Part shown: in pieces, positions 1 to 64,000 of the stretch
Numbering within the stretch: the stretch's first letter is position 1
How the letters are laid out: every line of letters starts with the position of its first letter
Assembly: GCA_021776095.1 (NCBI GenBank)
Contig: JAJFGO010000006.1
Location: forward strand, 1 to 64,000
Source of the DNA: Kiloniellaceae bacterium
Lineage (GTDB): Bacteria; Pseudomonadota; Alphaproteobacteria; Kiloniellales; J153
Length of the DNA: 64,000 nucleotides
Direction: 5' to 3'
Notes under the pieces: generated by a model
The model's input: the letters and a program-made list of their open reading frames with translations, nothing else
Database searches by the model: none
What the model was told of the DNA's origin: nothing
Translations under genes and position numbers: made by a program

Positions 1-147
1 TTCCAGATCGAATTCATAGAAAAGACGGTCTTGCTGACCAACTGGCGCGCCCATCATCGTCGCAATCCCCTCGCCGATTCAGCAACTCAAGGGAATCACG
101 ACAATCCGAGCAGATCAAACGACTTCTTCAACAGCCTCGGCAATTAG
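1..147 (+). CDS. C-terminal end of an unidentified protein (partial, cut by window start)
   Basis: The frame is open from base 1 to a TAG at 145-147, giving 48 residues rich in Asn, Ser and His near the end. I do not recognise the family. The stretch could be a real protein tail or chance openness, because only the end is visible. Bases 148-435 downstream show no convincing gene. Confidence 0.3.
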   Translation, partial: FQIEFIEKTVLLTNWRAHHRRNPLADSATQGNHDNPSRSNDFFNSLGN

Positions 148-435
148 CGGACATCCTTCCTTCTCAGAAAGGTTAGGATCTCCCAGTTCGCATCTTCGTC
201 TTGATCGGCCCACCATAATTTCAAGGACTTAGGAAGAATAACTTTTTTGGACACACTCTCATGCCCGCGTGATGTCCGAAGCTAGCGGATCCTTTAATCG
301 AGTCGTCGGATAGCCTCCGGACACATCCGGCGCTAGACATACGCATTCGCCCCACCGACTTCCGCCGGCCACCGTGCCATTGCGGTGAAGGCGAATGTGG
401 CGGAGGCCGAGGGTCTGGGGGAGTAAAAAGGAGCG

Positions 436-693
436 ATGAGCGAACAATCGGACTGGATTGTCTATATTTTGGAGTGCGCCGATCAAACGCTCTACACCGG
501 TATAACGAACGACCTAGACCACCGTATCAATGAACACGAAAACGGAAGGGGGGCGAAATACACCAGAGGCCGTGCGCCGTTTACGCTGCTTTATACCGAA
601 ACCCACTCGTCAAGAAGCCAGGCTTTAAGGCGCGAGGCTGAGATCAAGTCGTTTGACAGAGCGACAAAGCTACAGCTTGCGTTATCCGGGTAA
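436..693 (+). CDS. GIY-YIG nuclease family protein
   Basis: This 85-residue protein is nearly all one GIY-YIG domain of the small UPF0213/YhbQ type. The motif is present as VYILEC near residues 9-14 and LYTGITND near 19-26, followed by an Arg-rich helix (HRINEHENG) and a Glu in the REAEIK segment, which matches the metal-binding Glu of the fold. Such stand-alone domains are predicted to nick DNA; cellular roles are mostly unproven. The ATG lies just after an AAAAAGGAG-like ribosome binding site. The gene stands alone, with noncoding DNA upstream and a resolvase remnant downstream, so it is not part of the Dpd operons. Confidence 0.85.
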   Translation: MSEQSDWIVYILECADQTLYTGITNDLDHRINEHENGRGAKYTRGRAPFTLLYTETHSSRSQALRREAEIKSFDRATKLQLALSG

Positions 694-719
694 TGTCCTT
701 TGCGGCGCCCTGAAGCCGC

Positions 720-945
720 TCAGGCTGCCTCCTGGTCAGCCAGAATGCGGTAAACCGATGCCCGGCCGATTCCCAGCCTCTTGGCAATCTCCGTCGCTCC
801 GACGCCTTCATCCCTGAGAGCGCGCACCTGGTCGGCCTTGTCCCTCGCGCTGTCGTTCCAGCACGAGTTCGCGCTCAAACTCACCGATGGCCCCGATCAT
901 CGTGAAGAACAACTTCCCGGTGGCCGTCGAGGTGTTCAGGTCCTG
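720..945 (-). pseudogene. Serine resolvase (Tn3-type) C-terminal remnant, frameshifted
   Basis: On the minus strand two pieces of a resolvase/invertase are readable. Bases about 843-944 give the region ending the catalytic domain ([20 protein letters not shown]). Bases 720-845 give the C-terminal helix-turn-helix (ATEIAKRLGIGRASVYRIL) ending in a TGA. The two are in different frames and the linker between them is missing, so an internal deletion broke the gene. It directly abuts an IS3-family transposase fragment, showing repeated insertion at this island edge. Confidence 0.75.
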
Positions 946-947
946 AC

Positions 948-1328
948 CTGACCTGTGTCTCAGACAACGGCACAGAGTTCACCTCCATGGCGATCCTCAA
1001 GTGGAGCCAGGAACGCAAGATCGAGTGGCACTACATCGCCCCCGGCAAGCCGCAACAGAATGCCTTTGCCGAAAGCTTCATCGGTAGGTTGAGGGACGAA
1101 TGCCTCAACGAGACGCTCTTTACATCGCTGGCCGAAGTGAGAGCCGTGCTCGCGGGGTGGTGCGACGACTACGACCAGATCCGGCCACACTCGAGCCTGG
1201 GCAACCAAACGCCTATCGCGTTTACCAGGCAATGGGGCGGATCGCCTGAGCGCCTTGGGAGCTCCACTCACCGCCCCATTGCGCAGCCAGCCCAGATGGG
1301 CCAAAACCAGAACGGCCTCTACTTCTGA
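948..1328 (+). pseudogene. IS3-family transposase OrfB, 3' half only
   Basis: The frame starts inside the gene at the conserved SDNGTEFTS block and runs through [19 protein letters not shown] and [11 protein letters not shown] to a TGA. This is the second Asp and the Glu portion of the rve/DDE integrase core of IS3-family OrfB. The first half, including the first catalytic Asp, is missing and replaced by the resolvase remnant, so it cannot be active. Bases 1329-1543 downstream contain no gene, only a short sequence at 1356-1377 that recurs near 20.86 kb. Confidence 0.85.
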
Positions 1329-1355
1329 ATGGAGGAAAGAAGGGGCTCAGGTCAC

Positions 1356-1377
1356 CTAGATTCGGGGAAACAGGTCA
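1356..1377 (+). repeat. 22-bp sequence shared with 20863-20884 (possible IS end)
   Basis: This block begins CTAGATTCGGGG and ends GGTCA. It recurs in the same orientation at 20863-20884 with two differences in 22 bases. It lies just after the IS3 transposase remnant, so it is probably the outer end of that insertion sequence. The second copy truncates a queD fragment. Confidence 0.5.
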
Positions 1378-1543
1378 GAGGAAACGGGTCTTTGAGCCGC
1401 GCTTTCGACCAAGACACAGAAAGCGCATGAAAGAAAGCAGGTCCCCGATCTGGTATTCCGCCTGAGCATCGGACTGGCGCATGGAGCGCCTGCAAACCCT
1501 ATTGCTCAAGTTATCGAGTCAAAGGTCAGAAACATATTTTTAG

Positions 1544-3517
1544 TCAGCCATGAATCTCTGAAGGCGCGTCCGCCAAAAACTCTTCGATCGCCCGAAGAAT
1601 GCTGCAACACCCCCTACCAGCGGCGTATAAAATGCGCTCAGCTTCCCGATTATCACGTATACAATCGGTCGCTGCATGTTTTGCTGAAGATGCCGTAACC
1701 ACCATGATATCAGCGTTCTGGGAAAGCTTCATCAGGCGGGGCGTACATACTTTTTCAGAAGAAATTTCCACTTTTACATCCGGAGCTAGTCGCTTAAGCG
1801 TAGCCTCAGCCTGCCGGCCCGCGCTTTCAGTTAGGGTGTAGATTCCAACAAGCTTGCCATTCAATATTTCCGCACTCGACTGCCCGTCTACGTCGCCCCC
1901 TACAGAGATCCCCTCCCAACCAGCTGAAGTTGCTACATTCGAATAAGCCGATCGCTGCATCGACGACATCTGATGCAAAACCGGCTGCAAAATGCCTAGG
2001 ATCCGATTGAGAATTGTATTTCGGGCCTCCTCATCCGCTGCAGAAAATCTACAGAGCACATCGGCTAGATCGAGTAGCCAAAAAGTATCTGTAGTGCCAG
2101 CTCCTGGAGGAATTGCCTTTGCAGTCTCGATCAACAAACTGCGATACTCTGACTCTGAAAGCCCCACTTCTAGAAGGGCAGTAAACATTTCGGAGACCCC
2201 TTCGCGGAACTCCCCTTCTCGACTACGTGATTCGATTAACCGCAAAAGCACAACCTCATATAACGGCGCCATGAGTTTTCGTGGATATCCCTCGTCAAAC
2301 TTCAACCATTTGATCAAGAAAGATAGTGTTTGGATCAAACGAGGAAGCGCCCTCTGAGAGTCTAAGTCATAAAGAGCCTCTTCCAATTCTCTGACGTCTT
2401 CAGGATCTTGAACACTCTCGGCATCGCCCCTCAGAGCCAATTGGTCAGCAACATCACGGAACCGAAACTGTCGGTTCGTAAGTGCCTTCGCCCAAGACAA
2501 CCAGTCCGTCACATTTGGAACAATGACCTCTTCTGCGTCCTCTTCACGCTGCAAATGGGAGAGCCCATCTACAGGCATCCTGTCGGCATTCGCCCCATGA
2601 ACCTTTTCTGAGGTCGTAAAATCGGCCTTGGATGATTTCCCCTCATCCGTCGGCGGAGAAGTTGGAACTGACGCCTCAACAGGCGAAACGCTCTTTTGAA
2701 ATTTCCCGATCAGTTCTTGGTAGGTCTCGGCGACCCATTCACTCGGCACCCCCGATATCGCCAGAATATCCGCTATATTTGCCCTGCAATTTTCCTCATA
2801 AGCCAATTTAAGTGCCTCAAAGTCATCGGAGTGCTCATCCAAATGGGCGTACCAAATCGCCTCTAACAGATGATGTGCGATAACGGTTGGCTTTTTGATC
2901 CGACATAACTCGCCGAACGCCTTGTCCAAAAGAATGCTATTCCACTCTCGAAAAGTGGCGTGGAGTTTTACTCGTGTGAAGCTCAAGTTGATCGCATCCA
3001 ACCTAAGTTCAGTCCGCAAACGTTCAAGCCAGTGAAACGCGCCTTTGCGATCGCCCTCGACAAGGCACATGTCAAAGTGAGACAGCATCTGCGCCGTTGA
3101 CATCGGTAGCGGTCGAAGATCCATCGGTCGTGCAAGTACTGTCTCTTTCATTCTCTGCAATGCGCGAATCGCGAATGTTTGGTTGTGCGGTGCCTTGAGT
3201 CGCGCAACAGCATAAGGCTCAAGACTCATTATATAGGCTTCTACCTTCTCTCCCCTATTTAGGTTTGAGGGTTCGCCGTCAAAGGTTGTTACAGTATGTC
3301 CAACATATGCCATCAAAATTGGTTGAAGAGCCCGCCATTCTCTCTGATCTATGGCAAAGGCGTACCAACAGATCTCACCATTTACCCATGCCGGCAGGAG
3401 GCATCCGGGGAATGCTGTAGCGTCGACCGTCTCTTCAAGAGTGCCGTTGAGGCCGTCCGAAGGTATGCGGCCCCAATCACTCGCTTGTTTGTATTCGTTT
3501 AGGTCAAAGGTCGCCAT
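1544..3517 (-). CDS. dpdD: DpdD, Dpd-island protein of unknown biochemical function
   Basis: This 657-residue protein is the last gene of the minus-strand dpdE-to-dpdD operon; identification rests mainly on that context and on size. No Walker, nuclease or methylase motif is visible. Residues about 1-280 are mixed alpha/beta and then helical. A low-complexity Ser/Pro/Thr linker follows, and a helical second half resembles repeat scaffolds. The ATG has an AGGA-type ribosome binding site and overlaps the end of dpdK by 14 bp, so translation is probably coupled. In the Dpd system DpdD-DpdK are thought to form the restriction arm against unmodified DNA; the exact job of DpdD is unknown. Confidence 0.75.
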   Translation of the reverse strand: MATFDLNEYKQASDWGRIPSDGLNGTLEETVDATAFPGCLLPAWVNGEICWYAFAIDQREWRALQPILMAYVGHTVTTFDGEPSNLNRGEKVEAYIMSLEPYAVARLKAPHNQTFAIRALQRMKETVLARPMDLRPLPMSTAQMLSHFDMCLVEGDRKGAFHWLERLRTELRLDAINLSFTRVKLHATFREWNSILLDKAFGELCRIKKPTVIAHHLLEAIWYAHLDEHSDDFEALKLAYEENCRANIADILAISGVPSEWVAETYQELIGKFQKSVSPVEASVPTSPPTDEGKSSKADFTTSEKVHGANADRMPVDGLSHLQREEDAEEVIVPNVTDWLSWAKALTNRQFRFRDVADQLALRGDAESVQDPEDVRELEEALYDLDSQRALPRLIQTLSFLIKWLKFDEGYPRKLMAPLYEVVLLRLIESRSREGEFREGVSEMFTALLEVGLSESEYRSLLIETAKAIPPGAGTTDTFWLLDLADVLCRFSAADEEARNTILNRILGILQPVLHQMSSMQRSAYSNVATSAGWEGISVGGDVDGQSSAEILNGKLVGIYTLTESAGRQAEATLKRLAPDVKVEISSEKVCTPRLMKLSQNADIMVVTASSAKHAATDCIRDNREAERILYAAGRGCCSILRAIEEFLADAPSEIHG

Positions 3518-4028
3518 CGAATGCGTCCTGCCACTGAGTTGCTAAGACGAGGCGGCGCCCTGCAACAATGTCGGGCGCTGTCCTATAAATAAGGTGTTCT
3601 CCGTTGATGGTTATGCCGTGGAAGGTGAAGTTCATTGAACCTTCGAGATCGAAATTGCGTCCAACAATTCCCTTCTGGTGTTCATACTCTCCGAGCGTCC
3701 ACCAAAGTTGGTTTGGGAACTCCCTAGTTAGAGAGGATAACCGGCCAACGAATCGGTGGTTTTGCTCGACGTCGCGCAAAACAAGGGCAATCCGTCCACC
3801 TTTCGAAACAATTGTTCTGAAGACCTGAGTAAGGCTGACTTTGCCGGTTGGCCAGTCCGGGTCAATGACGCCAAATTCGCGAGCACCGTTATCAATTACC
3901 GGAATGTTGCTAATCCACCCGGACAAGATCCACAATGGATCGCTTGGTGCTAGCGCCTCTGCTACAAAAATACTTTGCATCAAATCAGCAATCGCGGTGG
4001 CTTGGAGGGGGCCTGTCAAATCTCGCAT
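3504..4028 (-). CDS. dpdK: DpdK, phospholipase D-like nuclease
   Basis: At 174 residues this is a single-domain PLD-fold protein. The HKD-type motif is seen near residues 116-135 as HQKGIVG followed by LEGSMNFT, giving the His and Lys and the downstream Ser/Asn of the active site. Single-motif PLD nucleases usually dimerise to build one active site. The family includes NucA- and BfiI-like DNA endonucleases, so DpdK is the most obvious candidate for the cutting subunit of the Dpd restriction arm (inference). Its ATG follows GAGAGGG and comes 2 bases after the dpdJ stop; its 3' end overlaps dpdD. Confidence 0.85.
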   Translation of the reverse strand: MRDLTGPLQATAIADLMQSIFVAEALAPSDPLWILSGWISNIPVIDNGAREFGVIDPDWPTGKVSLTQVFRTIVSKGGRIALVLRDVEQNHRFVGRLSSLTREFPNQLWWTLGEYEHQKGIVGRNFDLEGSMNFTFHGITINGEHLIYRTAPDIVAGRRLVLATQWQDAFDGDL

Positions 4029-4030
4029 CG

Positions 4031-7000
4031 CTATACCCTCTCTCTCAATGCGATGACGACCTCGGGGGATCCTCCATCGCCCTCTCGATAGGCATCGATC
4101 ACCGGATAAAAATTATGATAACCAACTGTCACGGGACGACTGATAAGGTCGACGACTGTTTTCATTAGGCCGTCCATTCCAGCGGTGCTGGTTAGGGCAA
4201 CGATGCCTCTCTTGACTAGAGCGACTTGGATCGTCTCTTCCCATTCTTGGGAGTCTGTAGACACCTTCTCAATCGGATCACCAGAGATCACCGACCGGGC
4301 CAATCCCGCATCACTCGTCCAAGCATCGCGGTAAGGGTTGTAGGACTGAATCCCGAACTGCCGGATCTCACCATCGCGCGCCCAGAGCAAGCGCTCAGCA
4401 GTCGAAAGTTCTCTTCCCGCACCGCCCACAGAGGCAAGGTCGTTTTTGATTGACGCATCTGAATCTGCCAATGACGCTACAAGGCGAACAGGCAAAGAAA
4501 CCTCGTACTTTGCCTCTAGTCCATCCCAAAACGATATTAGCTTCCGAGTAAGTTCATCCGTGGTATTTGATGCACCCGTCTTTACAAACCGGGTCGAGAA
4601 ACTCACACCCAGTGCTCTAGAATACTGAATCCCTTTGGCGCTCAGAGCCTTAGCAAACCTAATACGCGCCAGTTCTCGACCCTTTGACGACCGCGCTGTT
4701 CTCAACTCACCCATCGTATCTTTGCAGTCACCTTCCTTCGTGATTTCGATGATTATCTTGTCCAGGCCGAGAGCAGCGTTTTCGGAATCACTCGGAGCAA
4801 GGGCTGCCTCCATTGACCTAAAAAAGGATCGAGGGTCTTCAGAAAACCTCTCCGACAAGGCCTCAATCGTTCCACCTCCGCCTAACGTCGATTCAACGAT
4901 GACAATGGCCAAGTCTTCACCATCAGACACCAGGTCTGTTAGAAGGCCCTCCAATGCCGTGTTCTTTGGCGTTGCCAGAACACAAGCTTGCAAGGCCGCT
5001 TCCGCAATTGTATGAGCAAAAACTCGACGAAGCCATTGACCTTTCACTATCTGATCAGACCAAAACACTTCAATGGCTATTTCGCAAACTCGGCTTAATA
5101 CGCCTTCACTGCTGAGATCTGCATAGATCGCTCGCTCCAACTGACCTTCGGACATGACTGCCGGATCCTGGATGATCTCCTGACTGACCGTTGCGGAGAT
5201 TGCTGCTCGCAGGTCATACGCGTCGTCATAAGTTGCAATTTCCTGGAATGCCTTCTTAAGGGAAATCGACTTTTCTTCACTCAATCGAATGCCTGCGCGC
5301 CAAACGACCTGCATAAGCCAATCACGCCGAAACCCATTCAACGTATTCGGTAGCTTTGGGTCATCTCTGACCCGATCCCGATACATTAATGTAGCGAGCC
5401 ATCGCTTAACGTCGTGAGGCAAATCAAGCTCAGCAAATTCTTCCTCTGTCGGAAGGTTTAGGGGGATGCGAATTCCATCACTTTCGTACGCAAATCCGAT
5501 GGCGGCCGGTATGCCTGCCTCACCATCATTCAAATGAAAATCTATTCTTTTGGTTTTCCCATGTACGCTCAAGTTCGCAACACCTTCGTACGCATATCGG
5601 CGGACAGTAATCGCGCTCGCTAGGCGGTGCAGGTAAAACTCCAACTGTGGGATAAAATCTCTCCACGAAGAGTAATTCGACAGTTGAACAACGCTGGGAT
5701 CGCCCTGAAATTCGAAATTGCTGTTCCAATCCCAGAAGGCAGTCGATGTATGACTGATACGTTGTCGATTATGGAGGTTGGAGACGCTAATGGCCCAAGG
5801 CCTAAAGACGCGAACATCTCCTTTGGTGTCGACCGGAAGAACGCCCAAATACTCGCTGCGTTCCGCATAAGCGTGAACGTCTATCGCCTGCGTCTCTTGA
5901 TCCGGATCTAAGGGATACCAGTGAGCAATGTTCCCCGCCTCATCTGCGAAGCGGCGACGCACTTTACCTGGTGTGAATTCTGTAAGCGCCTGACGAATCC
6001 ATAACTTCTCTTCGCGCTCCTTGTCGTATTGAGAACTGGGTGGCACGTGAATGATAACTTCTGGTAGATTTAGTTCGCCAAACAATTGGCGGGGCATAAA
6101 GTCGGGCAAAGGATGGTAGGGGACGTAAAAGTCATGCTTTCGTGGATCCTTAGCCAACTTCCAATCGGCGAAAAGGCGCCTTGCAAGTGTCGGCAGCGCT
6201 TCAAGTAAGAGAGATCGAGGCTTTTCCCAGAGAATCAGATCAACGGTTCGATCATCGATTTTCAAACTGTGTTTGAGGTGTCGCCTAAATGCTTCAATTC
6301 GATCTGGATCGAGCCGAACAAGGTCTCGTATTACGTTTTTCGCGATGTCTACGAATGGCTTTTTTGTGTTTTGATTACTAGGCTGAGATAGTGCATCCCA
6401 AGACCAACCGTTTACCTTTTGCTGAGATGCGATACTGGAAATCCAATCGAATAGCGCACAGACGGCTTGCATGCGCAGAATGTAACCGTTTCGAACTGGC
6501 AGCCTTTGGCGTTCAATTTGCGGTGAAAAAAGCTCCTCGTAAGCCTGAAAAGCCAACCGGTCACGACCATAGTCAGAAAGTACCGTCATCATGATTGGGC
6601 GCATGCCGCGACGCCGGCCGGCACGACCTTTCCTCTGGACAAACGATGCATTCGAGTGGGGTGCCTTATGTTGTAGCACAGCTCCAACATCGGGATCGTT
6701 AAACCCCACCTCCAACGACGCGGTGGCAACCACGACATCTGATTTATTCAATACGCCAGGATCTCGCGAGGTTGTTCGACTAACGCTCAGTCGCCCCCTC
6801 AAGTTGCCACGCAAATCTTCAGCCATGGACCAAAGTTGACCATCGAGATCTCGTTCAGTGGGTTCTGGCTTATCTTGAGCTCGCAATTGCGCCAGAGGTT
6901 CTCGGTTGGGATCTTCACGCCCCCATGGCTGGTAAGCCTCTGCATCTCGAAAGTCATCATAAAGTCGGTTGATAACGTCCAAGTTATCGGTGAATGCAAA

Positions 7001-8488
7001 CACTCTTCGACCGAAAAGGCCCCCAGAGGGGCCGTCTGTAGAAGGGTCCAACATGCGTGAAAGTAGCATTAAGGTCTGAATGGATGTGGAGAGTGTTGCG
7101 GCCTGTGAACTCGGATCGGTTCTGACCAATATCTGATAGTCAGCTCCCTCCTCATCCATATCCAAGGGATTCGGTGCGATCTCCTCAATGTTGGAGGCAA
7201 ACAAACCGGAGAGATCGCCGAAGAATTGACTTGCTTCCTCAAGGGTGGCCGAAAGCCCAACCCAATGCACGGAATTGCCCAGCATTTTCTGCCAACGCCT
7301 TAGCAACAAAGCGGTCTGCGCACCGGTTGTTCCAATATACGTATGGACTTCGTCCAGGAGGATAAATCTTGGCTTTTGATCCTTCCTGCAACCAATACCA
7401 AAGACGCGCCGAATGCCGGTATCCGACATCCTTTGATTGAGCATTTCAGTTGTACTAAAAAGGAAATCGGGCGGCGACTTAGTAATTGAATTTCGGGTCA
7501 ATCTCAGCTCAGCGAGAACTGAGACAAATGAGCATTCTGTGCAGCTAAGACGCTCCAACTGAGCGTTTAAGTCCTCAGATTTCCAGACGGTCTCAGAACC
7601 GCAATCGGGGCACCGCAAGAACGGGCAGACATAGCCGCCTTTCTTGTATGCCCAATTGCTATATTCTTTGATTGCCTTTTCACCCGCAAAAAGAGGAACC
7701 TGGCCGTAGAGCGCCCCCAAACTAAACCCTGGTTTGCCAGCCTTTTTCAGGGCGGGGTTTGCTGCACGCGCTAGTTTGTAGACTTCCGTGAGTTGATCCT
7801 TAAGCAGTTCATTCCTCGGATAGATTGACAAAACCTTTGTGAATTCAGCCCCTTTTGAGAGACATTCTGCTGAAACCAACAAGGCAGGCAGATAAAACGC
7901 CAACGTTTTACCGCTACCCGTGCCCGATGTAATGATGGTCCCAAGATCTGCAGTACCGGAGAATATCCGTTTGAAAGCGTCGACCTGAAACCGAGATAAA
8001 AAGGCCATACCCCCTTTCTCGAGTATTTGGCCCCAGATTGCCGCTTGCGCCTTAGAGAATACATGCCCGCTTGAAGCAAATTCAGAGACAGCAGCCTCCA
8101 ACGCGATATCTCGTTTTGGATACCTGCGGGGCGAAATATCCAGGCGATAATCGGAAACAAGCGTCGGCGCCGAACGCCATGGCCGGCCATCGAACAATTG
8201 CTTCGATCGGACTGTCAAGCGAACGAATTCTGCAAATCTCGAGCGATAGCAACGCCCTTCGTCTGAGAGCCAATATCGCACGAGAAGTCGTTCCTCTAAC
8301 TGTTCAAGGGTATCTTCTACATTGACGTCAATGCCTGACTTCTCAAAGACTGAAGAGATCGCTGCAAGCAACTGATCTTCGGCAACATAGGAATCGACAA
8401 AGCCCCAAACGAGGCTCGGGAACTCAAGCGCCTCAAGCGCACCAAGGGCGACTTCTATGGGCTTTTGGGTCATGCCCGCAGAACTCAT
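4031..8488 (-). CDS. dpdJ: DpdJ, DEAD/DEAH-type superfamily 2 helicase
   Basis: This very large protein (about 1485 residues) carries a complete SF2 helicase core in its first half: Walker A SGTGSGKT near 188-195, a DEVH box in LLDEVHTYIG, motif III as GLSATLEEA, and motifs V-VI in ATASLEVGFNDPDVG and QRKGRAGRRRG. Between the Walker A and DEVH boxes sits a four-Cys cluster (CPFLRCPDCG ... SCTEC), probably a zinc ribbon. The long C-terminal half has no motif I recognise. I chose the ATG at 8488 because AGGTGA sits 5 bases upstream and overlaps the dpdI stop; a GTG at 8497 is the alternative. It probably translocates on DNA in the Dpd restriction complex. Confidence 0.87.
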   Translation of the reverse strand: MSSAGMTQKPIEVALGALEALEFPSLVWGFVDSYVAEDQLLAAISSVFEKSGIDVNVEDTLEQLEERLLVRYWLSDEGRCYRSRFAEFVRLTVRSKQLFDGRPWRSAPTLVSDYRLDISPRRYPKRDIALEAAVSEFASSGHVFSKAQAAIWGQILEKGGMAFLSRFQVDAFKRIFSGTADLGTIITSGTGSGKTLAFYLPALLVSAECLSKGAEFTKVLSIYPRNELLKDQLTEVYKLARAANPALKKAGKPGFSLGALYGQVPLFAGEKAIKEYSNWAYKKGGYVCPFLRCPDCGSETVWKSEDLNAQLERLSCTECSFVSVLAELRLTRNSITKSPPDFLFSTTEMLNQRMSDTGIRRVFGIGCRKDQKPRFILLDEVHTYIGTTGAQTALLLRRWQKMLGNSVHWVGLSATLEEASQFFGDLSGLFASNIEEIAPNPLDMDEEGADYQILVRTDPSSQAATLSTSIQTLMLLSRMLDPSTDGPSGGLFGRRVFAFTDNLDVINRLYDDFRDAEAYQPWGREDPNREPLAQLRAQDKPEPTERDLDGQLWSMAEDLRGNLRGRLSVSRTTSRDPGVLNKSDVVVATASLEVGFNDPDVGAVLQHKAPHSNASFVQRKGRAGRRRGMRPIMMTVLSDYGRDRLAFQAYEELFSPQIERQRLPVRNGYILRMQAVCALFDWISSIASQQKVNGWSWDALSQPSNQNTKKPFVDIAKNVIRDLVRLDPDRIEAFRRHLKHSLKIDDRTVDLILWEKPRSLLLEALPTLARRLFADWKLAKDPRKHDFYVPYHPLPDFMPRQLFGELNLPEVIIHVPPSSQYDKEREEKLWIRQALTEFTPGKVRRRFADEAGNIAHWYPLDPDQETQAIDVHAYAERSEYLGVLPVDTKGDVRVFRPWAISVSNLHNRQRISHTSTAFWDWNSNFEFQGDPSVVQLSNYSSWRDFIPQLEFYLHRLASAITVRRYAYEGVANLSVHGKTKRIDFHLNDGEAGIPAAIGFAYESDGIRIPLNLPTEEEFAELDLPHDVKRWLATLMYRDRVRDDPKLPNTLNGFRRDWLMQVVWRAGIRLSEEKSISLKKAFQEIATYDDAYDLRAAISATVSQEIIQDPAVMSEGQLERAIYADLSSEGVLSRVCEIAIEVFWSDQIVKGQWLRRVFAHTIAEAALQACVLATPKNTALEGLLTDLVSDGEDLAIVIVESTLGGGGTIEALSERFSEDPRSFFRSMEAALAPSDSENAALGLDKIIIEITKEGDCKDTMGELRTARSSKGRELARIRFAKALSAKGIQYSRALGVSFSTRFVKTGASNTTDELTRKLISFWDGLEAKYEVSLPVRLVASLADSDASIKNDLASVGGAGRELSTAERLLWARDGEIRQFGIQSYNPYRDAWTSDAGLARSVISGDPIEKVSTDSQEWEETIQVALVKRGIVALTSTAGMDGLMKTVVDLISRPVTVGYHNFYPVIDAYREGDGGSPEVVIALRERV

Positions 8489-8493
8489 TGCAA

Positions 8494-9201
8494 TCACCTA
8501 AACCGAATCCGAAGTTGATCCAGCATGTCATGCTCTGAGAGCCACTTTCCAACTTCTTCCGTCAATTCGTCGATCCTGGCCTCACCCCGGGCAGCCTTGC
8601 CAAGAAATCCTCGGATCATAGGCGGGATGTTGTCGAGATCTGCAAAAATGTCCCCCGCCTCTTTTGCAGATTCTTTGACCCTTGAAACGGATGCCACATT
8701 GTCAGGCAAGTCTGCCCGCAAATCTTGAATTTCATCTAGAAGCTTAGAAATTGAACGCTTTGCTTCACCGAAAGCGCTATCAGGAAGACGATCTAGCCAA
8801 TCTTGTTTGATTGGTGGCGCCTCGGAATCGACATAGGTTCGCCAGTCTTTCTTGAGTTCCTGAAGGACTTTCCTCTCAGTATGATCCTTGGCAAGTTCAA
8901 TGAAAATTTTGCTTAGGGATGCTTCGCGAACTGTCTTCTCCCAATCCTTCTCGAAGCCGGCGATAACCTGACGAGACTTGTTGATGAGTTGCTTCGATGC
9001 CTTGGGCATCGAACTTACCGTCACGCGCCCCTCGATCAAAGTCGCGCGCGCCGCCTTTGCCTCGTCAAATTTTTGGCGAATGTCATGGATCATCTTTGCG
9101 CGCGTGTTCAGCGCCTGCAATCGATCCCTATTTGCGTCTATATCAATGATCTGCTGCATGAGGGTCTGAACTTCTTTGGAAAGCTCAATTAGGTTGCGCA
9201 T
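8494..9201 (-). CDS. dpdI: DpdI, helical Dpd-island protein
   Basis: This 235-residue protein is almost wholly alpha-helical, with charged heptad-like stretches suggesting coiled coil (the N-terminal 60 residues and the region near 130-200). No enzyme motif is visible. The ATG at 9201 was chosen over a longer frame because GGAGGG lies 5 bases upstream; it overlaps the end of dpdH by 17 bp. Position between the ATPase DpdH and the helicase DpdJ, with coupled translation, suggests a structural or adaptor subunit for one of them. The assignment is by operon position. Confidence 0.7.
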   Translation of the reverse strand: MRNLIELSKEVQTLMQQIIDIDANRDRLQALNTRAKMIHDIRQKFDEAKAARATLIEGRVTVSSMPKASKQLINKSRQVIAGFEKDWEKTVREASLSKIFIELAKDHTERKVLQELKKDWRTYVDSEAPPIKQDWLDRLPDSAFGEAKRSISKLLDEIQDLRADLPDNVASVSRVKESAKEAGDIFADLDNIPPMIRGFLGKAARGEARIDELTEEVGKWLSEHDMLDQLRIRFR

Positions 9202-12184
9202 GGTTCCCTCCATCCAAAGCCGATGATATCTCCTCAAGGTCCTCGCGAACTTGCTTCAGCGCCGTTTTGACGGCATCGAGATCGTATCCCCCATCTTCTA
9301 GTCGGGCCTCGACATTATTCTTCGCCTTTCCCAGAACATCATCTGCTTGCTTAATAAGATCATCGGTGGCAGCCATGGTACCTCTGACACCCAAGGCCAC
9401 ATTCCAGGGGCGAATTTTCTTCTCATTTTTCAAATTGCGCACCGCCCGAACCGCCTCAGCATACTTTGACTGAGCGAACTGTTGAGCCCTAATTTGCAAT
9501 TCACCGCTTCCTAGAATTCCGAGTTTCGATATATCAGAGACAGTCTTTCTGAAAAGCTCAGAAATCATTTTCCCGTCGGTTTCCTCTCCAAAGGCAGTCT
9601 CGACGCGTTCCAGCCATTTTAGTCTTAGCTCGACCTCTTTCTGAAGTGCATTGTCCAATTGCGAATGCACGATCTTCGCGAGCGAGTAAACTTCTTTGTG
9701 CCAAGGCACACGAAGTTCGCCATCGTCGGCCAACTCCATCAACCGATAGTCTCTCCCGCGAAAACCCTTCATCGCTTCGACCAAGATGCTTGAGTTCATA
9801 AAATTGCCGAGCTGTCCTCCTTTTGTGGCTGCGGCGCCTTCTTGAATTGCTCGTGTTAAGATGCCCTCCTTCTGGCCAATTAGCGTAACTAACTTCTCCA
9901 AATCTGGAGAAGCATAGGCGGTTTGATTACCAAGCGGCTTAAGGCCGAGTTCCAGCAGATCGAGCTTGTTCGGGCCCTTCTCCATTGGCGTTGATAGCAA
10001 TACGCCAAGCACTCGAAGTTCAAGCGACGCGGAGGCGGGATTCCAGCCCTTCGGCCCCGCCTTAAGAGCAAGCATTTGCTCGGTCACATTTTCTGCCCAA
10101 ACTCGAATACATTCTTGAAGGCAAACGAATCTCTTATGGGCATCCGGAATATCCCAGGAACCCTTTCTATTCGACTCAATCAAGCCTGCCAAAGCGAGAT
10201 AAGTGGAGGTGCGTTCGTCCAAGTTTTCCCATTTCAGAGGAACTTTTAGGCTAACCTGCGAACCTAGTTTGGGCTTCGTAGATTGATTTTCGAAAATAAC
10301 CGAACTCTGCTTGAACAGCCCGTTGGTCCCCGCCCACATGGATTTTGAGCAACCAATTTCATCCCAGTTGATAAACCCGCAAACAGAATCAAAAACCAGC
10401 GGCCTCAGTTCGTTCGCTAGTTGTTGAGTCATCTTGGTATCTTTATTCGCCCAACGACTAAGTTCGTCTACCTCACGCGGCTTCGGGTCTGGTCGTGGGT
10501 TTAGTACTGGTGGCTTAGGGCGGCCTGGCGGCGGCTCAGGTGCAATAACATCAGCAGAAAGAGGCTTCAGATCAAAAGCTTCCTGAATTCGCTTATCCAA
10601 GTTAATTGCGCGAGTTTCGCCGCCCCAGAGCACAATGAGCGTCAAATGTCGATCGGCATCATTGGGCGATTGGTGTTGGATCGCATTCTGCTCATCGGGC
10701 GGGAAATTTTTCAATCCGCCGAGATCTCGTAATAAGGATTTTGCCGGGAACCGCCCCCCTGAAAGTTCGGAAGTAAGTTGCGACACGGGGCGCAAAACGG
10801 CTTTTTGGAACTCTCGCACGTTGAAATGCTGATCCACATGTTCATCAGCTCGGTGCGCCATCACATCGGTAGCGCGTCGTGTAAAGGGATAAAGGCCGAA
10901 TCCCTCTTCCTGGCCAAAGGCAGCGTGACATATAACTTTGTGCTCACATTCGTCACAGGCTGATTCGATCTCAAACGACGCTTCGCGCTCCTTCTCAATC
11001 TCCCAAGCCTGTCGAAGTTTTTCCGGTCCCAATCGAACAGCGTTCATATAGCGGGCGACCATTCCATACAAATTGAACGCGTCACGACCTTTCCCGAGCG
11101 GATTATCCATATTAATTACAAATGTTGCGCGTGTTTGTACCGTATTTTCTAACGAGCCATAAAAACCGGTTGTACAGGCAAAAACCGTTCGGAGCGCACA
11201 AATCTCATCATCACCTTGATCCAAAACACTTTGCAAAAGAGCGCGGTCCAAGCCCTGCAGTCGAGCGAAGTCCTCAATAAGCAAGATCAGTTCCTTGCCC
11301 GACTTTTTTAAGTTTTGGCGCATCTCCGTCATGATCTGGATAAGATGATCGCCACTCAGATTGAGGCATCGCGCGATCGCCGCGTCCGTATGGCGATTGA
11401 TAATATCCACCGCCTTTTGACGAATTTCGACCGGTTGGCCATGGATAAACTGCAAAAATTCTCGCGTGGATCCGGCTGCTCTCATCAAGCTCTCAACTTC
11501 TAACGGGAGATCGTCGAGTGAGAATTCTCGTCTTCGCTGGGCGGGTTTGTAGCCCTCCGGTCGCTCATAGATGTGGGCGGCCAATTCTGCAGCGAAACCA
11601 TCACATTTTAGGAAGTGCTGCTCACGGATGTAGGGATCAATGAGCAAATCGCTCAATCCCTTGATCAGGTACTCCTCCATCTCTTTGTCCGCGGCATCGG
11701 GATTGCCGGGATCATTTTTAAGTTCAGTCTGAATATTGTTCAGGACTGAGGATCTTTGGGCATTAACTGTCAACGTGCTCGTCCCCGTGCCCTGAAGCAT
11801 ATTCAGATATTGCTCCTGGGCTGCTTCAGGAATCCGTTCAATGAGCGCTCGAACGATATCCCTTAGGTTAGTCTTCGCTTTTGGAACGAAGAGCACCTCC
11901 CGACTATCATCCCGCTTAATCCGAAGGGTTAGCCACCGCACCAAATGCGATTTACCGGCACCTGAGTCGCCAATGACCGGAACCAAGGCAAAGTTGGGCT
12001 CTTCTAGAAACTGGGTGAGCACCTCTTCGGCACTGAAAATTGAAGTTTTCTGCCGCTTAGGATCTTGCTGGCGAATGGGAGTTTCCGTATGGACCGCGCG
12101 AAAGAACGCATCGGGTTGCGCATCTACATCCGGATTAATGATCTTTCGGGCGTCCTCACGTTTCCAGCAGACAAAGTTTTTCAT
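9185..12184 (-). CDS. dpdH: DpdH, P-loop ATPase of the Dpd system
   Basis: The protein has 999 residues. An N-terminal P-loop NTPase domain is clear: Walker A GDSGAGKSH at about 72-80 and Walker B ELILLIEDFARL at about 298-309, with the acidic pair ED as in STAND/AAA-type ATPases. A Cys/His cluster (C410, C413, C419, H420) inside the ATPase region may bind zinc. A proline-rich linker near 540-570 separates it from a long, mostly helical C-terminal part. A large ATPase beside helicases and a nuclease is typical of multi-subunit restriction systems, where it may gate or power cleavage (inference). It begins 11 bases after dpdG ends and overlaps dpdI. Confidence 0.83.
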   Translation of the reverse strand: MKNFVCWKREDARKIINPDVDAQPDAFFRAVHTETPIRQQDPKRQKTSIFSAEEVLTQFLEEPNFALVPVIGDSGAGKSHLVRWLTLRIKRDDSREVLFVPKAKTNLRDIVRALIERIPEAAQEQYLNMLQGTGTSTLTVNAQRSSVLNNIQTELKNDPGNPDAADKEMEEYLIKGLSDLLIDPYIREQHFLKCDGFAAELAAHIYERPEGYKPAQRRREFSLDDLPLEVESLMRAAGSTREFLQFIHGQPVEIRQKAVDIINRHTDAAIARCLNLSGDHLIQIMTEMRQNLKKSGKELILLIEDFARLQGLDRALLQSVLDQGDDEICALRTVFACTTGFYGSLENTVQTRATFVINMDNPLGKGRDAFNLYGMVARYMNAVRLGPEKLRQAWEIEKEREASFEIESACDECEHKVICHAAFGQEEGFGLYPFTRRATDVMAHRADEHVDQHFNVREFQKAVLRPVSQLTSELSGGRFPAKSLLRDLGGLKNFPPDEQNAIQHQSPNDADRHLTLIVLWGGETRAINLDKRIQEAFDLKPLSADVIAPEPPPGRPKPPVLNPRPDPKPREVDELSRWANKDTKMTQQLANELRPLVFDSVCGFINWDEIGCSKSMWAGTNGLFKQSSVIFENQSTKPKLGSQVSLKVPLKWENLDERTSTYLALAGLIESNRKGSWDIPDAHKRFVCLQECIRVWAENVTEQMLALKAGPKGWNPASASLELRVLGVLLSTPMEKGPNKLDLLELGLKPLGNQTAYASPDLEKLVTLIGQKEGILTRAIQEGAAATKGGQLGNFMNSSILVEAMKGFRGRDYRLMELADDGELRVPWHKEVYSLAKIVHSQLDNALQKEVELRLKWLERVETAFGEETDGKMISELFRKTVSDISKLGILGSGELQIRAQQFAQSKYAEAVRAVRNLKNEKKIRPWNVALGVRGTMAATDDLIKQADDVLGKAKNNVEARLEDGGYDLDAVKTALKQVREDLEEISSALDGGNHAQPN

Positions 12185-12195
12185 GACGCTCGACC

Positions 12196-13047
12196 TTAGA
12201 CCTTTACCAGGCTTATGTGTGAGACAACGCGGTCCTCTTTATCCAGACCCACCATCAGCAGTGCTGGAGCATCGGCGAGGCGATCAAGCTTGATTGTGCC
12301 TCTGAGTTCTAGTCTGGAAAGCGCAAGCGAACTCGATTGAGAGAGATACTTGGGGTCCCTGGGTGTTCTCAACCGTGCCTCGACCTCGTTGCGTATCCAC
12401 CCAGTCTCAAACACCGGAATTTCGCGAGCAAGTTTGTCAAACGTATCCGCAACAGGGGTTTGATGTTTCTTTTCGAGAACCATGGTAAATGCCGCGGCCA
12501 TGGCGCGTGTCGGGTCTGGATTGCAATAATCAGTGCCGTTGAAATTCACCCACTCCGCAAAACCCAAGGCTTGCGCCCAATACATCAGCATGCTGGACCG
12601 ACTTGAGTTGGTTAGCTCATAGATGTCGTCGCCGTCCAAATCTTTGAGCAACTGAACTTGGAACTCTCCCCCGCTCGCCAAACGCGGCCCAATGGGACGA
12701 GTCAAAAACCAGGCCAAAGCCCTCGCGAAAGCTTCGTTGCCATTACTCTCGTCGTCTTTTGACGGAAGCAACTTGGCCCTGCAAAATGCTAGAAACTGAT
12801 CATGGTTGGAGATTTGCTTCTTTGAGATATCCGGGCTGAGACGGAGGGTCTTCGAGATCTTTTCATCAAAAACGACACCCAACCGAATGCTTTCGCGAAG
12901 AAGGTTGTTGATTTGATCATGGATCTCGACGCCAGGCACAACACGTCGGGCTAAGTCATTGCGTGACAACTGGTTCTCTGATGCGACGACCTCTGCAAGA
13001 GCCCGGATCCGGTTCGGCATCGCCTCTAGGCTAATTAGGATGCTCAT
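12196..13047 (-). CDS. dpdG: DpdG, Dpd-island protein
   Basis: This is a 283-residue protein with no recognisable catalytic motif. The N-terminal 70 residues (including the stretch SRNDLARRVVPG) look like a winged-helix fold, so DNA binding is possible. The ATG overlaps the TGA of dpdF as ATGA, a strong sign of translational coupling. Identification is by position between the RecQ-like DpdF and the ATPase DpdH, the conserved order in Dpd islands. Function is unknown; a DNA-reading or bridging subunit is an inference only. Confidence 0.72.
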   Translation of the reverse strand: MSILISLEAMPNRIRALAEVVASENQLSRNDLARRVVPGVEIHDQINNLLRESIRLGVVFDEKISKTLRLSPDISKKQISNHDQFLAFCRAKLLPSKDDESNGNEAFARALAWFLTRPIGPRLASGGEFQVQLLKDLDGDDIYELTNSSRSSMLMYWAQALGFAEWVNFNGTDYCNPDPTRAMAAAFTMVLEKKHQTPVADTFDKLAREIPVFETGWIRNEVEARLRTPRDPKYLSQSSSLALSRLELRGTIKLDRLADAPALLMVGLDKEDRVVSHISLVKV

Positions 13048-15536
13048 CTCAAATACCTCTCGAAAAATTGCCGCATGCTGATCTTGGTGACCGTCAATAT
13101 GTCAGCGACTTTCCTTTCTGGATTGCTCGCATCTCTCGCACCTTCGGGAATGAATATGATTTCGACATACTGCGTGGGACCATTGTTTAGACGATCGCCT
13201 CTAAGCTCAACATCGGTTCCGCTGAAGATGATCGTGTTTCCTTTTGGCCATAAGGGTCGGCGCCATTCACGATCTCGAACCAATAGCCAAGGCCGATCCG
13301 ACAATGCGCCGCCAAGGGCTGCTGTAATCCAGTCCGGTATCTTGCCGATGCAAATCGACACTTTGAACCCTGACTGGTCCAGGCGCTTGAGGGTTTTCTC
13401 AAAATCCCGCGCTCTAATTCCGCTGGGTAAAGACGGAGTGTATTCGACGACCATCCGACCTCTCTCCCCGAGGTCCGCTTTGACAGCCTCAGAAACCTCC
13501 GGGGCATAGGGCCAAGGAATCGGTACTTCACCGACAATTTGGCTTGGTCGACGCGCTCCTGGATTAAGCCGACAACGTCGGCAACGGGTGCATGCGTGAG
13601 CGCAATTGGGGTAGAGGCTGGCAATGAGTTTGGCCGGGCATTCTTGAGCCCGCACCAGTCGTTCAAGCAGATTGAATGAATGTGCATTGGCCACAGCGAT
13701 TTCCCTGCGTCGCCTCTCAAAGACGTCTCCCCAAACTTCTTTGAGAAGGTGCCCATCTGCACAAATCTGCAGCGCTTGATAAGGTGGCACTTCCTCACTG
13801 AGTTCGGCCTCAATCTGGGGAACGCCTGTCAACTTGATCATGCCGCTCCTGGCCATCATTGAGAGCACCCTTGCATTCCAGTCGATGCTGCGCTCTCCCA
13901 CTAGGTCGATATCCTCTTCAGAGGTACCGGGTGCGGTATCTAACCGAACACCGTATTTCATGTCACCTAGGTTGATCCGATCCCTACTTTCGAACATGGC
14001 TTTCCAGCGCTGAAGTCCACGATCGACGGTAATGACTTTTTGTTGGGATAGTCCTTTCGCCACCTTCTGATCTCCGTAGGCTGGAACAAGCAAGGAAATT
14101 GAGCTGCAGCCATCTCGGCCACCTCGACCCACCTCTTGGTAAAAGCGATCCAGTCTCTCCGGCATACAGGCGTGGATAACCGTTCGAATGTGCGGATAGT
14201 CAACGCCAAGACCAAAGGCAGAGGTGGCAACGACGAGATCGAGGGTTCCCGCTGCCCAGGCGGTCAAGGCAGCTTCACGTTCACCTGACGCACTTCCACC
14301 GTGGACCATCCTGATTCGAACGAAGCCAATATTTTGCCGGAGATGACGGTGCCAATATTCAGCATCATCTACTTTGGTTACGTAGACGATTGCGGGTCTT
14401 GGCAAGTGGAGCAAGGCCTCAACTACTCGGTTCTCCCGCTCAATGGGGTCAGCAAAGTCCGCAACCCAAAATTCTGGCTCAGGTCGGATGCTCACAGCGG
14501 ATACCAGGGGAATCTCCGCATTGGGAGAGAACAATTCCCTGAGAGTCTCCCGCGCCATTTTGGAGAACGTCGCGGACAAGAAAATCAATCGAAAGGATCG
14601 TTCTTTCTCGGCGCCCGTGCGCCATTGGTGACAAAGACCTGCGAAGGTCTGAAATTCCGTTCTGAAGCCTGTGCCCCATGCCTCAACCAAATGCGCTTCG
14701 TCGATGACAATTGCTCGGAGCCCATCATTCTCCAAAACCTTCGAAATCGCGTACCGTAGGGGCCCGACAACCGCCTCCGGTGCGGCAAAGAGCAATTCCT
14801 GGTGTCCCGCATGAATCGCTTCAATGATTCTTGCATTTCGTTTCGCTTGGCCGCCGACATAGGCCATTGGAGACGAAGGGTTTCCGCCACAAGATCGCTC
14901 ATGGTCTAGAGCCAAGGTAACAGTTGGAACGATCACCACGGTGAGGGATTTTCCTTTCCCCGGTGGATCGCTGGCAAATCCAATTTTTTGCACTGCCCGA
15001 AAAACCAGGCTTTTTCCTTCACCCGTCGGCAGGTCGATAATGAGTTTTGAACCGGGGGGCATACCAAGCGCAGCACGCACACCCGATCGCTGACCGATAC
15101 TGCGATATCCAGTTAAACCAAATTGTGCCAGAAAGGGGTCTCCCGCAATGAGATCTTCGGCGTGAAACCGCTTTCGCTCGGCGCGCATACCTGCCTCGTC
15201 AGCAGGCACGACCTTCGAGTCCACCAGCCAACCCGGTTGCCACGGCCGAGCAACGGCTGAAAAACCTTTCGGAGTTTCGTTGACTTCGAGACCCGCTTTT
15301 CTGAGTTGATCGCCGTCAATGAGAGGAGTTTCAAAACGCACATCGTATTTCCGGTCTAAGGATTCGTATCGAAGTGCGTGACGCATCAGAACCGCAAGAT
15401 CAAGCGGACTGGCATCTTGATTTTTCAACGCAACGCGCAACCGCTCAAACGGCGGATCTGCAAATGGCGTTTCATAATCGGCCTCGCCCCGAAGTGCGCG
15501 CGCAAGGTATGCAAAGGCTTCATTTCCCCGCAGCAT
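13044..15536 (-). CDS. dpdF: DpdF, RecQ-like ATP-dependent DNA helicase
   Basis: This 830-residue protein has a full RecQ-type SF2 core: Walker A TGEGKS at about 171-176, DEAH in VIDEAHLVEAWG, motif III LSATFS, motif V VATSAFGLGVDYPH and motif VI QEVGRGGRDG. After the core comes a Cys-rich segment (CPAKL, then CAHACTRCRRC) that resembles the zinc-binding subdomain of RecQ helicases. The C-terminal 150 residues are unassigned. The ATG overlaps dpdE by 17 bp and its stop overlaps the dpdG start. RecQ-like enzymes unwind DNA 3'-5'; here it probably exposes or processes DNA for the Dpd restriction arm. Confidence 0.88.
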   Translation of the reverse strand: MLRGNEAFAYLARALRGEADYETPFADPPFERLRVALKNQDASPLDLAVLMRHALRYESLDRKYDVRFETPLIDGDQLRKAGLEVNETPKGFSAVARPWQPGWLVDSKVVPADEAGMRAERKRFHAEDLIAGDPFLAQFGLTGYRSIGQRSGVRAALGMPPGSKLIIDLPTGEGKSLVFRAVQKIGFASDPPGKGKSLTVVIVPTVTLALDHERSCGGNPSSPMAYVGGQAKRNARIIEAIHAGHQELLFAAPEAVVGPLRYAISKVLENDGLRAIVIDEAHLVEAWGTGFRTEFQTFAGLCHQWRTGAEKERSFRLIFLSATFSKMARETLRELFSPNAEIPLVSAVSIRPEPEFWVADFADPIERENRVVEALLHLPRPAIVYVTKVDDAEYWHRHLRQNIGFVRIRMVHGGSASGEREAALTAWAAGTLDLVVATSAFGLGVDYPHIRTVIHACMPERLDRFYQEVGRGGRDGCSSISLLVPAYGDQKVAKGLSQQKVITVDRGLQRWKAMFESRDRINLGDMKYGVRLDTAPGTSEEDIDLVGERSIDWNARVLSMMARSGMIKLTGVPQIEAELSEEVPPYQALQICADGHLLKEVWGDVFERRRREIAVANAHSFNLLERLVRAQECPAKLIASLYPNCAHACTRCRRCRLNPGARRPSQIVGEVPIPWPYAPEVSEAVKADLGERGRMVVEYTPSLPSGIRARDFEKTLKRLDQSGFKVSICIGKIPDWITAALGGALSDRPWLLVRDREWRRPLWPKGNTIIFSGTDVELRGDRLNNGPTQYVEIIFIPEGARDASNPERKVADILTVTKISMRQFFERYLR

Positions 15537-18500
15537 TTGGCGCCTCCGGTGATAAAACCATCATGCCACACTCATCTAATCGCAGATGCGGCGAAACGAT
15601 CGCCTGGCGGATTGTATCTAAATCGGCGAGGGCTTCATCAACCCCCCCGAAGACCTGATTGAACTCATTACGGAGGTATGCCTGCCGGCGTTCCAAGCTC
15701 CGACGAATTAGTGCATCGTCCCGTTCGAAACGCGCCCTCGCCCGTGCCAACGCTTCCACAACAGCTTCACTCCCCCAGGCATCTTGCGAAGCCTTCGCCC
15801 GGATTTCTTTGAGGGTGTCTCGCAACACAACTGGATCGACGACCTCAGCCATAGCATCGGGCCGACTGCCTAGATTGATATCAAACACTCCCGCATCATT
15901 GGGCTTTTTCACATAGTGACGCCGGAGGTGGACAAGCAAAGCCTCATCCTCCACTGGGTCTCCATGGAAATCGGTCCATTGCTTAATGCTGAGAATGGGA
16001 AGGTAACTTTCAGTCCGACGACACAGATCTGGCCGATCGACTTCTTTCCAAACAGCGGTCTCTGAAGATAAGCCAGGGCTTAAAACCCAAACCCAGTGAA
16101 AGCCGATCCAGATCTCCGCCATACTGGGATCCACACGCCAGGTCACATATGCCGTCCCGCGATCATCCCAATTTGCAATTCGCTCCAGCGCGTTAAGTAA
16201 GGGTGAACCGGGGCGCAACAAGATGGGAAATTCGGATGAGAGTTGCGACAAGTTTCGGCGCCAGGTTAAGGGTCGGTCGACGGATGCCTCCAAAACCCGC
16301 TGCCAGGGAATACGGGGTAAAAGCGGCCTATCCCAAAAAACCCGATGGGTTTCCTTTAACTGAGGAACCGCTGGGTTCTGGTTGATATGCAAAACCTCAT
16401 GCATCCAACTTGAGACCGCCCCATTTAGTTCTTCTTCATCTTCCTCGGCCTCTTCCATCCGTTCGATGAGAGGCATTGCATCCTCATTAAGATTCGCAAT
16501 TTCATCCAGTGCATGTTGTTCGTTTAGCTTTTTCCGCTCTTCCTCGATCATCTGCGAGACGAGTTCGGAGACTTCTTCTGCGCAACCGCCGCCTTCGGAG
16601 AGCATACGAGACCAGATCAGGGTCTCTAGTTCGTTTAACTTGAACTGTATATCGCTCACCGACCCATTGAAGATACGGAAACCGTTCTTCAGGATTTTCA
16701 TCCAGGCGTACCAGGGAGCATCCTCATCATCGTCAGGTAGAAATATCCGATGCTCCAATTTCCGCAGTTTCCGCCCAAACCGGTCAAGGCGCCCGATCCG
16801 TTGCTCCATCCGGCCAACATCCGTCGGCAAATCTAAATGCAAAATGGCGTTTACGAACTGGAGATTGAGTCCTTCCTCTTCATCTATGCTGCCAATCAAG
16901 ATCCAGCTTTGAGGATCGTCTTTGAAGGCAGCAATCTTTTGTTCACGTTCAAGTTCGTTCGACGCGTCAGAGAGGTTCAGGACATCATAGGGTCCAAAAT
17001 ATTTTCGGAACGCTATGTACGCCTTTGCAGCATCTTCGCGATCGGAAATAAAACAGATGATCTTGGGACCACGTTGGCTGAGTTTCCGCTGTTGCTCTGC
17101 TCTCCAAGCTTTCAACTCGTCACAAATGGCGATCAACCGGGTTTCCCGATCGAAGTCACTGGATGCGACTACCTTCAGGGCCGTCAGGTATGCCTCTTCG
17201 CCCTCAAAAAACGGGGTCATGGATTCGAGAAGGCGCCCTAGAGCCGACCGGCTTAGAAACGAGGCGGTAACCAGGGCGTACCACCGCTCAGCAAGTTGAA
17301 CGTTTATGCCGTTCGCAGCAGAAGACGCCGAGATCCGCCAGGCCTCGAGCGCATCGGAGAGATCGCTGCTCCAGGACGTGGTGTCAAAAAACATTCGCAC
17401 ATGACCCAAATAAGGCCAGGACTCCGCTCGAGGTTGCATGGCCCAGTCCTCTGCATCCAATCTCCGGGATCGCAAAAGACGATCGTGGATTCGATAGGTC
17501 CGCGCGATATGGTCACGCAATAAGACAATGGCTTGATCGCGTCGCGCAGAATTTTCCCCGGACCCGACAACGTCCGTTGCAATTGATTGTACATACCGGT
17601 CCTCGGGAAACATGGCCATTGCGCTCTTCGCCTGGGCCTTCACCACGAATGCGGTACCGCCGGGCTGCATGGTCATGAGCAAGCGGCCAATTTCTTGGCG
17701 GCTCTCGACTTTGCGTCGAAATCCCTCCAAGTCATCTTTTGGATAGGCCGATGGGTCGAGCAAGTGCAAGAGCCCAAACAAGCGAGCCTCGTCTCCGAGT
17801 GCCGGAGTTGCAGACAGCAACAATAGGCTCTCGACGCGATGAGCCAATTCTTCGATTGCGACTGCGACGGCGTCCTGATCATCCACCTCGGTAGCGACCA
17901 CGCGGTGCGCCTCGTCAACGACCAGCAGATCAGGGGTACGCCGGAGATTCTGGCTGGCCTCATAGCTCAGAACCTGAACGTTGGGCGATGACGGATCGAT
18001 ATAGAAACGCGTCTGCAATTCCGCCCGCCACTGTGAGACAAGCTTTTCGGGGACCAGGACCACGACCTGGAGATCCCGACGATCAAGCAGCATCTGGCGA
18101 ATGATGCACCCGGCTTCAATCGTTTTTCCCAGGCCGACTTCGTCCGCAAGGAGATAGCGAACTAGGGTATCTTGCAGCACCTTACGGACGGTCGACATCT
18201 GGTGCGGCACCAACTCGATGGCAGAGGAATAGGGGCCCGTTAATCCCTCACAGGCGGACCGCAAATCTCTGATAGCCTTTAGCGCCCCTCGGCGCCGATC
18301 TGCCACCGCTTGGGTTTCGGCGCATCCTGCCGCTAGTGTTTCAGCAGGATCGGCATAAACATCGAGACTGCGAACGAAGAGGTCGGTCTCAGCCAGATCT
18401 TGATTGTCCTGGTTCGGGAATCGCACTTCGTAGTGGGTGGCTTCATCATCTTCATTGAGATGGGACATCACTCGGCCTACGCGCCAGTAGCCATGCGAGA

Positions 18501-18693
18501 TTTCAACAAAGACACGGGCTTCCCGGGGGAGTTCGAGACGAGAAATCAGGGAAACATCGGCGGTCTCGATGGTCCGTTCTGCAACCGAGTGGAAAAACTC
18601 GATGGTGGCCGTTGTTTCCGCGATATCGATGAGCTTAGCGAAAACCCGGTCATCGTCGTGCACTAAGACGATCCCTTCTTGAATGAAACTCAC
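15520..18693 (-). CDS. dpdE: DpdE, SNF2/HepA-family DNA translocase
   Basis: This is the first gene of the restriction-arm operon, 1057 residues. The N-terminal 150 residues hold small beta-rich domains like the Tudor-like repeats of RapA/HepA. The SNF2 core follows: ADEVGLGKT with Lys190, DEAH at 260-263, LLLLSATP, and the C-terminal motifs GSIDEEEGLNLQ and RMEQRIGRLDRFGR. Proteins with this layout slide on double-stranded DNA; the related DISARM protein DrmD is similar, but the neighbours here are Dpd-specific. The start is a GTG preceded by GGGGAGAG. The promoter must lie in the noncoding scar upstream (18694-19475), where I could not assign -35/-10 boxes. Confidence 0.87.
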   Translation of the reverse strand: MSFIQEGIVLVHDDDRVFAKLIDIAETTATIEFFHSVAERTIETADVSLISRLELPREARVFVEISHGYWRVGRVMSHLNEDDEATHYEVRFPNQDNQDLAETDLFVRSLDVYADPAETLAAGCAETQAVADRRRGALKAIRDLRSACEGLTGPYSSAIELVPHQMSTVRKVLQDTLVRYLLADEVGLGKTIEAGCIIRQMLLDRRDLQVVVLVPEKLVSQWRAELQTRFYIDPSSPNVQVLSYEASQNLRRTPDLLVVDEAHRVVATEVDDQDAVAVAIEELAHRVESLLLLSATPALGDEARLFGLLHLLDPSAYPKDDLEGFRRKVESRQEIGRLLMTMQPGGTAFVVKAQAKSAMAMFPEDRYVQSIATDVVGSGENSARRDQAIVLLRDHIARTYRIHDRLLRSRRLDAEDWAMQPRAESWPYLGHVRMFFDTTSWSSDLSDALEAWRISASSAANGINVQLAERWYALVTASFLSRSALGRLLESMTPFFEGEEAYLTALKVVASSDFDRETRLIAICDELKAWRAEQQRKLSQRGPKIICFISDREDAAKAYIAFRKYFGPYDVLNLSDASNELEREQKIAAFKDDPQSWILIGSIDEEEGLNLQFVNAILHLDLPTDVGRMEQRIGRLDRFGRKLRKLEHRIFLPDDDEDAPWYAWMKILKNGFRIFNGSVSDIQFKLNELETLIWSRMLSEGGGCAEEVSELVSQMIEEERKKLNEQHALDEIANLNEDAMPLIERMEEAEEDEEELNGAVSSWMHEVLHINQNPAVPQLKETHRVFWDRPLLPRIPWQRVLEASVDRPLTWRRNLSQLSSEFPILLRPGSPLLNALERIANWDDRGTAYVTWRVDPSMAEIWIGFHWVWVLSPGLSSETAVWKEVDRPDLCRRTESYLPILSIKQWTDFHGDPVEDEALLVHLRRHYVKKPNDAGVFDINLGSRPDAMAEVVDPVVLRDTLKEIRAKASQDAWGSEAVVEALARARARFERDDALIRRSLERRQAYLRNEFNQVFGGVDEALADLDTIRQAIVSPHLRLDECGMMVLSPEAPNAAGK

Positions 18694-19068
18694 GCTCTCC
18701 CCTCACCTGCGTTTCGCAGTTCTATGATTGCCTTTCAGCGGTTCCTTCAAGTTAAGCGGCTGAACCGGAGTCCCGTTTTCTTTACGTTCCCTTCCACCGT
18801 ATCCACGCTGTACTCACCCGTAGGGTAAGCGCCCACTAATAACCCCCAGCAATTTATGATAACTGGTCCAATGTAAGGGTGAGTTCATGGCAGCCTCTCA
18901 TCTAATCTGACGTAACCCAAGGAAAAGAATTTTCATCGGAATGCTATTAAAATTGCACAATGCTGGAAAGGTTCTCGCCTCAACCTTCCGGATAGCTTGA
19001 TTTTCGTCGGTTGGCGTGACCTGCCCCCCAGAACTGTTCACTCGGCATGAGAGTCCTGGTTGCCGACT

Positions 19069-19152
19069 TTAGCCGAAACGCCGGCGCACAGCCGCCAGCT
19101 CCTTGAGGCGTTCGCGCAGAAGCAGCGGCCGCTGTCGGGGCGGCTCATACTG
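19069..19152 (-). pseudogene. IS3-family transposase OrfB scrap
   Basis: The minus-strand reading gives LRERLKELAAVRRRFG, the well-conserved segment near the N-terminus of IS3-family OrfB that normally continues into GYRRLH. Here it stops at once. Only about 28 codons survive, so this is the trace of an old insertion at the junction between the two dpd operons. Confidence 0.55.
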
Positions 19153-19337
19153 CCAGGTCGAGAGATTGAGATTAGCAGGCCTGCACCTGGCGTGCCTCGA
19201 CGAGGCACCGCGTTGCGGCAACTTCGACAACCTGTTGGACGTTGCCCAGACCATAAACAACGACTACGAACTGCCCCTGGCGGAAGTGCCAATAGGGTAT
19301 GGACCTCTAGCGGCGAGTCCGCTTAGAGGGGGATGTC

Positions 19338-19367
19338 ATGTGTGGACGGTTCGTTTTGTGCAAGTAG
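19338..19367 (+). pseudogene. Truncated start of an SRAP (YedK/HMCES) peptidase gene
   Basis: An ATG preceded by AGAGGGGG opens MCGRFVLCK and then a TAG. MCGRF with Cys2 as the catalytic residue is the invariant start of SOS-response-associated peptidases. Only nine codons remain, so it is a remnant; because the piece is so short the match could be chance. Confidence 0.35.
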
Positions 19368-19475
19368 AAAGTTTCGTGCGCGTTGCTCGGTTCAGGTGCA
19401 GTCATGTGCCCGTGTAGGGCACAAAAATTAAATCCGTCATGTCATGCCGCAAGTTCCGAAGCTACAAGCGGCGGC

Positions 19476-20633
19476 TCATAATGTATACAATGTTCGGGGT
19501 TGGATTAAGAATCGTTCGGGGACACGCGGCGGCTCTTCTGCCCACCCGTGGGGGCAGTTTTTTGCTTTCCGCCCAGAGCGGCACGGACAGAGGGAGTTAC
19601 GGGACTTCTGCGACACCATTCGCCAATACTTAAAGCTCGCCATCATTGGTGCGCCCGTCGTTAGTGCCACGTCGTCGACAATTCGCAGTGTCACATCGAG
19701 CGTCTGGAGAAGTACGGTAACAGCCAGTGTTGCCGATCTCGCCACGGCCTCGTCGACGGTTATCTCGGCGGCTGTTTCTCCGTTGCCTTCAATATGGGTC
19801 GAAAATGGCGCTACGAATTGAAACCCGTGCGTTCCCGTTTCATGGATCATCATCGGTGCCGCGAAGGTCAGCATACTCCCAATGCTGGGATGCACGGCAT
19901 TACACAGCCACTGGTAATCACGCTGCACTGAGTCAGACGTTGCACGGTGAAGTTTTTCAATCTGGCCGAGAATATTAGAGCGAGGGAACAACTCGTATGT
20001 CTTCGCCAAGTCCGGCACCTTATTGTCAAATTTGGCACCCCACATCATTAGCCAGATCTGCATCGTCAGATCGTGCCAGTGTTTCAGTTTTGGGCCCTGT
20101 TGGGCCGTCTCAACCTTTACTTCTCTCCAAAGTTCGCCCAGTTTACGACTTTCAATCCAAAATGCGGCCGCCGTCTCCAAGAGTGACCTTGCGCACGCTG
20201 CGGCCGGCACAATCTGCTCACTATCGCCAAGTCCCCATGCCGCGCGGGCCAACTGCTCGCTTCTCCAAGCGTTCGTAAGCCACCAACTCACCAACCTGGA
20301 ATGCACCTCGACGTACATTGCCAATTGAATCTTCTGAATCTTCCTAGGGTCCACGCGATCCGCCACTGGCCAAGCAATTAAAGTGTGCTTGCCATCACCC
20401 TCGCCTCCGAGGAAACACCATATTCCGTCGTCCGCAGTAGCGATGCGCAGTTCTTCAATGCTGCTTTCAATATTTCGCGTCGGCTTCGGGAAAATGTAAA
20501 GGGCTTGATTGTGTTCTTCGCCCGTCAGACCAACTTCGTCCAAGAATCGTGCTATCTGGTTATCGGTCGATCGCCAGCGTTTCGCCAACTCTGCATTAAG
20601 ACGCTTGCCAAATCCCGCCGACGCATTTGTCAT
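19476..20633 (-). CDS. SEC-C zinc-motif protein located between the two dpd operons
   Basis: This is a 385-residue protein. The only recognisable domain is a C-terminal SEC-C motif near residues 346-362, RNSLCPCRSGRKAKNCPHG, with C-x-C and C-x-H ligands that bind zinc in SecA and many accessory proteins. The first 340 residues are mainly helical with several Trp-rich segments (SWWL, WLMMWG) and no enzyme motif. The same SEC-C tail is often appended to defence and toxin proteins. It is on the same strand as the dpd genes, starts about 230 bases after a truncated queD remnant and ends 0.8 kb before dpdE. It may be a Dpd accessory gene or a passenger. Confidence 0.7.
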   Translation of the reverse strand: MTNASAGFGKRLNAELAKRWRSTDNQIARFLDEVGLTGEEHNQALYIFPKPTRNIESSIEELRIATADDGIWCFLGGEGDGKHTLIAWPVADRVDPRKIQKIQLAMYVEVHSRLVSWWLTNAWRSEQLARAAWGLGDSEQIVPAAACARSLLETAAAFWIESRKLGELWREVKVETAQQGPKLKHWHDLTMQIWLMMWGAKFDNKVPDLAKTYELFPRSNILGQIEKLHRATSDSVQRDYQWLCNAVHPSIGSMLTFAAPMMIHETGTHGFQFVAPFSTHIEGNGETAAEITVDEAVARSATLAVTVLLQTLDVTLRIVDDVALTTGAPMMASFKYWRMVSQKSRNSLCPCRSGRKAKNCPHGWAEEPPRVPERFLIQPRTLYTL

Positions 20634-20862
20634 AGGGCAATCTCACTCTTAACCGAGATTCACCAGATTACTCCCGGTGGTTGCCGACAAGCGTAGCACG
20701 GAGGGCGTCTCGGGGCGAATCCGGTCCCATATTGGGACTGTAGATCACGATCTGCCCCTTGATTGGGCTGATCTGCTGATCGGAAACCCGATGATCTGCT
20801 CCTCCGTAAATCGCGATTCATCGACAAGCCTTGCTCCTAGGGAGAACTCTCTTGCCTCATGA

Positions 20863-20884
20863 CTAGATTCGGGGGAACGGGTCA
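20863..20884 (+). repeat. 22-bp sequence shared with 1356-1377 (possible IS end)
   Basis: This is the second copy of the CTAGATTCGGGG...GGTCA block, two bases different and in the same orientation. It sits exactly where the queD reading frame breaks off, so an insertion carrying this end probably truncated that gene. Confidence 0.5.
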
Positions 20885-20952
20885 CCCGGGTCGACGTTCG
20901 CCGCGAGTTGATGTGCGGCCTCAAACGTGAACTCCTTGAAGAGTTCGATCAT
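20863..20952 (-). pseudogene. queD: Truncated second queD copy (6-carboxytetrahydropterin synthase)
   Basis: The minus strand opens with ATG and reads MIELFKEFTFEAAHQLAANV, then runs out into GDPFPRI and a TAG. The first twenty residues match the N-terminus of QueD, including the first zinc-ligand His in EAAH; everything after residue about 23 is lost. It begins three bases past the queE stop, so it was once the next gene of the preQ0 operon. It differs clearly from the intact queD at 21580, so it is not a recent tandem copy. Bases 20634-20862 hold nothing else that I recognise. Confidence 0.75.
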
Positions 20953-20954
20953 TT

Positions 20955-21587
20955 TTACCGGATCCCAATGATTTTGTGGGTCTGAAGGCTGAGGCGCCAC
21001 TGCGGGTATTTTAGGCAATAGGCAATTGCAGCTTGCGTGTTCGCCTCGAGGTCCGGGCCGTCCATAGGCTGCAGGAAACGATGTTCAAACTGAAGCTTTT
21101 CGAATCGCTCCGGCGCCGCGCCTACTTGGGGATAGACGAGCTTGATTTCTTGGCCCTCTCGGATAGCAAGGTCCGTATCAGCCTTGGGGCTTACACATAT
21201 CCAATCGATCCCAAATGGTGCATTGAGGGTGCCGTTGGTCTCGATTGCGATCTCGAATCCCCGAGCGTGTAACGCATCGATAAGGCCTCTATCGAGTTGT
21301 AAAAGTGGTTCTCCCCCCGTGCAGACAACTAACCGCTTTTCGGCCGAAGCGGCGAGCCACTTCAGAGCAACCTGATCGCCAAGTTGGTCGGCCGTCTCGA
21401 ACTTTCCGCCACCTGTTCCATCGGTCCCAACGAAGTCCGTATCGCAAAATCGACAGATGGATGTGCTCCGATCCACTTCCCGCCCGGACCAGAGATTACA
21501 TCCAGAAAACCGGCAAAAGACGGCTGGGCGGCCAACATTCGCGCCTTCGCCCTGCAGCGTATAGAAAAGTTCCTTTACGCTATACAC
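20955..21587 (-). CDS. queE: 7-carboxy-7-deazaguanine synthase QueE (radical SAM)
   Basis: QueE converts 6-carboxytetrahydropterin to 7-carboxy-7-deazaguanine, the ring-contracting step of preQ0 synthesis. The radical SAM cluster motif is the CX14CX2C form (C30, C45, C48 from the start chosen here), common in proteobacterial QueE. TLQGEGANVGRP near the N-terminus, GGEP at 91-94, ETNGT, SPK and the terminal QTHK are all intact, so it should be active. I prefer the GTG at 21587, which overlaps the queD stop and puts the conserved YSVKELFYTLQGEG at the start; a longer start at 21626 is possible. It is the last intact gene of the modification operon. Confidence 0.93.
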   Translation of the reverse strand: MYSVKELFYTLQGEGANVGRPAVFCRFSGCNLWSGREVDRSTSICRFCDTDFVGTDGTGGGKFETADQLGDQVALKWLAASAEKRLVVCTGGEPLLQLDRGLIDALHARGFEIAIETNGTLNAPFGIDWICVSPKADTDLAIREGQEIKLVYPQVGAAPERFEKLQFEHRFLQPMDGPDLEANTQAAIAYCLKYPQWRLSLQTHKIIGIR

Positions 21588-21942
21588 TTTGGCATTCCGC
21601 CCAGCAATTAGGCGTTTCGTAGACACGGACCGCTGTCGTTTCTGGCCACTGACCGGCGCACCATTCGAGCAAATGCTTTGCGATCATCTCGGCACTGGTG
21701 CTCTCGAGCAGATCGTTGAGATGGCGATGATCCATGTTATCGTTGATATAAGTTTTCAAATCCGACAACATTCCAAAGTCGCGTACGAATCCGTGTTCAT
21801 CCACTTCGGCCCCACCAAGTTCAATCTCGACAATGTAATTATGCCCGTGGAGTCGTGCACACTTGTGGTCATCCGGCAAAGACGGAATGGAATGGGATGC
21901 GCTGAACTCAAACCTCTTACGTATTGTCCATTTACAATTCAT
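21580..21942 (-). CDS. queD: 6-carboxy-5,6,7,8-tetrahydropterin synthase QueD
   Basis: This is a 120-residue QueD that turns dihydroneopterin triphosphate into 6-carboxytetrahydropterin. All active-site groups are visible: zinc ligands H17, H32 and H34 (SASH, LHGH), catalytic C28 in DDHKCARLHGH, DHRHLN at 71-76 and E109. The ATG at 21942 is preceded by GAGG; a TTG ten codons upstream is less likely. It overlaps queE at its 3' end. The upstream enzyme, GTP cyclohydrolase FolE, is not encoded in the island, so the pterin substrate must come from the host folate pathway. Confidence 0.94.
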   Translation of the reverse strand: MNCKWTIRKRFEFSASHSIPSLPDDHKCARLHGHNYIVEIELGGAEVDEHGFVRDFGMLSDLKTYINDNMDHRHLNDLLESTSAEMIAKHLLEWCAGQWPETTAVRVYETPNCWAECQSV

Positions 21943-21997
21943 CTGACGCCTCGATTGTTGATGTCTCACCAAATTTCAAACGGATTGAATCTCCCAT

Positions 21998-22621
21998 TTA
22001 ACGAGCCATCGCTTTAAGGTTATTTGTCAAATCCATACTTAATCTCCACTGCGGGTTATCCATGCACCATTCGACCGCCATGTGAAGGTTGCTTTCGTAA
22101 TTTCGTCCCACCATCGGCCGGACAAAATAGTGTTCGAAATGAAGTTTTGATAGAGCCTCGATATCGAGATTCTGTGGCCAGTCGACCTTCAATTCGCTGC
22201 CCCATTTGAGAACGAGATCAGTGCCAGCCACGGGTGATACGGTAATCCAGTCGACGGCACCTGGTGGCATCATCGTTCCGTTTGTTTCGACCGCAACCTT
22301 AACCCCCTCAGCATGCATAGCGTTGACGAGTTCGTTGTCCAGATGAAGGAGAGGATCCTCCCCGGTGCATAGGACAGTGGCGAGATATCGATCGTGCTTT
22401 GGCCATTTTGATGCGATTACCCGCGCGAGCGACTTTGGTGATTCATAGATTCCCCGCTCAAGGCATTCCAGATGGGGGTAATCGTCGTCTGAGTTATCAG
22501 GCGAAGTTGCTTGGCTTTGGCTCGATTTGCCGTTTTCGAAGCGACAAAGCACAACGGGACGCCCTGTGTTCGCACCTTCCCCTTGAAGCGTGTATACGAC
22601 CTCTGCGACCGGGTAGCACAT
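21998..22621 (-). CDS. Degenerate QueE paralog lacking the radical SAM cluster cysteines
   Basis: This 207-residue protein clearly descends from QueE: VVYTLQGEGANTGRP, VETNGTM, AVDWITVSP and NPQWRLS match the active copy downstream. The catalytic features are gone. The CX14CX2C region is replaced by a Ser/Asp-rich stretch with at most one Cys (C53), GGEP has become GEDP, SPK has become SPV, and the terminal QTHK is lost. The frame is intact, has a GAAGGA ribosome binding site and lies 11 bases after queC, so it is expressed-looking rather than decaying. It cannot act as a radical SAM enzyme; a regulatory or scaffold role for the preQ0 pathway is a guess. Confidence 0.85.
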   Translation of the reverse strand: MCYPVAEVVYTLQGEGANTGRPVVLCRFENGKSSQSQATSPDNSDDDYPHLECLERGIYESPKSLARVIASKWPKHDRYLATVLCTGEDPLLHLDNELVNAMHAEGVKVAVETNGTMMPPGAVDWITVSPVAGTDLVLKWGSELKVDWPQNLDIEALSKLHFEHYFVRPMVGRNYESNLHMAVEWCMDNPQWRLSMDLTNNLKAMAR

Positions 22622-22632
22622 GGTCGGATCCT

Positions 22633-23346
22633 TCAACTAGCCTCTTGAAGGCGTTCAGGTCGGAACTTGTTCCAGCCCTGAGCTCTAAGTTCGCAAGCGG
22701 GGCAGGTCCCGCAGCCATAGCCCCAGGAATGACGTTGATCTCGGTTTCCCAGGTAACAGGTGTGGGTATCCTCGACGATCAAATCGACAAGGGATTTGCC
22801 GCCAATATCATGAGCAAGCTCCCAGATCTGGCTCTTGTCGATCCACATAAGCGGCGTGTGGATGACAAAGCGCTTGTCCATCCCAAGGTTCAACGCAAGT
22901 TGAACTGCCTTAAGTGTGTCGTCGCGGCAATCCGGATAGCCCGAGAAATCTGTCTCACACATGCCACCGACAAGATGTTTTGCGCTGCGCCGGTAGGCAA
23001 CAGCACCCGCAAAGTTCAGGAAGACAAGGTTTCGGCCCGGCACGAAGGTAGTCGGAAGGCCATTCTCGCCCATCGCAATCTCTGCATCTCGCGTCAGCGC
23101 CGTTTCACTAATCGAACTGAGGACCGAAATATCAAGAACATGGTCTTCGCCAAGTTTGCTGTCCCAGTTCGGGAAGCGCTCTCGAACATGATTCAAGACC
23201 GTCCCGCGACAGGTCAGTTCGATCGCGTGGCGTTGACCGTAATCGAAGCCTATCGTTTCGACCTGCTCAAATCGTTCAAGTGCCCAGGCGAGGCAAGTCG
23301 TGCTGTCCTGTCCTCCGGAAAATAGAACGAGTGCTTTGTTCGTCAT
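22633..23346 (-). CDS. queC: 7-cyano-7-deazaguanine (preQ0) synthase QueC
   Basis: QueC uses ATP and ammonia to turn 7-carboxy-7-deazaguanine into preQ0, the base that DpdA places in DNA. In 237 residues the PP-loop SGGQDS is at 10-15, [14 protein letters not shown] marks the active-site region, and a zinc site is formed by C197, C212, C215 and C218. The ATG follows a perfect GGAGG and lies 15 bases after dpdB. It is the first preQ0 gene read after the transferase genes, so modification and precursor supply are on one transcript. Confidence 0.95.
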
Positions 23347-23361
23347 GTCTTGTGAACCTCC

Positions 23362-24483
23362 TCAGTTCAGCAGAACCGCTTGCTCTGCCTCCAGCGGATC
23401 AGATGTGGAGACCGGCACCCGCTTATCGATAGAAATCCCTTGGTCGCGGACGACGCGAACCAGGTAGTCGCTCAACAGGCGAATATCCGCAGATATATTT
23501 TGGATCTTGTTCCAAGGCCGTTGCTCGGATCGGAAATCCCAGTTTCCTGATGTCCAGGCAACATGCGGTGTTAGGCATCGAATGCAATTTGCAAAGCCCT
23601 CCCGAGATTTCACACCGTGTAAGGCGTAGGCCACCTCCATGACATAACCAAGTGCGACCAGTCCGGCACCATGAACGAGGCGGGAGGTCTTTGGATTCAT
23701 ACCAATCCAACCCTCCGGGAATATGTCCTGGACGGCCCCGTAGAAATCACTCAGCAAACGAAACGCTTGCTCTTCCCCATCAGGAAGATAGACAAGCTCC
23801 CGGATCGCGCCGTTGCTTCGTGAATTCATGATCACGCGTTGGATGGCATTGCTTGAAAGAATACCGCCTGGACTCGTGTGTTGACGGATCCTCCCGCGGA
23901 GGGTGGACTCCTTGTCATAGTTTAGTTTTGCCGTCATCGCCGCTGCGAAAGAGCGATTGGAGAGTCTGTGAGGAAGTCCGCTCACGGTCGGGAGAAGCTC
24001 ATAGATCAACTCTTTTGGCAGCGGGCGAGTATTGTTGATAAGGATAAATTGCCGCCGAAGCTCTTCCTCGCTCTTACAGAGAATGGCGGAGACAAAGATT
24101 TGGAAATCCCGATCCTGAAGAGGTTGAAGGGCTGAGAGCCTCTGCTGTCCATCGACAACCAATCCCGGCGGTCCCTCTGTTACATCGATCTCCACCTGGA
24201 GAACCTCATCTTCGGATTCCCTGATCTCGACGCCAGCAACGAAAGCCAACACAACTGAATTCGGTAGTACGGCGTCATCGCGCTTGAGGTAGTCTCGGAT
24301 CTCGAGGATATGCTGAGCCACTTGAGGCCTCTGGAAGCCAAAAAGGTCTCCTGTCTCTGTTCGGCCGACACGCTCGATACGCGCGATTTCGAGTACTTCT
24401 CGCGCGGTCGCAGCGAACGTGAAGACGGGATGTCCCTCACTCTGCCGCGCTTTGATGGCTTTGAATGTTAATCGATCGGTCAT
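23362..24483 (-). CDS. dpdB: DpdB-type DGQHR-domain protein (copy 1)
   Basis: This is a 373-residue member of the DGQHR/ParB-like family related to DndB. The signature reads VVDGQQRLSAL with DGQQR at 111-115, followed by QFILINNTRPLPKELIYELLP, both hallmark segments. In Salmonella Montevideo DpdB works with DpdA to insert preQ0 into DNA, and ATPase activity has been ascribed to it. The ATG is preceded by GGAAGCGAAG and overlaps dpdA by 47 bp. A second, clearly divergent relative lies on the other side of dpdA. Which of the two is the orthologue of the characterised DpdB cannot be decided by eye. Confidence 0.87.
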   Translation of the reverse strand: MTDRLTFKAIKARQSEGHPVFTFAATAREVLEIARIERVGRTETGDLFGFQRPQVAQHILEIRDYLKRDDAVLPNSVVLAFVAGVEIRESEDEVLQVEIDVTEGPPGLVVDGQQRLSALQPLQDRDFQIFVSAILCKSEEELRRQFILINNTRPLPKELIYELLPTVSGLPHRLSNRSFAAAMTAKLNYDKESTLRGRIRQHTSPGGILSSNAIQRVIMNSRSNGAIRELVYLPDGEEQAFRLLSDFYGAVQDIFPEGWIGMNPKTSRLVHGAGLVALGYVMEVAYALHGVKSREGFANCIRCLTPHVAWTSGNWDFRSEQRPWNKIQNISADIRLLSDYLVRVVRDQGISIDKRVPVSTSDPLEAEQAVLLN

Positions 24484-25792
24484 TGTACTTCGCTTCCTTC
24501 AAGCGCTTGATGTGTTTTCCGTAGACAGCAAGGTTGTGGATCCCACGACGTTTGTTCCGATTGCTCGCACGAAATAGGATTACCTCGACGGAGATCTCCG
24601 AGCACACGGCGCAGGCACATCTTTGCCAGGGACGGTTCTCCAAAGTGTGACGTGTGCGGTCGCGTATTCCGGAAAGTTTCCGTTCTTCGGCCTCAGAGTG
24701 CCCTTGGTCTCGACCGAAAGCGAAGGGCTTTGTGTAATCCATTATCAAGGAGAGTGTTTCCTCAATACCGGCCTTTCCTCGGTCATAGGCGCGTAGCGAC
24801 CCAATCGCGGCCTGCTCCCTTTTTTGGAGATCTTCCTGTGTGTAGACACCCGCCTTGGCGAGTCTTTTCAGGGTGTTGTTCTCGAGGGCCTGAGGAATAC
24901 GAATGGCTGTATAGTATTCGAGCCGCCCATTAGCACCTGGCAAAAAATAATTCTGTTTTGCATCCTTGAAGGCCCGGATCAGCGGCGATGTCGTATCGAA
25001 GCTGGAGATTCTGTGTGGCGAGAAGTCCGCAATTTCATCGGCTTTTGCGAAGCCCAAGATATGGATTGAAATGTTGTAGCCGATCTCGTCGCGGATCGCG
25101 TCCAGCGCCTTATGAATTTGTGCTGACCTGAGCGGGACCATACCGCCGATTGCAAGATAGCCGTAACCCATGTCGACGAGTACACGGGCAGCCTTTGCCA
25201 TCGATAGGGGCGACCAGCCTTGGACAACGCCGAGGGGCGTGAAATGATTATCGAGGCGTTTGCTCTTTTGCAGGAAGTCGGCCGCGTTGTCGATAGTAAG
25301 CTGGAAACGGCGCAGGTTCTCCTTGGCCCGCTCTTCCTGGGATTCCTGGTAATCCCGTTCTTGTTCCGGCGTCAGTTCCTCAAAGTCAAAGATGATGTGG
25401 TCGACGGAACAGCCATGCGTGAAGGCACCGTCCCCATAGAAGTCGACCATGTCCTCAGCGTTGTAGGGCGGTTCCTCGAACTTGTGATAGGCGAACGCCC
25501 CACAGTCTCCAAATACGAGCGAATTCGGATAGTCCGGCTCACGGAACCTGTGGAATTCACGAACTCCGACGCGGCGAAAGCGCATGGCCTGCGACTGGTT
25601 GTATTTGCCCTGAATCGCGTGGCCGCCTACGATTGAGCGAGAAACGAGGATGCCGTCATAGGGCGCATAGCCGAGTAACTCGTGCGGGAACTTGTCGTCC
25701 CAATAGACTTCGCGGTCCGGCGGAGAGCGGTCCGCCAGGAAGTCATAGCGTGGATCGACGAAATCCAGGCTATCCGCAAAGATGAACTTCAT
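24437..25792 (-). CDS. dpdA: DpdA, DNA-guanine transglycosylase (TGT-like)
   Basis: DpdA swaps guanine in DNA for preQ0. The protein is 451 residues from the ATG at 25792, chosen because GGAGG sits 4 bases upstream and it overlaps the preceding stop as ATGA; a longer open frame upstream lacks support. TGT-fold landmarks are seen in order: FGDCGAF with D96, VVQGW at 189-193, LAIGGM at 213-218, and FDTTSP with D266 at the place of the nucleophilic Asp. The zinc motif CXCXXC is formed by C392, C394 and C397 with H419. Lys/Arg-rich segments at the C-terminus probably contact DNA. It is flanked by two dpdB-like genes. Confidence 0.93.
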   Translation of the reverse strand: MKFIFADSLDFVDPRYDFLADRSPPDREVYWDDKFPHELLGYAPYDGILVSRSIVGGHAIQGKYNQSQAMRFRRVGVREFHRFREPDYPNSLVFGDCGAFAYHKFEEPPYNAEDMVDFYGDGAFTHGCSVDHIIFDFEELTPEQERDYQESQEERAKENLRRFQLTIDNAADFLQKSKRLDNHFTPLGVVQGWSPLSMAKAARVLVDMGYGYLAIGGMVPLRSAQIHKALDAIRDEIGYNISIHILGFAKADEIADFSPHRISSFDTTSPLIRAFKDAKQNYFLPGANGRLEYYTAIRIPQALENNTLKRLAKAGVYTQEDLQKREQAAIGSLRAYDRGKAGIEETLSLIMDYTKPFAFGRDQGHSEAEERKLSGIRDRTRHTLENRPWQRCACAVCSEISVEVILFRASNRNKRRGIHNLAVYGKHIKRLKEAKYNDRSINIQSHQSAAE

Positions 25793-26919
25793 GCAGCCTC
25801 CTGGGACGCCGCGAAGTCGAGTTGTACGAGGAGTTCGGCAAGTGCCTTGATATGGCGGGGCGTGTTTTGGATATCGTTCCAGTTGAGGCCAAGACCTTCC
25901 CAGGCACCCCCGATCCAGCAACAGTAAGGCGCAATTCTTTCCAACGCGGCCCGCACGTCACGGTGTATGTCTTGAGCGCTGTGAAGACGCGGCATCAGCC
26001 GGTCCATGAGAATGCCCATCGCCATGATACCGGCCGAATGCATGAGCCGGCTTTCCTGGGGCTTTTTCCCCCAGGCTTCGGGGAAAACTTCCTTCACGGC
26101 AGTCCAGTAAACACACATGACGCGGTACATCGCATCGACGTCAGACCCTCCGTCACCCATGTTCTTGAAGAGGGCAAGCGCTCCGTAATTGTTTATCGAA
26201 TTCTTCATGACATTGATAAGCGCCGTGTCCTGAATGACGGCTTGAGGGTTCGTATCCGTCAAAGAAACCCGCTTGATGAGTTGGTAGAATGGCGACTTCG
26301 GGTCACGGTTAAGAAGGTTGCAGAGTTCGCTGGGGATCTTGCTGGTCTTAAGGTCCGACGGCAGTTCTGTGCTGATTTCAGGCAGAAGTTCATTAATCAA
26401 ACGCCTCGGCAAAGGTTTCGCCTTGTTCACCAGAATGAATTGCTCGCGTTGGATTTCCAGGTCAGACGCGACGAACCCCACGACAGGGACCACGATGTCC
26501 TGATTGACTGATTTCGAGAGGGCGAGCGATCGTTGTTGTCCGTCCACGATCCATGCGGCACGTCGCCCCTCGTTGCGGATAGGGATATTGAGCGTGCCAA
26601 TGTCAGACGTTTTGGGATTGCTAATTCCCTTTGGAGCCGGACCCCGCGATTGGTTGAAATGTACTTCTTGAGATAGAGCGAGAATGATCGCGTTCGGGAA
26701 GAGTACCTGCCTTCGATCTAGATACTCGACGATGCTGCCTACATGCTGCCGGATCTCTTTTCTCTGGAACCCCTTCAGCTCCTCAGCCTCGTCTCGATAG
26801 ATCCTGGATATGTCGGCGATCTTGAGTATGTCGCTGCCCTTTAGAAAGAAGGAGTAAACGTCAACTTCATCCCCCTGGTGTGTCCTCAGAGCGCGAACTG
26901 AGATTGGGCGCTGTGTCAT
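25789..26919 (-). CDS. dpdB: DpdB-type DGQHR-domain protein (copy 2)
   Basis: This 376-residue paralog of the gene at 23362 has the same layout: FQRKEIRQHVGSIVEYLD, IVDGQQRSLAL with DGQQR at 126-130, and REQFILVNKAKPLPRRLINELLPEI. Much of the rest differs, so the duplication is old or the two came from different islands. It overlaps dpdC upstream and dpdA downstream, both as ATGA, and has a GGAGA ribosome binding site. The tight coupling with dpdA suggests the two products form a complex. Having one DGQHR protein before and one after dpdA is not the simple arrangement described for Salmonella. Confidence 0.86.
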   Translation of the reverse strand: MTQRPISVRALRTHQGDEVDVYSFFLKGSDILKIADISRIYRDEAEELKGFQRKEIRQHVGSIVEYLDRRQVLFPNAIILALSQEVHFNQSRGPAPKGISNPKTSDIGTLNIPIRNEGRRAAWIVDGQQRSLALSKSVNQDIVVPVVGFVASDLEIQREQFILVNKAKPLPRRLINELLPEISTELPSDLKTSKIPSELCNLLNRDPKSPFYQLIKRVSLTDTNPQAVIQDTALINVMKNSINNYGALALFKNMGDGGSDVDAMYRVMCVYWTAVKEVFPEAWGKKPQESRLMHSAGIMAMGILMDRLMPRLHSAQDIHRDVRAALERIAPYCCWIGGAWEGLGLNWNDIQNTPRHIKALAELLVQLDFAASQEAA

Positions 26920-27872
26920 ACTAATTCTCCCTGAGTGCCAGGCACCCTCTCGGTGACCTCATGAAAGAGACGGCGGAAACGTCCTTGCTCGCAGGCAACC
27001 TGTAGATCGTCGCGCAAGAATCGGAGCATTCGTCCAGATCGGCCTTGAACGACGTCCCAGTGCCGTCGGATCAGCCCGCGGATCTCTTCATCGCTTTTCT
27101 GGAGACGGCTTGGTATGTCAGGCAAACGCCAAGAATCGATCGCCTCACAGACCATTCGGCGATCTTTCTCCAAGGATGCGCCGTCCGCTCTGCGGGAGAG
27201 GTGGAGAGTGCAGAAGTGCCGGAGCGCGCGCTGGGCGAAATCAGCGAGCGTCCCTGCTATCGGGCTATCTGGGCCATCGAGTCTCCGATCGAAGGGCATG
27301 ATGCAGTCGTGCAGTTGCGGGCTTAGCGTCGACTCGATGCGTAGTCCAAAAAGCCTCAATCGCTTGCGGTCCCCCTCACTTACCGCATCGAGTTCGTCAC
27401 GGAGGAGTTCGGCGTATTTTTCCGACAGGGCGACGAGCAAGGTTCGCTTGGGATCCGCCCCCAGAAGACTCGGTATCGTCGCGGGTTCACTCTGATATCC
27501 GATCAAGGCACGCCGCCAGTCCGAAGGCGTCCAATGGGGGTCGGTGATCTTGTCTCCAATACTGTCCGGAGATCGGCGGGACATCGTGAGGCTGTAAGAC
27601 GGTATCTCTCGGGTCGTTGAAATCAGTCCAAGACCTGCAGAAATGATCCAAAGATCCGCCTGGAGATCGGCAGCGCCGTTCAGCGCTTCACGGAACGCGC
27701 GACCGCAATAGACGCTATGCGCTGGGCCGACAGGTGAGGCTCCTGACGTGCGTCGCGCCCACTCGGCCGACAATTCAGAGAGCGAGCCTCTCGGGAGGCT
27801 ACGGGCCTGGAGACTAGGAACAGAGGCATGCCGTTTTCGGTCAGTGCAAGTGGTAACGACTAGATACGACAT
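26916..27872 (-). CDS. dpdC: DpdC, predicted preQ0-in-DNA processing enzyme
   Basis: This is a 318-residue protein from the ATG at 27872, with a GGCGGGG element upstream; a GTG at 27887 is possible. The N-terminal half has a pattern seen in DUF6884/YaaA-like proteins: TTCTDRKR with Cys9, VYCGRAF at 54-60, ISAGLGL at 77-83 and a Pro-x-Tyr at 91-93. In Salmonella, DpdC converts the nitrile of DNA-borne preQ0 to the amide (ADG). The name is assigned from this N-terminal pattern plus its position as first gene of the modification operon; I cannot confirm the family without a search. Its start codon region overlaps a DnaA-box palindrome. Confidence 0.72.
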   Translation of the reverse strand: MSYLVVTTCTDRKRHASVPSLQARSLPRGSLSELSAEWARRTSGASPVGPAHSVYCGRAFREALNGAADLQADLWIISAGLGLISTTREIPSYSLTMSRRSPDSIGDKITDPHWTPSDWRRALIGYQSEPATIPSLLGADPKRTLLVALSEKYAELLRDELDAVSEGDRKRLRLFGLRIESTLSPQLHDCIMPFDRRLDGPDSPIAGTLADFAQRALRHFCTLHLSRRADGASLEKDRRMVCEAIDSWRLPDIPSRLQKSDEEIRGLIRRHWDVVQGRSGRMLRFLRDDLQVACEQGRFRRLFHEVTERVPGTQGELV

Positions 27873-27887
27873 CGCTTGCCCCGCCAC

Positions 27888-27911
27888 TTATCCACAAGTT
27901 TCTGTGGATAA
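27888..27911 (-). promoter_or_regulatory. Palindrome of two perfect DnaA boxes upstream of dpdC
   Basis: TTATCCACA at 27888-27896 faces its exact complement TGTGGATAA at 27903-27911 across six bases. Each half equals the DnaA-box consensus TTATNCACA. It lies in the leader of the modification operon, 16 bases before the preferred dpdC ATG, and could be a DnaA operator or a 9-bp RNA hairpin near the ribosome binding site. Just beyond, at 27915-27955, CGATAAC/AACGAT words recur three times. No factor is proven; the intergenic DNA up to 28193 holds no gene. Confidence 0.55.
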
Positions 27912-28193
27912 ATGGCCGATAACTTACATGTTAACGATCACGAAATTAACGATAACCTGCACCATTTTGGCTAAGCAGTCACGAAAAAACTGACAGCAAT
28001 TTTAAGAAAGATGCGTGGGTGGAGCCCGACTTAGAAGCTAGATATTGCGCCATTAGTATATCAAACTACCATATTTGGATGGCCACGTCGATTGGAGAGC
28101 CCTGCGCGGTCGCGGCGTCGCAATCGAGCATTGGCCTGTCCGCACCACCCTATAAATCCGCAGGCGCGGCTTTGAGGGCTATCACGGCGCCAA

Positions 28194-28343
28194 TTAGACA
28201 ATCTGCGGAGCGGTATCCCCGCGGCACCCGTCCGACCATCGAACCGCCTTCCGACGCCGCCACGCCATAAAGCCCTGCACTGTCAGGCCGATGGCGAAGA
28301 GGGCCAGCGATCCGGGTTCTGGCACCTGAGCGACCTGGGCAGT
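28194..28343 (-). pseudogene. PEP-CTERM sorting tail, gene otherwise lost
   Basis: The minus strand reads TAQVAQVPEPGSLALF, a hydrophobic stretch and then WRRRK before a short tail and TAA. VPEP plus a transmembrane segment plus an Arg cluster is the PEP-CTERM exosortase-sorting signal. An in-frame stop lies just upstream, and the opposite strand carries an HTH fragment at the join, so only the tail of an exported protein gene remains. Confidence 0.75.
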
Positions 28344-28509
28344 TTACAGGTGGATTGAACACGAGGGCCTGCCCGCCGCCAAGCTGCCCTCCGGCCATTG
28401 GGCGATTACCCCAACGTTGGTTGACGGATGGATCCTGGCCCGCAACCGGGCCTGGCTGGAGCGGCGCAAGCTGGCGAAACTGGTTGATGGAGCGCCCGAT
28501 GCGACGTGA
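28330..28509 (+). pseudogene. Truncated HTH (excisionase/phage-type) DNA-binding protein, 3' part
   Basis: The frame reads VYRWIEHEGLPAAKLPSGHW and then a short Ile/Leu-rich helix with an Arg/Lys tail before a TGA at 28507. This is the second helix and wing of an MerR/excisionase-like HTH domain of phage or plasmid type. The N-terminal helix is missing; the frame begins at the join with the PEP-CTERM remnant. Its stop overlaps the start of the next gene. Confidence 0.55.
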
Positions 28510-28882
28510 CGCCATACCGCGTCTGAGCCCTCAGGAGATTGGGGCTCATCTCGACGCCCTGTCCAGGCAGCCGTTTAGCAACCTGCTCAAGAGGCTGCTG
28601 GACGCCGAGCCCGACGCTGCGGCCGTGAAGCGGTTCGCCGAGCGCCAGCCCGAAGGGTGGGGCCAGCTGGTCAGCATGACGGCCCGTCTGGCGGGTTTCA
28701 CGGATCGACACGCGGTCGAACACACGCATGCCGTGGTCGTCTCGCAGGTGAGCGACAGCGAGCTAAACCGACGCCTGGCCGAGGCCCTGGAGCGGTTCGA
28801 CCTGGACCCGGAACAAGGTCTGCTGCCGGATCTGAGCTATGGCGGGGACCCGGCTCAAGGGAATGGGTCGGGGGGCGAGTGA
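28499..28882 (+). CDS. Hypothetical protein, phage/plasmid context
   Basis: This 127-residue protein begins at an ATG that overlaps the TGA region of the HTH fragment, the coupling expected in a phage-type operon. It is helical, Leu/Ala/Arg rich, with a Pro/Gly-rich acidic tail. No domain is recognised. HTH domain plus a short downstream helical protein is typical of small terminase-like or packaging gene pairs, but that is only a suggestion. Confidence 0.5.
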   Translation: MRRDAIPRLSPQEIGAHLDALSRQPFSNLLKRLLDAEPDAAAVKRFAERQPEGWGQLVSMTARLAGFTDRHAVEHTHAVVVSQVSDSELNRRLAEALERFDLDPEQGLLPDLSYGGDPAQGNGSGGE

Positions 28883-28932
28883 GATCTTGCTCTTCCGCCC
28901 TCGCGCGGGCAAATTGGGGCAAGGAAATAGGG

Positions 28933-29739
28933 TCAAATGGGACAGTATCTGCCGTTGGGAATCCAGATTGCGGATTCGTGATCACCAAACGGTTTGGCGA
29001 GACCTTCCAGCGCACAAATTGCCACCCAAGCGCAGACGATGGCATCCAGCATGTCTTCATACTCCTTGAGCTCGACAATTCGCGCATCAGGCATGGGCGG
29101 CGGCAAAGCCTTTTCAACGCCTGTGATTTTCTCATCAAGCAACGCGATGATCCGAGCCCACTCTTGGAGAAGCAATGTCCGTCGTTCCGAAGGGACGGAG
29201 GCCGGCCAGTAACGACGGGTCCTGGAAACCTTGTAGCGCAGGCGCTCTGGCGCGCTGGCCAATTCCACCAGAGCTGGGTGCGGGTAGACTTCTATCAGTC
29301 CGGGCGGTGAAATCGACTCAGTCTGCAAAGGATAGCCGGCCCGGCCAAATCCGTCCCTGAGTTCATCGCTGATCGGGCCGGGACGTGCAGCTGACGGCGA
29401 ATGAGTTCCGCACTTCCGCGCGCCAAAGGCTCTGGACACAGCGTTGTCCGAAACGCGCCGTCCTATGACCGGGCCATGGGATTGAGGCATATCGATCGCA
29501 ACGAGATCAACGGGCAGCCCGCACAACTTAGACGCCGAAGCCAATAGTGCGGATGCATTGGGACGAGTGCCTGAGGGACGGCCCTCTGGTCTCTGACCGC
29601 CTGCTGCACGGAAATAGAAGTGCTGATACGACGATGACACGGCAACTAGCCTCCAGGTCGCCTGATCTTTTGCCACCAGCGCGACACCGCTAGGCTCTGT
29701 TAGCGTCCAAGCTGCATCGATCCCAAGGACAGCTGGCAT
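28933..29739 (-). CDS. DUF429 protein, predicted RNase H-like nuclease
   Basis: This 268-residue protein has the DUF429 landmarks: GIDAAWT at the N-terminus with the first acidic residue of an RNase H-like fold, AIDMPQSHG near the middle, YPHPALVE, and DAIVCAWVA near the C-terminus. These acidic residues are predicted to bind metal for nucleic acid cleavage; no member has a firmly established role known to me. I chose the ATG at 29739 because it places GIDAAW six residues in; upstream ATG and TTG codons exist. It is divergent from the SRA-HNH gene, sharing a 110-base intergenic space. Confidence 0.8.
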   Translation of the reverse strand: MPAVLGIDAAWTLTEPSGVALVAKDQATWRLVAVSSSYQHFYFRAAGGQRPEGRPSGTRPNASALLASASKLCGLPVDLVAIDMPQSHGPVIGRRVSDNAVSRAFGARKCGTHSPSAARPGPISDELRDGFGRAGYPLQTESISPPGLIEVYPHPALVELASAPERLRYKVSRTRRYWPASVPSERRTLLLQEWARIIALLDEKITGVEKALPPPMPDARIVELKEYEDMLDAIVCAWVAICALEGLAKPFGDHESAIWIPNGRYCPI

Positions 29740-29850
29740 GTAGAAAGGCCCAATCATCTTGCTCTTGCTGTGCAATAAATATTGGGTGAAATAGGCGAAT
29801 TTGTAAGCATGATGCCAAAGGGTTACATTCTTCGAACAAATGGAGGACTC

Positions 29851-30691
29851 ATGACTATAGGCGAGATTGAAGGAGTCGAAGCTGGGGTCACCTTCGAAAA
29901 CCGCCGGGCATTACATGATGCTGGGATACTCAGGCCTCTTCAAGCTGGCATAGCCGGCGGCGCCTCCTCAGGTGCCGAGAGCATCATCCTATCTGGGGGA
30001 TATGTCGATGACCAAGACTATGGCGACGAGATAATTTATACCGGGCACGGTGGAAGAGACCCTACATCAGGTCGCGGATCAGGAGTTCACGCGCCAGAAC
30101 CAGGCCCTAGTCACAAGCTGTCTCGAAGGACTTCCTGTTCGCGTCGTCCGCGGGTCAGGACATCAGTCTCCGCATTCCCCGAGCACTGGCTACAGGTACG
30201 ATGGCCTCTATTGGATAGACAGCTACTGGAAGGAACGAGGCGCTGACGGATTCATCGTGTGTCGGTTCCGTCTCGCCGCTGACTCCAACCTGCGCGGTGA
30301 CATCTCAGAACGCCGATCAGAAGCCTCAGGGGCACCGGCTAGACGTGCTGTGACAACAGTTCTCAGAGTGGTTCGCGATACAGAGTTGGGAAAGTGCGTG
30401 AAGCGCATGTACGACTATCGCTGCCAAGTGTGCGGAACACGGTTGGAGTGCGAAGGCGGATCATACGCTGAGGCAGCCCACATAAGGCCACTCGGGCGCC
30501 CCCACGACGGCCCCGACGTGCTCGAGAATCTTCTTTGCCTATGCCCCAACCATCACGTGCTCTTTGACAAAGGAGCACTGCTGATCCACGACGATTTCAG
30601 CCTGAACGACGATGCTGTTCCCCTCCACGTCCGGCGCGACCATCCCATCGACCAAGTTCATCTCCAGTATCACAGAAGTTTGTGGTCGTAA
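29851..30691 (+). pseudogene. SRA/YDG-HNH modification-dependent endonuclease, frameshifted
   Basis: The N-terminal part (frame 1) reads GVTFENRRALHDAGILRP, IILSGGYVDDQDYGD and YTGHGGRDP, a textbook SRA (YDG) domain that flips 5-methyl- or 5-hydroxymethylcytosine. The continuation, VADQEFTRQNQAL, RYDGLYWIDSYW and the HNH nuclease CQVCG, AAHIRPLG, NLLCLCPNHH, is in another frame. The switch falls at about 30060-30085, so a small indel split the gene. ATG 29851 has a perfect GGAGG. Related SRA-HNH enzymes cut modified foreign DNA. The rest of the sequence is undamaged, suggesting a recent mutation or a sequencing error. Confidence 0.85.
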
Positions 30692-30767
30692 GATAGGACG
30701 CCTGAGCCCAATAGGAGACACTCAAGCGTCAATTCTCTCAAGACTCTGCTTCTGCGAAACAAAGCCA

Positions 30768-31001
30768 TTAGGCAACGCCCTCAATGTCCATGACTGGTGC
30801 GGCTTTTCGCACATCCTGAATGTGGCGAAGCTCGTGGAGGGTCCGGAAGAGAGACCTCTCAAGGCTCGTCTCGTAACGGGAGAGCTTGCCAAAAGCGTCT
30901 CCGTCCCTGGCGTCCGCGTCGAGGGCGCGACCGAGAAGGATCTCGTCCCGATCCCGCTCGAATTGCACCCGGCCGAGCTCTTCTTCCGCCTTCGTGTGCA
31001 A
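30768..31001 (-). pseudogene. C-terminal remnant of an unidentified protein
   Basis: The minus-strand frame ends in a Lys/Arg/Glu-rich helix (SRYETSLERSLFRTLHELRH) that I have seen as the tail of alphaproteobacterial hypothetical proteins of mobile elements. Its upstream side runs directly into an IS5 transposase tail on the opposite strand, so the 5' part is probably missing. No function can be stated. Confidence 0.35.
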
Positions 31002-31004
31002 GGC

Positions 31005-31115
31005 TTCGTCCGTTATAACGGTTTCGTCTACGGCAAACTCGCCGTGAACTTCCTTGCATGCCTGAAACTGGCGGCGATCCGGCTATGGCTGCGTGATAAC
31101 GAGTCCACGTCCTAG
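31005..31115 (+). pseudogene. IS5-family transposase, last 36 codons
   Basis: The frame reads FVRYNGFVYGKLAVNFLACL followed by KLAAIRLWL and a TAG. This is the standard C-terminal end of IS5-family transposases, after the catalytic Glu. The rest of the gene is absent. Bases 31116-31242 hold nothing recognised. Confidence 0.7.
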
Positions 31116-31242
31116 GACATTCCCTGACATCTACGCGACAACTCACGCCGCAGCATATAGATCATGAATGCAACGCACTTTTAACTTTGAGTAGAGCGCT
31201 CCGCGACTTACACTTAATCTTCTTTTGCAAGATGAGCGCGTG

Positions 31243-31614
31243 ATGAAGACCGCGAGTTACTATACGTATTCTGGCCCCGGGCGCATCGGGATCTCGCTCG
31301 GCGCACCGCGCGGGGTCTCTGCCGGTTATCGGTTTTACCGCAAACTGGCGCCGCGTCGGGACATGGTGCGGCTTGAGCAAGAGCGATATCGCGAAATCTT
31401 CTTCGGCGAGATCCTAGCAAAGCTCGATGCCGAGCTTGTCAAGGACGAGCTGGAGCTGCTCGCCGGCGCACACGAGCCGGTCCTGCTTTGTTTCGAACGG
31501 CCGCCTTTCACCACTAGCAACTGGTGCCACCGGCACATGGTCGCCGATTGGTTCAAGGCAGAACTCGGAATCGAAGTCGAAGAACTCGGACCGGATCTCC
31601 CCAAACTAATCTGA
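31243..31614 (+). CDS. DUF488-like protein
   Basis: The protein has 123 residues from the ATG at 31243 (a TTG at 31225 gives six more). The C-terminal segment VLLCFERPPFTTSNWCHRHM, followed by VADWF, matches the conserved end of the DUF488 family, where an acidic residue and a Cys-His-Arg cluster are kept. The N-terminal part (YYTYSGPGRIGISLGAPRG) fits the family's first strand. DUF488 proteins are of unknown function and are common on integrative elements. It stands alone here between transposon scraps. Confidence 0.7.
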   Translation: MKTASYYTYSGPGRIGISLGAPRGVSAGYRFYRKLAPRRDMVRLEQERYREIFFGEILAKLDAELVKDELELLAGAHEPVLLCFERPPFTTSNWCHRHMVADWFKAELGIEVEELGPDLPKLI

Positions 31615-31709
31615 CGCCCTGCTAGAGCGGGGCGCTCCAGTAGCGAGGGCCCCCGCAATGACGGCGCAATGCCGGAGCTGCAGCCAAACCTAGCCGACAT
31701 GCTAGGGCC

Positions 31710-31868
31710 GGCATCGAGGACAACGGGATCGCGGCCGTCTCAAAGGTCGACCCGACCAGGGCCGAGACCCTGGCCGAGCGCATGGGCGAAATGCAGAAAT
31801 CCTTAAAGACGATAGAGCTGGCACTTCGCCAAGCCGCAATCCAAGCGAGCTTTCACGAAACCCCGTGA
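31710..31868 (+). pseudogene. Short open remnant, unidentified
   Basis: An open frame without a good start reads a helical peptide (ERMGEMQKSLKTIELALRQA) to a TGA. It looks like the tail of a coiled-coil protein but may be chance. The following 348 bases (31869-32216) hold no gene; they include a C-tract of nine plus six cytosines at about 31960-31977 and a convergent end with the next operon. Confidence 0.25.
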
Positions 31869-32216
31869 GAACGGTCGACTCCCCCCCTATCTAATTTCCG
31901 CGCCGTTCACAAACAACTATGCAACCGGTAGGCCGAACCAACAGCCCTAGACATTTCGCCCCCCCCCTCCCCCCACCTACCATCATGCCGCGCCGTCTTG
32001 CGGTCATGATGCGGCTTGGACATGGCGCGGTGACTATCGGGGTCGATGAACAGTAACCAGTTGCTTCTATGGGAGATGCGGTGATCGACAGCATAATTTG
32101 GCGTTACCCTAGTTGACCCGCGAACATGAAGAGCGTAGCCCCCCTTCTAGAGACGGGGCTTGCAGCAGAGACAAATGAATTGATCCTGCTCGGCATAACC
32201 GGCCCTGGAATCCTGG

Positions 32217-32990
32217 TCATTTCAGCAACCTCCTCTTAGTTTTCAGCTCCTGGTCGAGTATGCGCGCCGCCTCCTCACTGCTCACGTCTTGCTCCTTCTG
32301 AAAGCGTTCGATCTCGGCCATCAACCAAGGCCAAGCCTTATCGGTCGACACTTGGCGGCTCGAGACCAACCACTGCACCCAACCATTCCAATCAGGCTCG
32401 CGGTCCAGGTTTTTCTTGCTGAAAGTCTTCACAGACACGGTGGGATCGATTTGGGCCCTCGGCTGTGCCGCCCCTTGGTTGCCTTGCCAAGCCACACCCA
32501 AGTTGCGGTCGGTCTCGGAAGGGGCCGCGCTTTGCTCTTGGGGGGATATAGGGGGGTCTTGTTTATTCTTGATATGTGCGAAATCTGCTTCGCACCGGGG
32601 GTGCGAAGCACGATTCGCATGCGGCGTCTTGCGAACGGCCCGATCCGCAATCTTGGAGAGATTCTTGAACCGGATCGGCGCGCGCTCGCTGGGATTGCGA
32701 ATGACGCGAAATGATCCGATCGCTTTGTCGCCCTCATGCAGCTCCTCGATCCACCCGAGACTTTCCAGTTCCAGCTTCCAGTTCTGGATCGTGCGAGCCG
32801 ATTTCCTGATCTTTTTTGCGAATGTTTTCAGGCAAAACCTGCAATTTCCCACCTGATCCGCATGGCCACACATGGCGGCATAGAGCCTGAAGGCCCCGGG
32901 TGAGAGTTGGTCGTCTTCGCAGGCCACTGCCGGCATGAAGGCGAAGCGGCCGCCGCAGGCGTCCTTCAAGGAGGGAGGTGGCCGGCTCAT
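32217..32990 (-). CDS. Helix-turn-helix protein, phage/plasmid replication type
   Basis: The protein has about 257 residues. Residues 25-90 resemble the winged-helix N-terminus of phage replication-organiser proteins (LSPGAFRLYAAMCGHAD, KKIRKSARTIQNWKLELESL, GWIEEL). A Gln/Ser-rich linker follows and then a basic C-terminal helix. I chose the ATG at 32990 with GAAGG 9 bases upstream; a GTG at 33014 is the alternative. It follows the AlpA gene by 27 bases in the same operon. Role in replication or excision of the small integrative element is inferred. Confidence 0.65.
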   Translation of the reverse strand: MSRPPPSLKDACGGRFAFMPAVACEDDQLSPGAFRLYAAMCGHADQVGNCRFCLKTFAKKIRKSARTIQNWKLELESLGWIEELHEGDKAIGSFRVIRNPSERAPIRFKNLSKIADRAVRKTPHANRASHPRCEADFAHIKNKQDPPISPQEQSAAPSETDRNLGVAWQGNQGAAQPRAQIDPTVSVKTFSKKNLDREPDWNGWVQWLVSSRQVSTDKAWPWLMAEIERFQKEQDVSSEEAARILDQELKTKRRLLK

Positions 32991-33017
32991 CGGATTAGGC
33001 CTTCGAGTGCCCACCGC

Positions 33018-33224
33018 CTATTCGGCCCCGGTCTCGATCAGCCTGCGGATATCCTCAACCCGCCAAACTGTGATGCGCGGGCCAAGCTTAACCGGTTTGG
33101 GATAGCGCCCGGTCTTGACGCCCTCCCACCAGGTGGATTTGCCGACCGGGATCGGCCCCTTGGGAGCCAAGATGGAACTCAGCCGCAAAAAGCCGGTTTC
33201 GGGAAGCGCACTGGGATTCGACAT
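33018..33224 (-). CDS. AlpA-family regulator / excisionase
   Basis: This 68-residue MerR-like HTH protein has the AlpA hallmarks: GFLRLSSIL, IPVGKSTWWEGVKTGRYPKP and the C-terminal VWRVEDIRRLIE. AlpA proteins activate or direct excision of prophage-like elements together with a tyrosine integrase, and the integrase gene lies 1.2 kb upstream on the same strand. The ATG is preceded by GGAGG. It is probably the recombination directionality factor of this element (inference). Confidence 0.85.
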   Translation of the reverse strand: MSNPSALPETGFLRLSSILAPKGPIPVGKSTWWEGVKTGRYPKPVKLGPRITVWRVEDIRRLIETGAE

Positions 33225-33394
33225 GAATTACCTCCGTCCGTGTTAAGACGCGGCAATGTATGGTCGTCCCAAATAGGATTGGACGAATTCGGCTTCGATC
33301 TTCCCGAACTCGTTTAACGGTCTAGGCGCGGGAGTCCGCAGGAGATTGCAGAAGGTCGGGCGTTTGAGGCGAGCTTGGCGGGCTCGTATGAAAT

Positions 33395-34393
33395 TTATTC
33401 CCCTAGATCTTCCAACGCTTCGGGCGGCAACAGCTCAGCCGCTTCGCGCAGTTTCTTCAATACCGTCTCGGGAGTAACGGACAAGCCCTGGCCAGCCAGA
33501 TGATCGGCGATTCGCTTGGGCGTCTCGCTGCGGGGAGATCTTGGGTCGTATCGATACTTCTTCATCGCCATCCCGATAAGTAGCTTCAAGAGGGTATCTC
33601 GCTCCCTTGTCCCAAACGGCTTTTCATTGGCAGCGCTAGCCTGCGATGCTTGCTCAAGCTCCGTCTGTCGCTCTCGTGACTCTATAAGGCCCCGTGTTAG
33701 GCGTTCGATTTCGCCTTTCAGTTCGGCGATATCCGCCTCGGTCGCGGCAGTATACTTGGCGTGTTTTTCCTTGAGCTCGTCATATAGAGACTTCCAGTCC
33801 GCGATCTGGAGCCCTCTCGCGGCCAATCGCTCCTCAAGCTCGGCCGGATATGAGATATCGGTTCGTTTTGCCCAGGCGAGGAAATTCGTAGGCCGAACCG
33901 GGTCATGGAGTTGATTCACGGCTTTTGCTCTAAGCGTCAGTTCGCGAACGCGCGCGTATTGTGCAGCGAAGGCAGAGTCTTGGACGAAATCGATCACGGA
34001 GTCCCATTTCACGTGTTCCGGTGCCTTCCCAAATGAGAGCGCGACAGCCTCATCGAGCGTCCAGTACGCTGCCTTGCTCCAATGGACCAGGTCGGCATCG
34101 GCGTCGGGCTGATTGAAAAAGCACTCCTGCTCCTCCTTCTCTCGCCTACGCAAGGCCTCTTCGGCTTCTTTCTTTTGTTCCTGCTTTACAAGCGCCGCTA
34201 GTTCGGAGCGCGGCATCGCCAAAAGTGTTTCTTTGTGGACTTGGGCCTCATTATTGATTTCTTGCCGTCGCTCGAAGGACATTCCGCCGCCACGACTCGA
34301 TGATGTCAGGGGTGGCGAGTAATTGATGAGTTTCAGGATCGGGAATTTCCGATTTACGAGGTATTCGACGTCATCTTGATAGCGGGAGACCAT
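33395..34393 (-). CDS. Coiled-coil hypothetical protein next to integrase
   Basis: This is a 332-residue protein. Residues 50-100 are a highly charged helix (Lys/Glu/Arg repeats such as KQEQKKEAEEALRRREKEE), a second coiled coil covers about 200-250, and the C-terminal 60 residues resemble a small DNA-binding helical domain. The segment DADLVHWSKAAYWTLDEAVAL is a recurring feature of proteins encoded beside alphaproteobacterial integrases. I chose the ATG at 34393, 19 bases after the integrase stop; the open frame extends upstream inside the integrase gene. Function unknown. Confidence 0.6.
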   Translation of the reverse strand: MVSRYQDDVEYLVNRKFPILKLINYSPPLTSSSRGGGMSFERRQEINNEAQVHKETLLAMPRSELAALVKQEQKKEAEEALRRREKEEQECFFNQPDADADLVHWSKAAYWTLDEAVALSFGKAPEHVKWDSVIDFVQDSAFAAQYARVRELTLRAKAVNQLHDPVRPTNFLAWAKRTDISYPAELEERLAARGLQIADWKSLYDELKEKHAKYTAATEADIAELKGEIERLTRGLIESRERQTELEQASQASAANEKPFGTRERDTLLKLLIGMAMKKYRYDPRSPRSETPKRIADHLAGQGLSVTPETVLKKLREAAELLPPEALEDLGE

Positions 34394-34412
34394 ATCCGAG
34401 AAATTCCGGGCC

Positions 34413-35630
34413 TTAAGCCGTTCTAATGGAAATGACCTCGGCCGGCGCATTCGTGGCAAATGCCGCCCAGGTCGCCATGAGTTCACGGCGCTTTTCGAAC
34501 AGATCGCCACGGCGATAAGCAGCTTCCACCTTGTTGCCTATGCTATGAGCCAGGGCTAGTTCGCAAACCTCACGGGAAAAATTGGTCCGCTCAGCTGCCC
34601 AGTCGCGAAAGGCGGACCGAAATCCGTGAACCGTTATTGGCGGCCCCATGCGGCGTAAGGCCATGAGGAACACCATATTTGACATCGGCTTATTTAGTGA
34701 GCGCCCAGGGAAAACAAGATCCCCTTTGGAGCTTATCTCCCGTGCCCGCCGCAGGATTTCAATACAGCGCGGGGGCAGAGGAACCCGGTGCTCCTGATTG
34801 GCCTTCATCCTGCTAGCAGGAATAGTCCAAGTGGAACTATCGAAATCGATCTCGTTCCATGCCGCATTCAGCACTTCGCTTGTCCGTGCGGCGGTCAGAA
34901 TCAGGTACTCAAAGGCCAATCTGGCAGGCTCGCCGGCTTCGCTGGCGCGCAAGGTCGCAATGAATTGGGGAACATCGGGGTAAGGCAAAGCCGCGAAGTG
35001 ATTCTTCCGGTCCGGCTGTTTCGGCAGGGCCTTGGAAACGCCATCGATTGGGTTCTCGCCCTCCCTGAAGCGACAGGCCTTCGCCCAATCCAATACGGTC
35101 CCTATGCGCTGCTTTATCCGACGGGCCGTTTCCGGCTTCGTCAGCCAAATTGGGGATAGGACTTTTAGCACATCGGGCGTATCGATCAGGTCGACCCGGC
35201 AATCCCCTATATGGGGAAAGGCGTGCTGTGTCAGGGATTGCAACCACTGCGCAGCGTGCTTCTCATTTCGCCACGCCGCCCGGTGTTCCGCATGTACGGT
35301 TCGGGCGGCCTCGCGGAACGTGGGAACAACGATCTGAGCTTTCCGCTTCTCGGCAAGGGGATCGCCGCCGCTCCGCGCAATTTTCCGATATCGGACGGCC
35401 ATCTCCCGTGCCTCGGCAAGTGACACAAGCTGAACCCCACCCAAGCCGATATCCCTACGCCTCCCGTGGACAACGGTACGCAGCATCCAGCGCTTCGCGC
35501 CAGAGGGGTCGACGACCAGATAGAGGCCGTTCCCGTCTGCATAGCGACCCTGCTTCGAGAGTACACGCACCTTGGCAGCGGACAATGCTCGATCAGGATG
35601 CCGGCCCATTGGTTTCATGGAGTGCCCCAC
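34413..35630 (-). CDS. Tyrosine-type site-specific integrase (P4-like, DUF4102)
   Basis: The protein has 405 residues. The N-terminal DUF4102-type arm-binding domain (YADGNGLYLVVDPSGAKRW) is followed by a core-binding domain and the catalytic domain. The catalytic set is complete: R249 in TAARTSEV, K276, H335 and R338 in HGFRS, H362 in LAHSIG and the nucleophile Y372. It should be active. Such integrases insert at the 3' end of tRNA genes, and a T-arm-like sequence lies 177 bases upstream of its start. It is the likely mover of the 32-36 kb element; whether it also moved the Dpd island is unknown. Confidence 0.93.
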   Translation of the reverse strand: MGHSMKPMGRHPDRALSAAKVRVLSKQGRYADGNGLYLVVDPSGAKRWMLRTVVHGRRRDIGLGGVQLVSLAEAREMAVRYRKIARSGGDPLAEKRKAQIVVPTFREAARTVHAEHRAAWRNEKHAAQWLQSLTQHAFPHIGDCRVDLIDTPDVLKVLSPIWLTKPETARRIKQRIGTVLDWAKACRFREGENPIDGVSKALPKQPDRKNHFAALPYPDVPQFIATLRASEAGEPARLAFEYLILTAARTSEVLNAAWNEIDFDSSTWTIPASRMKANQEHRVPLPPRCIEILRRAREISSKGDLVFPGRSLNKPMSNMVFLMALRRMGPPITVHGFRSAFRDWAAERTNFSREVCELALAHSIGNKVEAAYRRGDLFEKRRELMATWAAFATNAPAEVISIRTA

Positions 35631-35806
35631 ATTTCAGTCCACAATTTATGTGGGATGTCGCTGGACGTCAACGGTTCGGTCCGGACAGTGGAAAGTGGAA
35701 AAACCTCCAGAAAGCTTGGCTTTTCGGACTGTATCGGACGGCACGAGAGATGGAACAGGCAGACACCCCCTCCGCCAGCAACTCATTGATATCGCATAAA
35801 AACCGA

Positions 35807-35823
35807 GTGGGATTCGAACCCAC
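35807..35823 (-). other. tRNA T-arm-like sequence, candidate attachment site
   Basis: GTGGGATTCGAACCCAC is a perfect T-arm on the minus strand: 5-bp stem GTGGG/CCCAC and loop TTCGAAT. The rest of a tRNA cannot be folded: the adjoining sequence gives no acceptor pairing and a poor anticodon arm. The likely reading is the 3' end of a tRNA gene captured at an integrase attachment site. Confidence 0.5.
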
Positions 35824-36062
35824 GGTACGGTCCGCGGCAGTCTGCGGGCCTTCACGCCTGGCCGCCGCGTGGGCGGGACCGAGAGAACGCGGTCTCTCGG
35901 CCTTGTCCGCGGCTTCGCGCGCGTTTTCTCTACTAGCCATTTTCACGGTCCCGTTTGCGCGCGCTCTAGGCACCGTGATGGGGCGCCCGGTAGGCGTCGA
36001 GCTGGCGGATTTTCGCCACCGTGATGGTGGCGATACCCAAGGGGGCGATGTTGCCGCGGAAG
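35824..36062. other. Noncoding junction with two hairpins
   Basis: No gene is visible. There is an 8-bp inverted repeat CCGAGAGA/TCTCTCGG at 35879-35900 and a second, GCCACC/GGTGGC, at 36015-36031. Neither is followed by a T-run, so they are not clear terminators. The stretch separates the tyrosine-integrase element from the serine-recombinase element and may contain attachment DNA for either. Confidence 0.4.
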
Positions 36063-37817
36063 TCAGCCCAGGGAGAACCCCAAGACCCTTCGCTGTTCAT
36101 GCCAGCCGATCGGGATGCCCTTCATGAGGCGCTCGAGTTCCAGGTCTGCCGGCTGATACCCATCGAGTATGGCTTCGACAATGTCGGGCGCCAGAAAGGC
36201 CAAGCGGATGATGCGTCCGACGTACCGCTCGGTCACGCCTTCCTCACTCGCGATCGCGCATATCGACGGCGCCTGGCCGGAGAACAGCTTGTGTTTCCAT
36301 TTGTGTGCCCGGGTCAGCGCCTTGATAAGAGTAGCATTGATGCGCGGCCGCATCTCCCGTGCATTGCCCGGCGGGATCACGAGTCGCAACTCACCGGAGC
36401 AGAGCTTCAACCGCGCGGGGACGCGAAGGATCAAATCATCAACGCTGGCGGGTGCCCCGGCCTGAGATCCGGACGCATTCACCATGCCGATCGATGACTC
36501 GTCACCCAGCAAGACATGCTTGAGCCGGCTGCGGCGGAGGACGATCCGGATCTCCTTCTCACCTGCCATGACGCCGGCCACGATCCGGAGAACGACGGTG
36601 CGTTGCTCGGAGCCGCTCATTCCTGGCCACCGCTCGGCCTGATTCCTGGCCGCGACCATGAGACGCTCCTGGCCGCGACCATGAGACGCTCCTGGTCGCG
36701 GGGCGAGAGGGAGTCGCCAAGCTCGTCGATCACCTGGCCCGAGTCTTTGAGCAAGGCGGTGATCCGCGCGGCGACCAGGTCCTCGATCTCTCGGGCGGGG
36801 ATCCGGACGATCGACCCGGCATCGCCGTCGCGGTTCTGGAGCAGAGCCTGGCTCACGTAGTAGCGGTAGCGGGTACCATTCTTGACCGCGTGGGATGGGC
36901 TCAGGCGGTTGCCACGCTCGTCATGAAGAATCCCGGCGAGCAGGCTCGGCTCGGTGGCTCCATTGCCCGCGCGCCGGTCGTGGGCGTTGCCGGCGAGCTT
37001 CGCCTGCACGGTGTCCCAGGTCTCGGCATCGATGATCGCGGCATGCTGGCCCTCGTAGACTTCGCCCTTGTGCGCGATCCGGCCGGCGTAGAGCGGGTTG
37101 CCGAGGAGCTTGTAGATGTATCCGCGGCTCAAGGGCCGGCCGCCGCGCATGCGTCCGTTTTCAACCACGCGAACCTTGGTCGCCAGCCTCAGCCGGTCGG
37201 CCTCCTCCTTCACCCGGCTCACCTTACCGTGCTCGAGATAGAGTCGGAATATGCAACGTACGTTCTCGGCTTCCGCCTCGTTGATCACCAAAGTGCGCTC
37301 CTTGGCGTCGTAGCCGAGCGGCACGAAGCCCCCCATCCACATGCCCTTCTTCTTGGAGGTGGCGATCTTGTCGCGGATCCGCTCGCCGGTGACCTCGCGC
37401 TCGAACTGGGCGAAGGAGAGCAGCATGTTGAGGGTCAAGCGGCCCATGGAGGAGGTGGTATTGAACTGCTGTGTTACCGAAACGAAAGACACGCCATGCG
37501 CGTCGAAGACCTCGACGATCTTGGCGAAGTCGGCGAGCGAGCGGGTCAGGCGGTCGACCTTGTAGACGACAACGGTATCGACCTTGCGCGCCCGGATATC
37601 GGCCAGCAATTGCTGCAGCGCGGGCCGTTCCAGGGTTCCGCCCGAGACGCCGCCGTCGTCATAGGGCGTCCTGATCGGATGCCAACCTTCGCCGGCCTGG
37701 CTCTTGATGTAGGCTTCGCAGGCCTCACGTTGAGCATCGAGGGAGTTCGAGTCCTTCCTCCGATGATTTGCGCGTGTAGATCGCGCAGCGCAGGCGCTTG
37801 GGCCGATCAGTGGTCAT
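36063..37817 (-). pseudogene. Large serine recombinase, broken by two indels
   Basis: The protein is readable in three frames. The N-terminus has LRCAIYTRKSSEEGLE, with the catalytic Ser in the usual YTRKSSEEG block, then a deletion of about 10 bases near 37740 removes the expected QEFNS and shifts frame. The middle part carries VVVYKVDRLTRSLADF, FNTTSSMGRLTLNMLLSFAQ, the recombinase domain and a Cys-poor zinc-ribbon region. The third frame (36063-36659) carries the C-terminal DNA-binding part with an HTH (SICAIASEEGVTERYVGRII). The second break coincides with a 23-bp tandem duplication. Recombinases of this type accompany DUF2924 and DUF3489 genes, as here. Confidence 0.9.
36645..36690 (-). 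repeat. 23-bp tandem duplication inside the recombinase gene
   Basis: The unit starting CCTGGCCGCGACC and ending GAGACGCT is present twice in direct contact (36645-36667 and 36668-36690), with a third partial copy starting at 36691. Because 23 is not a multiple of three, the duplication moves the recombinase into another frame. Removing one copy restores a continuous protein. Confidence 0.9.
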
Positions 37818-38271
37818 CTGCGGACACCTCTACTCTTACACCAGTCTTGCGCAACCCGAAGAACAGCGGACCCGACCAGCGCGTGCCGGTGATGATACGC
37901 GCGATCTGTGACAGGCTGGCGTAGCGCTCCCCCCGATAATCGAAACCGTCATCCAGCACGGACACCTGATGGGCCTCGCCGCGCCACTCGCGGACGAGAC
38001 GCGTGCCGGGCCGAAGCCGTAACGCTGACGGCCTTGGCGGTCGGCTCCGGTGGTCGTTGGGATCTGCAAGCGCGGCAAGACGCTTGAGGGCGGCCTTGCT
38101 CAAGTTGCCCTCGGCCTGCTCCTGAACATGGTACGCGAGCGCGCGCAGGAGCAGGTCGCGGCTGATCCCCTTGGGCGCGGGGCGCTTGAGGGCCTGCTCC
38201 CAGCGGGCCCGCACTGCCTGAGTCTCCAGGGCCTGCAATACGGCGATCTTTTCAGCGGTCGTTCGGGTCAT
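37807..38271 (-). CDS. DUF2924 protein
   Basis: This 154-residue basic protein has the DUF2924 pattern: ARWEQALKRPAPKGISRDLL near residue 22-41, RLRPGTRLVREWRGEAHQVS in the middle, FDYRGERYASLSQIARIITG and WSGPLFFGL near the end. The C-terminal part resembles a RAMA-type DNA-binding module. It overlaps the recombinase pseudogene by 11 bp and is preceded by a small gene and DUF3489, the standard order of this module in alphaproteobacterial integrative elements. Role unknown; probably assists the recombinase. Confidence 0.88.
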   Translation of the reverse strand: MTRTTAEKIAVLQALETQAVRARWEQALKRPAPKGISRDLLLRALAYHVQEQAEGNLSKAALKRLAALADPNDHRSRPPRPSALRLRPGTRLVREWRGEAHQVSVLDDGFDYRGERYASLSQIARIITGTRWSGPLFFGLRKTGVRVEVSADDH

Positions 38272-38464
38272 CCGGGCTCACCTTGTCGACCGGATCGCCG
38301 GTCACGGATTTGGTCGGCGCCTTTCTTCGATCCGGCCGCGTCTCATTCTTGGCCTGCTCTCGCGTCACCTCCTCGTATTTACGCAGAGGCTTGCGCAGAT
38401 AGGGGCTGACCGAGTCGCCGTTCTTTTTCGACATGAAGGTGTGTCGGGCGGGGCTCATATCCAT
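38252..38464 (-). CDS. Small conserved protein of the DUF3489-DUF2924 module
   Basis: This 70-residue Lys/Arg/Glu-rich peptide (MSKKNGDSVSPYLRKPLRKY and following) starts at an ATG overlapping the DUF3489 stop and ends overlapping the DUF2924 start by 20 bp. The nested position with overlaps at both ends is the main evidence that it is real. An internal ATG at 38434 is an alternative start. No function can be given. Confidence 0.6.
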   Translation of the reverse strand: MDMSPARHTFMSKKNGDSVSPYLRKPLRKYEEVTREQAKNETRPDRRKAPTKSVTGDPVDKVSPDDPNDR

Positions 38465-38465
38465 G

Positions 38466-38834
38466 TCAGCCTCCCGCCACGATGCGATAGACGCGGCCAC
38501 GGCCCTCGACTTTTTCCGACAAGACGGCGAGGCCGAGCTTCTTCTTGAGGGTGCCGCTGATCGCCCCGCGCACCGAGTGCGCCTGCCAGCCGGTCGCCTG
38601 GACGAGATCGGCGAGGGTCGCACCCTCCTTACGCTGGAGCCGCGCGATCAAAGTTGCTTGCTTGGTGCCGGCCCGGGCCTTGGCCGGCGCGCCGGCTCGC
38701 GCCGCCTTTGCGGCCTTCGGACGTGCGGGCCGGGTCTGCTTTGCCGGCTTCTTGGCGACTGCCGGGGACTTCTTGGCGCGGGCCACAGTGGGCGCCTTGC
38801 GTGTGGTCTTGGGCTTGGGGTTCGTCTTGGCCAT
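38466..38834 (-). CDS. DUF3489 protein
   Basis: The protein has 122 residues: a Lys/Ala/Pro-rich, histone-H1-like N-terminal 60 residues, then the DUF3489 domain, KQATLIARLQRKEGATLADL followed by ATGWQAHSVRGAISGTLKKK and VYRIVA. The domain is a small winged helix, so DNA binding with a basic tail is likely. It belongs to the recombinase/DUF2924 module. The ATG is preceded by GGAGG. Confidence 0.87.
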   Translation of the reverse strand: MAKTNPKPKTTRKAPTVARAKKSPAVAKKPAKQTRPARPKAAKAARAGAPAKARAGTKQATLIARLQRKEGATLADLVQATGWQAHSVRGAISGTLKKKLGLAVLSEKVEGRGRVYRIVAGG

Positions 38835-38987
38835 GGGGGCCTCCTTCGGTGTCGTGCGCCGCAGTTATCGCGGCGCTCCCACCACCCGGAGCCCCGCCGG
38901 GGCACCGGTCGGGGCAGAGGGGCTGGAGGCGGCCCCTCGATCGCGTGCCCCAAGGAACGCTTCCTTTGCGAGCGAAGTCCAGTTCTT

Positions 38988-39230
38988 TCAGAGGGCGGAT
39001 TTGCGCGGTTTTCGGGGCCGTTTTGAGCCGAATTTGGCGATGATTGCGGCGGCTTCGGCGATAGTCGCGATGTCCCGCGTGACCCCCTGGAGGCGGCGTG
39101 TATGGACTGTAAGCTGTGATGGCGGAATCAGGGACGACTGGCCGGCAACCGCCGCCTCGATGGCGTCCTCCAGCATCGCCGTGGCGGTCGCAAACAGCTG
39201 GCTTGTCAGGTCTCGATAATCGTCATCCAT
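38988..39230 (-). CDS. Hypothetical helical protein
   Basis: An 80-residue protein, helical and Ala rich (LFATATAMLEDAIEAAVAGQ; IATIAEAAAIIAKFG) with a very basic tail (KRPRKPRK). No domain is recognised. It lies between the DUF3489 and DUF5681 genes on the same strand; its ATG has only a weak ribosome binding site (GGGACGGGC). It resembles small packaging-type accessory proteins in size but nothing more can be claimed. Confidence 0.5.
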   Translation of the reverse strand: MDDDYRDLTSQLFATATAMLEDAIEAAVAGQSSLIPPSQLTVHTRRLQGVTRDIATIAEAAAIIAKFGSKRPRKPRKSAL

Positions 39231-39353
39231 AGCCCGTCCCTCGCCGACATGGGCAAGGCACGCTTCCTTTGGCCGGCAAGTCCAGGGGGTACGAAACCAG
39301 AGCCCGACCTGGCCCGGCCGGTCGCGATAATAAGATCGATCGGCCTTCAGGAC

Positions 39354-39791
39354 CTACTTCCGAGACAACGCCTCTTGCCGGGCGTCTGACACTGCATTCT
39401 GTTTTTCGGCCTCCGCCATGAACTCCTCGGGAGTCATCGCCGCCGGAACGACGATATAGCCGAGATTGCTGTTAGCTTCTTGTGGCTGGTAGGTCTTGAT
39501 CAACCGGTGAAGCTCTTCGAACGCCCGGGGGTTCTTCTCCACCATCGCCATGTTGCGAAGGCGGAGCAGCACCAAATCCAGCGTAGATAGCCGCCGACGC
39601 TTGCCGCTTTCGATCGCGGAATGCATCTCATCGGCGACCGCTTTGACGATCGTCTTCCGGTTCTTCGCACCTTTCGGACGGCCCTTCGGATTTCCGGATT
39701 CTTTGAATCGACGACGCGTGGGCGGCCCAGGGTGGCTGACCTCTTCATGGGCTGGTGGCTGCGCCGGCTCGTCGCTCTTTCGATTTGCCAT
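39354..39791 (-). CDS. DUF5681 protein (copy 1)
   Basis: A 145-residue protein with the DUF5681 signature RRRFKESGNPKGRPKGAKNR near residue 28, followed by a helical domain (LDLVLLRLRNMAMVEKNPRA, FEELHRLIKTYQP). The GNPKGRPKG block is a basic DNA-contacting motif common in phage and integrative-element proteins, some annotated near small terminases. A second relative lies 26 bases upstream in the operon. Start is an ATG with GGAGTAAACTACG upstream. Confidence 0.83.
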   Translation of the reverse strand: MANRKSDEPAQPPAHEEVSHPGPPTRRRFKESGNPKGRPKGAKNRKTIVKAVADEMHSAIESGKRRRLSTLDLVLLRLRNMAMVEKNPRAFEELHRLIKTYQPQEANSNLGYIVVPAAMTPEEFMAEAEKQNAVSDARQEALSRK

Positions 39792-39817
39792 CGTAGTTTA
39801 CTCCTACTTACTGCAGT

Positions 39818-40231
39818 CTACGCCTCGTCAATTGGCACTTCTTCCGTGACGTTTTTTATCCATTCCTGAAAATTGACGCCTTTGGGCGCAACGACGACGC
39901 CGCCGCCCATGACGGCCGCGGGCGGGCCGATGACTCCGTATTCCTCGCAGATTTTTACGAACCTGATGATCGAGGGAAGATGCCCTGCAAGGGCCCTCTT
40001 GGCCTGCTGTCGTAGGCCGGCTTCGAAGGGCGACATGTCGCACGCCTTTCCGCCGGCCATGACCTTCACGGGCTCGTCGAGAAGGGTGGAGACGTCCGTC
40101 AAGCCGGGTTTTCTGGACTTCGGCCGGCCCTTTGGATTTCCCGAATGACCCTTTGCCCACTGATGTTCCTTCGGCGGCTTGCCGTGCCCGACCTTATAGT
40201 CGCGGGTGGGCTGCTTCTTGTCGGCCATCAC
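39818..40231 (-). CDS. DUF5681 protein (copy 2)
   Basis: A 137-residue protein with HQWAKGHSGNPKGRPKSRKP near residue 23, the same GNPKGRPK motif as its neighbour but a different C-terminal helical domain. It overlaps the methyltransferase stop by 4 bp (ATGA), so the two are translationally coupled. DUF5681 genes next to a ParB-methyltransferase are a recurring pair on alphaproteobacterial mobile elements; a role in DNA recognition or packaging is inferred. Confidence 0.83.
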   Translation of the reverse strand: MMADKKQPTRDYKVGHGKPPKEHQWAKGHSGNPKGRPKSRKPGLTDVSTLLDEPVKVMAGGKACDMSPFEAGLRQQAKRALAGHLPSIIRFVKICEEYGVIGPPAAVMGGGVVVAPKGVNFQEWIKNVTEEVPIDEA

Positions 40232-41580
40232 GCAACCTCCACGCCTGCGCCGCTAACTGGGGCGCGCTGGGGGTCGACCGCCGCAGCCGCGGCGCGCTCG
40301 CGTTCGATTTCGGCGAAGGTCTTGCCCGACGCGGCGTGGATCGCCTCGATCTTGGCTGCGGCGGCCACACGCTTGAGAATCACGTCGCAATAATGCGGAT
40401 CGAGCTCGATACCGCAGCCGCGCCGGCCGGTCTTCTCGGCGGCGATGAGCGTGGTGCCGCTGCCGGCGAAGGCGTCGAGCACGATGCCGCCGCGCTTTGA
40501 GCAATCGAGAATGGCATCGGCGACCAGCGCGACCGGTTTCACGGTGGGGTGCAGGGCCAACTCGGCGTCGCGGGTTCGCCCGAAGCTGTTGATGCCCGGG
40601 TAGGACCAGATATTGGTCCGGTACCGGCCATGCTTGCCCAACTCGACATTATTGATGTGCGGCCCCGTGCCGGTCTTGAACACGAAAACCAACTCGTGCT
40701 GGGAGCGGTAAAGCGAGCCCATGCCGCCGTTCGTCTTGGCCCAAACGCAGAGATTCTTGACCTCGGTGTAGGCCGCCTTGCCGGCGGCAAGGACCTCGCC
40801 GATATGCCTCCAGTCCATGCAGATAAAATGGATCGCGCCGTCGGCGCTGTGCCCGGCCAAGTTCCGGAACACGGTACTTAGAAATTCGGTAAACTCGGCC
40901 TCGCTCATCTCGCCCGAGGCCATGGCGAATTCGCGGTGCTTGACCTTGCCAAGGCCGGAGACGTGACCCTCGACGGGGACGTTATAGGGCGGATCGGTGA
41001 AGACCATTTGGGCATAGGCGCCGTCGAGCAGCCGGGCGTAGGTATCGGGATCGGTCGCATCGCCGCAGAGCAGACGGTGCTTGCCGAGACACCATATATC
41101 CCCAAGTCGGGTGACCGGCGGGCCGTCGTCGATCGGCGGCACATCGTCGGCGGGATCTTCGTCCTCCCCGTTCAACTCGCCGATCAGGATATCGATCTCG
41201 GGCATCTCGAAGCCGGTTAGGGTCACCTCGAAGTCGAGGTCAATCAGCTCCTGCAGCTCGATAGCGAGGATTTCACGATCCCAACCGGCGAGTTCGGCCA
41301 GGCGGTTATCGGCGATGACATAAGCGCGAACTTGCGCCGCGGTCAGATCTTCGAGCCGGATAGTCGGGACCTTTTCTACGCCAATCAGCTTCGCCGCCTC
41401 GACCCGGCCGTGGCCGGCGACGATGCCGCCCTCGCGATCAACCAGGACCGGGTTAGTGAATCCGAAGCGCGCGATGCTATCAGCGATCTGGCGGATCTGC
41501 TTCCTGGAGTGGGTCCGCGGGTTGGTCGCCCGCGGCTGAAACGCAGTGGGGTCTTGGTAAGTGATCTTGAGGCTGTCCAT
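40228..41580 (-). CDS. ParB-like domain fused to a beta-class DNA methyltransferase
   Basis: The protein has 450 residues from the ATG at 41580 (GGAG 10 bases upstream). Residues 1-100 are a ParB/Srx-type domain with NPRTHSRKQIRQIADSI and GGIVAGHGRVEAAKLIG. The methyltransferase follows: catalytic motif IV DPPYN at 196-200 and the SAM-binding FAGSGTT near 372. Motif IV before motif I is the beta-class order (as in CcrM), which usually makes N6-methyladenine or N4-methylcytosine. No restriction nuclease is adjacent, so it is an orphan methyltransferase of the mobile element, perhaps for self-protection. It is coupled to a DUF5681 gene. Confidence 0.9.
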   Translation of the reverse strand: MDSLKITYQDPTAFQPRATNPRTHSRKQIRQIADSIARFGFTNPVLVDREGGIVAGHGRVEAAKLIGVEKVPTIRLEDLTAAQVRAYVIADNRLAELAGWDREILAIELQELIDLDFEVTLTGFEMPEIDILIGELNGEDEDPADDVPPIDDGPPVTRLGDIWCLGKHRLLCGDATDPDTYARLLDGAYAQMVFTDPPYNVPVEGHVSGLGKVKHREFAMASGEMSEAEFTEFLSTVFRNLAGHSADGAIHFICMDWRHIGEVLAAGKAAYTEVKNLCVWAKTNGGMGSLYRSQHELVFVFKTGTGPHINNVELGKHGRYRTNIWSYPGINSFGRTRDAELALHPTVKPVALVADAILDCSKRGGIVLDAFAGSGTTLIAAEKTGRRGCGIELDPHYCDVILKRVAAAAKIEAIHAASGKTFAEIERERAAAAAVDPQRAPVSGAGVEVA

Positions 41581-41940
41581 GGGGCCAGGGCTCCTTTGCT
41601 GCGGAGCCGGGCAAATAAAAAGCGCGGCTCCGGAGTTGAATCCGAAAGCCACGCTTGCCCCATGGGTCACGTGGGCCTTTGAGGCCGGCGCGCCGTTCCA
41701 TGACCCGCTTGCCGACCATCGATGAGCGCTTCAGGCGGGCCATGCCGCCAGGACGGGCCTCATATCAGGCATTTCAAGTATAAGATATGGCCACCGAAAT
41801 ACAATGGAAAATGTTCCATAACACCCTGAAATAAAAGACAACTTGGTTAACGGGCGAAGCAAGGTTTGGAGGCCGACCGTTTGCACGGCCAGCCTCTAGT
41901 TGGTCATCCTTGCTTGGGCGTCGAGCCGCCGCTCGGCTGG

Positions 41941-42510
41941 TTACGGCGCGGCCGCTTGCTCCGGCGACCGGTCGGTATCGGTGTCCGGAGCCGCGGTATC
42001 GAGCGCTTGGATAAAGGACAGAACCTTAGTGACCTGCTCGATCGGTGCCGTGCTTGCCCACTCGATCAGGCTTTTGCGTTCGGGATCAGATTCCGCCTGG
42101 GTGCTCGCGCCGACGGAAATTGGCTGCGCTCTGTGGGCCTCTTCGGCCTCGGCCACGGCCTTGATGTCGGAACCGCCGATTCGTAACGGCGCCGAGGTCT
42201 TATCCTTCTTCCTCTCGCGGTGCCGCTCGGCGCGCTGCTGGGTCAGTTTTCTCAAGCGCTCGAGCTCCTTCTTCGGATTTTCCGCGCCCGCGATGCGCTG
42301 AAGCTCGCGCAGGCGGGAGGGGGAAAGCTCGATGTTCTTGCGCGCCCACTCGTACCACGTAACCTTTCCGGCCTCGTCCGCCTCGCCCGTCTCGACGCGC
42401 TTCCGGGCTTCACAGATCAGCTTGGCAGCTTCAAGGACCTTGTTGTCCGCCTCGTTGGCGCATTGAACGATCTTCGCGGCGAGCGTCTCGACCGCCCCGG
42501 AATACTTCAC
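41941..42510 (-). CDS. Hypothetical mobile-element protein
   Basis: A 189-residue protein. Residues 10-75 are helical with VTWYEWARKNIELSPSRLRE, a pattern seen in phage-encoded proteins that carry a small HTH. A Lys/Arg/Glu-rich helix follows (KKELERLRKLTQQRAERHRE), then a Ser/Thr/Pro-rich tail. Its first codons coincide exactly with the place where the opposite strand becomes agmatine deiminase, so the true N-terminus may have been cut at the junction. Bases 41581-41940 between this gene and the methyltransferase contain nothing recognised. Confidence 0.5.
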   Translation of the reverse strand: MKYSGAVETLAAKIVQCANEADNKVLEAAKLICEARKRVETGEADEAGKVTWYEWARKNIELSPSRLRELQRIAGAENPKKELERLRKLTQQRAERHRERKKDKTSAPLRIGGSDIKAVAEAEEAHRAQPISVGASTQAESDPERKSLIEWASTAPIEQVTKVLSFIQALDTAAPDTDTDRSPEQAAAP

Positions 42511-42703
42511 CAGTTACGCGAACTTCTATGTCGGAAATGACGCCGTTTACACCCCGGAGTTCGGCGACCACGGCGCCGATGCGCGCGCGGTCGAGGCGTT
42601 TGAGGATCTGTTCCCGGGCCGCGAGGTCGTCGCGCTGAACGTCGACCGGATCTACGAAAACGGCGGCGGGATCCACTGCGTGACGCAGCAAGAGCCGGCG
42701 TAA
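42507..42703 (+). pseudogene. aguA: Agmatine deiminase, 3' end only
   Basis: The plus-strand frame reads FTSYANFYVGNDAVYTPEFG, then LFPGREVVALNV, and GGGIHCVTQQEPA before TAA. This is the C-terminal part of agmatine deiminase (N-carbamoylputrescine from agmatine), including the catalytic Cys in GGGIHCVTQQ. About 65 codons remain of some 350; the 5' part is replaced by mobile-element DNA. It marks the right edge of the methyltransferase-carrying element. Confidence 0.85.
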
Positions 42704-42868
42704 ACGGCTGAAGTCTGTGACGGAGTCTTATATCGACATAATCGGACTAACCAGTCACCTCGCCACCCAATCCCCCGAAACCGGCGCCCTCTTCGGGCAG
42801 CCCGCAGTTCGTCGGACAGTTCCCACCGGACGAAAATCTGGTGCTATATGGCTTATGGCTTGCTTTCG

Positions 42869-43294
42869 TCAGCCAATCTGACCTGCTTTCTTGGCCCACT
42901 TCAAATGAGTCCGGAATAGGTGGTTGCGTGCCCCCGCAACCACCTCAAATTGACAAGCCCCGCTTGCCCCTCCGGCAGCGGGGTTTTCGTTTGTCGAGGC
43001 AATGGCCAGCAGGCCCGCCAGATCGCCGCCGATCTCGGTGGCGAGCGCGCCGTCCTGCGGAATGAGACGGATTGACTGGATCATGGAACGCAGGACTTCC
43101 GCGCCCTCGACTATGGCTGCCAATTTAGCGCTGCAGGCTTCCATGCCAACCAGGCAAGGCGAGAGATCTGCGAAGAAGATTAGGGCTTTGTTGCGGCGCA
43201 ACTGCTTTCGAACGACAACCCTCTCATTGTAGTCAACGGCATGAACCCGGAAGACGCTCTTTGCCAGTTCAAGACCGACCGTGAAAACCGTCAT
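42869..43294 (-). pseudogene. IS110-family transposase remnant
   Basis: The start is intact: MTVFTVGLELAKSVFRVHAV then RVVVRKQLRR and LSPCLVGMEAC, the N-terminal DEDD half of IS110-family transposases. After GMEAC the sequence jumps to a segment resembling a later part of the protein and then loses homology, so an internal deletion removed most of the gene. Loss of the DEDD C-terminal acids and the Tnp_Appan domain makes it inactive. Confidence 0.8.
42919..42944. other. 10-bp perfect inverted repeat
   Basis: GGTGGTTGCG at 42919-42928 faces CGCAACCACC at 42935-42944 across six bases. The hairpin is strong but lacks a T-run on either side, so it is not a typical terminator. It lies in the 3' end of the IS110 remnant. 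Confidence 0.5.
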
Positions 43295-43489
43295 GATAGA
43301 TTGCCTCCTGGTAATGAATTTGATGACATCCCCATCATGGCGACTACTCGCTGATCGAGGGGGGCCCTCCACACTGTCAAACGCAAAGACCCATCATCAA
43401 AATTTATGTCCTTTTCATTCCATTGAGATCGTATCGAACGAAGATGAGCTTGCCACCGAACGACAGACCATAAACAGAATGGGCCGGAA

Positions 43490-43621
43490 GGCACTGTCAG
43501 AATAAAATTCTGGGTATTTTTTAATCGCCTAATAGTTGTGGAAAATCACTGGTTTTCTGCGCGCTTCATGGGCAGCCTAAAATCACATTTTCAACCTAAT
43601 TGGCGTTAGTCTGACAACGCC
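43490..43621. repeat. MITE-like repeat, copy 1, with IS6-type ends
   Basis: This block starts GGCACTGTCAG and ends CTGACAACGCC, imperfect inverted ends that match the ends of the IS6-type element at 59.7 kb. The interior is A+T rich and has no coding capacity. A near-identical copy (about three differences) occurs in the same orientation at 52756-52886. A further right end, CTGACAGTGCC, abuts it at 43621-43631. The two copies bracket the ABC transporter and amidohydrolase genes. The remainder of 43295-43489 carries no gene. Confidence 0.85.
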
Positions 43622-43795
43622 TGACAGTGCCATCCGGGGCACACCACAATAGGGATTGTCGCCAAAGTCGTATTGTATTGTGTGCAATATTGTGGCCTAG
43701 TGGTAACAAAATGGACAGATTGGCGGGCGGCGGCACCGATGGCACTCTCTGATCCCAGCGAACATCGCGCGCTCGAGTGGTCGGCAGGCAAGGCT

Positions 43796-44797
43796 ATGCC
43801 GGTTCTGAGCGTTGAGGGGCTGACCATCTGGTTCGAGGCGCCCGCCGGAACGGCCCGGGCCGTGGACGGGGTCGACCTTGAGGTCCAGTCCGGTGAGATT
43901 GTCGCGATCGTCGGTGAGAGCGGCTCAGGCAAGAGCGTTACGTCGCTCTCCATTCTGAAGCTCGTTCAGGTGCCTCCCGGCCGCTATGTGGCGGGCGAAG
44001 TGTGGGTTTCTGGGCGAAACATCCTTACCTTGAGCGAACGCGAGCTCGAAGCGGTCCGCGGCGCGTTGATCAGTATGATCTTTCAGAACCCGCGCGCTTC
44101 TCTGGACCCGTCGTTCAAGATCCGCTCGCAACTCGCCGAGTTGATGCGGCGGTACGATCCCGAGGCCGACTCAAATGCCGCCGAGTCGCGCGCCAAGGCC
44201 GCGCTCGTCGAAGTCGGCTTTCAAGAGCCCGAACGGGTCCTCGGCAGCTATCCCCACCAGTTGAGCGGCGGCATGTGCCAGCGCGTCGCCCTGGCAATGG
44301 CGCTCGCGTCCCGGCCCAAGCTTCTGATTGCCGATGAGCCGACGACCGCTCTGGATGTCGGCGTCCAGGCCAAGATACTCATGCTGCTGAAACGCAAGAA
44401 CCGGGAACTTGGACTTCCGATTCTGCTGATCACGCACGATTTCGGCGTGGTGCGGGCGATGGCGACGCAGGTCGTGGTCATGTACGCGGGCCAGGTCCAG
44501 GAACAAGGTGCTGCCGACGATATCTTGGCGCTCCCCCTTCATCCCTACACCGAGGCGCTGGTCAAATCGGTTCCCAACCCCGACGCGGTGGGTTTCGATC
44601 TGCAACCGATCCCCGGCGAGCCGCCGAGCCTGATAGATATTCCGCAGGGGTGTCGTTTCGCGCCCCGCTGCGCGCGTAGATTCGACCGTTGCCTAGCCGA
44701 GGCGCCGCCTCTGCACGAACAGCCTGATGGACGTTGGGTGCGTTGCCATCTGCGCGAGCCGGCGCAAGAGACGGGAAATGACCAGACCCCTAATTGA
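43796..44797 (+). CDS. Peptide/nickel-type ABC transporter ATP-binding protein (DppD-like)
   Basis: This is the first of two ATPases powering an oligopeptide-type importer, 333 residues from the ATG at 43796. Walker A GESGSGKS is at 40-47, the signature is LSGGMCQRV, Walker B is [12 protein letters not shown], and H-loop THDFG follows. The C-terminal oligopeptide-transporter extension ([14 protein letters not shown]) carries the four-Cys pattern typical of DppD/OppD. AAGG lies just before this ATG; ATGs at 43739 and 43673 are alternatives and would add a nonconserved N-terminus. Its end overlaps the next gene by 20 bp. Confidence 0.92.
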
Positions 44798-45824
44798 GGT
44801 GACGGAGCTGAAGAAGACCTTCGCGATCACCGAGGGTCTCGTTGTACGCCGCGTGATCGATACGATGACGGCCGTCGATACGGTTACCTTCGACATCTTT
44901 GAGGGCGAGACCCTCGGCTGCGTCGGTGGATCGGGCTCCGGGAAATCGACCCTGGGGCGGCTGATTCTGCGTCTGCTGGAGCCGGACGGCGGGCAGGTCA
45001 GGTTCGACGGCCAGGACCTAACGAAACTCTCCGCCAAGCAGATGCGTCCCTATCGAAGAAAGATGCAGATCGTGTTTCAGGATCCGCTGCAAAGCCTGAA
45101 CCCGCGGCGCACGGTGACCGAAAACGTCGAACGGCCCCTGCTTAATTTTGGGGTTCCCCGCCAGGAGGCGCGCGGGCGTGTGGCCAAGATGCTGGATCTC
45201 GTCGGGATCGATCCGAGTCACGCCCACCGTTATCCACACGAATACAGCGGGGGGCAGTGCCAGCGAATTGCCATCGCGCGGGCGCTGACCCTCGAACCCA
45301 GTTTCCTGTTTCTGGACGAGCCCGTGTCGGCCTTGGATGTTTCGATCCAGGCTCAAATCCTAAACCTGCTGAAGGACCTGCAGCGTGAATTCGGCCTGAC
45401 CTATCTCTTCGTGTCGCACGACCTGAAGCTGGTCAAGCAGTTCTGCGACCGAACCGTCGTCATGTATCGCGGCCGCCTACTCGAGACGGGCGACAGTACG
45501 CAGATTTACCGCGAGCCGCGACACCCTTTTACCCGCGACTTCCTGGGTACGGTCCTGCACATGCACAAGGATAACCGCTGGGAGGTCGCGGCCGAGCGGG
45601 CGCAGGATCTGGAAGACAACGATCGGCGCCTGACCGGGATCGCTGGAGGCGGCGATTTCTGCATATACGCCGACACGTGCAGCGAGCGTTTCGAACCCTG
45701 CACGCGACACGCGCCGGCGCTATTCGAGACTTCGGACGGCAGACGCGTCGCCTGCCATTTATATAACCCAAAATATCCGGAGCAAATGCCCGACCGAAAG
45801 CCGCACGACGAACGGGTCGGTTAA
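44778..45824 (+). CDS. Peptide/nickel-type ABC transporter ATP-binding protein (DppF-like)
   Basis: The second ATPase of the importer, 348 residues. Walker [11 protein letters not shown]-loop VFQDP, signature [15 protein letters not shown], Walker [12 protein letters not shown] and the SHDL H-loop are all intact. The insert [19 protein letters not shown] is diagnostic of the DppF/OppF branch. The C-terminal Cys-containing extension ([14 protein letters not shown]) is present. The ATG at 44778 lies inside the end of the preceding gene, so translation is coupled. Together with the permeases and binding protein it completes a five-part importer. Confidence 0.92.
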
Positions 45825-45842
45825 CGAGGAGGGAGAATTATC

Positions 45843-47486
45843 ATGAAGAACTTTTCTACGCTGATTATGGCGCACACCCGCTCCAGAGCGCGAACAGTCC
45901 TGTTCGGGTCGCTGGCGGCGCTCACTCTTGGCGCCGGCATGACCGCCGAGCCAAACCAAGCGGCCGCGGCAGCGGACACGATCATCTTCGCCGCCGAGGC
46001 CGACTTTAGCCGAATGGATCCCCACACTTCCGGCACGTGGAACACGTTCAAGATTATTCGGCACGTTTTCGAAACCTTCGTCGATGAGGACCTCACTAAG
46101 TCCGACGTCGAGCGTCCGCCGATCGTGCCCTCGCTTGCGGAAAGCTGGGAGATATCCGACGGCGGCAAGACCTATACCTTCAAGCTGCGCAAAGGGGTCA
46201 AGTTCCATGACGGTACGCCGTGGAACGCGGCGGCGGCCAAGTTCAACCTTGATCGGATGACCAACGCCGACTTCAAGCACCACCAGCCGGTCGCGGTCGG
46301 GATGATGCGCTGGATCTGGCAGGACCTTGCCGGCTATGATGTGGTCGACGACTTAACCTTCCGCATCCATCTTGCCCAGCCCAATGTCGAGTTCATCCGC
46401 CGCTTGGCGGCGGGCGGTTCCGGCGCGCCGAGGATGATCAGCCCGAAGGCGATTGAAAGCCATGGCAACGCGGCGATCGAGCAGAATCCGATCGGCACCG
46501 GGCCCTTCAAGTTCGTCGAGCGCGTGGTCGGCGAAAAAGTCGTATTGGAGCGCAACGACGACTACTGGAACCCAGCCCGGACGCCGAAGGTCAAGCGCTT
46601 GATTCTGCGAGGTATTCCGGAGGTCGCGACCCGCGAGTTGGCGCTAATCAGCGGCGAGGTCGATATCATCGGCACGCCGTCTCCGGACTCGGTCGAATAC
46701 TTGAAGGCGCAGGGGCTCCAGATCGTCAGGGGGCCAAGCCCGACAATGTATACCCTCTGGGTCAATTTCAAGGACCCCGCTTTGTCGAACCAAAAGGTCC
46801 GCAAGGCCATTTGCATGGCGATCGACCGGGTGGGCATGGCGAAGTATTTGCGCAAGGGAATGGCCCAGCCGGCCTTCGGAATCCTGAACTATGGCGGCCC
46901 CGGGCACGATCCCGACTTCCGCGATTGCCGCTACGATCCGGAGCAGGCCAAGAAGCTCTTGGCCGAAGCCGGTTTTCCCAACGGGTTCACGACCCGCTTC
47001 GACTGGACCCAGGGCGGCGGCAGCGACGTGAACACGAAGGGGGACGCCGAATGGCTGCAGCGCGACTTGGCCAAGATCGGCATCAAGAGCTCAATCGAGA
47101 TGTTCGACAACGGCACGTACTGGGACATGATGGGTGCCGGTATGCGCGAAGGGGCGGGCTTCATGTCGGTTTCCTGGGGAGAGAGTTCGTTTTTCTGGCT
47201 CGATCAGGTGATCGCGGCCGGGGCGATACCGCCCGGCGGGTTCAACTCGGGCTACTACAATAACCCAAAAATTGACCAGCTTCTGTCGAAGGCGCGGGCG
47301 TCCGCAACGACCGAGGATATGCACGCGGCTCTCAGGCAGGTACAGCAGATCGTCGCGGACGACGCGGCGTTCATCCCGTACTTTACCGCCGATTCGGTTT
47401 ACGCCTTGCGGCCCGACGTCAAGGGCTTCGTCTTGGCGCCGCAACATTGGATCGATCTGACCGGCGTCCACAAGGCGTCTAACTAA
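45843..47486 (+). CDS. ABC transporter substrate-binding protein (DppA/OppA-like, SBP family 5)
   Basis: A 547-residue periplasmic protein with a signal peptide: basic residues near 10-20, hydrophobic VLFGSLAALTLGAGM and an Ala-rich cleavage region near 40-45. The SBP_bac_5 signature is seen as LAESWEISDGGKTYTFKLRK followed by FHDGTPWNA. It binds the imported ligand and docks on the two permeases. Binding proteins of this family carry peptides, nickel or other amides; the pair of amidohydrolases downstream suggests a nitrogen-containing, amide or heterocyclic substrate. A GAGG ribosome binding site precedes the ATG. Confidence 0.93.
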   Translation: MKNFSTLIMAHTRSRARTVLFGSLAALTLGAGMTAEPNQAAAAADTIIFAAEADFSRMDPHTSGTWNTFKIIRHVFETFVDEDLTKSDVERPPIVPSLAESWEISDGGKTYTFKLRKGVKFHDGTPWNAAAAKFNLDRMTNADFKHHQPVAVGMMRWIWQDLAGYDVVDDLTFRIHLAQPNVEFIRRLAAGGSGAPRMISPKAIESHGNAAIEQNPIGTGPFKFVERVVGEKVVLERNDDYWNPARTPKVKRLILRGIPEVATRELALISGEVDIIGTPSPDSVEYLKAQGLQIVRGPSPTMYTLWVNFKDPALSNQKVRKAICMAIDRVGMAKYLRKGMAQPAFGILNYGGPGHDPDFRDCRYDPEQAKKLLAEAGFPNGFTTRFDWTQGGGSDVNTKGDAEWLQRDLAKIGIKSSIEMFDNGTYWDMMGAGMREGAGFMSVSWGESSFFWLDQVIAAGAIPPGGFNSGYYNNPKIDQLLSKARASATTEDMHAALRQVQQIVADDAAFIPYFTADSVYALRPDVKGFVLAPQHWIDLTGVHKASN

Positions 47487-47559
47487 CCGATCCAGACCGT
47501 CCAAAGGCCGCCCGGTTCCGAGCGCACGTTCGGAACTGGGCGGCAAGAAAGAGAAGCGT

Positions 47560-48510
47560 ATGTCGCTCGGCCGTTACATCGTTGCGCGGCTCCTGTACTC
47601 GGTGCCGGTCCTGATCGGCGTGACCATTGTCGTGTTCCTGTCGATCCAGCTCGTCCCCGGCGACGTGGCGCGCACAATTCTGGGTTTCTCCGCCAGCGAG
47701 GACCGGGTCCAGGTGCTGCGAACCCAGCTCGGGTTGGATCGGCCGTTGGTGATCCAGTACGGCCATTGGTTCGTGAATGTTATCAGCGGCGATCTGGGCA
47801 TCTCGATCGCGCAGCAGATTCCCGTGGCGAAGATATTGATCGGCAAGACCGTGAACTCGCTGATCCTGATGTTCGCCAGCCTATTTCTGGTCATTTCAGT
47901 CGGCTTTGTCCTTAGCTGCCTGTCGGCGGGGCGCTTCCGAACGCTGACCGATCGAATCATCGTCGTCATCACCATGATCCTGGCCAGCATGCCGGTTTTC
48001 TGGCTGGGTATTCTTCTGCTCTACTTCTTCGGCGTGAAGCTGCAGATGTTTCCGATTTCGGGGATGTATAACATGGCCGATCCGGGGGGACTCGGACAGC
48101 TCCTGCACCATCTCGTCCTGCCCGCGGTGACGACGGCCGCCTCTTCGATCGCCATCGTGACGCGCGTCAGTCGCTCGGCCCTGATCGACGTGCTGTCGCA
48201 ACCCTATATCCTGGCCAGCGCCGCCCGCGGCCTGCCCAGGCGGGATGTCGTCCTAAAGCACGGCGTGCGCAATATGCTGCCGACCTTCGCCAATATAAGC
48301 GGACTGCAGATTGGCTACCTTTTCGGCAGCGCGATCTTTTCCGAGATAATTTTCAACTGGCCGGGTGTCGGGCTGCAGCTCTACAACTCGATCCTGCAGC
48401 GGGACACGCCGATGATTCAGGGTTGCGTTTTAGTGGTCGCGATCGTGTTTGTCCTGGGAAACCTCTTAGCCGACGTGGTCGTGCATCTGCTCGACCCGCG
48501 CCGGCATTGA
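47560..48510 (+). CDS. ABC transporter permease (DppB-like)
   Basis: A 316-residue inner-membrane protein with about six membrane segments; the first (LLYSVPVLIGVTIVVFLSIQ) is the typical DppB start, followed by the family motif GLDRPLVIQYGHW. The EAA loop (ASAARGLPRRDVVLKHGVRN) that contacts the ATPases is near residue 215-235. The gene begins 73 bases after the binding protein, with AAGAGAAG before the ATG, and is followed after 14 bases by its partner permease. Confidence 0.93.
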   Translation: MSLGRYIVARLLYSVPVLIGVTIVVFLSIQLVPGDVARTILGFSASEDRVQVLRTQLGLDRPLVIQYGHWFVNVISGDLGISIAQQIPVAKILIGKTVNSLILMFASLFLVISVGFVLSCLSAGRFRTLTDRIIVVITMILASMPVFWLGILLLYFFGVKLQMFPISGMYNMADPGGLGQLLHHLVLPAVTTAASSIAIVTRVSRSALIDVLSQPYILASAARGLPRRDVVLKHGVRNMLPTFANISGLQIGYLFGSAIFSEIIFNWPGVGLQLYNSILQRDTPMIQGCVLVVAIVFVLGNLLADVVVHLLDPRRH

Positions 48511-48524
48511 CCGGAGTCGCGGCC

Positions 48525-49466
48525 ATGGCTCAGATATCCATTGCCCCGGCCGGTTTTCCGGTCATGCAGGAGAAAGGCCGGTCGAGCCTGTACTTCGTCT
48601 GGCGCGGGGTGCTGGGCGATCCGGTCGCGCGACTGGCGGCGGCGGTGCTGCTTCTGGTTGTCTTGGGCGGACTCTTCGCACCCGTTATCGCGCCGTACGA
48701 TCCCTTCGAGGCGAACCCGGCACTACGCCTCCAGCCGCCGGGCACGGAGGGTCACTTGCTTGGTCTCGACAATCACGGCCGTGATATTCTGTCGCGCCTT
48801 ATCTATGGGGCGCGCATCACCCTGATCGCCGGGGTCGTACCGGTCCTGATCGGCGCCTTGATTTCAATACCGCTCGGCATGATTGGCGCGTGGTACAACC
48901 GTGTGGGTGAGATCATCATGCGGATAATGGATGTCCTGTTCGCCTTTCCCATGGTGCTTTTGGCGGTCATGCTGGCGGCGTTTCTCGGGCCCGGGCTGCC
49001 CAACACCATCGTCGCGCTTGTGATCGTGCTCGTGCCCTACAACACGCGAGTCGTCTATGCTTCCGCGTGCCAGCAAAGAAGCCTAGCGTATATAGAAGCC
49101 GCGCACGCCGTGGCCACACCGGACCGGAAGATCCTGTTTGTCGAGATGCTACCGAACGTCGTTTCCGAATCCATCGTCTACAGTTGTACGATCGTGGGGT
49201 CGGTCGTGATCACCGCGGCCGGCCTGAGCTTCCTCGGTCTCGGCGTGCAGCCGCCGGCGGCTGAGTGGGGCATCATGACCAGTGAGGGGCGGACCTATCT
49301 GTTCGTGGCGCCGCATATGTCGACCATTCCTGGCATCGCCATCACTATTCTGGTCATGGCGTTCAATCTTCTAGGCGATTCCTTGCGCGATTCGCTCGAC
49401 CCGCGCACTCGCCTGCAGCTTGTCCGGCGCGACCGCTCGGACTCCTCTCCCGAGCGGGCGAACTGA
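48525..49466 (+). CDS. ABC transporter permease (DppC-like)
   Basis: A 313-residue inner-membrane protein of the DppC/OppC type. The N-terminal cytoplasmic segment ends in DPVARLAAAVLLLVVLGGLF, the first membrane helix. GTEGHLLGLDNHGRDILSRL is the DppC signature before the main transmembrane block, and YIEAAHAVATPDRKILFVEM is the EAA loop. The ATG at 48525 follows GGAGTCGCGGCC; a longer frame starting inside dppB is a shadow. Ends 16 bases before the first amidohydrolase. Confidence 0.93.
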   Translation: MAQISIAPAGFPVMQEKGRSSLYFVWRGVLGDPVARLAAAVLLLVVLGGLFAPVIAPYDPFEANPALRLQPPGTEGHLLGLDNHGRDILSRLIYGARITLIAGVVPVLIGALISIPLGMIGAWYNRVGEIIMRIMDVLFAFPMVLLAVMLAAFLGPGLPNTIVALVIVLVPYNTRVVYASACQQRSLAYIEAAHAVATPDRKILFVEMLPNVVSESIVYSCTIVGSVVITAAGLSFLGLGVQPPAAEWGIMTSEGRTYLFVAPHMSTIPGIAITILVMAFNLLGDSLRDSLDPRTRLQLVRRDRSDSSPERAN

Positions 49467-49482
49467 GAGGCAGGACCGAATC

Positions 49483-50994
49483 ATGGATCTGATTATCAGG
49501 AACGCACGGATACTGACTCTCGACGACGGGGATACGGAATACGAGCGCGGCGATATCGTCGTTTCGGACGGTGTCATCCAGGCGCTCGGTCTGGCGGCGG
49601 CGGACGGCGCGGACGCCGGCGCCGCGAACATCATCGAGGCGCAGGGATTGCTGGCCATGCCCGGCCTTGTGAACGGGCATTTTCACTCCCCGGGCAATTT
49701 CATGAAGGGGGCGGTGACGCCCACGCCGCTTGAGCTGTTCATGCTCTACGAAGTGCCGCCCCTGATGGACGCGCCGGTATCGCCGAGATTCGCCTATGTG
49801 CGCACGATGATCGGCGTGCTCGAGATGCTGCGCCAGGGCGTGACCAGCGTCCACGACGATGCCTTCTTCATCCCGGTGCCGACAGAGGCGGAGGTCGACA
49901 GCGTCATGCGCGCCTACCAGGATGGCGGAATGCGTGCCGCGGTCACGCTCGATCAGCCGAACGTCGTCGAATACGCCAAGTATCCCTTCCTCGAAGACCT
50001 CCTGCCCCCGGACCTCAAGCGGAAGATGGAGGAGTCGCCGCGTATGTCCGGCAGCGAGCTGATCGGTTGCTACGAGGACTTCATCGGGCGCTGGCACGGG
50101 GTGGCAGGAGGGCGTCTGCGCGCGGCGATTTCATGCTCGGCTCCGCAACGTGTGACACCCGAATACTTCCAGGCGCTGGGCGAGCTGAGCAGGACCCATG
50201 ACATACCTTTCAATATGCACATCCTGGAAACGCGCCTGCAACGGGTCCTCGGCCAGGAAAAGTACGGCCGGTCGCTGATCCGCTATGCGCACGATATGGG
50301 GGTCCTGGATGAGCGGGCAATGGTGATCCACGCGATCTGGATCGACGAGGAGGACATCCGGTTGCTGGCGGAGAGCGGTTGTTCGGTCGCGCACAACCCG
50401 GTCTCAAACCTTAAGCTGGGCAGCGGGATCATGCCGTTTCGGCGCCTGCGCGATGTCGGAATCAACGTCTGCCTAGGCAATGACGAGGCGACCACAGATG
50501 ACGGCATCAACCTCTGGACCGTCGTCAAGATTGCGGGCCTGATACACAACATATCGGACCCGGAGTACCGCCATTGGCCGGTTCCCATGGAGATATTGCG
50601 CGCCGCTACTTCGGGTGGCGCGAAGGCCATGCGCCTGGGCGGCAAGGTGGGCGCGCTCGCTCCCGGCTACCTGGCCGATATCATCCTGCTCGATCTAAAC
50701 ACCCTTGCCTTCACGCCTCTGAACAACCTGCGTCACCAACTTGTATATTGCGAGAACGGCTCCTCGGTTGTGACCACCATCATCGACGGCCGGGTGGTCA
50801 TGCGCGACCGCAAGATCCTGACGGTGAACGAAGAGGAGATTAAGGCCGAGGCGCGTGCTTTGGCCGGCGAGTTCCAGGACTTCATGGCGCAATGCGCAGA
50901 CGCGGCGCGCGACCTAGACGAGTATTACCGGCGCATGTACCTGAAAGCCGCGGCGACCGAGGTACCCATGCAAAGATGGATGCCGCCGGCGTGA
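49483..50994 (+). CDS. Amidohydrolase of the ATZ/TRZ (chlorohydrolase/deaminase) family
   Basis: A 503-residue TIM-barrel metal hydrolase. The mononuclear metal set is complete: HxH in GLVNGHFHSP, H in NMHILET, H in VIHAIWIDEED and D in CLGNDEATT, with SVAHNPVSNLKLGSG between. Relatives deaminate or dechlorinate N-heterocycles such as guanine, S-adenosylhomocysteine or triazines. Co-transcribed with the ABC importer (16 bases after it; GAGGCAGGA before the ATG), so it probably acts on the imported compound. No signal peptide is visible, so it is cytoplasmic. Confidence 0.92.
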   Translation: MDLIIRNARILTLDDGDTEYERGDIVVSDGVIQALGLAAADGADAGAANIIEAQGLLAMPGLVNGHFHSPGNFMKGAVTPTPLELFMLYEVPPLMDAPVSPRFAYVRTMIGVLEMLRQGVTSVHDDAFFIPVPTEAEVDSVMRAYQDGGMRAAVTLDQPNVVEYAKYPFLEDLLPPDLKRKMEESPRMSGSELIGCYEDFIGRWHGVAGGRLRAAISCSAPQRVTPEYFQALGELSRTHDIPFNMHILETRLQRVLGQEKYGRSLIRYAHDMGVLDERAMVIHAIWIDEEDIRLLAESGCSVAHNPVSNLKLGSGIMPFRRLRDVGINVCLGNDEATTDDGINLWTVVKIAGLIHNISDPEYRHWPVPMEILRAATSGGAKAMRLGGKVGALAPGYLADIILLDLNTLAFTPLNNLRHQLVYCENGSSVVTTIIDGRVVMRDRKILTVNEEEIKAEARALAGEFQDFMAQCADAARDLDEYYRRMYLKAAATEVPMQRWMPPA

Positions 50995-51046
50995 CAGAGG
51001 GTCTCGCCGCCGCCCCCCAGGTTAGGTTTCCAAGAGGAGCTGAGCC

Positions 51047-52510
51047 ATGTCCGTGACGCTGGTGAAGAGCCGGTACGTCGTCGCTCACGATGGGCGCGGG
51101 CACCGCCTCTTGCTCGACGGAGAGGTTGTCTTCGAAGACGATACCATAGTCTACGTCGGACCACGTTACGAAGGCCGGGCCGACGCCGTGATAGACGGCG
51201 GCAACGCCGTCATCGGGCCCGGGTTCGTCGACTTGAACGCTCTCGGAGACCTCGATTCCACGGTTCTCGGGTTCGACAACCACCCGGACTGGGCGAAGGG
51301 GCGGGTTTGGTCGGCCAGCTACGTCGCGCGCGGGCCGCGCGAGGTTTATACGGCCGAGGAACAAGCCTTCAAGATGCGCTACGCGTTCGTCCAGCTCATC
51401 CGGAACGGCGTCACGACCGCGCTTCCTATCACCTCGATGTTTTACCGGGAGTGGGCCGAAACCTGCGAGGAGTTCGTCAGGTCGATCGATACCGCGGTAG
51501 ATCTGGGCATGCGAGCCTACCTGGGGCCCTGTTACATGAGCGGCCTGACCATGATCCGAGACGATGGCTCGTTCAAAGTTCATTGGGATGAGGAGCGGGG
51601 GCTGCGGGGTCTCGAAGAGGCAGCCGATTTCATCCGGCGCTTCGACGGCGGCCATGGCGGGCTGATCCGGGGCATGCTGGCCCCCGACCGCATCGAAACC
51701 TGCACGGCCGAACTGCTCAGTCGCACCGCGGCCATTGGCGCGGAGCTGCAGTGCCCGGTCCGGTTGCACTGTTGCCAATCTCTCCACGAGTTCAACTTGG
51801 TCGTTAAGTTGCATGATCGCACGCCACTCGAATGGCTGGATTCTCTGGATTTCCTTGGCGACAGGGCGCTCTTGCCGCACGGCGTCTTCGTAACTGGGCA
51901 TAGCGAGATCGAGAGGAAGGGGCGTGACCTCGAGATACTGACCCGGTCCGGCTCTACTGTCGTTCACTGTCCGCTCGTGGCGGTGCGCGACGGCATGGCG
52001 ATGGAATCCTTCGCCCGCTATCGGAAGCTGGGCATCAAGATCGGACTCGGCACCGATACTTACCCGCCGGACGTGATCGAAAACATGCGCCAAGGAGCTC
52101 ACCTGTGCCGGGTCGTCGAGCGCGACAAGGCGGCCTGCTCGGCGGCCGATTTTTATACGGCAGCAACACTGGGCGGGGCTGCGGCATTGCGACGCGACGA
52201 TCTGGGACGGCTCGCGCCGGGCGCCAAGGCGGATATCACGATCTTCGATCTTTCCGGCTTTCACCTGGGTCAGTTTATCGACCCCATTCAGACCATGGTT
52301 CTGAGCGGCTCCGGACGCGATTTCAAGACCGTCATCATCAACGGCCGCGTCGTCATGCGCGACCGCGAGATTCCGGGTGTCGATTTGAAGGAGATGGGCC
52401 TTCGCGCGCAGGCGCAGTATGACAAACTCAAGAGCACGTACCCCGAGAGAACCTGGCGTCACCCCCCAGTCGACGAGATTTTCACTCCGTCATTCCCCTG
52501 TCTGACCTAA
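51047..52510 (+). CDS. Amidohydrolase-family protein lacking the HxH motif
   Basis: A 487-residue member of the same superfamily as its neighbour, with the beta-sandwich ends and the C-terminal ALAPGAKADITIFDL type segment. Later metal residues are present: H in RLHCCQSLHEF, H in TGHSEIE, HCP and D in GLGTDTYPP. The N-terminal GxxxHxH is replaced by GPGFVDLNALGDLDST, so one side of the metal site is absent or rebuilt with Asp. It may be a distinct hydrolase subgroup or a nonmetal variant. GGAG precedes the ATG; it is the last gene of the transporter operon and ends just before IS6-type ends. Confidence 0.85.
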   Translation: MSVTLVKSRYVVAHDGRGHRLLLDGEVVFEDDTIVYVGPRYEGRADAVIDGGNAVIGPGFVDLNALGDLDSTVLGFDNHPDWAKGRVWSASYVARGPREVYTAEEQAFKMRYAFVQLIRNGVTTALPITSMFYREWAETCEEFVRSIDTAVDLGMRAYLGPCYMSGLTMIRDDGSFKVHWDEERGLRGLEEAADFIRRFDGGHGGLIRGMLAPDRIETCTAELLSRTAAIGAELQCPVRLHCCQSLHEFNLVVKLHDRTPLEWLDSLDFLGDRALLPHGVFVTGHSEIERKGRDLEILTRSGSTVVHCPLVAVRDGMAMESFARYRKLGIKIGLGTDTYPPDVIENMRQGAHLCRVVERDKAACSAADFYTAATLGGAAALRRDDLGRLAPGAKADITIFDLSGFHLGQFIDPIQTMVLSGSGRDFKTVIINGRVVMRDREIPGVDLKEMGLRAQAQYDKLKSTYPERTWRHPPVDEIFTPSFPCLT

Positions 52511-52553
52511 GGAGCAGCATTTTTTGGATTGAAGTATAACCTGTGGTGCTGTC

Positions 52554-52679
52554 GGCACTGTCGGACCAAATCGGCTTGAGGCCGGCGGGGGCAGCCTGCA
52601 GGCTCAGTGCACGCACAATCCCGTCCGCTATTTCAACAGTTCGCCCGAAATCAACCGCCTCGCAGTGATGATGTATATC
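52554..52679 (+). mobile_element. IS6-family element, left end and transposase N-terminal stub
   Basis: GGCACTGTCGGACC at 52554 matches the left end of the IS6-type element at 59.7 kb. The following bases match the start of its transposase (NPVRYFNSSPEINRLAVMMY), but the start codon is ACG and the frame is cut at 52679 by another left end. Confidence 0.75.
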
Positions 52680-52755
52680 GGCCTTGTCAGAGCAAATCGG
52701 CTCGAAGCGGATAGGGCCGGTCCGGGGCCTCGACGGAAGAAAAGTCCGTTCCGCG
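52680..52755 (+). mobile_element. Second, nested IS6-type left end
   Basis: GGCCTTGTCAGAGC at 52680 begins another element left end, followed by about 60 bases of the noncoding leader and then cut by the MITE-like repeat at 52756. No coding sequence remains. Confidence 0.65.
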
Positions 52756-52886
52756 GCACTGTCAGAATAAGATTCTGGGTATTTTTTAATCGCCTAATAG
52801 TTGTGGAAAATCACTAGTTTTCTGCGCGCTTCATGGGCAGCCTAAAATCACATTTTCAACCTAATTGGCTTTAGTCTGACAACGCC
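52756..52886. repeat. MITE-like repeat, copy 2, with IS6-type ends
   Basis: Near-identical and co-oriented with the block at 43490-43621, about three substitutions apart. It starts GGCACTGTCAG and ends CTGACAACGCC. It lies inside a broken IS6-family transposase gene, whose frame resumes directly after it. Confidence 0.88.
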
Positions 52887-53405
52887 AGATGAGGTGTTCG
52901 TCCGGATCAATGGCGAGACGCATTATCTGTGGCGCGCTGTGGATCATGAAGGCGAAGTGCTTGAGGTCTTCGCAACCAAGCGCCGGAATCGTACGGCTGC
53001 GCTGAAGTTCTTGAAGCGCGCGATGAAACGATACGGCGGGCCGCATTCGATCGTGACGGATCGGCTTCGATCATACCGGGCAGCGCTGAGAGTTGTCGGT
53101 GTTTCGGATCGCCAGGAATGTGGGCGCTGGCTCAACAATCGGGCGGAGAATTCACACCAGCCGTTCCGGCGCCGAGAAGGAGCGATGGCGCGGTTCAGGG
53201 ACATCAAGACCCTGCAAAAATTTGCCGCCGTCCACGCCTCCGTTCACAACCTTTTCAGCCAGGACCGCCACCTCAACCGACGCGATGCCTTTAGGCAGAA
53301 CCGCTCAGCTGCTCTGGCCGAGTGGCGTCAATTAGCGGCATGAACCTGATGGTACCCGGCACTTTGGAAATTGGTTCGCATTTGATTGACAGCACCGACA
53401 GCGCC
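52887..53405 (+). pseudogene. IS6-family transposase, 3' two-thirds, and right end
   Basis: Starting with DEVFVRINGETHYLWRAVDH the frame runs through the DDE core: IVTDRLRSY with the second Asp and NNRAENSHQPFRRRE with the Glu, to a TGA at about 53343. The N-terminal HTH and the zone before the first Asp are missing. The right end shows two nested copies of the terminal repeat (TGACAGCACC then GACAGCGCC, ending at 53405). The TRAP permease stop lies four bases beyond. Confidence 0.88.
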
Positions 53406-53408
53406 CAT

Positions 53409-55421
53409 TCATATGCCCGGGTTGGATTTGTGGCTGCCTTTGTATCCACGGCTGACGATCACTTGGTATCCGGCGACGGCGATGAAGGTCAACGCGCCCG
53501 CGCCTATGGCCCACAAACTGGGCACCAGCAGGGCGGCGGCGCCGGGAACTAAGACCGCGCGCTCCCACCACGCCATGCGGGTCAGAAAATACCCCTCGAA
53601 CACCAAGTTTAGGGCCGCGACCGCGACCAGGGTGACGGTGAATGCCCAGATTTGATCGGCCACAGTCCCGGTCAGGCCGAGAAGTTCCGGGCGCAGTGCG
53701 AAGATCACCGGCAACAGGAAGCCGGGCAAGCCGAGACGCACGCTCATGAGCGCGGTGAGCATGAAGCGACCCCCGGCAATGTTGGAGGCGACAAGGGCCG
53801 CGATGGCCACCGGCGGCGTCAGGGCCGAGACGTTGGCGAAGAAGAACACATACATGTGGGCCGCCAAGAGCGGCATGCCGAGTTCGACCAGCGCCGGGGC
53901 ACCCAACAAAGCGACCAGGATATAGGATGCGGTGGTCGGCATGCCGAGCCCGAAGGCGAGGCACGTGACCGCGGCGATGAACATCAGGATGAATAGGTTG
54001 CCGTCCGCCATCTCGAGCATCAGCAGCGACAGCTTCTGGGCGAAGCCGGTCACCGAGAGGAAATCGATGAGGATCGCGCAGACCGCGATGATGGTCGCGA
54101 CCTGGGCGCCCGAGCGCGCGCCGGCCTCGAGCGACTGCACGACCATGCGCCCGACATCGCGCAGCCCGACCAGCGGCTGACGACGGTGACGGTACAGCCG
54201 CTTCAGACCGTCCATGACCAAAAGCATCGCGATCGCATACAGCACGGCCGTGCCCGGTGGCATGGAGATCACCAGGAAGTAGACCAGGACCGCGATACCG
54301 AACAGAAGGTGGCCGTATTCCTTGCAGGCGTCCGTCAGCGTCATCGCGGCCGCTTCGGATGTGGTCCCGTCGTGCGCGGCGGCCAGATTGATCTTGCGCG
54401 CGTCGAGGCCCAACCGCAGGGCCTGCACATGCACGGCGAGCATCAAATAGGCGTAGTAGATGACCGCCGGCAGCACCGCCGCCGCCATCACCTCGACGTA
54501 AGGAATTCCGGTAATTCCGACGATGAGAAACGCGGCCAGTCCCATAACCGGCGGAGTCAACTGGCCGCCGGTCGAGGCGACGGCTTCGACGGCCCCGGCG
54601 AACTCGGGCCGAAAACCGTAACGCTTCATCATGGGGATGGTCATCGCGCCGGTCGACGCGACGTTGGCCACGACGCTGCCCGATATCATGGCCAGGAAGC
54701 CGCTGCTGACCACGGCGACCTGAGCCGGGCCGGCGCGACTGCGCCCGCCGACGGAAAACGCGACCTTGATGATGAAGTCGATGCCGCCGGTGACCTTGAG
54801 AACGCCGGCAAACAGCATGAACATGTAGATGGTGCCTGCCGACAATTCGGTCAGGCCGCCGAGCAAGCCCTGGAAGTAGGGAATCGAGGTGTAACCGATC
54901 AGCCTCCACAGCACGATTCCGCCATGGGAAAACAGCTCGCCCGGCAGCAAATAGCCGTAGTACCCATAGATCAGAGTGCAGATGGAAAGACTCGGGATCA
55001 CCCAGCCCCACTCGCGCGCCGCCGCATAGAGCGTGAGCCCGAGCAGAAGCAGGGCAAAGGTCACGTCGAGTGCGTTCGGCTTGAAAGAGCGCACGTTGAC
55101 CAGACTTTCGTACTCGATGTGGATATAGACCATGGGCGCCAGACTGAGCAGCGCCAAGAGCACGAGCCAGCGCCGCGCCCAGACCTTTTCGCGCGGCGTA
55201 CGCTCAAGCAGCATCAAGAAAGCGAGTAGCACCGCGAAACCGATGTGCAGGTTCTTGAATTGTCCCGAAGGGAAAATGAAATTGTAACTTTGTGCCAGGT
55301 GGATCAGCGCCATGGTCACGGCGACCACGAAGGTGATGGCGGTGATCGCGGGCGCCTTCGTCTCTTCGCGCGTGGAAAGACGAGCGATAAAGGTAACGAG
55401 ACTGCCGAGAGTGCGGGTCAT
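53409..55421 (-). CDS. TRAP transporter permease, 4TM/12TM fusion (TAXI type)
   Basis: A 670-residue inner-membrane protein that joins the small (DctQ-like) and large (DctM-like) TRAP subunits. About 16 membrane segments are visible. The large-subunit core has GGRSRAGPAQVAVVSSGFLA then GSVVANVASTGAMTIPMMKR and VASTGGQLTPPVMGLAAFLI, which are the family signatures. It works with the binding protein encoded upstream, using an ion gradient. The last residues may be altered because the stop lies four bases from an IS6-type right end, so a slight C-terminal truncation or replacement is likely. Confidence 0.92.
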   Translation of the reverse strand: MTRTLGSLVTFIARLSTREETKAPAITAITFVVAVTMALIHLAQSYNFIFPSGQFKNLHIGFAVLLAFLMLLERTPREKVWARRWLVLLALLSLAPMVYIHIEYESLVNVRSFKPNALDVTFALLLLGLTLYAAAREWGWVIPSLSICTLIYGYYGYLLPGELFSHGGIVLWRLIGYTSIPYFQGLLGGLTELSAGTIYMFMLFAGVLKVTGGIDFIIKVAFSVGGRSRAGPAQVAVVSSGFLAMISGSVVANVASTGAMTIPMMKRYGFRPEFAGAVEAVASTGGQLTPPVMGLAAFLIVGITGIPYVEVMAAAVLPAVIYYAYLMLAVHVQALRLGLDARKINLAAAHDGTTSEAAAMTLTDACKEYGHLLFGIAVLVYFLVISMPPGTAVLYAIAMLLVMDGLKRLYRHRRQPLVGLRDVGRMVVQSLEAGARSGAQVATIIAVCAILIDFLSVTGFAQKLSLLMLEMADGNLFILMFIAAVTCLAFGLGMPTTASYILVALLGAPALVELGMPLLAAHMYVFFFANVSALTPPVAIAALVASNIAGGRFMLTALMSVRLGLPGFLLPVIFALRPELLGLTGTVADQIWAFTVTLVAVAALNLVFEGYFLTRMAWWERAVLVPGAAALLVPSLWAIGAGALTFIAVAGYQVIVSRGYKGSHKSNPGI

Positions 55422-55554
55422 TTCGGAGGTATCGGTCTAGGCCGGCGATGCGGCGCCGGCGGCGATCCGGGCCGCGGCATCAAACATGCCGATCGGTCCA
55501 CCCCGGACGGGTGGACCGATCGTTCTCGAATGGCCGGCCAGATGCGGCCCGGTA

Positions 55555-56592
55555 CTAAACCTTGCCGACCTGCAGGTCATCGCGCCACACGCCCTTCTCT
55601 TTCAGATAACGCGCGGCACCCGGATGCACCGGATAGGCAGCCATCAGTTTCGTGTTGGCGAATTCCAGGCTGACGTCCTGTAACTGCACGCCCTTCTTCT
55701 GGATGAAGGCGGCATTCTCAAGAATCGACTTGGTGACCGTATAGGCGGTCTCTTCGTCGATGCGCGGATGGACACCGAGGATGCCGCCCAAGGTCACCAA
55801 GCGGGTCGGCTTGTCGAGGAATTTCGTGCCGCCGGGCTCGACAATCGTGGACAGCAGGCCAGGGTTCATCCCCTGCGCTTTCTTGACGATATCCTCCGGA
55901 ATGTCCAGCACGCGCATGCCGATGTTCGTGGCCTCGAGCTCGGTCACCCGCGGCGACGGACGGCCGTTGGTCATCAGAATCGGGATGCAGTCGGCGGCGC
56001 CGGATTTGATCGCGCCATAGGTCTCGTTCCAGGACCCGTAGGTCCAGTCGACCTTTTCATAGATACCGGCAGCCTTGAACAAGGTGTGCCACATGCCCGT
56101 CGTGGCGCCGCCGGCGGAGGCCGGCATGATCTTCTTGCCGACGAGATCGCCAAAGGACTTGATCCCGGAATCCTCGCGTACCATCGGCGATAGATTCCAT
56201 GCGGTGTAGGAAAACATTTGCATGATCTTGACCGGATTGTCGGCATAGCGGCCGGTCCCAGATGTCGCCGGCAACCAATCGGTCGAGGTGGTCTGGGCGA
56301 AGTCGAGCACGCCCTCGCCGATGAGCGCCATGTTCTCGGCGCCGCCCGCCGTGCTGAGCGATGAATTGCGAAGCTTCGTGAATTTATTTACCGCGGCGGC
56401 AAGGGCGGTGATGATGACGTAACCGGTGGACCCCAGCGAGGCCGAGCCCCATTGATAGATTTTGGTCGCACCCAGGGCCTGCGATATTGGCCCGCCGGCC
56501 GAAATGGCGGCGGCGCCCAAGGCAGCGCCCGCGGTGCCTCGCAAGACTTGGCGACGTGTGGTGGGGCGGCCAATTCGATTGTTCTCGATCAT
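55555..56592 (-). CDS. TAXI-family TRAP transporter substrate-binding protein
   Basis: A 345-residue periplasmic binding protein with a twin-arginine signal: TTRRQVLRGTAGAALGAAAI. The TAXI domain follows (IYQWGSASLGSTGYVIITAL, TAGGAENMALIGEGVLDFAQ, LVGKKIMPASAGGATTGMWH). It hands its ligand to the fused permease encoded 133 bases downstream on the minus strand. TAXI proteins often carry carboxylates such as glutamate-like compounds; the adjacent gamma-glutamyltransferase family gene fits an amide- or gamma-glutamyl-containing substrate, but that is inference. Confidence 0.92.
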   Translation of the reverse strand: MIENNRIGRPTTRRQVLRGTAGAALGAAAISAGGPISQALGATKIYQWGSASLGSTGYVIITALAAAVNKFTKLRNSSLSTAGGAENMALIGEGVLDFAQTTSTDWLPATSGTGRYADNPVKIMQMFSYTAWNLSPMVREDSGIKSFGDLVGKKIMPASAGGATTGMWHTLFKAAGIYEKVDWTYGSWNETYGAIKSGAADCIPILMTNGRPSPRVTELEATNIGMRVLDIPEDIVKKAQGMNPGLLSTIVEPGGTKFLDKPTRLVTLGGILGVHPRIDEETAYTVTKSILENAAFIQKKGVQLQDVSLEFANTKLMAAYPVHPGAARYLKEKGVWRDDLQVGKV

Positions 56593-56630
56593 TGGGAACT
56601 CCCTGCGTTGAGTTGAGAAACAAATTTCTA

Positions 56631-56668
56631 GGTAACCGGGTTACTGGGTCCCCCAGTTTCTGGGTAAC
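56631..56668. other. Clustered short inverted repeats between GGT and TAXI genes
   Basis: GGTAACC (56631), GGGTTAC (56638) and GGGTAAC (56662) form overlapping inverted repeats with CTGGG/CCCAG words inside. They can fold as hairpins in the RNA of the minus-strand operon and may act as a processing or attenuation site. No T-run follows. Confidence 0.4.
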
Positions 56669-56731
56669 AATGACATCGTTGGCCAGTTGTTGCCAGCGGC
56701 GCCCTTGGGGCCGCGCGGCAGGTCCGCGCAA

Positions 56732-58504
56732 TCAGTAGCCGAGCGCGTAGCCCGCCCGCCGTGGATCGGCGCCGGCATGCAGAATTCCGGCCTCGGCATC
56801 GCACAGGATAGCGCACACCCCGCCGGCCTTCCAGGTCCACTCCGGCCACCACTCTGCGTTGTGGCCGCGCGCGGATAGCGCCGCGCCCGTTTCCCGCGGC
56901 AATCGCGCCTCGAGCAAGAGCAACCCTGGGAAGTAGTCGTTGGGGGCGAAGGAGGACGGATAGCTATAGGTTGCAAAGCGCGGCGCCTCGATTGCGCTCT
57001 GAATGTCCATCCCGTAGCACATCACATTGAGGACAACCTGCGTCATGGCCTGGATCTGGACATCGCCGCCGGGCGTGCCGAAAGCCATGAAAGGTTTACC
57101 GTCCTTGAGCGCGAGCGCGGGATTGGGCGTCAGCCGGGGCCGTTTGCCGGGCATCACCGTACCCGGAAATCCCGGCTCGCCGCGTGATTGCGAGCCGCGC
57201 GAGGACGGGCAAAGGCCGGTACCCGGAATGACCTCGGTGTCGGCGGAGGTATCGCTGGGGGTTGCCGAGAACACGTTGCCGTCCTCATCGACCACGCAGA
57301 CATAGGACGTATCGGCGCTGTCCGGCCCACCGGCGGGCGTGATGTCCTGCGGCCGAATCGCGTGCGGGTCGAGGCCGCTGCCGGCCTGCGCCGCTATGGC
57401 CGGGCCCTCGGTTCCGGGCGCCCTGGCGGCCCCACGTTCCGGGTCGCCGGCCGGCGGCATTCCCGGTGCCGCGCGATCCGGGTCGATCAGGCCGCGGCGA
57501 GCGGCCAGATAGCCTGGATCCAACATGGGCTCGACCGGCACGTCGACGAACTTGGGGTCGCCGACAAAACGCTCGCGGTCGGCGAACACCAGCTTCAGCG
57601 CCTCGGTCAGGTGATGAATATAGGCGGGCGAGTTGTGCGCCATCGCGCCAGGGTTGGTTTGCTCCAAGAGGGCGAAGATCTGCGCCAGCGAAATGCCTTG
57701 CGACCATGGCCCGCAACAGTAGACCTCGGCCCCGGCAAACTCGACCCGCAAGGGCGGCTCGAAACGGGCCCGGAACCCGGCCATATCCTCGAGGGTCAGC
57801 AGCCCCCCGTTATCCCGGTGGTAGTCGCAGATGGTGCGCGCGATATCGCCGGCGTAGAAGGCGTCGTGGGCGGCGCGCAGACCGTCGATCCGATCGCCGC
57901 CCGCGGCCGCTTCCTGGTCGACCATGTACTGCAGCGTCGCGGCCAGGTCGCTCTGCACGAACTTCTCGCCAACTTCGGGCGGACGGCCTTTGGGCAGGTA
58001 GATGCGCCGGTTTTCCGCCGTCCGCTCATAGCCCGCCAAGTGATCGGCGATGAACCCGGCGAACAGCGGGTAGACCGGGAAGCCGTCGCGGGCGAAACGG
58101 ATCGCGGCCGCCGCCACCGCGCCGAACGACAGCGTGCCGTAACGCTCGAGCGCCGTGATCCACGCCGATGGCGCGGCTGGAACCACGGTGCGCAGCAGCC
58201 CTTCCGGGATGCGTCCGCCGTGTTCGCGGACGAAAAAATCGACCGTCGCCGCCTTGGGCCAGGTCCCCAGGCCGTCGATGGTGACGACCTCACCGGTCTT
58301 GGCCAGGCGGATCATGATCGGCGCCACGCCGGCCACGTTGACCAGATCGCTGTGCAGGACGCCAAGGGCCAGGCCGGCCGCGACGCCGGCGTCGATGGCG
58401 TTGCCGCCGCCGTTGAGGATATCGAAGCCCGCTTCGGCCGCCAGATAATGGCCGGCGGAGATCGCGTGGCGCGTGGCCATGACGGTCGGGCGATGGGCGG
58501 GCAT
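56732..58504 (-). CDS. Gamma-glutamyltransferase-family N-terminal nucleophile hydrolase
   Basis: A 590-residue proenzyme of the GGT family. The small-subunit nucleophile is T399 in ADTSYVCVVDEDGNVFSATP, with GTPGGDVQIQAMTQVVLNV further on as the conserved Gly block. No signal peptide is seen, so it is probably cytoplasmic like the oxamate amidohydrolase HpxW branch rather than periplasmic Ggt. Autocleavage before T399 is expected. I chose the ATG at 58504 with AGGAG upstream; the open frame extends a further 19 codons. It lies between the VOC gene and the TAXI transporter genes in one minus-strand cluster, suggesting cleavage of the imported compound. Confidence 0.88.
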   Translation of the reverse strand: MPAHRPTVMATRHAISAGHYLAAEAGFDILNGGGNAIDAGVAAGLALGVLHSDLVNVAGVAPIMIRLAKTGEVVTIDGLGTWPKAATVDFFVREHGGRIPEGLLRTVVPAAPSAWITALERYGTLSFGAVAAAAIRFARDGFPVYPLFAGFIADHLAGYERTAENRRIYLPKGRPPEVGEKFVQSDLAATLQYMVDQEAAAGGDRIDGLRAAHDAFYAGDIARTICDYHRDNGGLLTLEDMAGFRARFEPPLRVEFAGAEVYCCGPWSQGISLAQIFALLEQTNPGAMAHNSPAYIHHLTEALKLVFADRERFVGDPKFVDVPVEPMLDPGYLAARRGLIDPDRAAPGMPPAGDPERGAARAPGTEGPAIAAQAGSGLDPHAIRPQDITPAGGPDSADTSYVCVVDEDGNVFSATPSDTSADTEVIPGTGLCPSSRGSQSRGEPGFPGTVMPGKRPRLTPNPALALKDGKPFMAFGTPGGDVQIQAMTQVVLNVMCYGMDIQSAIEAPRFATYSYPSSFAPNDYFPGLLLLEARLPRETGAALSARGHNAEWWPEWTWKAGGVCAILCDAEAGILHAGADPRRAGYALGY

Positions 58505-58588
58505 CACGGGGCTCCTCGTCTGTATCTGCGTCCGGATATGCACATGCCTCCGGCGCACCAACGAGTTTGAGGGTTTTCGGTCCGCCTG

Positions 58589-59506
58589 TCAGTCGTCCTT
58601 TTCCGGTTCGATGACGAGCGCCGCGCCCATGGCATCCCGCGGGTCGACGATCAGGCGCTCCGGCTCGTCGACCAGAAGGCGCAGTTCGCGCCCGAGCAGG
58701 ACCCCGCGGGTCCGGTCCAAATCGCGCGAGACGAAGCCGACCGCAGCGGTCGCCGGCGCCGGCGGTAAGGACAGCCCGCCGAAGCGCCGGGCCAGCGCAT
58801 CCGGTGTCGCGAAGCTCAGCCGTCCACGATCGAGCATGATTGTGCCGCCGCCATCCGTAGTTAGCACCTCGCGGCCGGTAAAGCGCGCCAAACGCTCGGC
58901 GCTCGCCTTGGGATCGGGCACCGCGAGGACCGCCTCACTCAGCCCGGCAATGGCGTTGTCGCGCGCGATGTAGCGCGCCTGCCACATGTGGTCCGGCGTC
59001 AGGTGCGTGAGCACCTGGAGCCGACCCTCGGGGATCGAGCCGAAGGGTGGCCGGATCACGGTGAAGGCGACCTGCACGTCCGAGCCATCGGCCGCTTCGA
59101 TGGTACGGCGCAAATTGACCGGGGGCTGAAGCCGGAACCCGGCACCGGCAAGGCGCGCGGCCTCCGCGTCCGCATCGGCGACCCCGAAGGCGATCAAATG
59201 CACGCCGACATAACGCCCTATGCTGTCGTTCAAGTGCCGCGTCACCGCCGTGTCGGTGCCGGCAACCGGTGTGAGAAATTCCAAATAGCCCCGCTCCAGC
59301 ATGGCCAGCCGGTTGGCCGAGCCCTGCGGCACGACGCGGCCGGTCTCGGGATCCTGGTTTCCGTGCAGCGAACGGGGCGTCATCACGAAGCCCAGGCGCG
59401 TAAAAGTCCGGGTGGCGGCCTCCAAATCAGGCACCATCCAGCCGACATGATCGAGATACATCTCACCTGTGAGGGGCAATTGCCGACCCAGCGACGCCAT
59501 AGCCAA
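58589..59506 (-). CDS. VOC (glyoxalase/bleomycin resistance) family protein
   Basis: A 305-residue protein made of tandem VOC modules. The first module starts LDHVGWMVPDLEAATRTFTR with a metal-ligand His and has YLEFLTPV, with the Glu ligand; the second covers about residues 160-300 (LSEAVLAVPDPKASAERLAR). Such proteins are dioxygenases, isomerases or lyases. It is the first gene of the VOC-GGT-TRAP cluster, 84 bases upstream of the GGT start. Substrate unknown. Bases 59507-59725 upstream contain only the beginning of a possible truncated 13-codon ORF. Confidence 0.83.
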   Translation of the reverse strand: MAMASLGRQLPLTGEMYLDHVGWMVPDLEAATRTFTRLGFVMTPRSLHGNQDPETGRVVPQGSANRLAMLERGYLEFLTPVAGTDTAVTRHLNDSIGRYVGVHLIAFGVADADAEAARLAGAGFRLQPPVNLRRTIEAADGSDVQVAFTVIRPPFGSIPEGRLQVLTHLTPDHMWQARYIARDNAIAGLSEAVLAVPDPKASAERLARFTGREVLTTDGGGTIMLDRGRLSFATPDALARRFGGLSLPPAPATAAVGFVSRDLDRTRGVLLGRELRLLVDEPERLIVDPRDAMGAALVIEPEKDD

Positions 59507-59725
59507 AAGGCTCCTTCCCGATGATAGGTTTCATGCCTTCCGGTAAGGCAATTCTTGCCCACTGTTCCACACTCTGAACAGCCATCGGTTCAAAGGACCG
59601 GAGGTGGCTTCCTCATGAAAGCTATTATGCTTGAACCTCAACACCTTCTGGAATGATGATCCGTGGCTGCTTGCTACTCGTCCAAAAATGCATGTCCAGC
59701 TTCAAGGAACAAGTATCATCCATTG

Positions 59726-60530
59726 GGCGTTGTCAGAGCAAAATGTCTTGAGGCGAGGAGGTGCGTTCCGTAGCCTCCGGCGATGCGCAATCCCTTCCGT
59801 TATTTCAACAGCTCGCCCGAGGTGATCCGCCTCGCGGTGATGATGTACATCCGCTATCCGCTCTCACTGCGGCAGGTCGAAGATCTGCTGTTTGAGCGTG
59901 GCATTGATATCTGCCACGAAAGCGTGCGGTTTTGGTGGAACCGGTTCGGTCCGATGTTTGCCGCCGAGATCCGGAAGCGGCGAGTTCATCATCGATCGTA
60001 TTCGCAGTGGCGTTGGCACCTGGACGAGGTGTTCGTCCGGATCAACGGTGTAACGCATTAGCTCTGGCGCGCTGTGGATCATGAAGGCGAGGTACTCGAG
60101 GTTTTTGCCACGAAGCGCCGGGACCGCAGGGCCGCGCTGAAGTTTCTGAAGCGCGCGATGAAACGTTATGGTCGACCAATGGCAATCGTGACGGACCGGC
60201 TCCGGTCTTACGGAGCCGCGATGAAAGCGATTGGAATCGTGGAGCGTCAGGAGTGTGGACGCTGGCTCAACAATCGGGCCGAGAACTCACACCAGCCGTT
60301 CCGACGACGAGAGGGCGCCATGGCGCGCTTTAGGGATTTCAAGACCCTACAGAAATTCGCCTCCGTTCACGCCTCGATCCATAACCATTTCAACCTGGAA
60401 CGTCACCTCAACCGCCGCGACTCTTCAAGCAGAACCGTTCAGCTGCCTTGGCCGAGTGGCGTCAACTGGCGGCCTGATAACCTCGCCGTCTCGCAGTTTG
60501 GAGACTGGTTCGCATTAGACTGACAGCGCC
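59726..60530 (+). mobile_element. IS6-family insertion sequence, full length but inactive
   Basis: The left end GGCGTTGTCAG at 59726 pairs with the right end CTGACAGCGCC at 60520-60530, about 805 bp in all, the normal size of IS6-family elements. The flanking eight bases (ATCCATTG and AAATAGCT) do not match, so no target duplication is preserved, as after deletion or cointegrate formation. It carries one broken transposase gene. Confidence 0.88.
59783..60477 (+). pseudogene. IS6-family transposase with nonsense and frameshift mutations
   Basis: MRNPFRYFNSSPEVIRLAVM begins the N-terminal HTH, with YPLSLRQVEDLLFERGIDIC next. The DDE core includes WHLDEVFVRING, IVTDRLRSYG and NNRAENSHQPFRRRE. 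A TAG at 60059-60061 replaces the Tyr of HYLW seen in the copy at 52.9 kb, and a one-base loss near 60420 shifts the last 20 codons. Two lesions mean it has been inactive for some time. Confidence 0.93.
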
Positions 60531-60780
60531 AAATAGCTCATTGATCTCTACTCAGCTCCTTCGCCGTATCTGGTGATATTCTCGATCCAAGTGAGCGCTA
60601 CGTGGGGACCGCCAAAAGGGTCACCTGTGTCAGCTCCCCCTGAGGGATGCTGTCCGCCAAAGTTCGGCGGGTGTGCGAGTGGACCGCACCTTCCGAGCCA
60701 GCATTGGTGGTCAGAACAGTGGACACCTGCAATTGATATGATAGTCGACCGTATCTGTTCGTGAAAATCGTGCCAGGTTT

Positions 60781-60794
60781 TTGATCCGAATCAA
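60781..60794 (+). promoter_or_regulatory. Perfect FNR/Anr-type binding site ahead of narK
   Basis: TTGATCCGAATCAA fits the FNR consensus TTGAT-N4-ATCAA exactly. It is centred about 64 bases upstream of the narK ATG, so a class II promoter start near 60829 would leave a short leader. It predicts anaerobic induction of nitrate uptake and respiration. The rest of 60531-60780 shows no gene. Confidence 0.85.
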
Positions 60795-60851
60795 TTATCC
60801 CGTCGCAAAATGTCGCCACAGTCCTCTGGGCAGCCGTGAGGGGAAGGACTG

Positions 60852-63596
60852 ATGGATCAAATTGACGGTATTACTTCGGGGCAACAGCGTAATGCTTTGG
60901 TGATAAGCACAATTTCTTTCGCCATTTGCTTCGCTGTTTGGACGATCTTTTCGATAATCGGCCTCCAAATCAAGGAGGATCTGGGCCTAAACGACACGGA
61001 ATTCGGCATTCTGATCGCAACGCCCATCCTAACCGGCTCGCTCAGCCGAATTTTTCTTGGTATCTGGACCGACCAGTTTGGCGGCCGCCTGGTTTACACG
61101 ACCCTGATGGCCGTGACCGCAGTCGCGGTGTGGATGCTGTCGACCGTGACTAGCTACTATATGTTCCTGGTAGCGGCCCTCGGCGTCGGTCTGGCGGGCG
61201 GTTCGTTCGCGGTCGGCATCGCCTATGTCTCGCGGTGGTACGATAGAGATCATCAAGGTACGGCCCTCGGCATCTTTGGTATGGGCAATGTCGGCGCCGC
61301 CGTGACTACCTTCGGCGCACCATTTCTACTGATCGCCCTGGGCTGGGAGAAGACGGCGCAGGTCTATGCCGTCGTCCTACTGATCACCGCGGCGATCTTT
61401 TACCTGACGACACGCGAAGATCCTGCGACGGCTAGCCGCAAAGCGAGAGGCGAGAGGCCGAAGTCGGCATTCATGCAGCTTGAACCGCTGCAAAAGCTGC
61501 AGGTATGGCGCTTCGCGATATACTACTTCTTCGTATTCGGTGCCTTTGTCGCGCTCGCTCTCTGGTTGCCGCGCTACCTCATCGGCGTATATGGCCTTGA
61601 TATCAAGACCGCCGGCATATTGACCGCTGTCTACGTCATTCCGGCTAGTCTGTTCCGGGCCTATGGCGGGCATCTATCCGACAAGTACGGTGCCCGGACC
61701 GTTATGTATTGGACCTTTGGCGTGGCGGCGGTTGTGACCTTCATGCTGTCCTATCCCCAGACGGATTATGTGATCCACGGCATCAGAGGTCCCATCGAGT
61801 TCCAAACCAGCATGAGTCTCGTTCCGTTCATAGTTTTGATATTCGTCCTCGGCTTCTTCATGTCGCTCGGCAAAGCTGCGGTCTACAAACACATTCCTGT
61901 TTACTACCCAAACCACGTAGGTTCGGTTGGAGGCTTGGTCGGTATGATCGGCGGCCTGGGGGGGTTCGTTCTGCCGATCGCCTTTGGCGTAATGAACGAC
62001 CTGACCGGCGTGTGGACAAGTTGCTTTATGCTCCTGTTTTTCATCGTCAGCATTTCCTTCATTTGGATGCATATCGCAATCCTGCGCATGGAACGCGCCG
62101 CCATCGGCAAGGAAATGAGCGATGCCTTGCCCCAGCTTCCGGAAATGGAGGAAATTCACCAACCGAAGAAGCATGGAGGCAAGCTTGCACCAGTTATCGA
62201 GGTTTGGCAGCCGGATGATGAAGAATTCTGGGAGTCGACAGGACGGCGAATTGCTAGGCGAAACCTGTGGATCTCCATTCCGTGTCTGCTGTTGGCTTTT
62301 TCGGTGTGGTTGGTTTGGAGCGTTGTCGTCGCGAAGTTGCCATCGATCGGCTTCACCTACACCACAGACCAACTGTTCTGGTTGGCCGCCCTCCCGGGGC
62401 TGTCCGGCGCGACACTTAGGATCTTTTACTCCTTCATGGTGCCGATCTTTGGCGGGCGATTGTGGACGGCCCTGACGACCGCTTCCCTTTTGCTTCCGGC
62501 CTTTGGTATCGGCTATGCGGTGCAGGACCCAAGCACGCCTTACAGCATTTTCTTGTTGTTGGCCCTACTTTGTGGCTTTGGCGGCGGCAATTTCGCCTCC
62601 TCGATGGCCAATATCAGTTTCTTCTTTCCCAAAAAGGAGAAGGGTAACGCGCTTGCCCTGAATGCCGGGCTGGGCAACGCCGGTGTTAGCGTCATGCAAT
62701 TCATCGTTCCCCTGGTCATAACGGCTGGTGTATTCGGCGTCCTGGGCGGTGAACCCCAGGTCACCAACGATGGCGCGGAGCTCTGGATACAGAACGCCGG
62801 ATTCGTATGGGTTCCCTTCCTGCTTGTCGCAACCGTGCTGGCCTGGTTCAGCATGAACGACATCGCTAGTGCGAAAGCCTCGTTCAAGGAGCAATCGATC
62901 ATCTTCACGCGCAAGCACAACTGGATCATGTGCTGGCTTTATACCGGAACCTTTGGGTCATTTATCGGCTACTCGGCCGGATTTCCGCTCTTGGCAAGGA
63001 CACAGTTCCCGGAGATCGACTCGCTTCAGTTCGTCTTCCTTGGCCCGTTAGTTGGCGCCCTGTCGCGCGCCGCCACCGGTTGGGTTTCGGATAAATACGG
63101 CGGCGGACGGGTGACTTTCTGGACCTTCTTTCTGATGATCGCAGCGGTTGCCGGGGTGCTCTTCTTTCTTGGCATCAAGGATCAGCCAGGAGCGTTCTGG
63201 GGTTTCTTCGCGATGTTCATGGTCCTGTTCTTTGCCACCGGGGTGGGCAATGCGTCGACCTTCCAAATGATTCCAGTCATTATGCGTAAGGAAGTCGACC
63301 GTCTGATGCACAACCTGGCACCGGTGGAGCGCGTTCGGCAGGCGGAAAAAGAGTCCGCCGCCATCATTGGGTTCACGTCGGCGATCGCGGCCTATGGTGC
63401 ATTCTTCATCCCCAAGTCCTACGGCTCTTCAATTGCAATGACCGGCGGACCTTCTGCGGCGCTTTGGGCCTTCCTGATCTTCTACGTCACATGCGCCTTG
63501 GTCACCTGGTACGTCTACACGCGCCGCGGCGGACTATTGCACGATATCGAACGGGGCGGCGCAAAGTCGCCCGATTCGCCCGCACCGGCGGAATAA
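60852..63596 (+). CDS. narK: NarK-type nitrate/nitrite transporter, two MFS domains fused
   Basis: A 914-residue membrane protein made of two complete major facilitator modules, about residues 1-430 and 455-905, each with 12 predicted membrane segments. Each has nitrate signature blocks: [20 protein letters not shown] in the first, [20 protein letters not shown] in the second. NarK1-NarK2 fusions in proteobacteria combine a proton/nitrate symporter with a nitrate/nitrite antiporter. The ATG follows GGGAAGGA. narG begins 16 bases downstream, so the two are one operon under the FNR site. Confidence 0.94.
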
Positions 63597-63612
63597 CACT
63601 AGGAGACGCACT

Positions 63613-64000
63613 ATGAGCCAATTGCTCGATCGCCTGAACTTTTTCGCCGAGAAGAATGTTGGTGAGTTTGCCCAAGGGCACGGCGTCACTACGCGCGATG
63701 ATCGACGCTGGGAGGAGGGCTATCGCAAACGTTGGCAGCACGACAAGATCGTGCGCTCGACCCATGGCGCCAACTGCACCGGGTCTTGCTCCTGGAAGAT
63801 CTACGTGAAGGGTGGGATCATTACCTGGGAAACCCAGCATACCGATTATCCGCGTACTCGCCCCGATCTGCCCAATCACGAGCCGCGCGGCTGCTCGCGG
63901 GGCGCGAGTTACAGTTGGTACCTTTACTCCGGCAACAGGGTTAAGTACCCGCTGGTTCGTTCTCGCCTTCTGAAGGCATGGCGCGAGGCACGAGTGGTGC
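63613..64000 (+). CDS. narG: Respiratory nitrate reductase alpha subunit NarG (start only)
   Basis: The first 129 codons of narG are visible; the gene runs off the window. [20 protein letters not shown] gives the His and two Cys that bind the FS0 [4Fe-4S] cluster, followed by [20 protein letters not shown] and [20 protein letters not shown], all hallmark NarG segments. The third cluster Cys sits in RGCSRG. An AGGAG site precedes the ATG. NarG carries the molybdenum cofactor and reduces nitrate to nitrite on the cytoplasmic side. Confidence 0.97.

Follow-up and report, generated by a model that had tools for sequence, protein, structure and literature searches.

The Dpd island of a Kiloniellaceae bacterium (contig JAJFGO010000006.1) encodes two full-length QueE homologues, one of which, QueE2 (21998..22621), is an intact QueE-like ORF of 207 codons without the cluster cysteines. 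Positions refer to the window, the whole stretch of 64,000 nucleotides that was analysed, and all features of the window described here lie on its minus strand. QueE2 is tentatively regarded as a QueE pseudoenzyme, known from a single genome, that may be a partner of the active-type QueE1 of the same operon or a pterin binder. Two readings lie close together, of which a folded, non-catalytic QueE that keeps some role is preferred to decay, and neither is held firmly.

The Dpd island and its que genes

The island is a genuine Dpd island. DpdA, two copies of DpdB, and DpdD, DpdE, DpdF, DpdH, and DpdJ score over the NCBIfam cut-offs, and DpdC and DpdG are recognised by PADLOC models. The minus-strand order is dpdC (26916..27887, PADLOC), the first dpdB (25789..26919), dpdA (24437..25792), the second dpdB (23362..24483; these three by NCBIfam/PADLOC), queC (22633..23346), QueE2, queD (QueD1, 21580..21942), QueE1 (20955..21587), and a SEC-C ORF. 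The restriction part follows (1544..18693), with dpdE (15520-18693), dpdF (13044-15536), dpdG (12196-13047, PADLOC model), dpdH (9185-12184), dpdJ (4031-8497), and dpdD (1544-3517). The double dpdB is not special. All six queE-bearing Dpd plasmids that were compared and have annotation show the dpdB-dpdA-dpdB arrangement, and extra dpdB copies are reported to be common, with 801 additional copies (PMC11888242).

Several other ORFs accompany these genes. Between the synthesis and restriction parts, the SEC-C ORF (19476-20633, 385 residues) carries its motif C-terminally and below the Pfam cut-off, and it has no PADLOC, PHROG, or NCBIfam match. The ORF at 8494-9237, between dpdH and dpdJ, has a weak JetC-like (MukB-like) PADLOC match alone and is possibly a diverged small Dpd protein. 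Upstream of the island, ORFs at 34413-35630 and 36617-37609 are, by eye, tyrosine-integrase-like and resolvase-like. The stretch at about 19050-19180, again by eye, resembles the remnant of an IS3-type transposase.

The queC gene (237 residues) contains the signature motifs YxQxHxxE, VPxRN, and YPDC as given in PMC13329287, and it alone in the genome scores above the TIGR00364 cut-off. QueD1 (120 residues) scores 87.2 bits on TIGR03367, just below the cut-off of 89.25, and is nearest to an Ensifer queD (about 62%). QueE1 has CX14CX2C, GGEP, and QTHK intact, and its GTG start and the queD stop overlap by 8 nt. It lies two genes downstream of QueE2, which agrees with the first-pass annotation, where an active QueE was placed downstream in the same operon. 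That annotation made no mention of a truncated second queD directly after QueE1 (20863..20952). This remnant consists of 29 N-terminal codons followed by a stop, and its 29 residues share 21 identities with the queD located after QueE in locus L004.

The QueE2 frame (22621-21998) is translated without an internal stop. AAGGA lies seven bases ahead of its ATG (AAGGA-N7-ATG, 22619..22633), and this signal and the queC stop share the latter's last base; such a match is not rare by itself, with three in the window and a mean of 1.85 in shuffles. The start is 11 nt past the queC stop, and a gap of 55 nt separates the QueE2 stop from the queD start. GC content by codon position (0.60/0.40/0.55) is similar to that of the neighbouring genes, and the three indels relative to QueE1 (5, 1, and 2 codons) are all in frame. 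Neither a stop codon nor a frameshift, the marks of a pseudogene, is present. The intact frame, tight spacing, and lost QueE motifs claimed from the first reading are thus confirmed by the translation, the distance to queC, and the alignments.

Catalytic residues and predicted fold

To judge from its alignments, the homology of QueE2 to QueE is beyond doubt, and it extends over the full length of the CX14CX2C family. It matches the TIGR04508 QueE model at 182.9 bits (E 7e-54), under the curated cut-off of 240 bits, and Burkholderia multivorans QueE (BmQueE; PDB 4njg) at E 3e-44; QueE1 scores 352.5 bits on TIGR04508. Identity to the CX14CX2C family members compared is 34-44%. A Pfam search with QueE2 returned no family, Radical_SAM included; QueE1 matches Radical_SAM.

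All three cluster cysteines of the CX14CX2C motif are gone from QueE2. The other losses relative to the family are GGEP to GEDP, the SPK lysine to V131, LQPMD to VRPMV, and QTHK to DLTN; TLQGEG, ETNGT, and R27 are retained. The cluster stretch of QueE (G-C-N-L-W ... C-x-F-C-D-T) is five residues shorter in QueE2 and is substituted by a hydrophilic Ser/Asp-rich segment. At the sequence level, this loop is not just point-mutated but unrecognisable, a point missing from the first-pass annotation. A frame-shifted loop was considered and rejected, as the other two frames of the stretch match no QueE ORF. QueE2 keeps 46 of the 73 near-invariant columns of the family, 3/18 in the loop versus 43/55 elsewhere (Fisher p 5e-6; p 3e-4 when the five columns that fall in a single gap are set aside). 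Active-site motifs (GGEP, Q93, SPK, QPMD, and QTHK) account for nine of the 12 losses outside the loop.

The active-site residues listed for Escherichia coli QueE (PMC11142719) were mapped onto QueE2 through sequence alignments. The list assigns Q13, E15, and R27 to the substrate, three cysteines to the cluster, T40 to Mg, and G94, S136, and Q189 to AdoMet. QueE2 keeps all three substrate residues, none of the three cluster residues, and one of the three AdoMet residues, a serine; the Mg residue is lost, and in all six of the ten residues are missing. According to the same source, alanine changes at Q13, T40, G94, S136, and Q189 singly had negligible effect, and the C31A and C35A single variants still yielded Q-tRNA (PMC11142719). 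Because these single changes are tolerated, only the joint loss of all three cysteines, T46, G88, and Q168 together with the loop replacement argues for a dead QueE2. With this, the earlier prediction of an intact gene for a catalytically dead protein is borne out at the level of sequence. The substrate residues that are kept could still meet a pterin.

The predicted structure has the QueE fold. The AlphaFold2 model has a mean pLDDT of 87, and its best Foldseek match is 4njg (E 5e-19, TM 0.83, rmsd 6.0); the model was built with an alignment of 34 QueE homologues, which pulls it towards the QueE fold, so this match is not independent. Residues 31-50 are left unordered (pLDDT about 50). Compared with CX14CX2C QueEs (TIGR04508; 4njg), QueE2 shares full-length homology, the predicted fold, and Q13/E15/R27, but it is without the cluster cysteines, the Mg threonine, GGEP, and QTHK and falls below the family cut-off.

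Distribution among QueE homologues

All 220 other QueE homologues inspected keep the three cysteines. They come from sets of 38, 80, 70, 5, and 27 and comprise 209 distinct aligned sequences; the 80 viral QueEs are the best 80 of 220 viral relatives from an alignment scan. Six of these 80 and one of the set of 27 are off the cysteine pattern, and the three cysteines were read by eye in each. Left out of the 220 is locus L012, an Azospirillum plasmid queE (5959-6830) that is split into two ORFs in different frames. It is a truly broken queE, unlike QueE2.

The search of other Dpd islands that the first-pass annotation had recommended gave no counterpart: none of nine other islands with queE (L008-L011 and L220-L224) has a second or Cys-less QueE. 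These nine and an Acetobacter plasmid (L225) are the ten examined among 17 plasmid records with DpdA; one Methylorubrum record and six non-alphaproteobacterial ones lay outside. The idea of QueE2 as a conserved or general Dpd component is rejected on this recurrence of zero in nine. The Acetobacter plasmid carries dpdA and a dpdC-like gene, with no que-gene match in the 19 kb examined.

In overlapping genome samples, a QueE match occurs in 4/61 genomes of the order, 100/385 of the class, and 94/398 of the phylum, the own genome included. A tandem QueE pair was found only in the own genome among the 61 (E 1e-15) and among the 385 and 398 (E 1e-8). For the 93 other matching genomes of the phylum sample, cysteines were inspected in 27 loci in addition to those read earlier. 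This sampling says little about Dpd islands because only the own genome, out of the 385 of the class, has DpdA. In plasmid and phage collections, 26 and 5 records match QueE2, none above 44.1% identity. An exact-peptide scan of 84,980 species genomes returned one ordinary QueE and no QueE2 orthologue, and none was found in viral contigs by protein query (P0001), by DpdA, or beside QueD1 relatives. QueE2 is thus a singleton for the collections searched, and rarer or more distant orthologues may exist, also in metagenomes. Among the findings named in advance as speaking against a retained role, absence from relatives holds within these collections, whereas frameshifts are not seen in QueE2.

Origin of the que cluster

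Since a truncated queD follows QueE1, the que cluster is best described as a mosaic with redundant genes, drawn from two or more types of operon. Among the loci compared, QueC and QueE1 are closest to locus L022 (72% and 71%), and locus L004 is among the next closest (68% and 66%). QueD1 differs in kind from the remnant queD, and its nearest relatives belong to operons of the order queC-queD-queE. It appears that QueE2 and QueD1 entered a queC-queE-queD set between queC and QueE1 and that, in the order that we infer, this set then lost its own queD. It is equally possible that QueE2 arose long ago by duplication of QueE1.

In the QueE tree, QueE2 as sister to QueE1 and QueE2 in a basal position are within 0.6 lnL units of each other. 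Descent from the QueE type of Dpd plasmids is disfavoured only. The tree took in four Dpd-plasmid QueEs (L008-L011), and attachment of QueE2 to groups around them costs 9-11 lnL units (AU p 0.05, 0.03, and 0.0007) but is not rejected by the SH test (0.22-0.33). Common descent that would pair QueE2 with QueD1 was rejected, as the QueEs beside QueD1 relatives, including that of locus L137, gave no match at E 1e-4. Searches of the rest of the genome (95% complete) gave no further queC or queE above the cut-offs, and a Tgt is present elsewhere in it. QueE1, QueC, and QueD1 can complete the pathway.

Decay or constraint

The strongest competitor of a retained role is that QueE2 is a redundant paralogue losing function. 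QueE1 would have sufficed, catalysis would have been lost, and no stop or frameshift would have been met yet. This is a real possibility, though one given somewhat less weight than a pseudoenzyme with a role. It is favoured by the mosaic cluster, where a second queD has been lost by truncation beside QueE1, by the sufficiency of QueE1, QueC, and QueD1 in a genome whose search gave no further QueC or QueE above the cut-offs, and by the absence of QueE2 orthologues from the collections searched. Its strongest point, however, comes from codon evolution.

The codon model covered 40 QueE sequences and had three background classes of omega. Fixing omega at 1 for all sites on the QueE2 branch costs 36 lnL units relative to a free omega, whose low estimate (0.03-0.05) depends on saturated synonymous change. 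Normal constraint followed by neutral decay reaches lnL -17406.3 (two branch parameters), two-class new constraint -17405.0 (four branch parameters), and one constant omega -17414.3 (two branch parameters); a simple proportional relaxation of QueE constraint was discarded for its poor fit (-17444.5). Constraint followed by decay fits QueE2 about as well as new constraint and better than constant omega. The caution of the first-pass annotation about dN/dS was apt: the codon fits leave decay and constraint similar. The decay phase of QueE2 amounts to 0.66-0.82 neutral-equivalent substitutions per codon, and none of 39 control QueE branches has such a phase with t2 above 0.5 (about 0.1 per codon); only QueE2 does.

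Other observations count against a redundant paralogue. Uniform neutral decay is rejected, with 4.2 neutral-equivalent substitutions per codon in the loop versus 0.5 in the rest (LRT p 5e-8). Non-uniform or partial decay may be compatible with the codon data, and a single event could account for the replaced loop. The probability of no stop in 207 codons is 0.04-0.07 under the fitted decay and 0.16 if the lower decay estimated for the rest of the gene is used. The hydrophobic core is kept at 42/44 columns in QueE2, the same as in QueE1 (42/44), and at 44/44 in the active QueEs of L005 and L017. Among changed core sites of QueE2, 10/12 are still hydrophobic versus 6.5 expected (p 0.04; 0.03-0.07 over thresholds), and the overall count of hydrophobic core columns does not reach significance at the lower decay (p 0.16 at t2 1.9, against 0.05 at t2 2.63). 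Core-site hydrophobicity is thus a weak signal for constraint.

The queD remnant is also far less diverged than QueE2. It is 72% identical over its 29 residues, and decay of QueE2 length would leave about 41-50% (p 6e-4 to 0.012; p 0.04 with 55% neutral identity assumed), in a test that covers these 29 residues only, assumes a starting identity of 70%, and presumes the remnant to be neutral. Since the remnant has diverged so little, the divergence of QueE2 looks older than the loss of queD. The retained noncatalytic job suggested in the first-pass annotation therefore stands in part. It accords with losses concentrated in the catalytic loop and motifs of a mostly kept fold, but constraint followed by decay describes the codons about as well.

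Three further explanations are improbable. If queE2 served only as a translated spacer linking translation of queC to that of queD, with its protein unneeded, the start 11 nt past the queC stop would be accounted for; yet the 55-nt gap to the queD start makes for poor coupling there, and core conservation would be unnecessary. Slightly less probable again is a new cluster-free enzyme activity on the same barrel, for which the substrate-side residues are kept, but the Mg residue and most AdoMet residues are lost, and from a single sequence no new conserved motif is visible. A still active QueE with other ligands or an unusual cluster can be nearly dismissed, as the Q-tRNA made by the E. coli C31A and C35A single variants (PMC11142719) has to be set against the combined loss of three cysteines, T46, G88, and Q168 and a replaced loop.

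A possible role beside QueE1

As a pseudoenzyme with a retained role, QueE2 would be made and folded as a QueE barrel that could not hold the [4Fe-4S] cluster, which would leave it without radical SAM chemistry. It would act beside QueE1 of the same operon, either joining a mixed QueE oligomer as its non-catalytic member or binding the pterin substrate or deazaguanine product, and would thereby tune the preQ0 supply to DpdA. The most parsimonious guess is that QueE2 partners QueE1 or holds ligands for it, since the two genes share an operon, the substrate residues are kept, and dead paralogues of other enzymes work in this way. In a bolder version, which is rather unlikely, QueE2 would be a non-catalytic subunit dedicated to the preQ0 branch of a Dpd system. 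Such a radical SAM pseudoenzyme would pair with QueE1 or hold CPH4/CDG via Q13/E15/R27 and set the flow of preQ0 into DNA.

Known systems offer partial parallels. E. coli QueE moonlights in cell division, and its R27A variant, dead for Q biosynthesis, is reported still to act on division (PMC11142719). It is a precedent for QueE function without catalysis, as proposed for QueE2. However, one E. coli protein does both jobs with its cysteines kept, whereas QueE2 is a separate paralogue. Dead paralogues act as activators in the prozyme of Trypanosoma brucei AdoMetDC (PMC5201418) and in deoxyhypusine synthase (PMC3663545). Like QueE1 and QueE2, these systems combine an active enzyme with a catalytically dead paralogue; their heteromers have been demonstrated, whereas a QueE1-QueE2 heteromer is putative and the pair is known from one sequence. 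The QueC scaffold is reused in anti-phage defence by QatC and another group (PMC13329287); these proteins, like QueE2, represent a preQ0-pathway fold in a defence setting. They are built on QueC and form families with many members, whereas QueE2 is a QueE and one gene.

A literature search by title and the start of the abstract, with the principal Dpd publications from 2016, 2018, and 2023 and a 2024 review outside its scope, found no such protein. If the proposed role is true, a DNA-modification and restriction island would retain a dead QueE next to a live one, and the preQ0 supply would be controlled by a pseudoenzyme.
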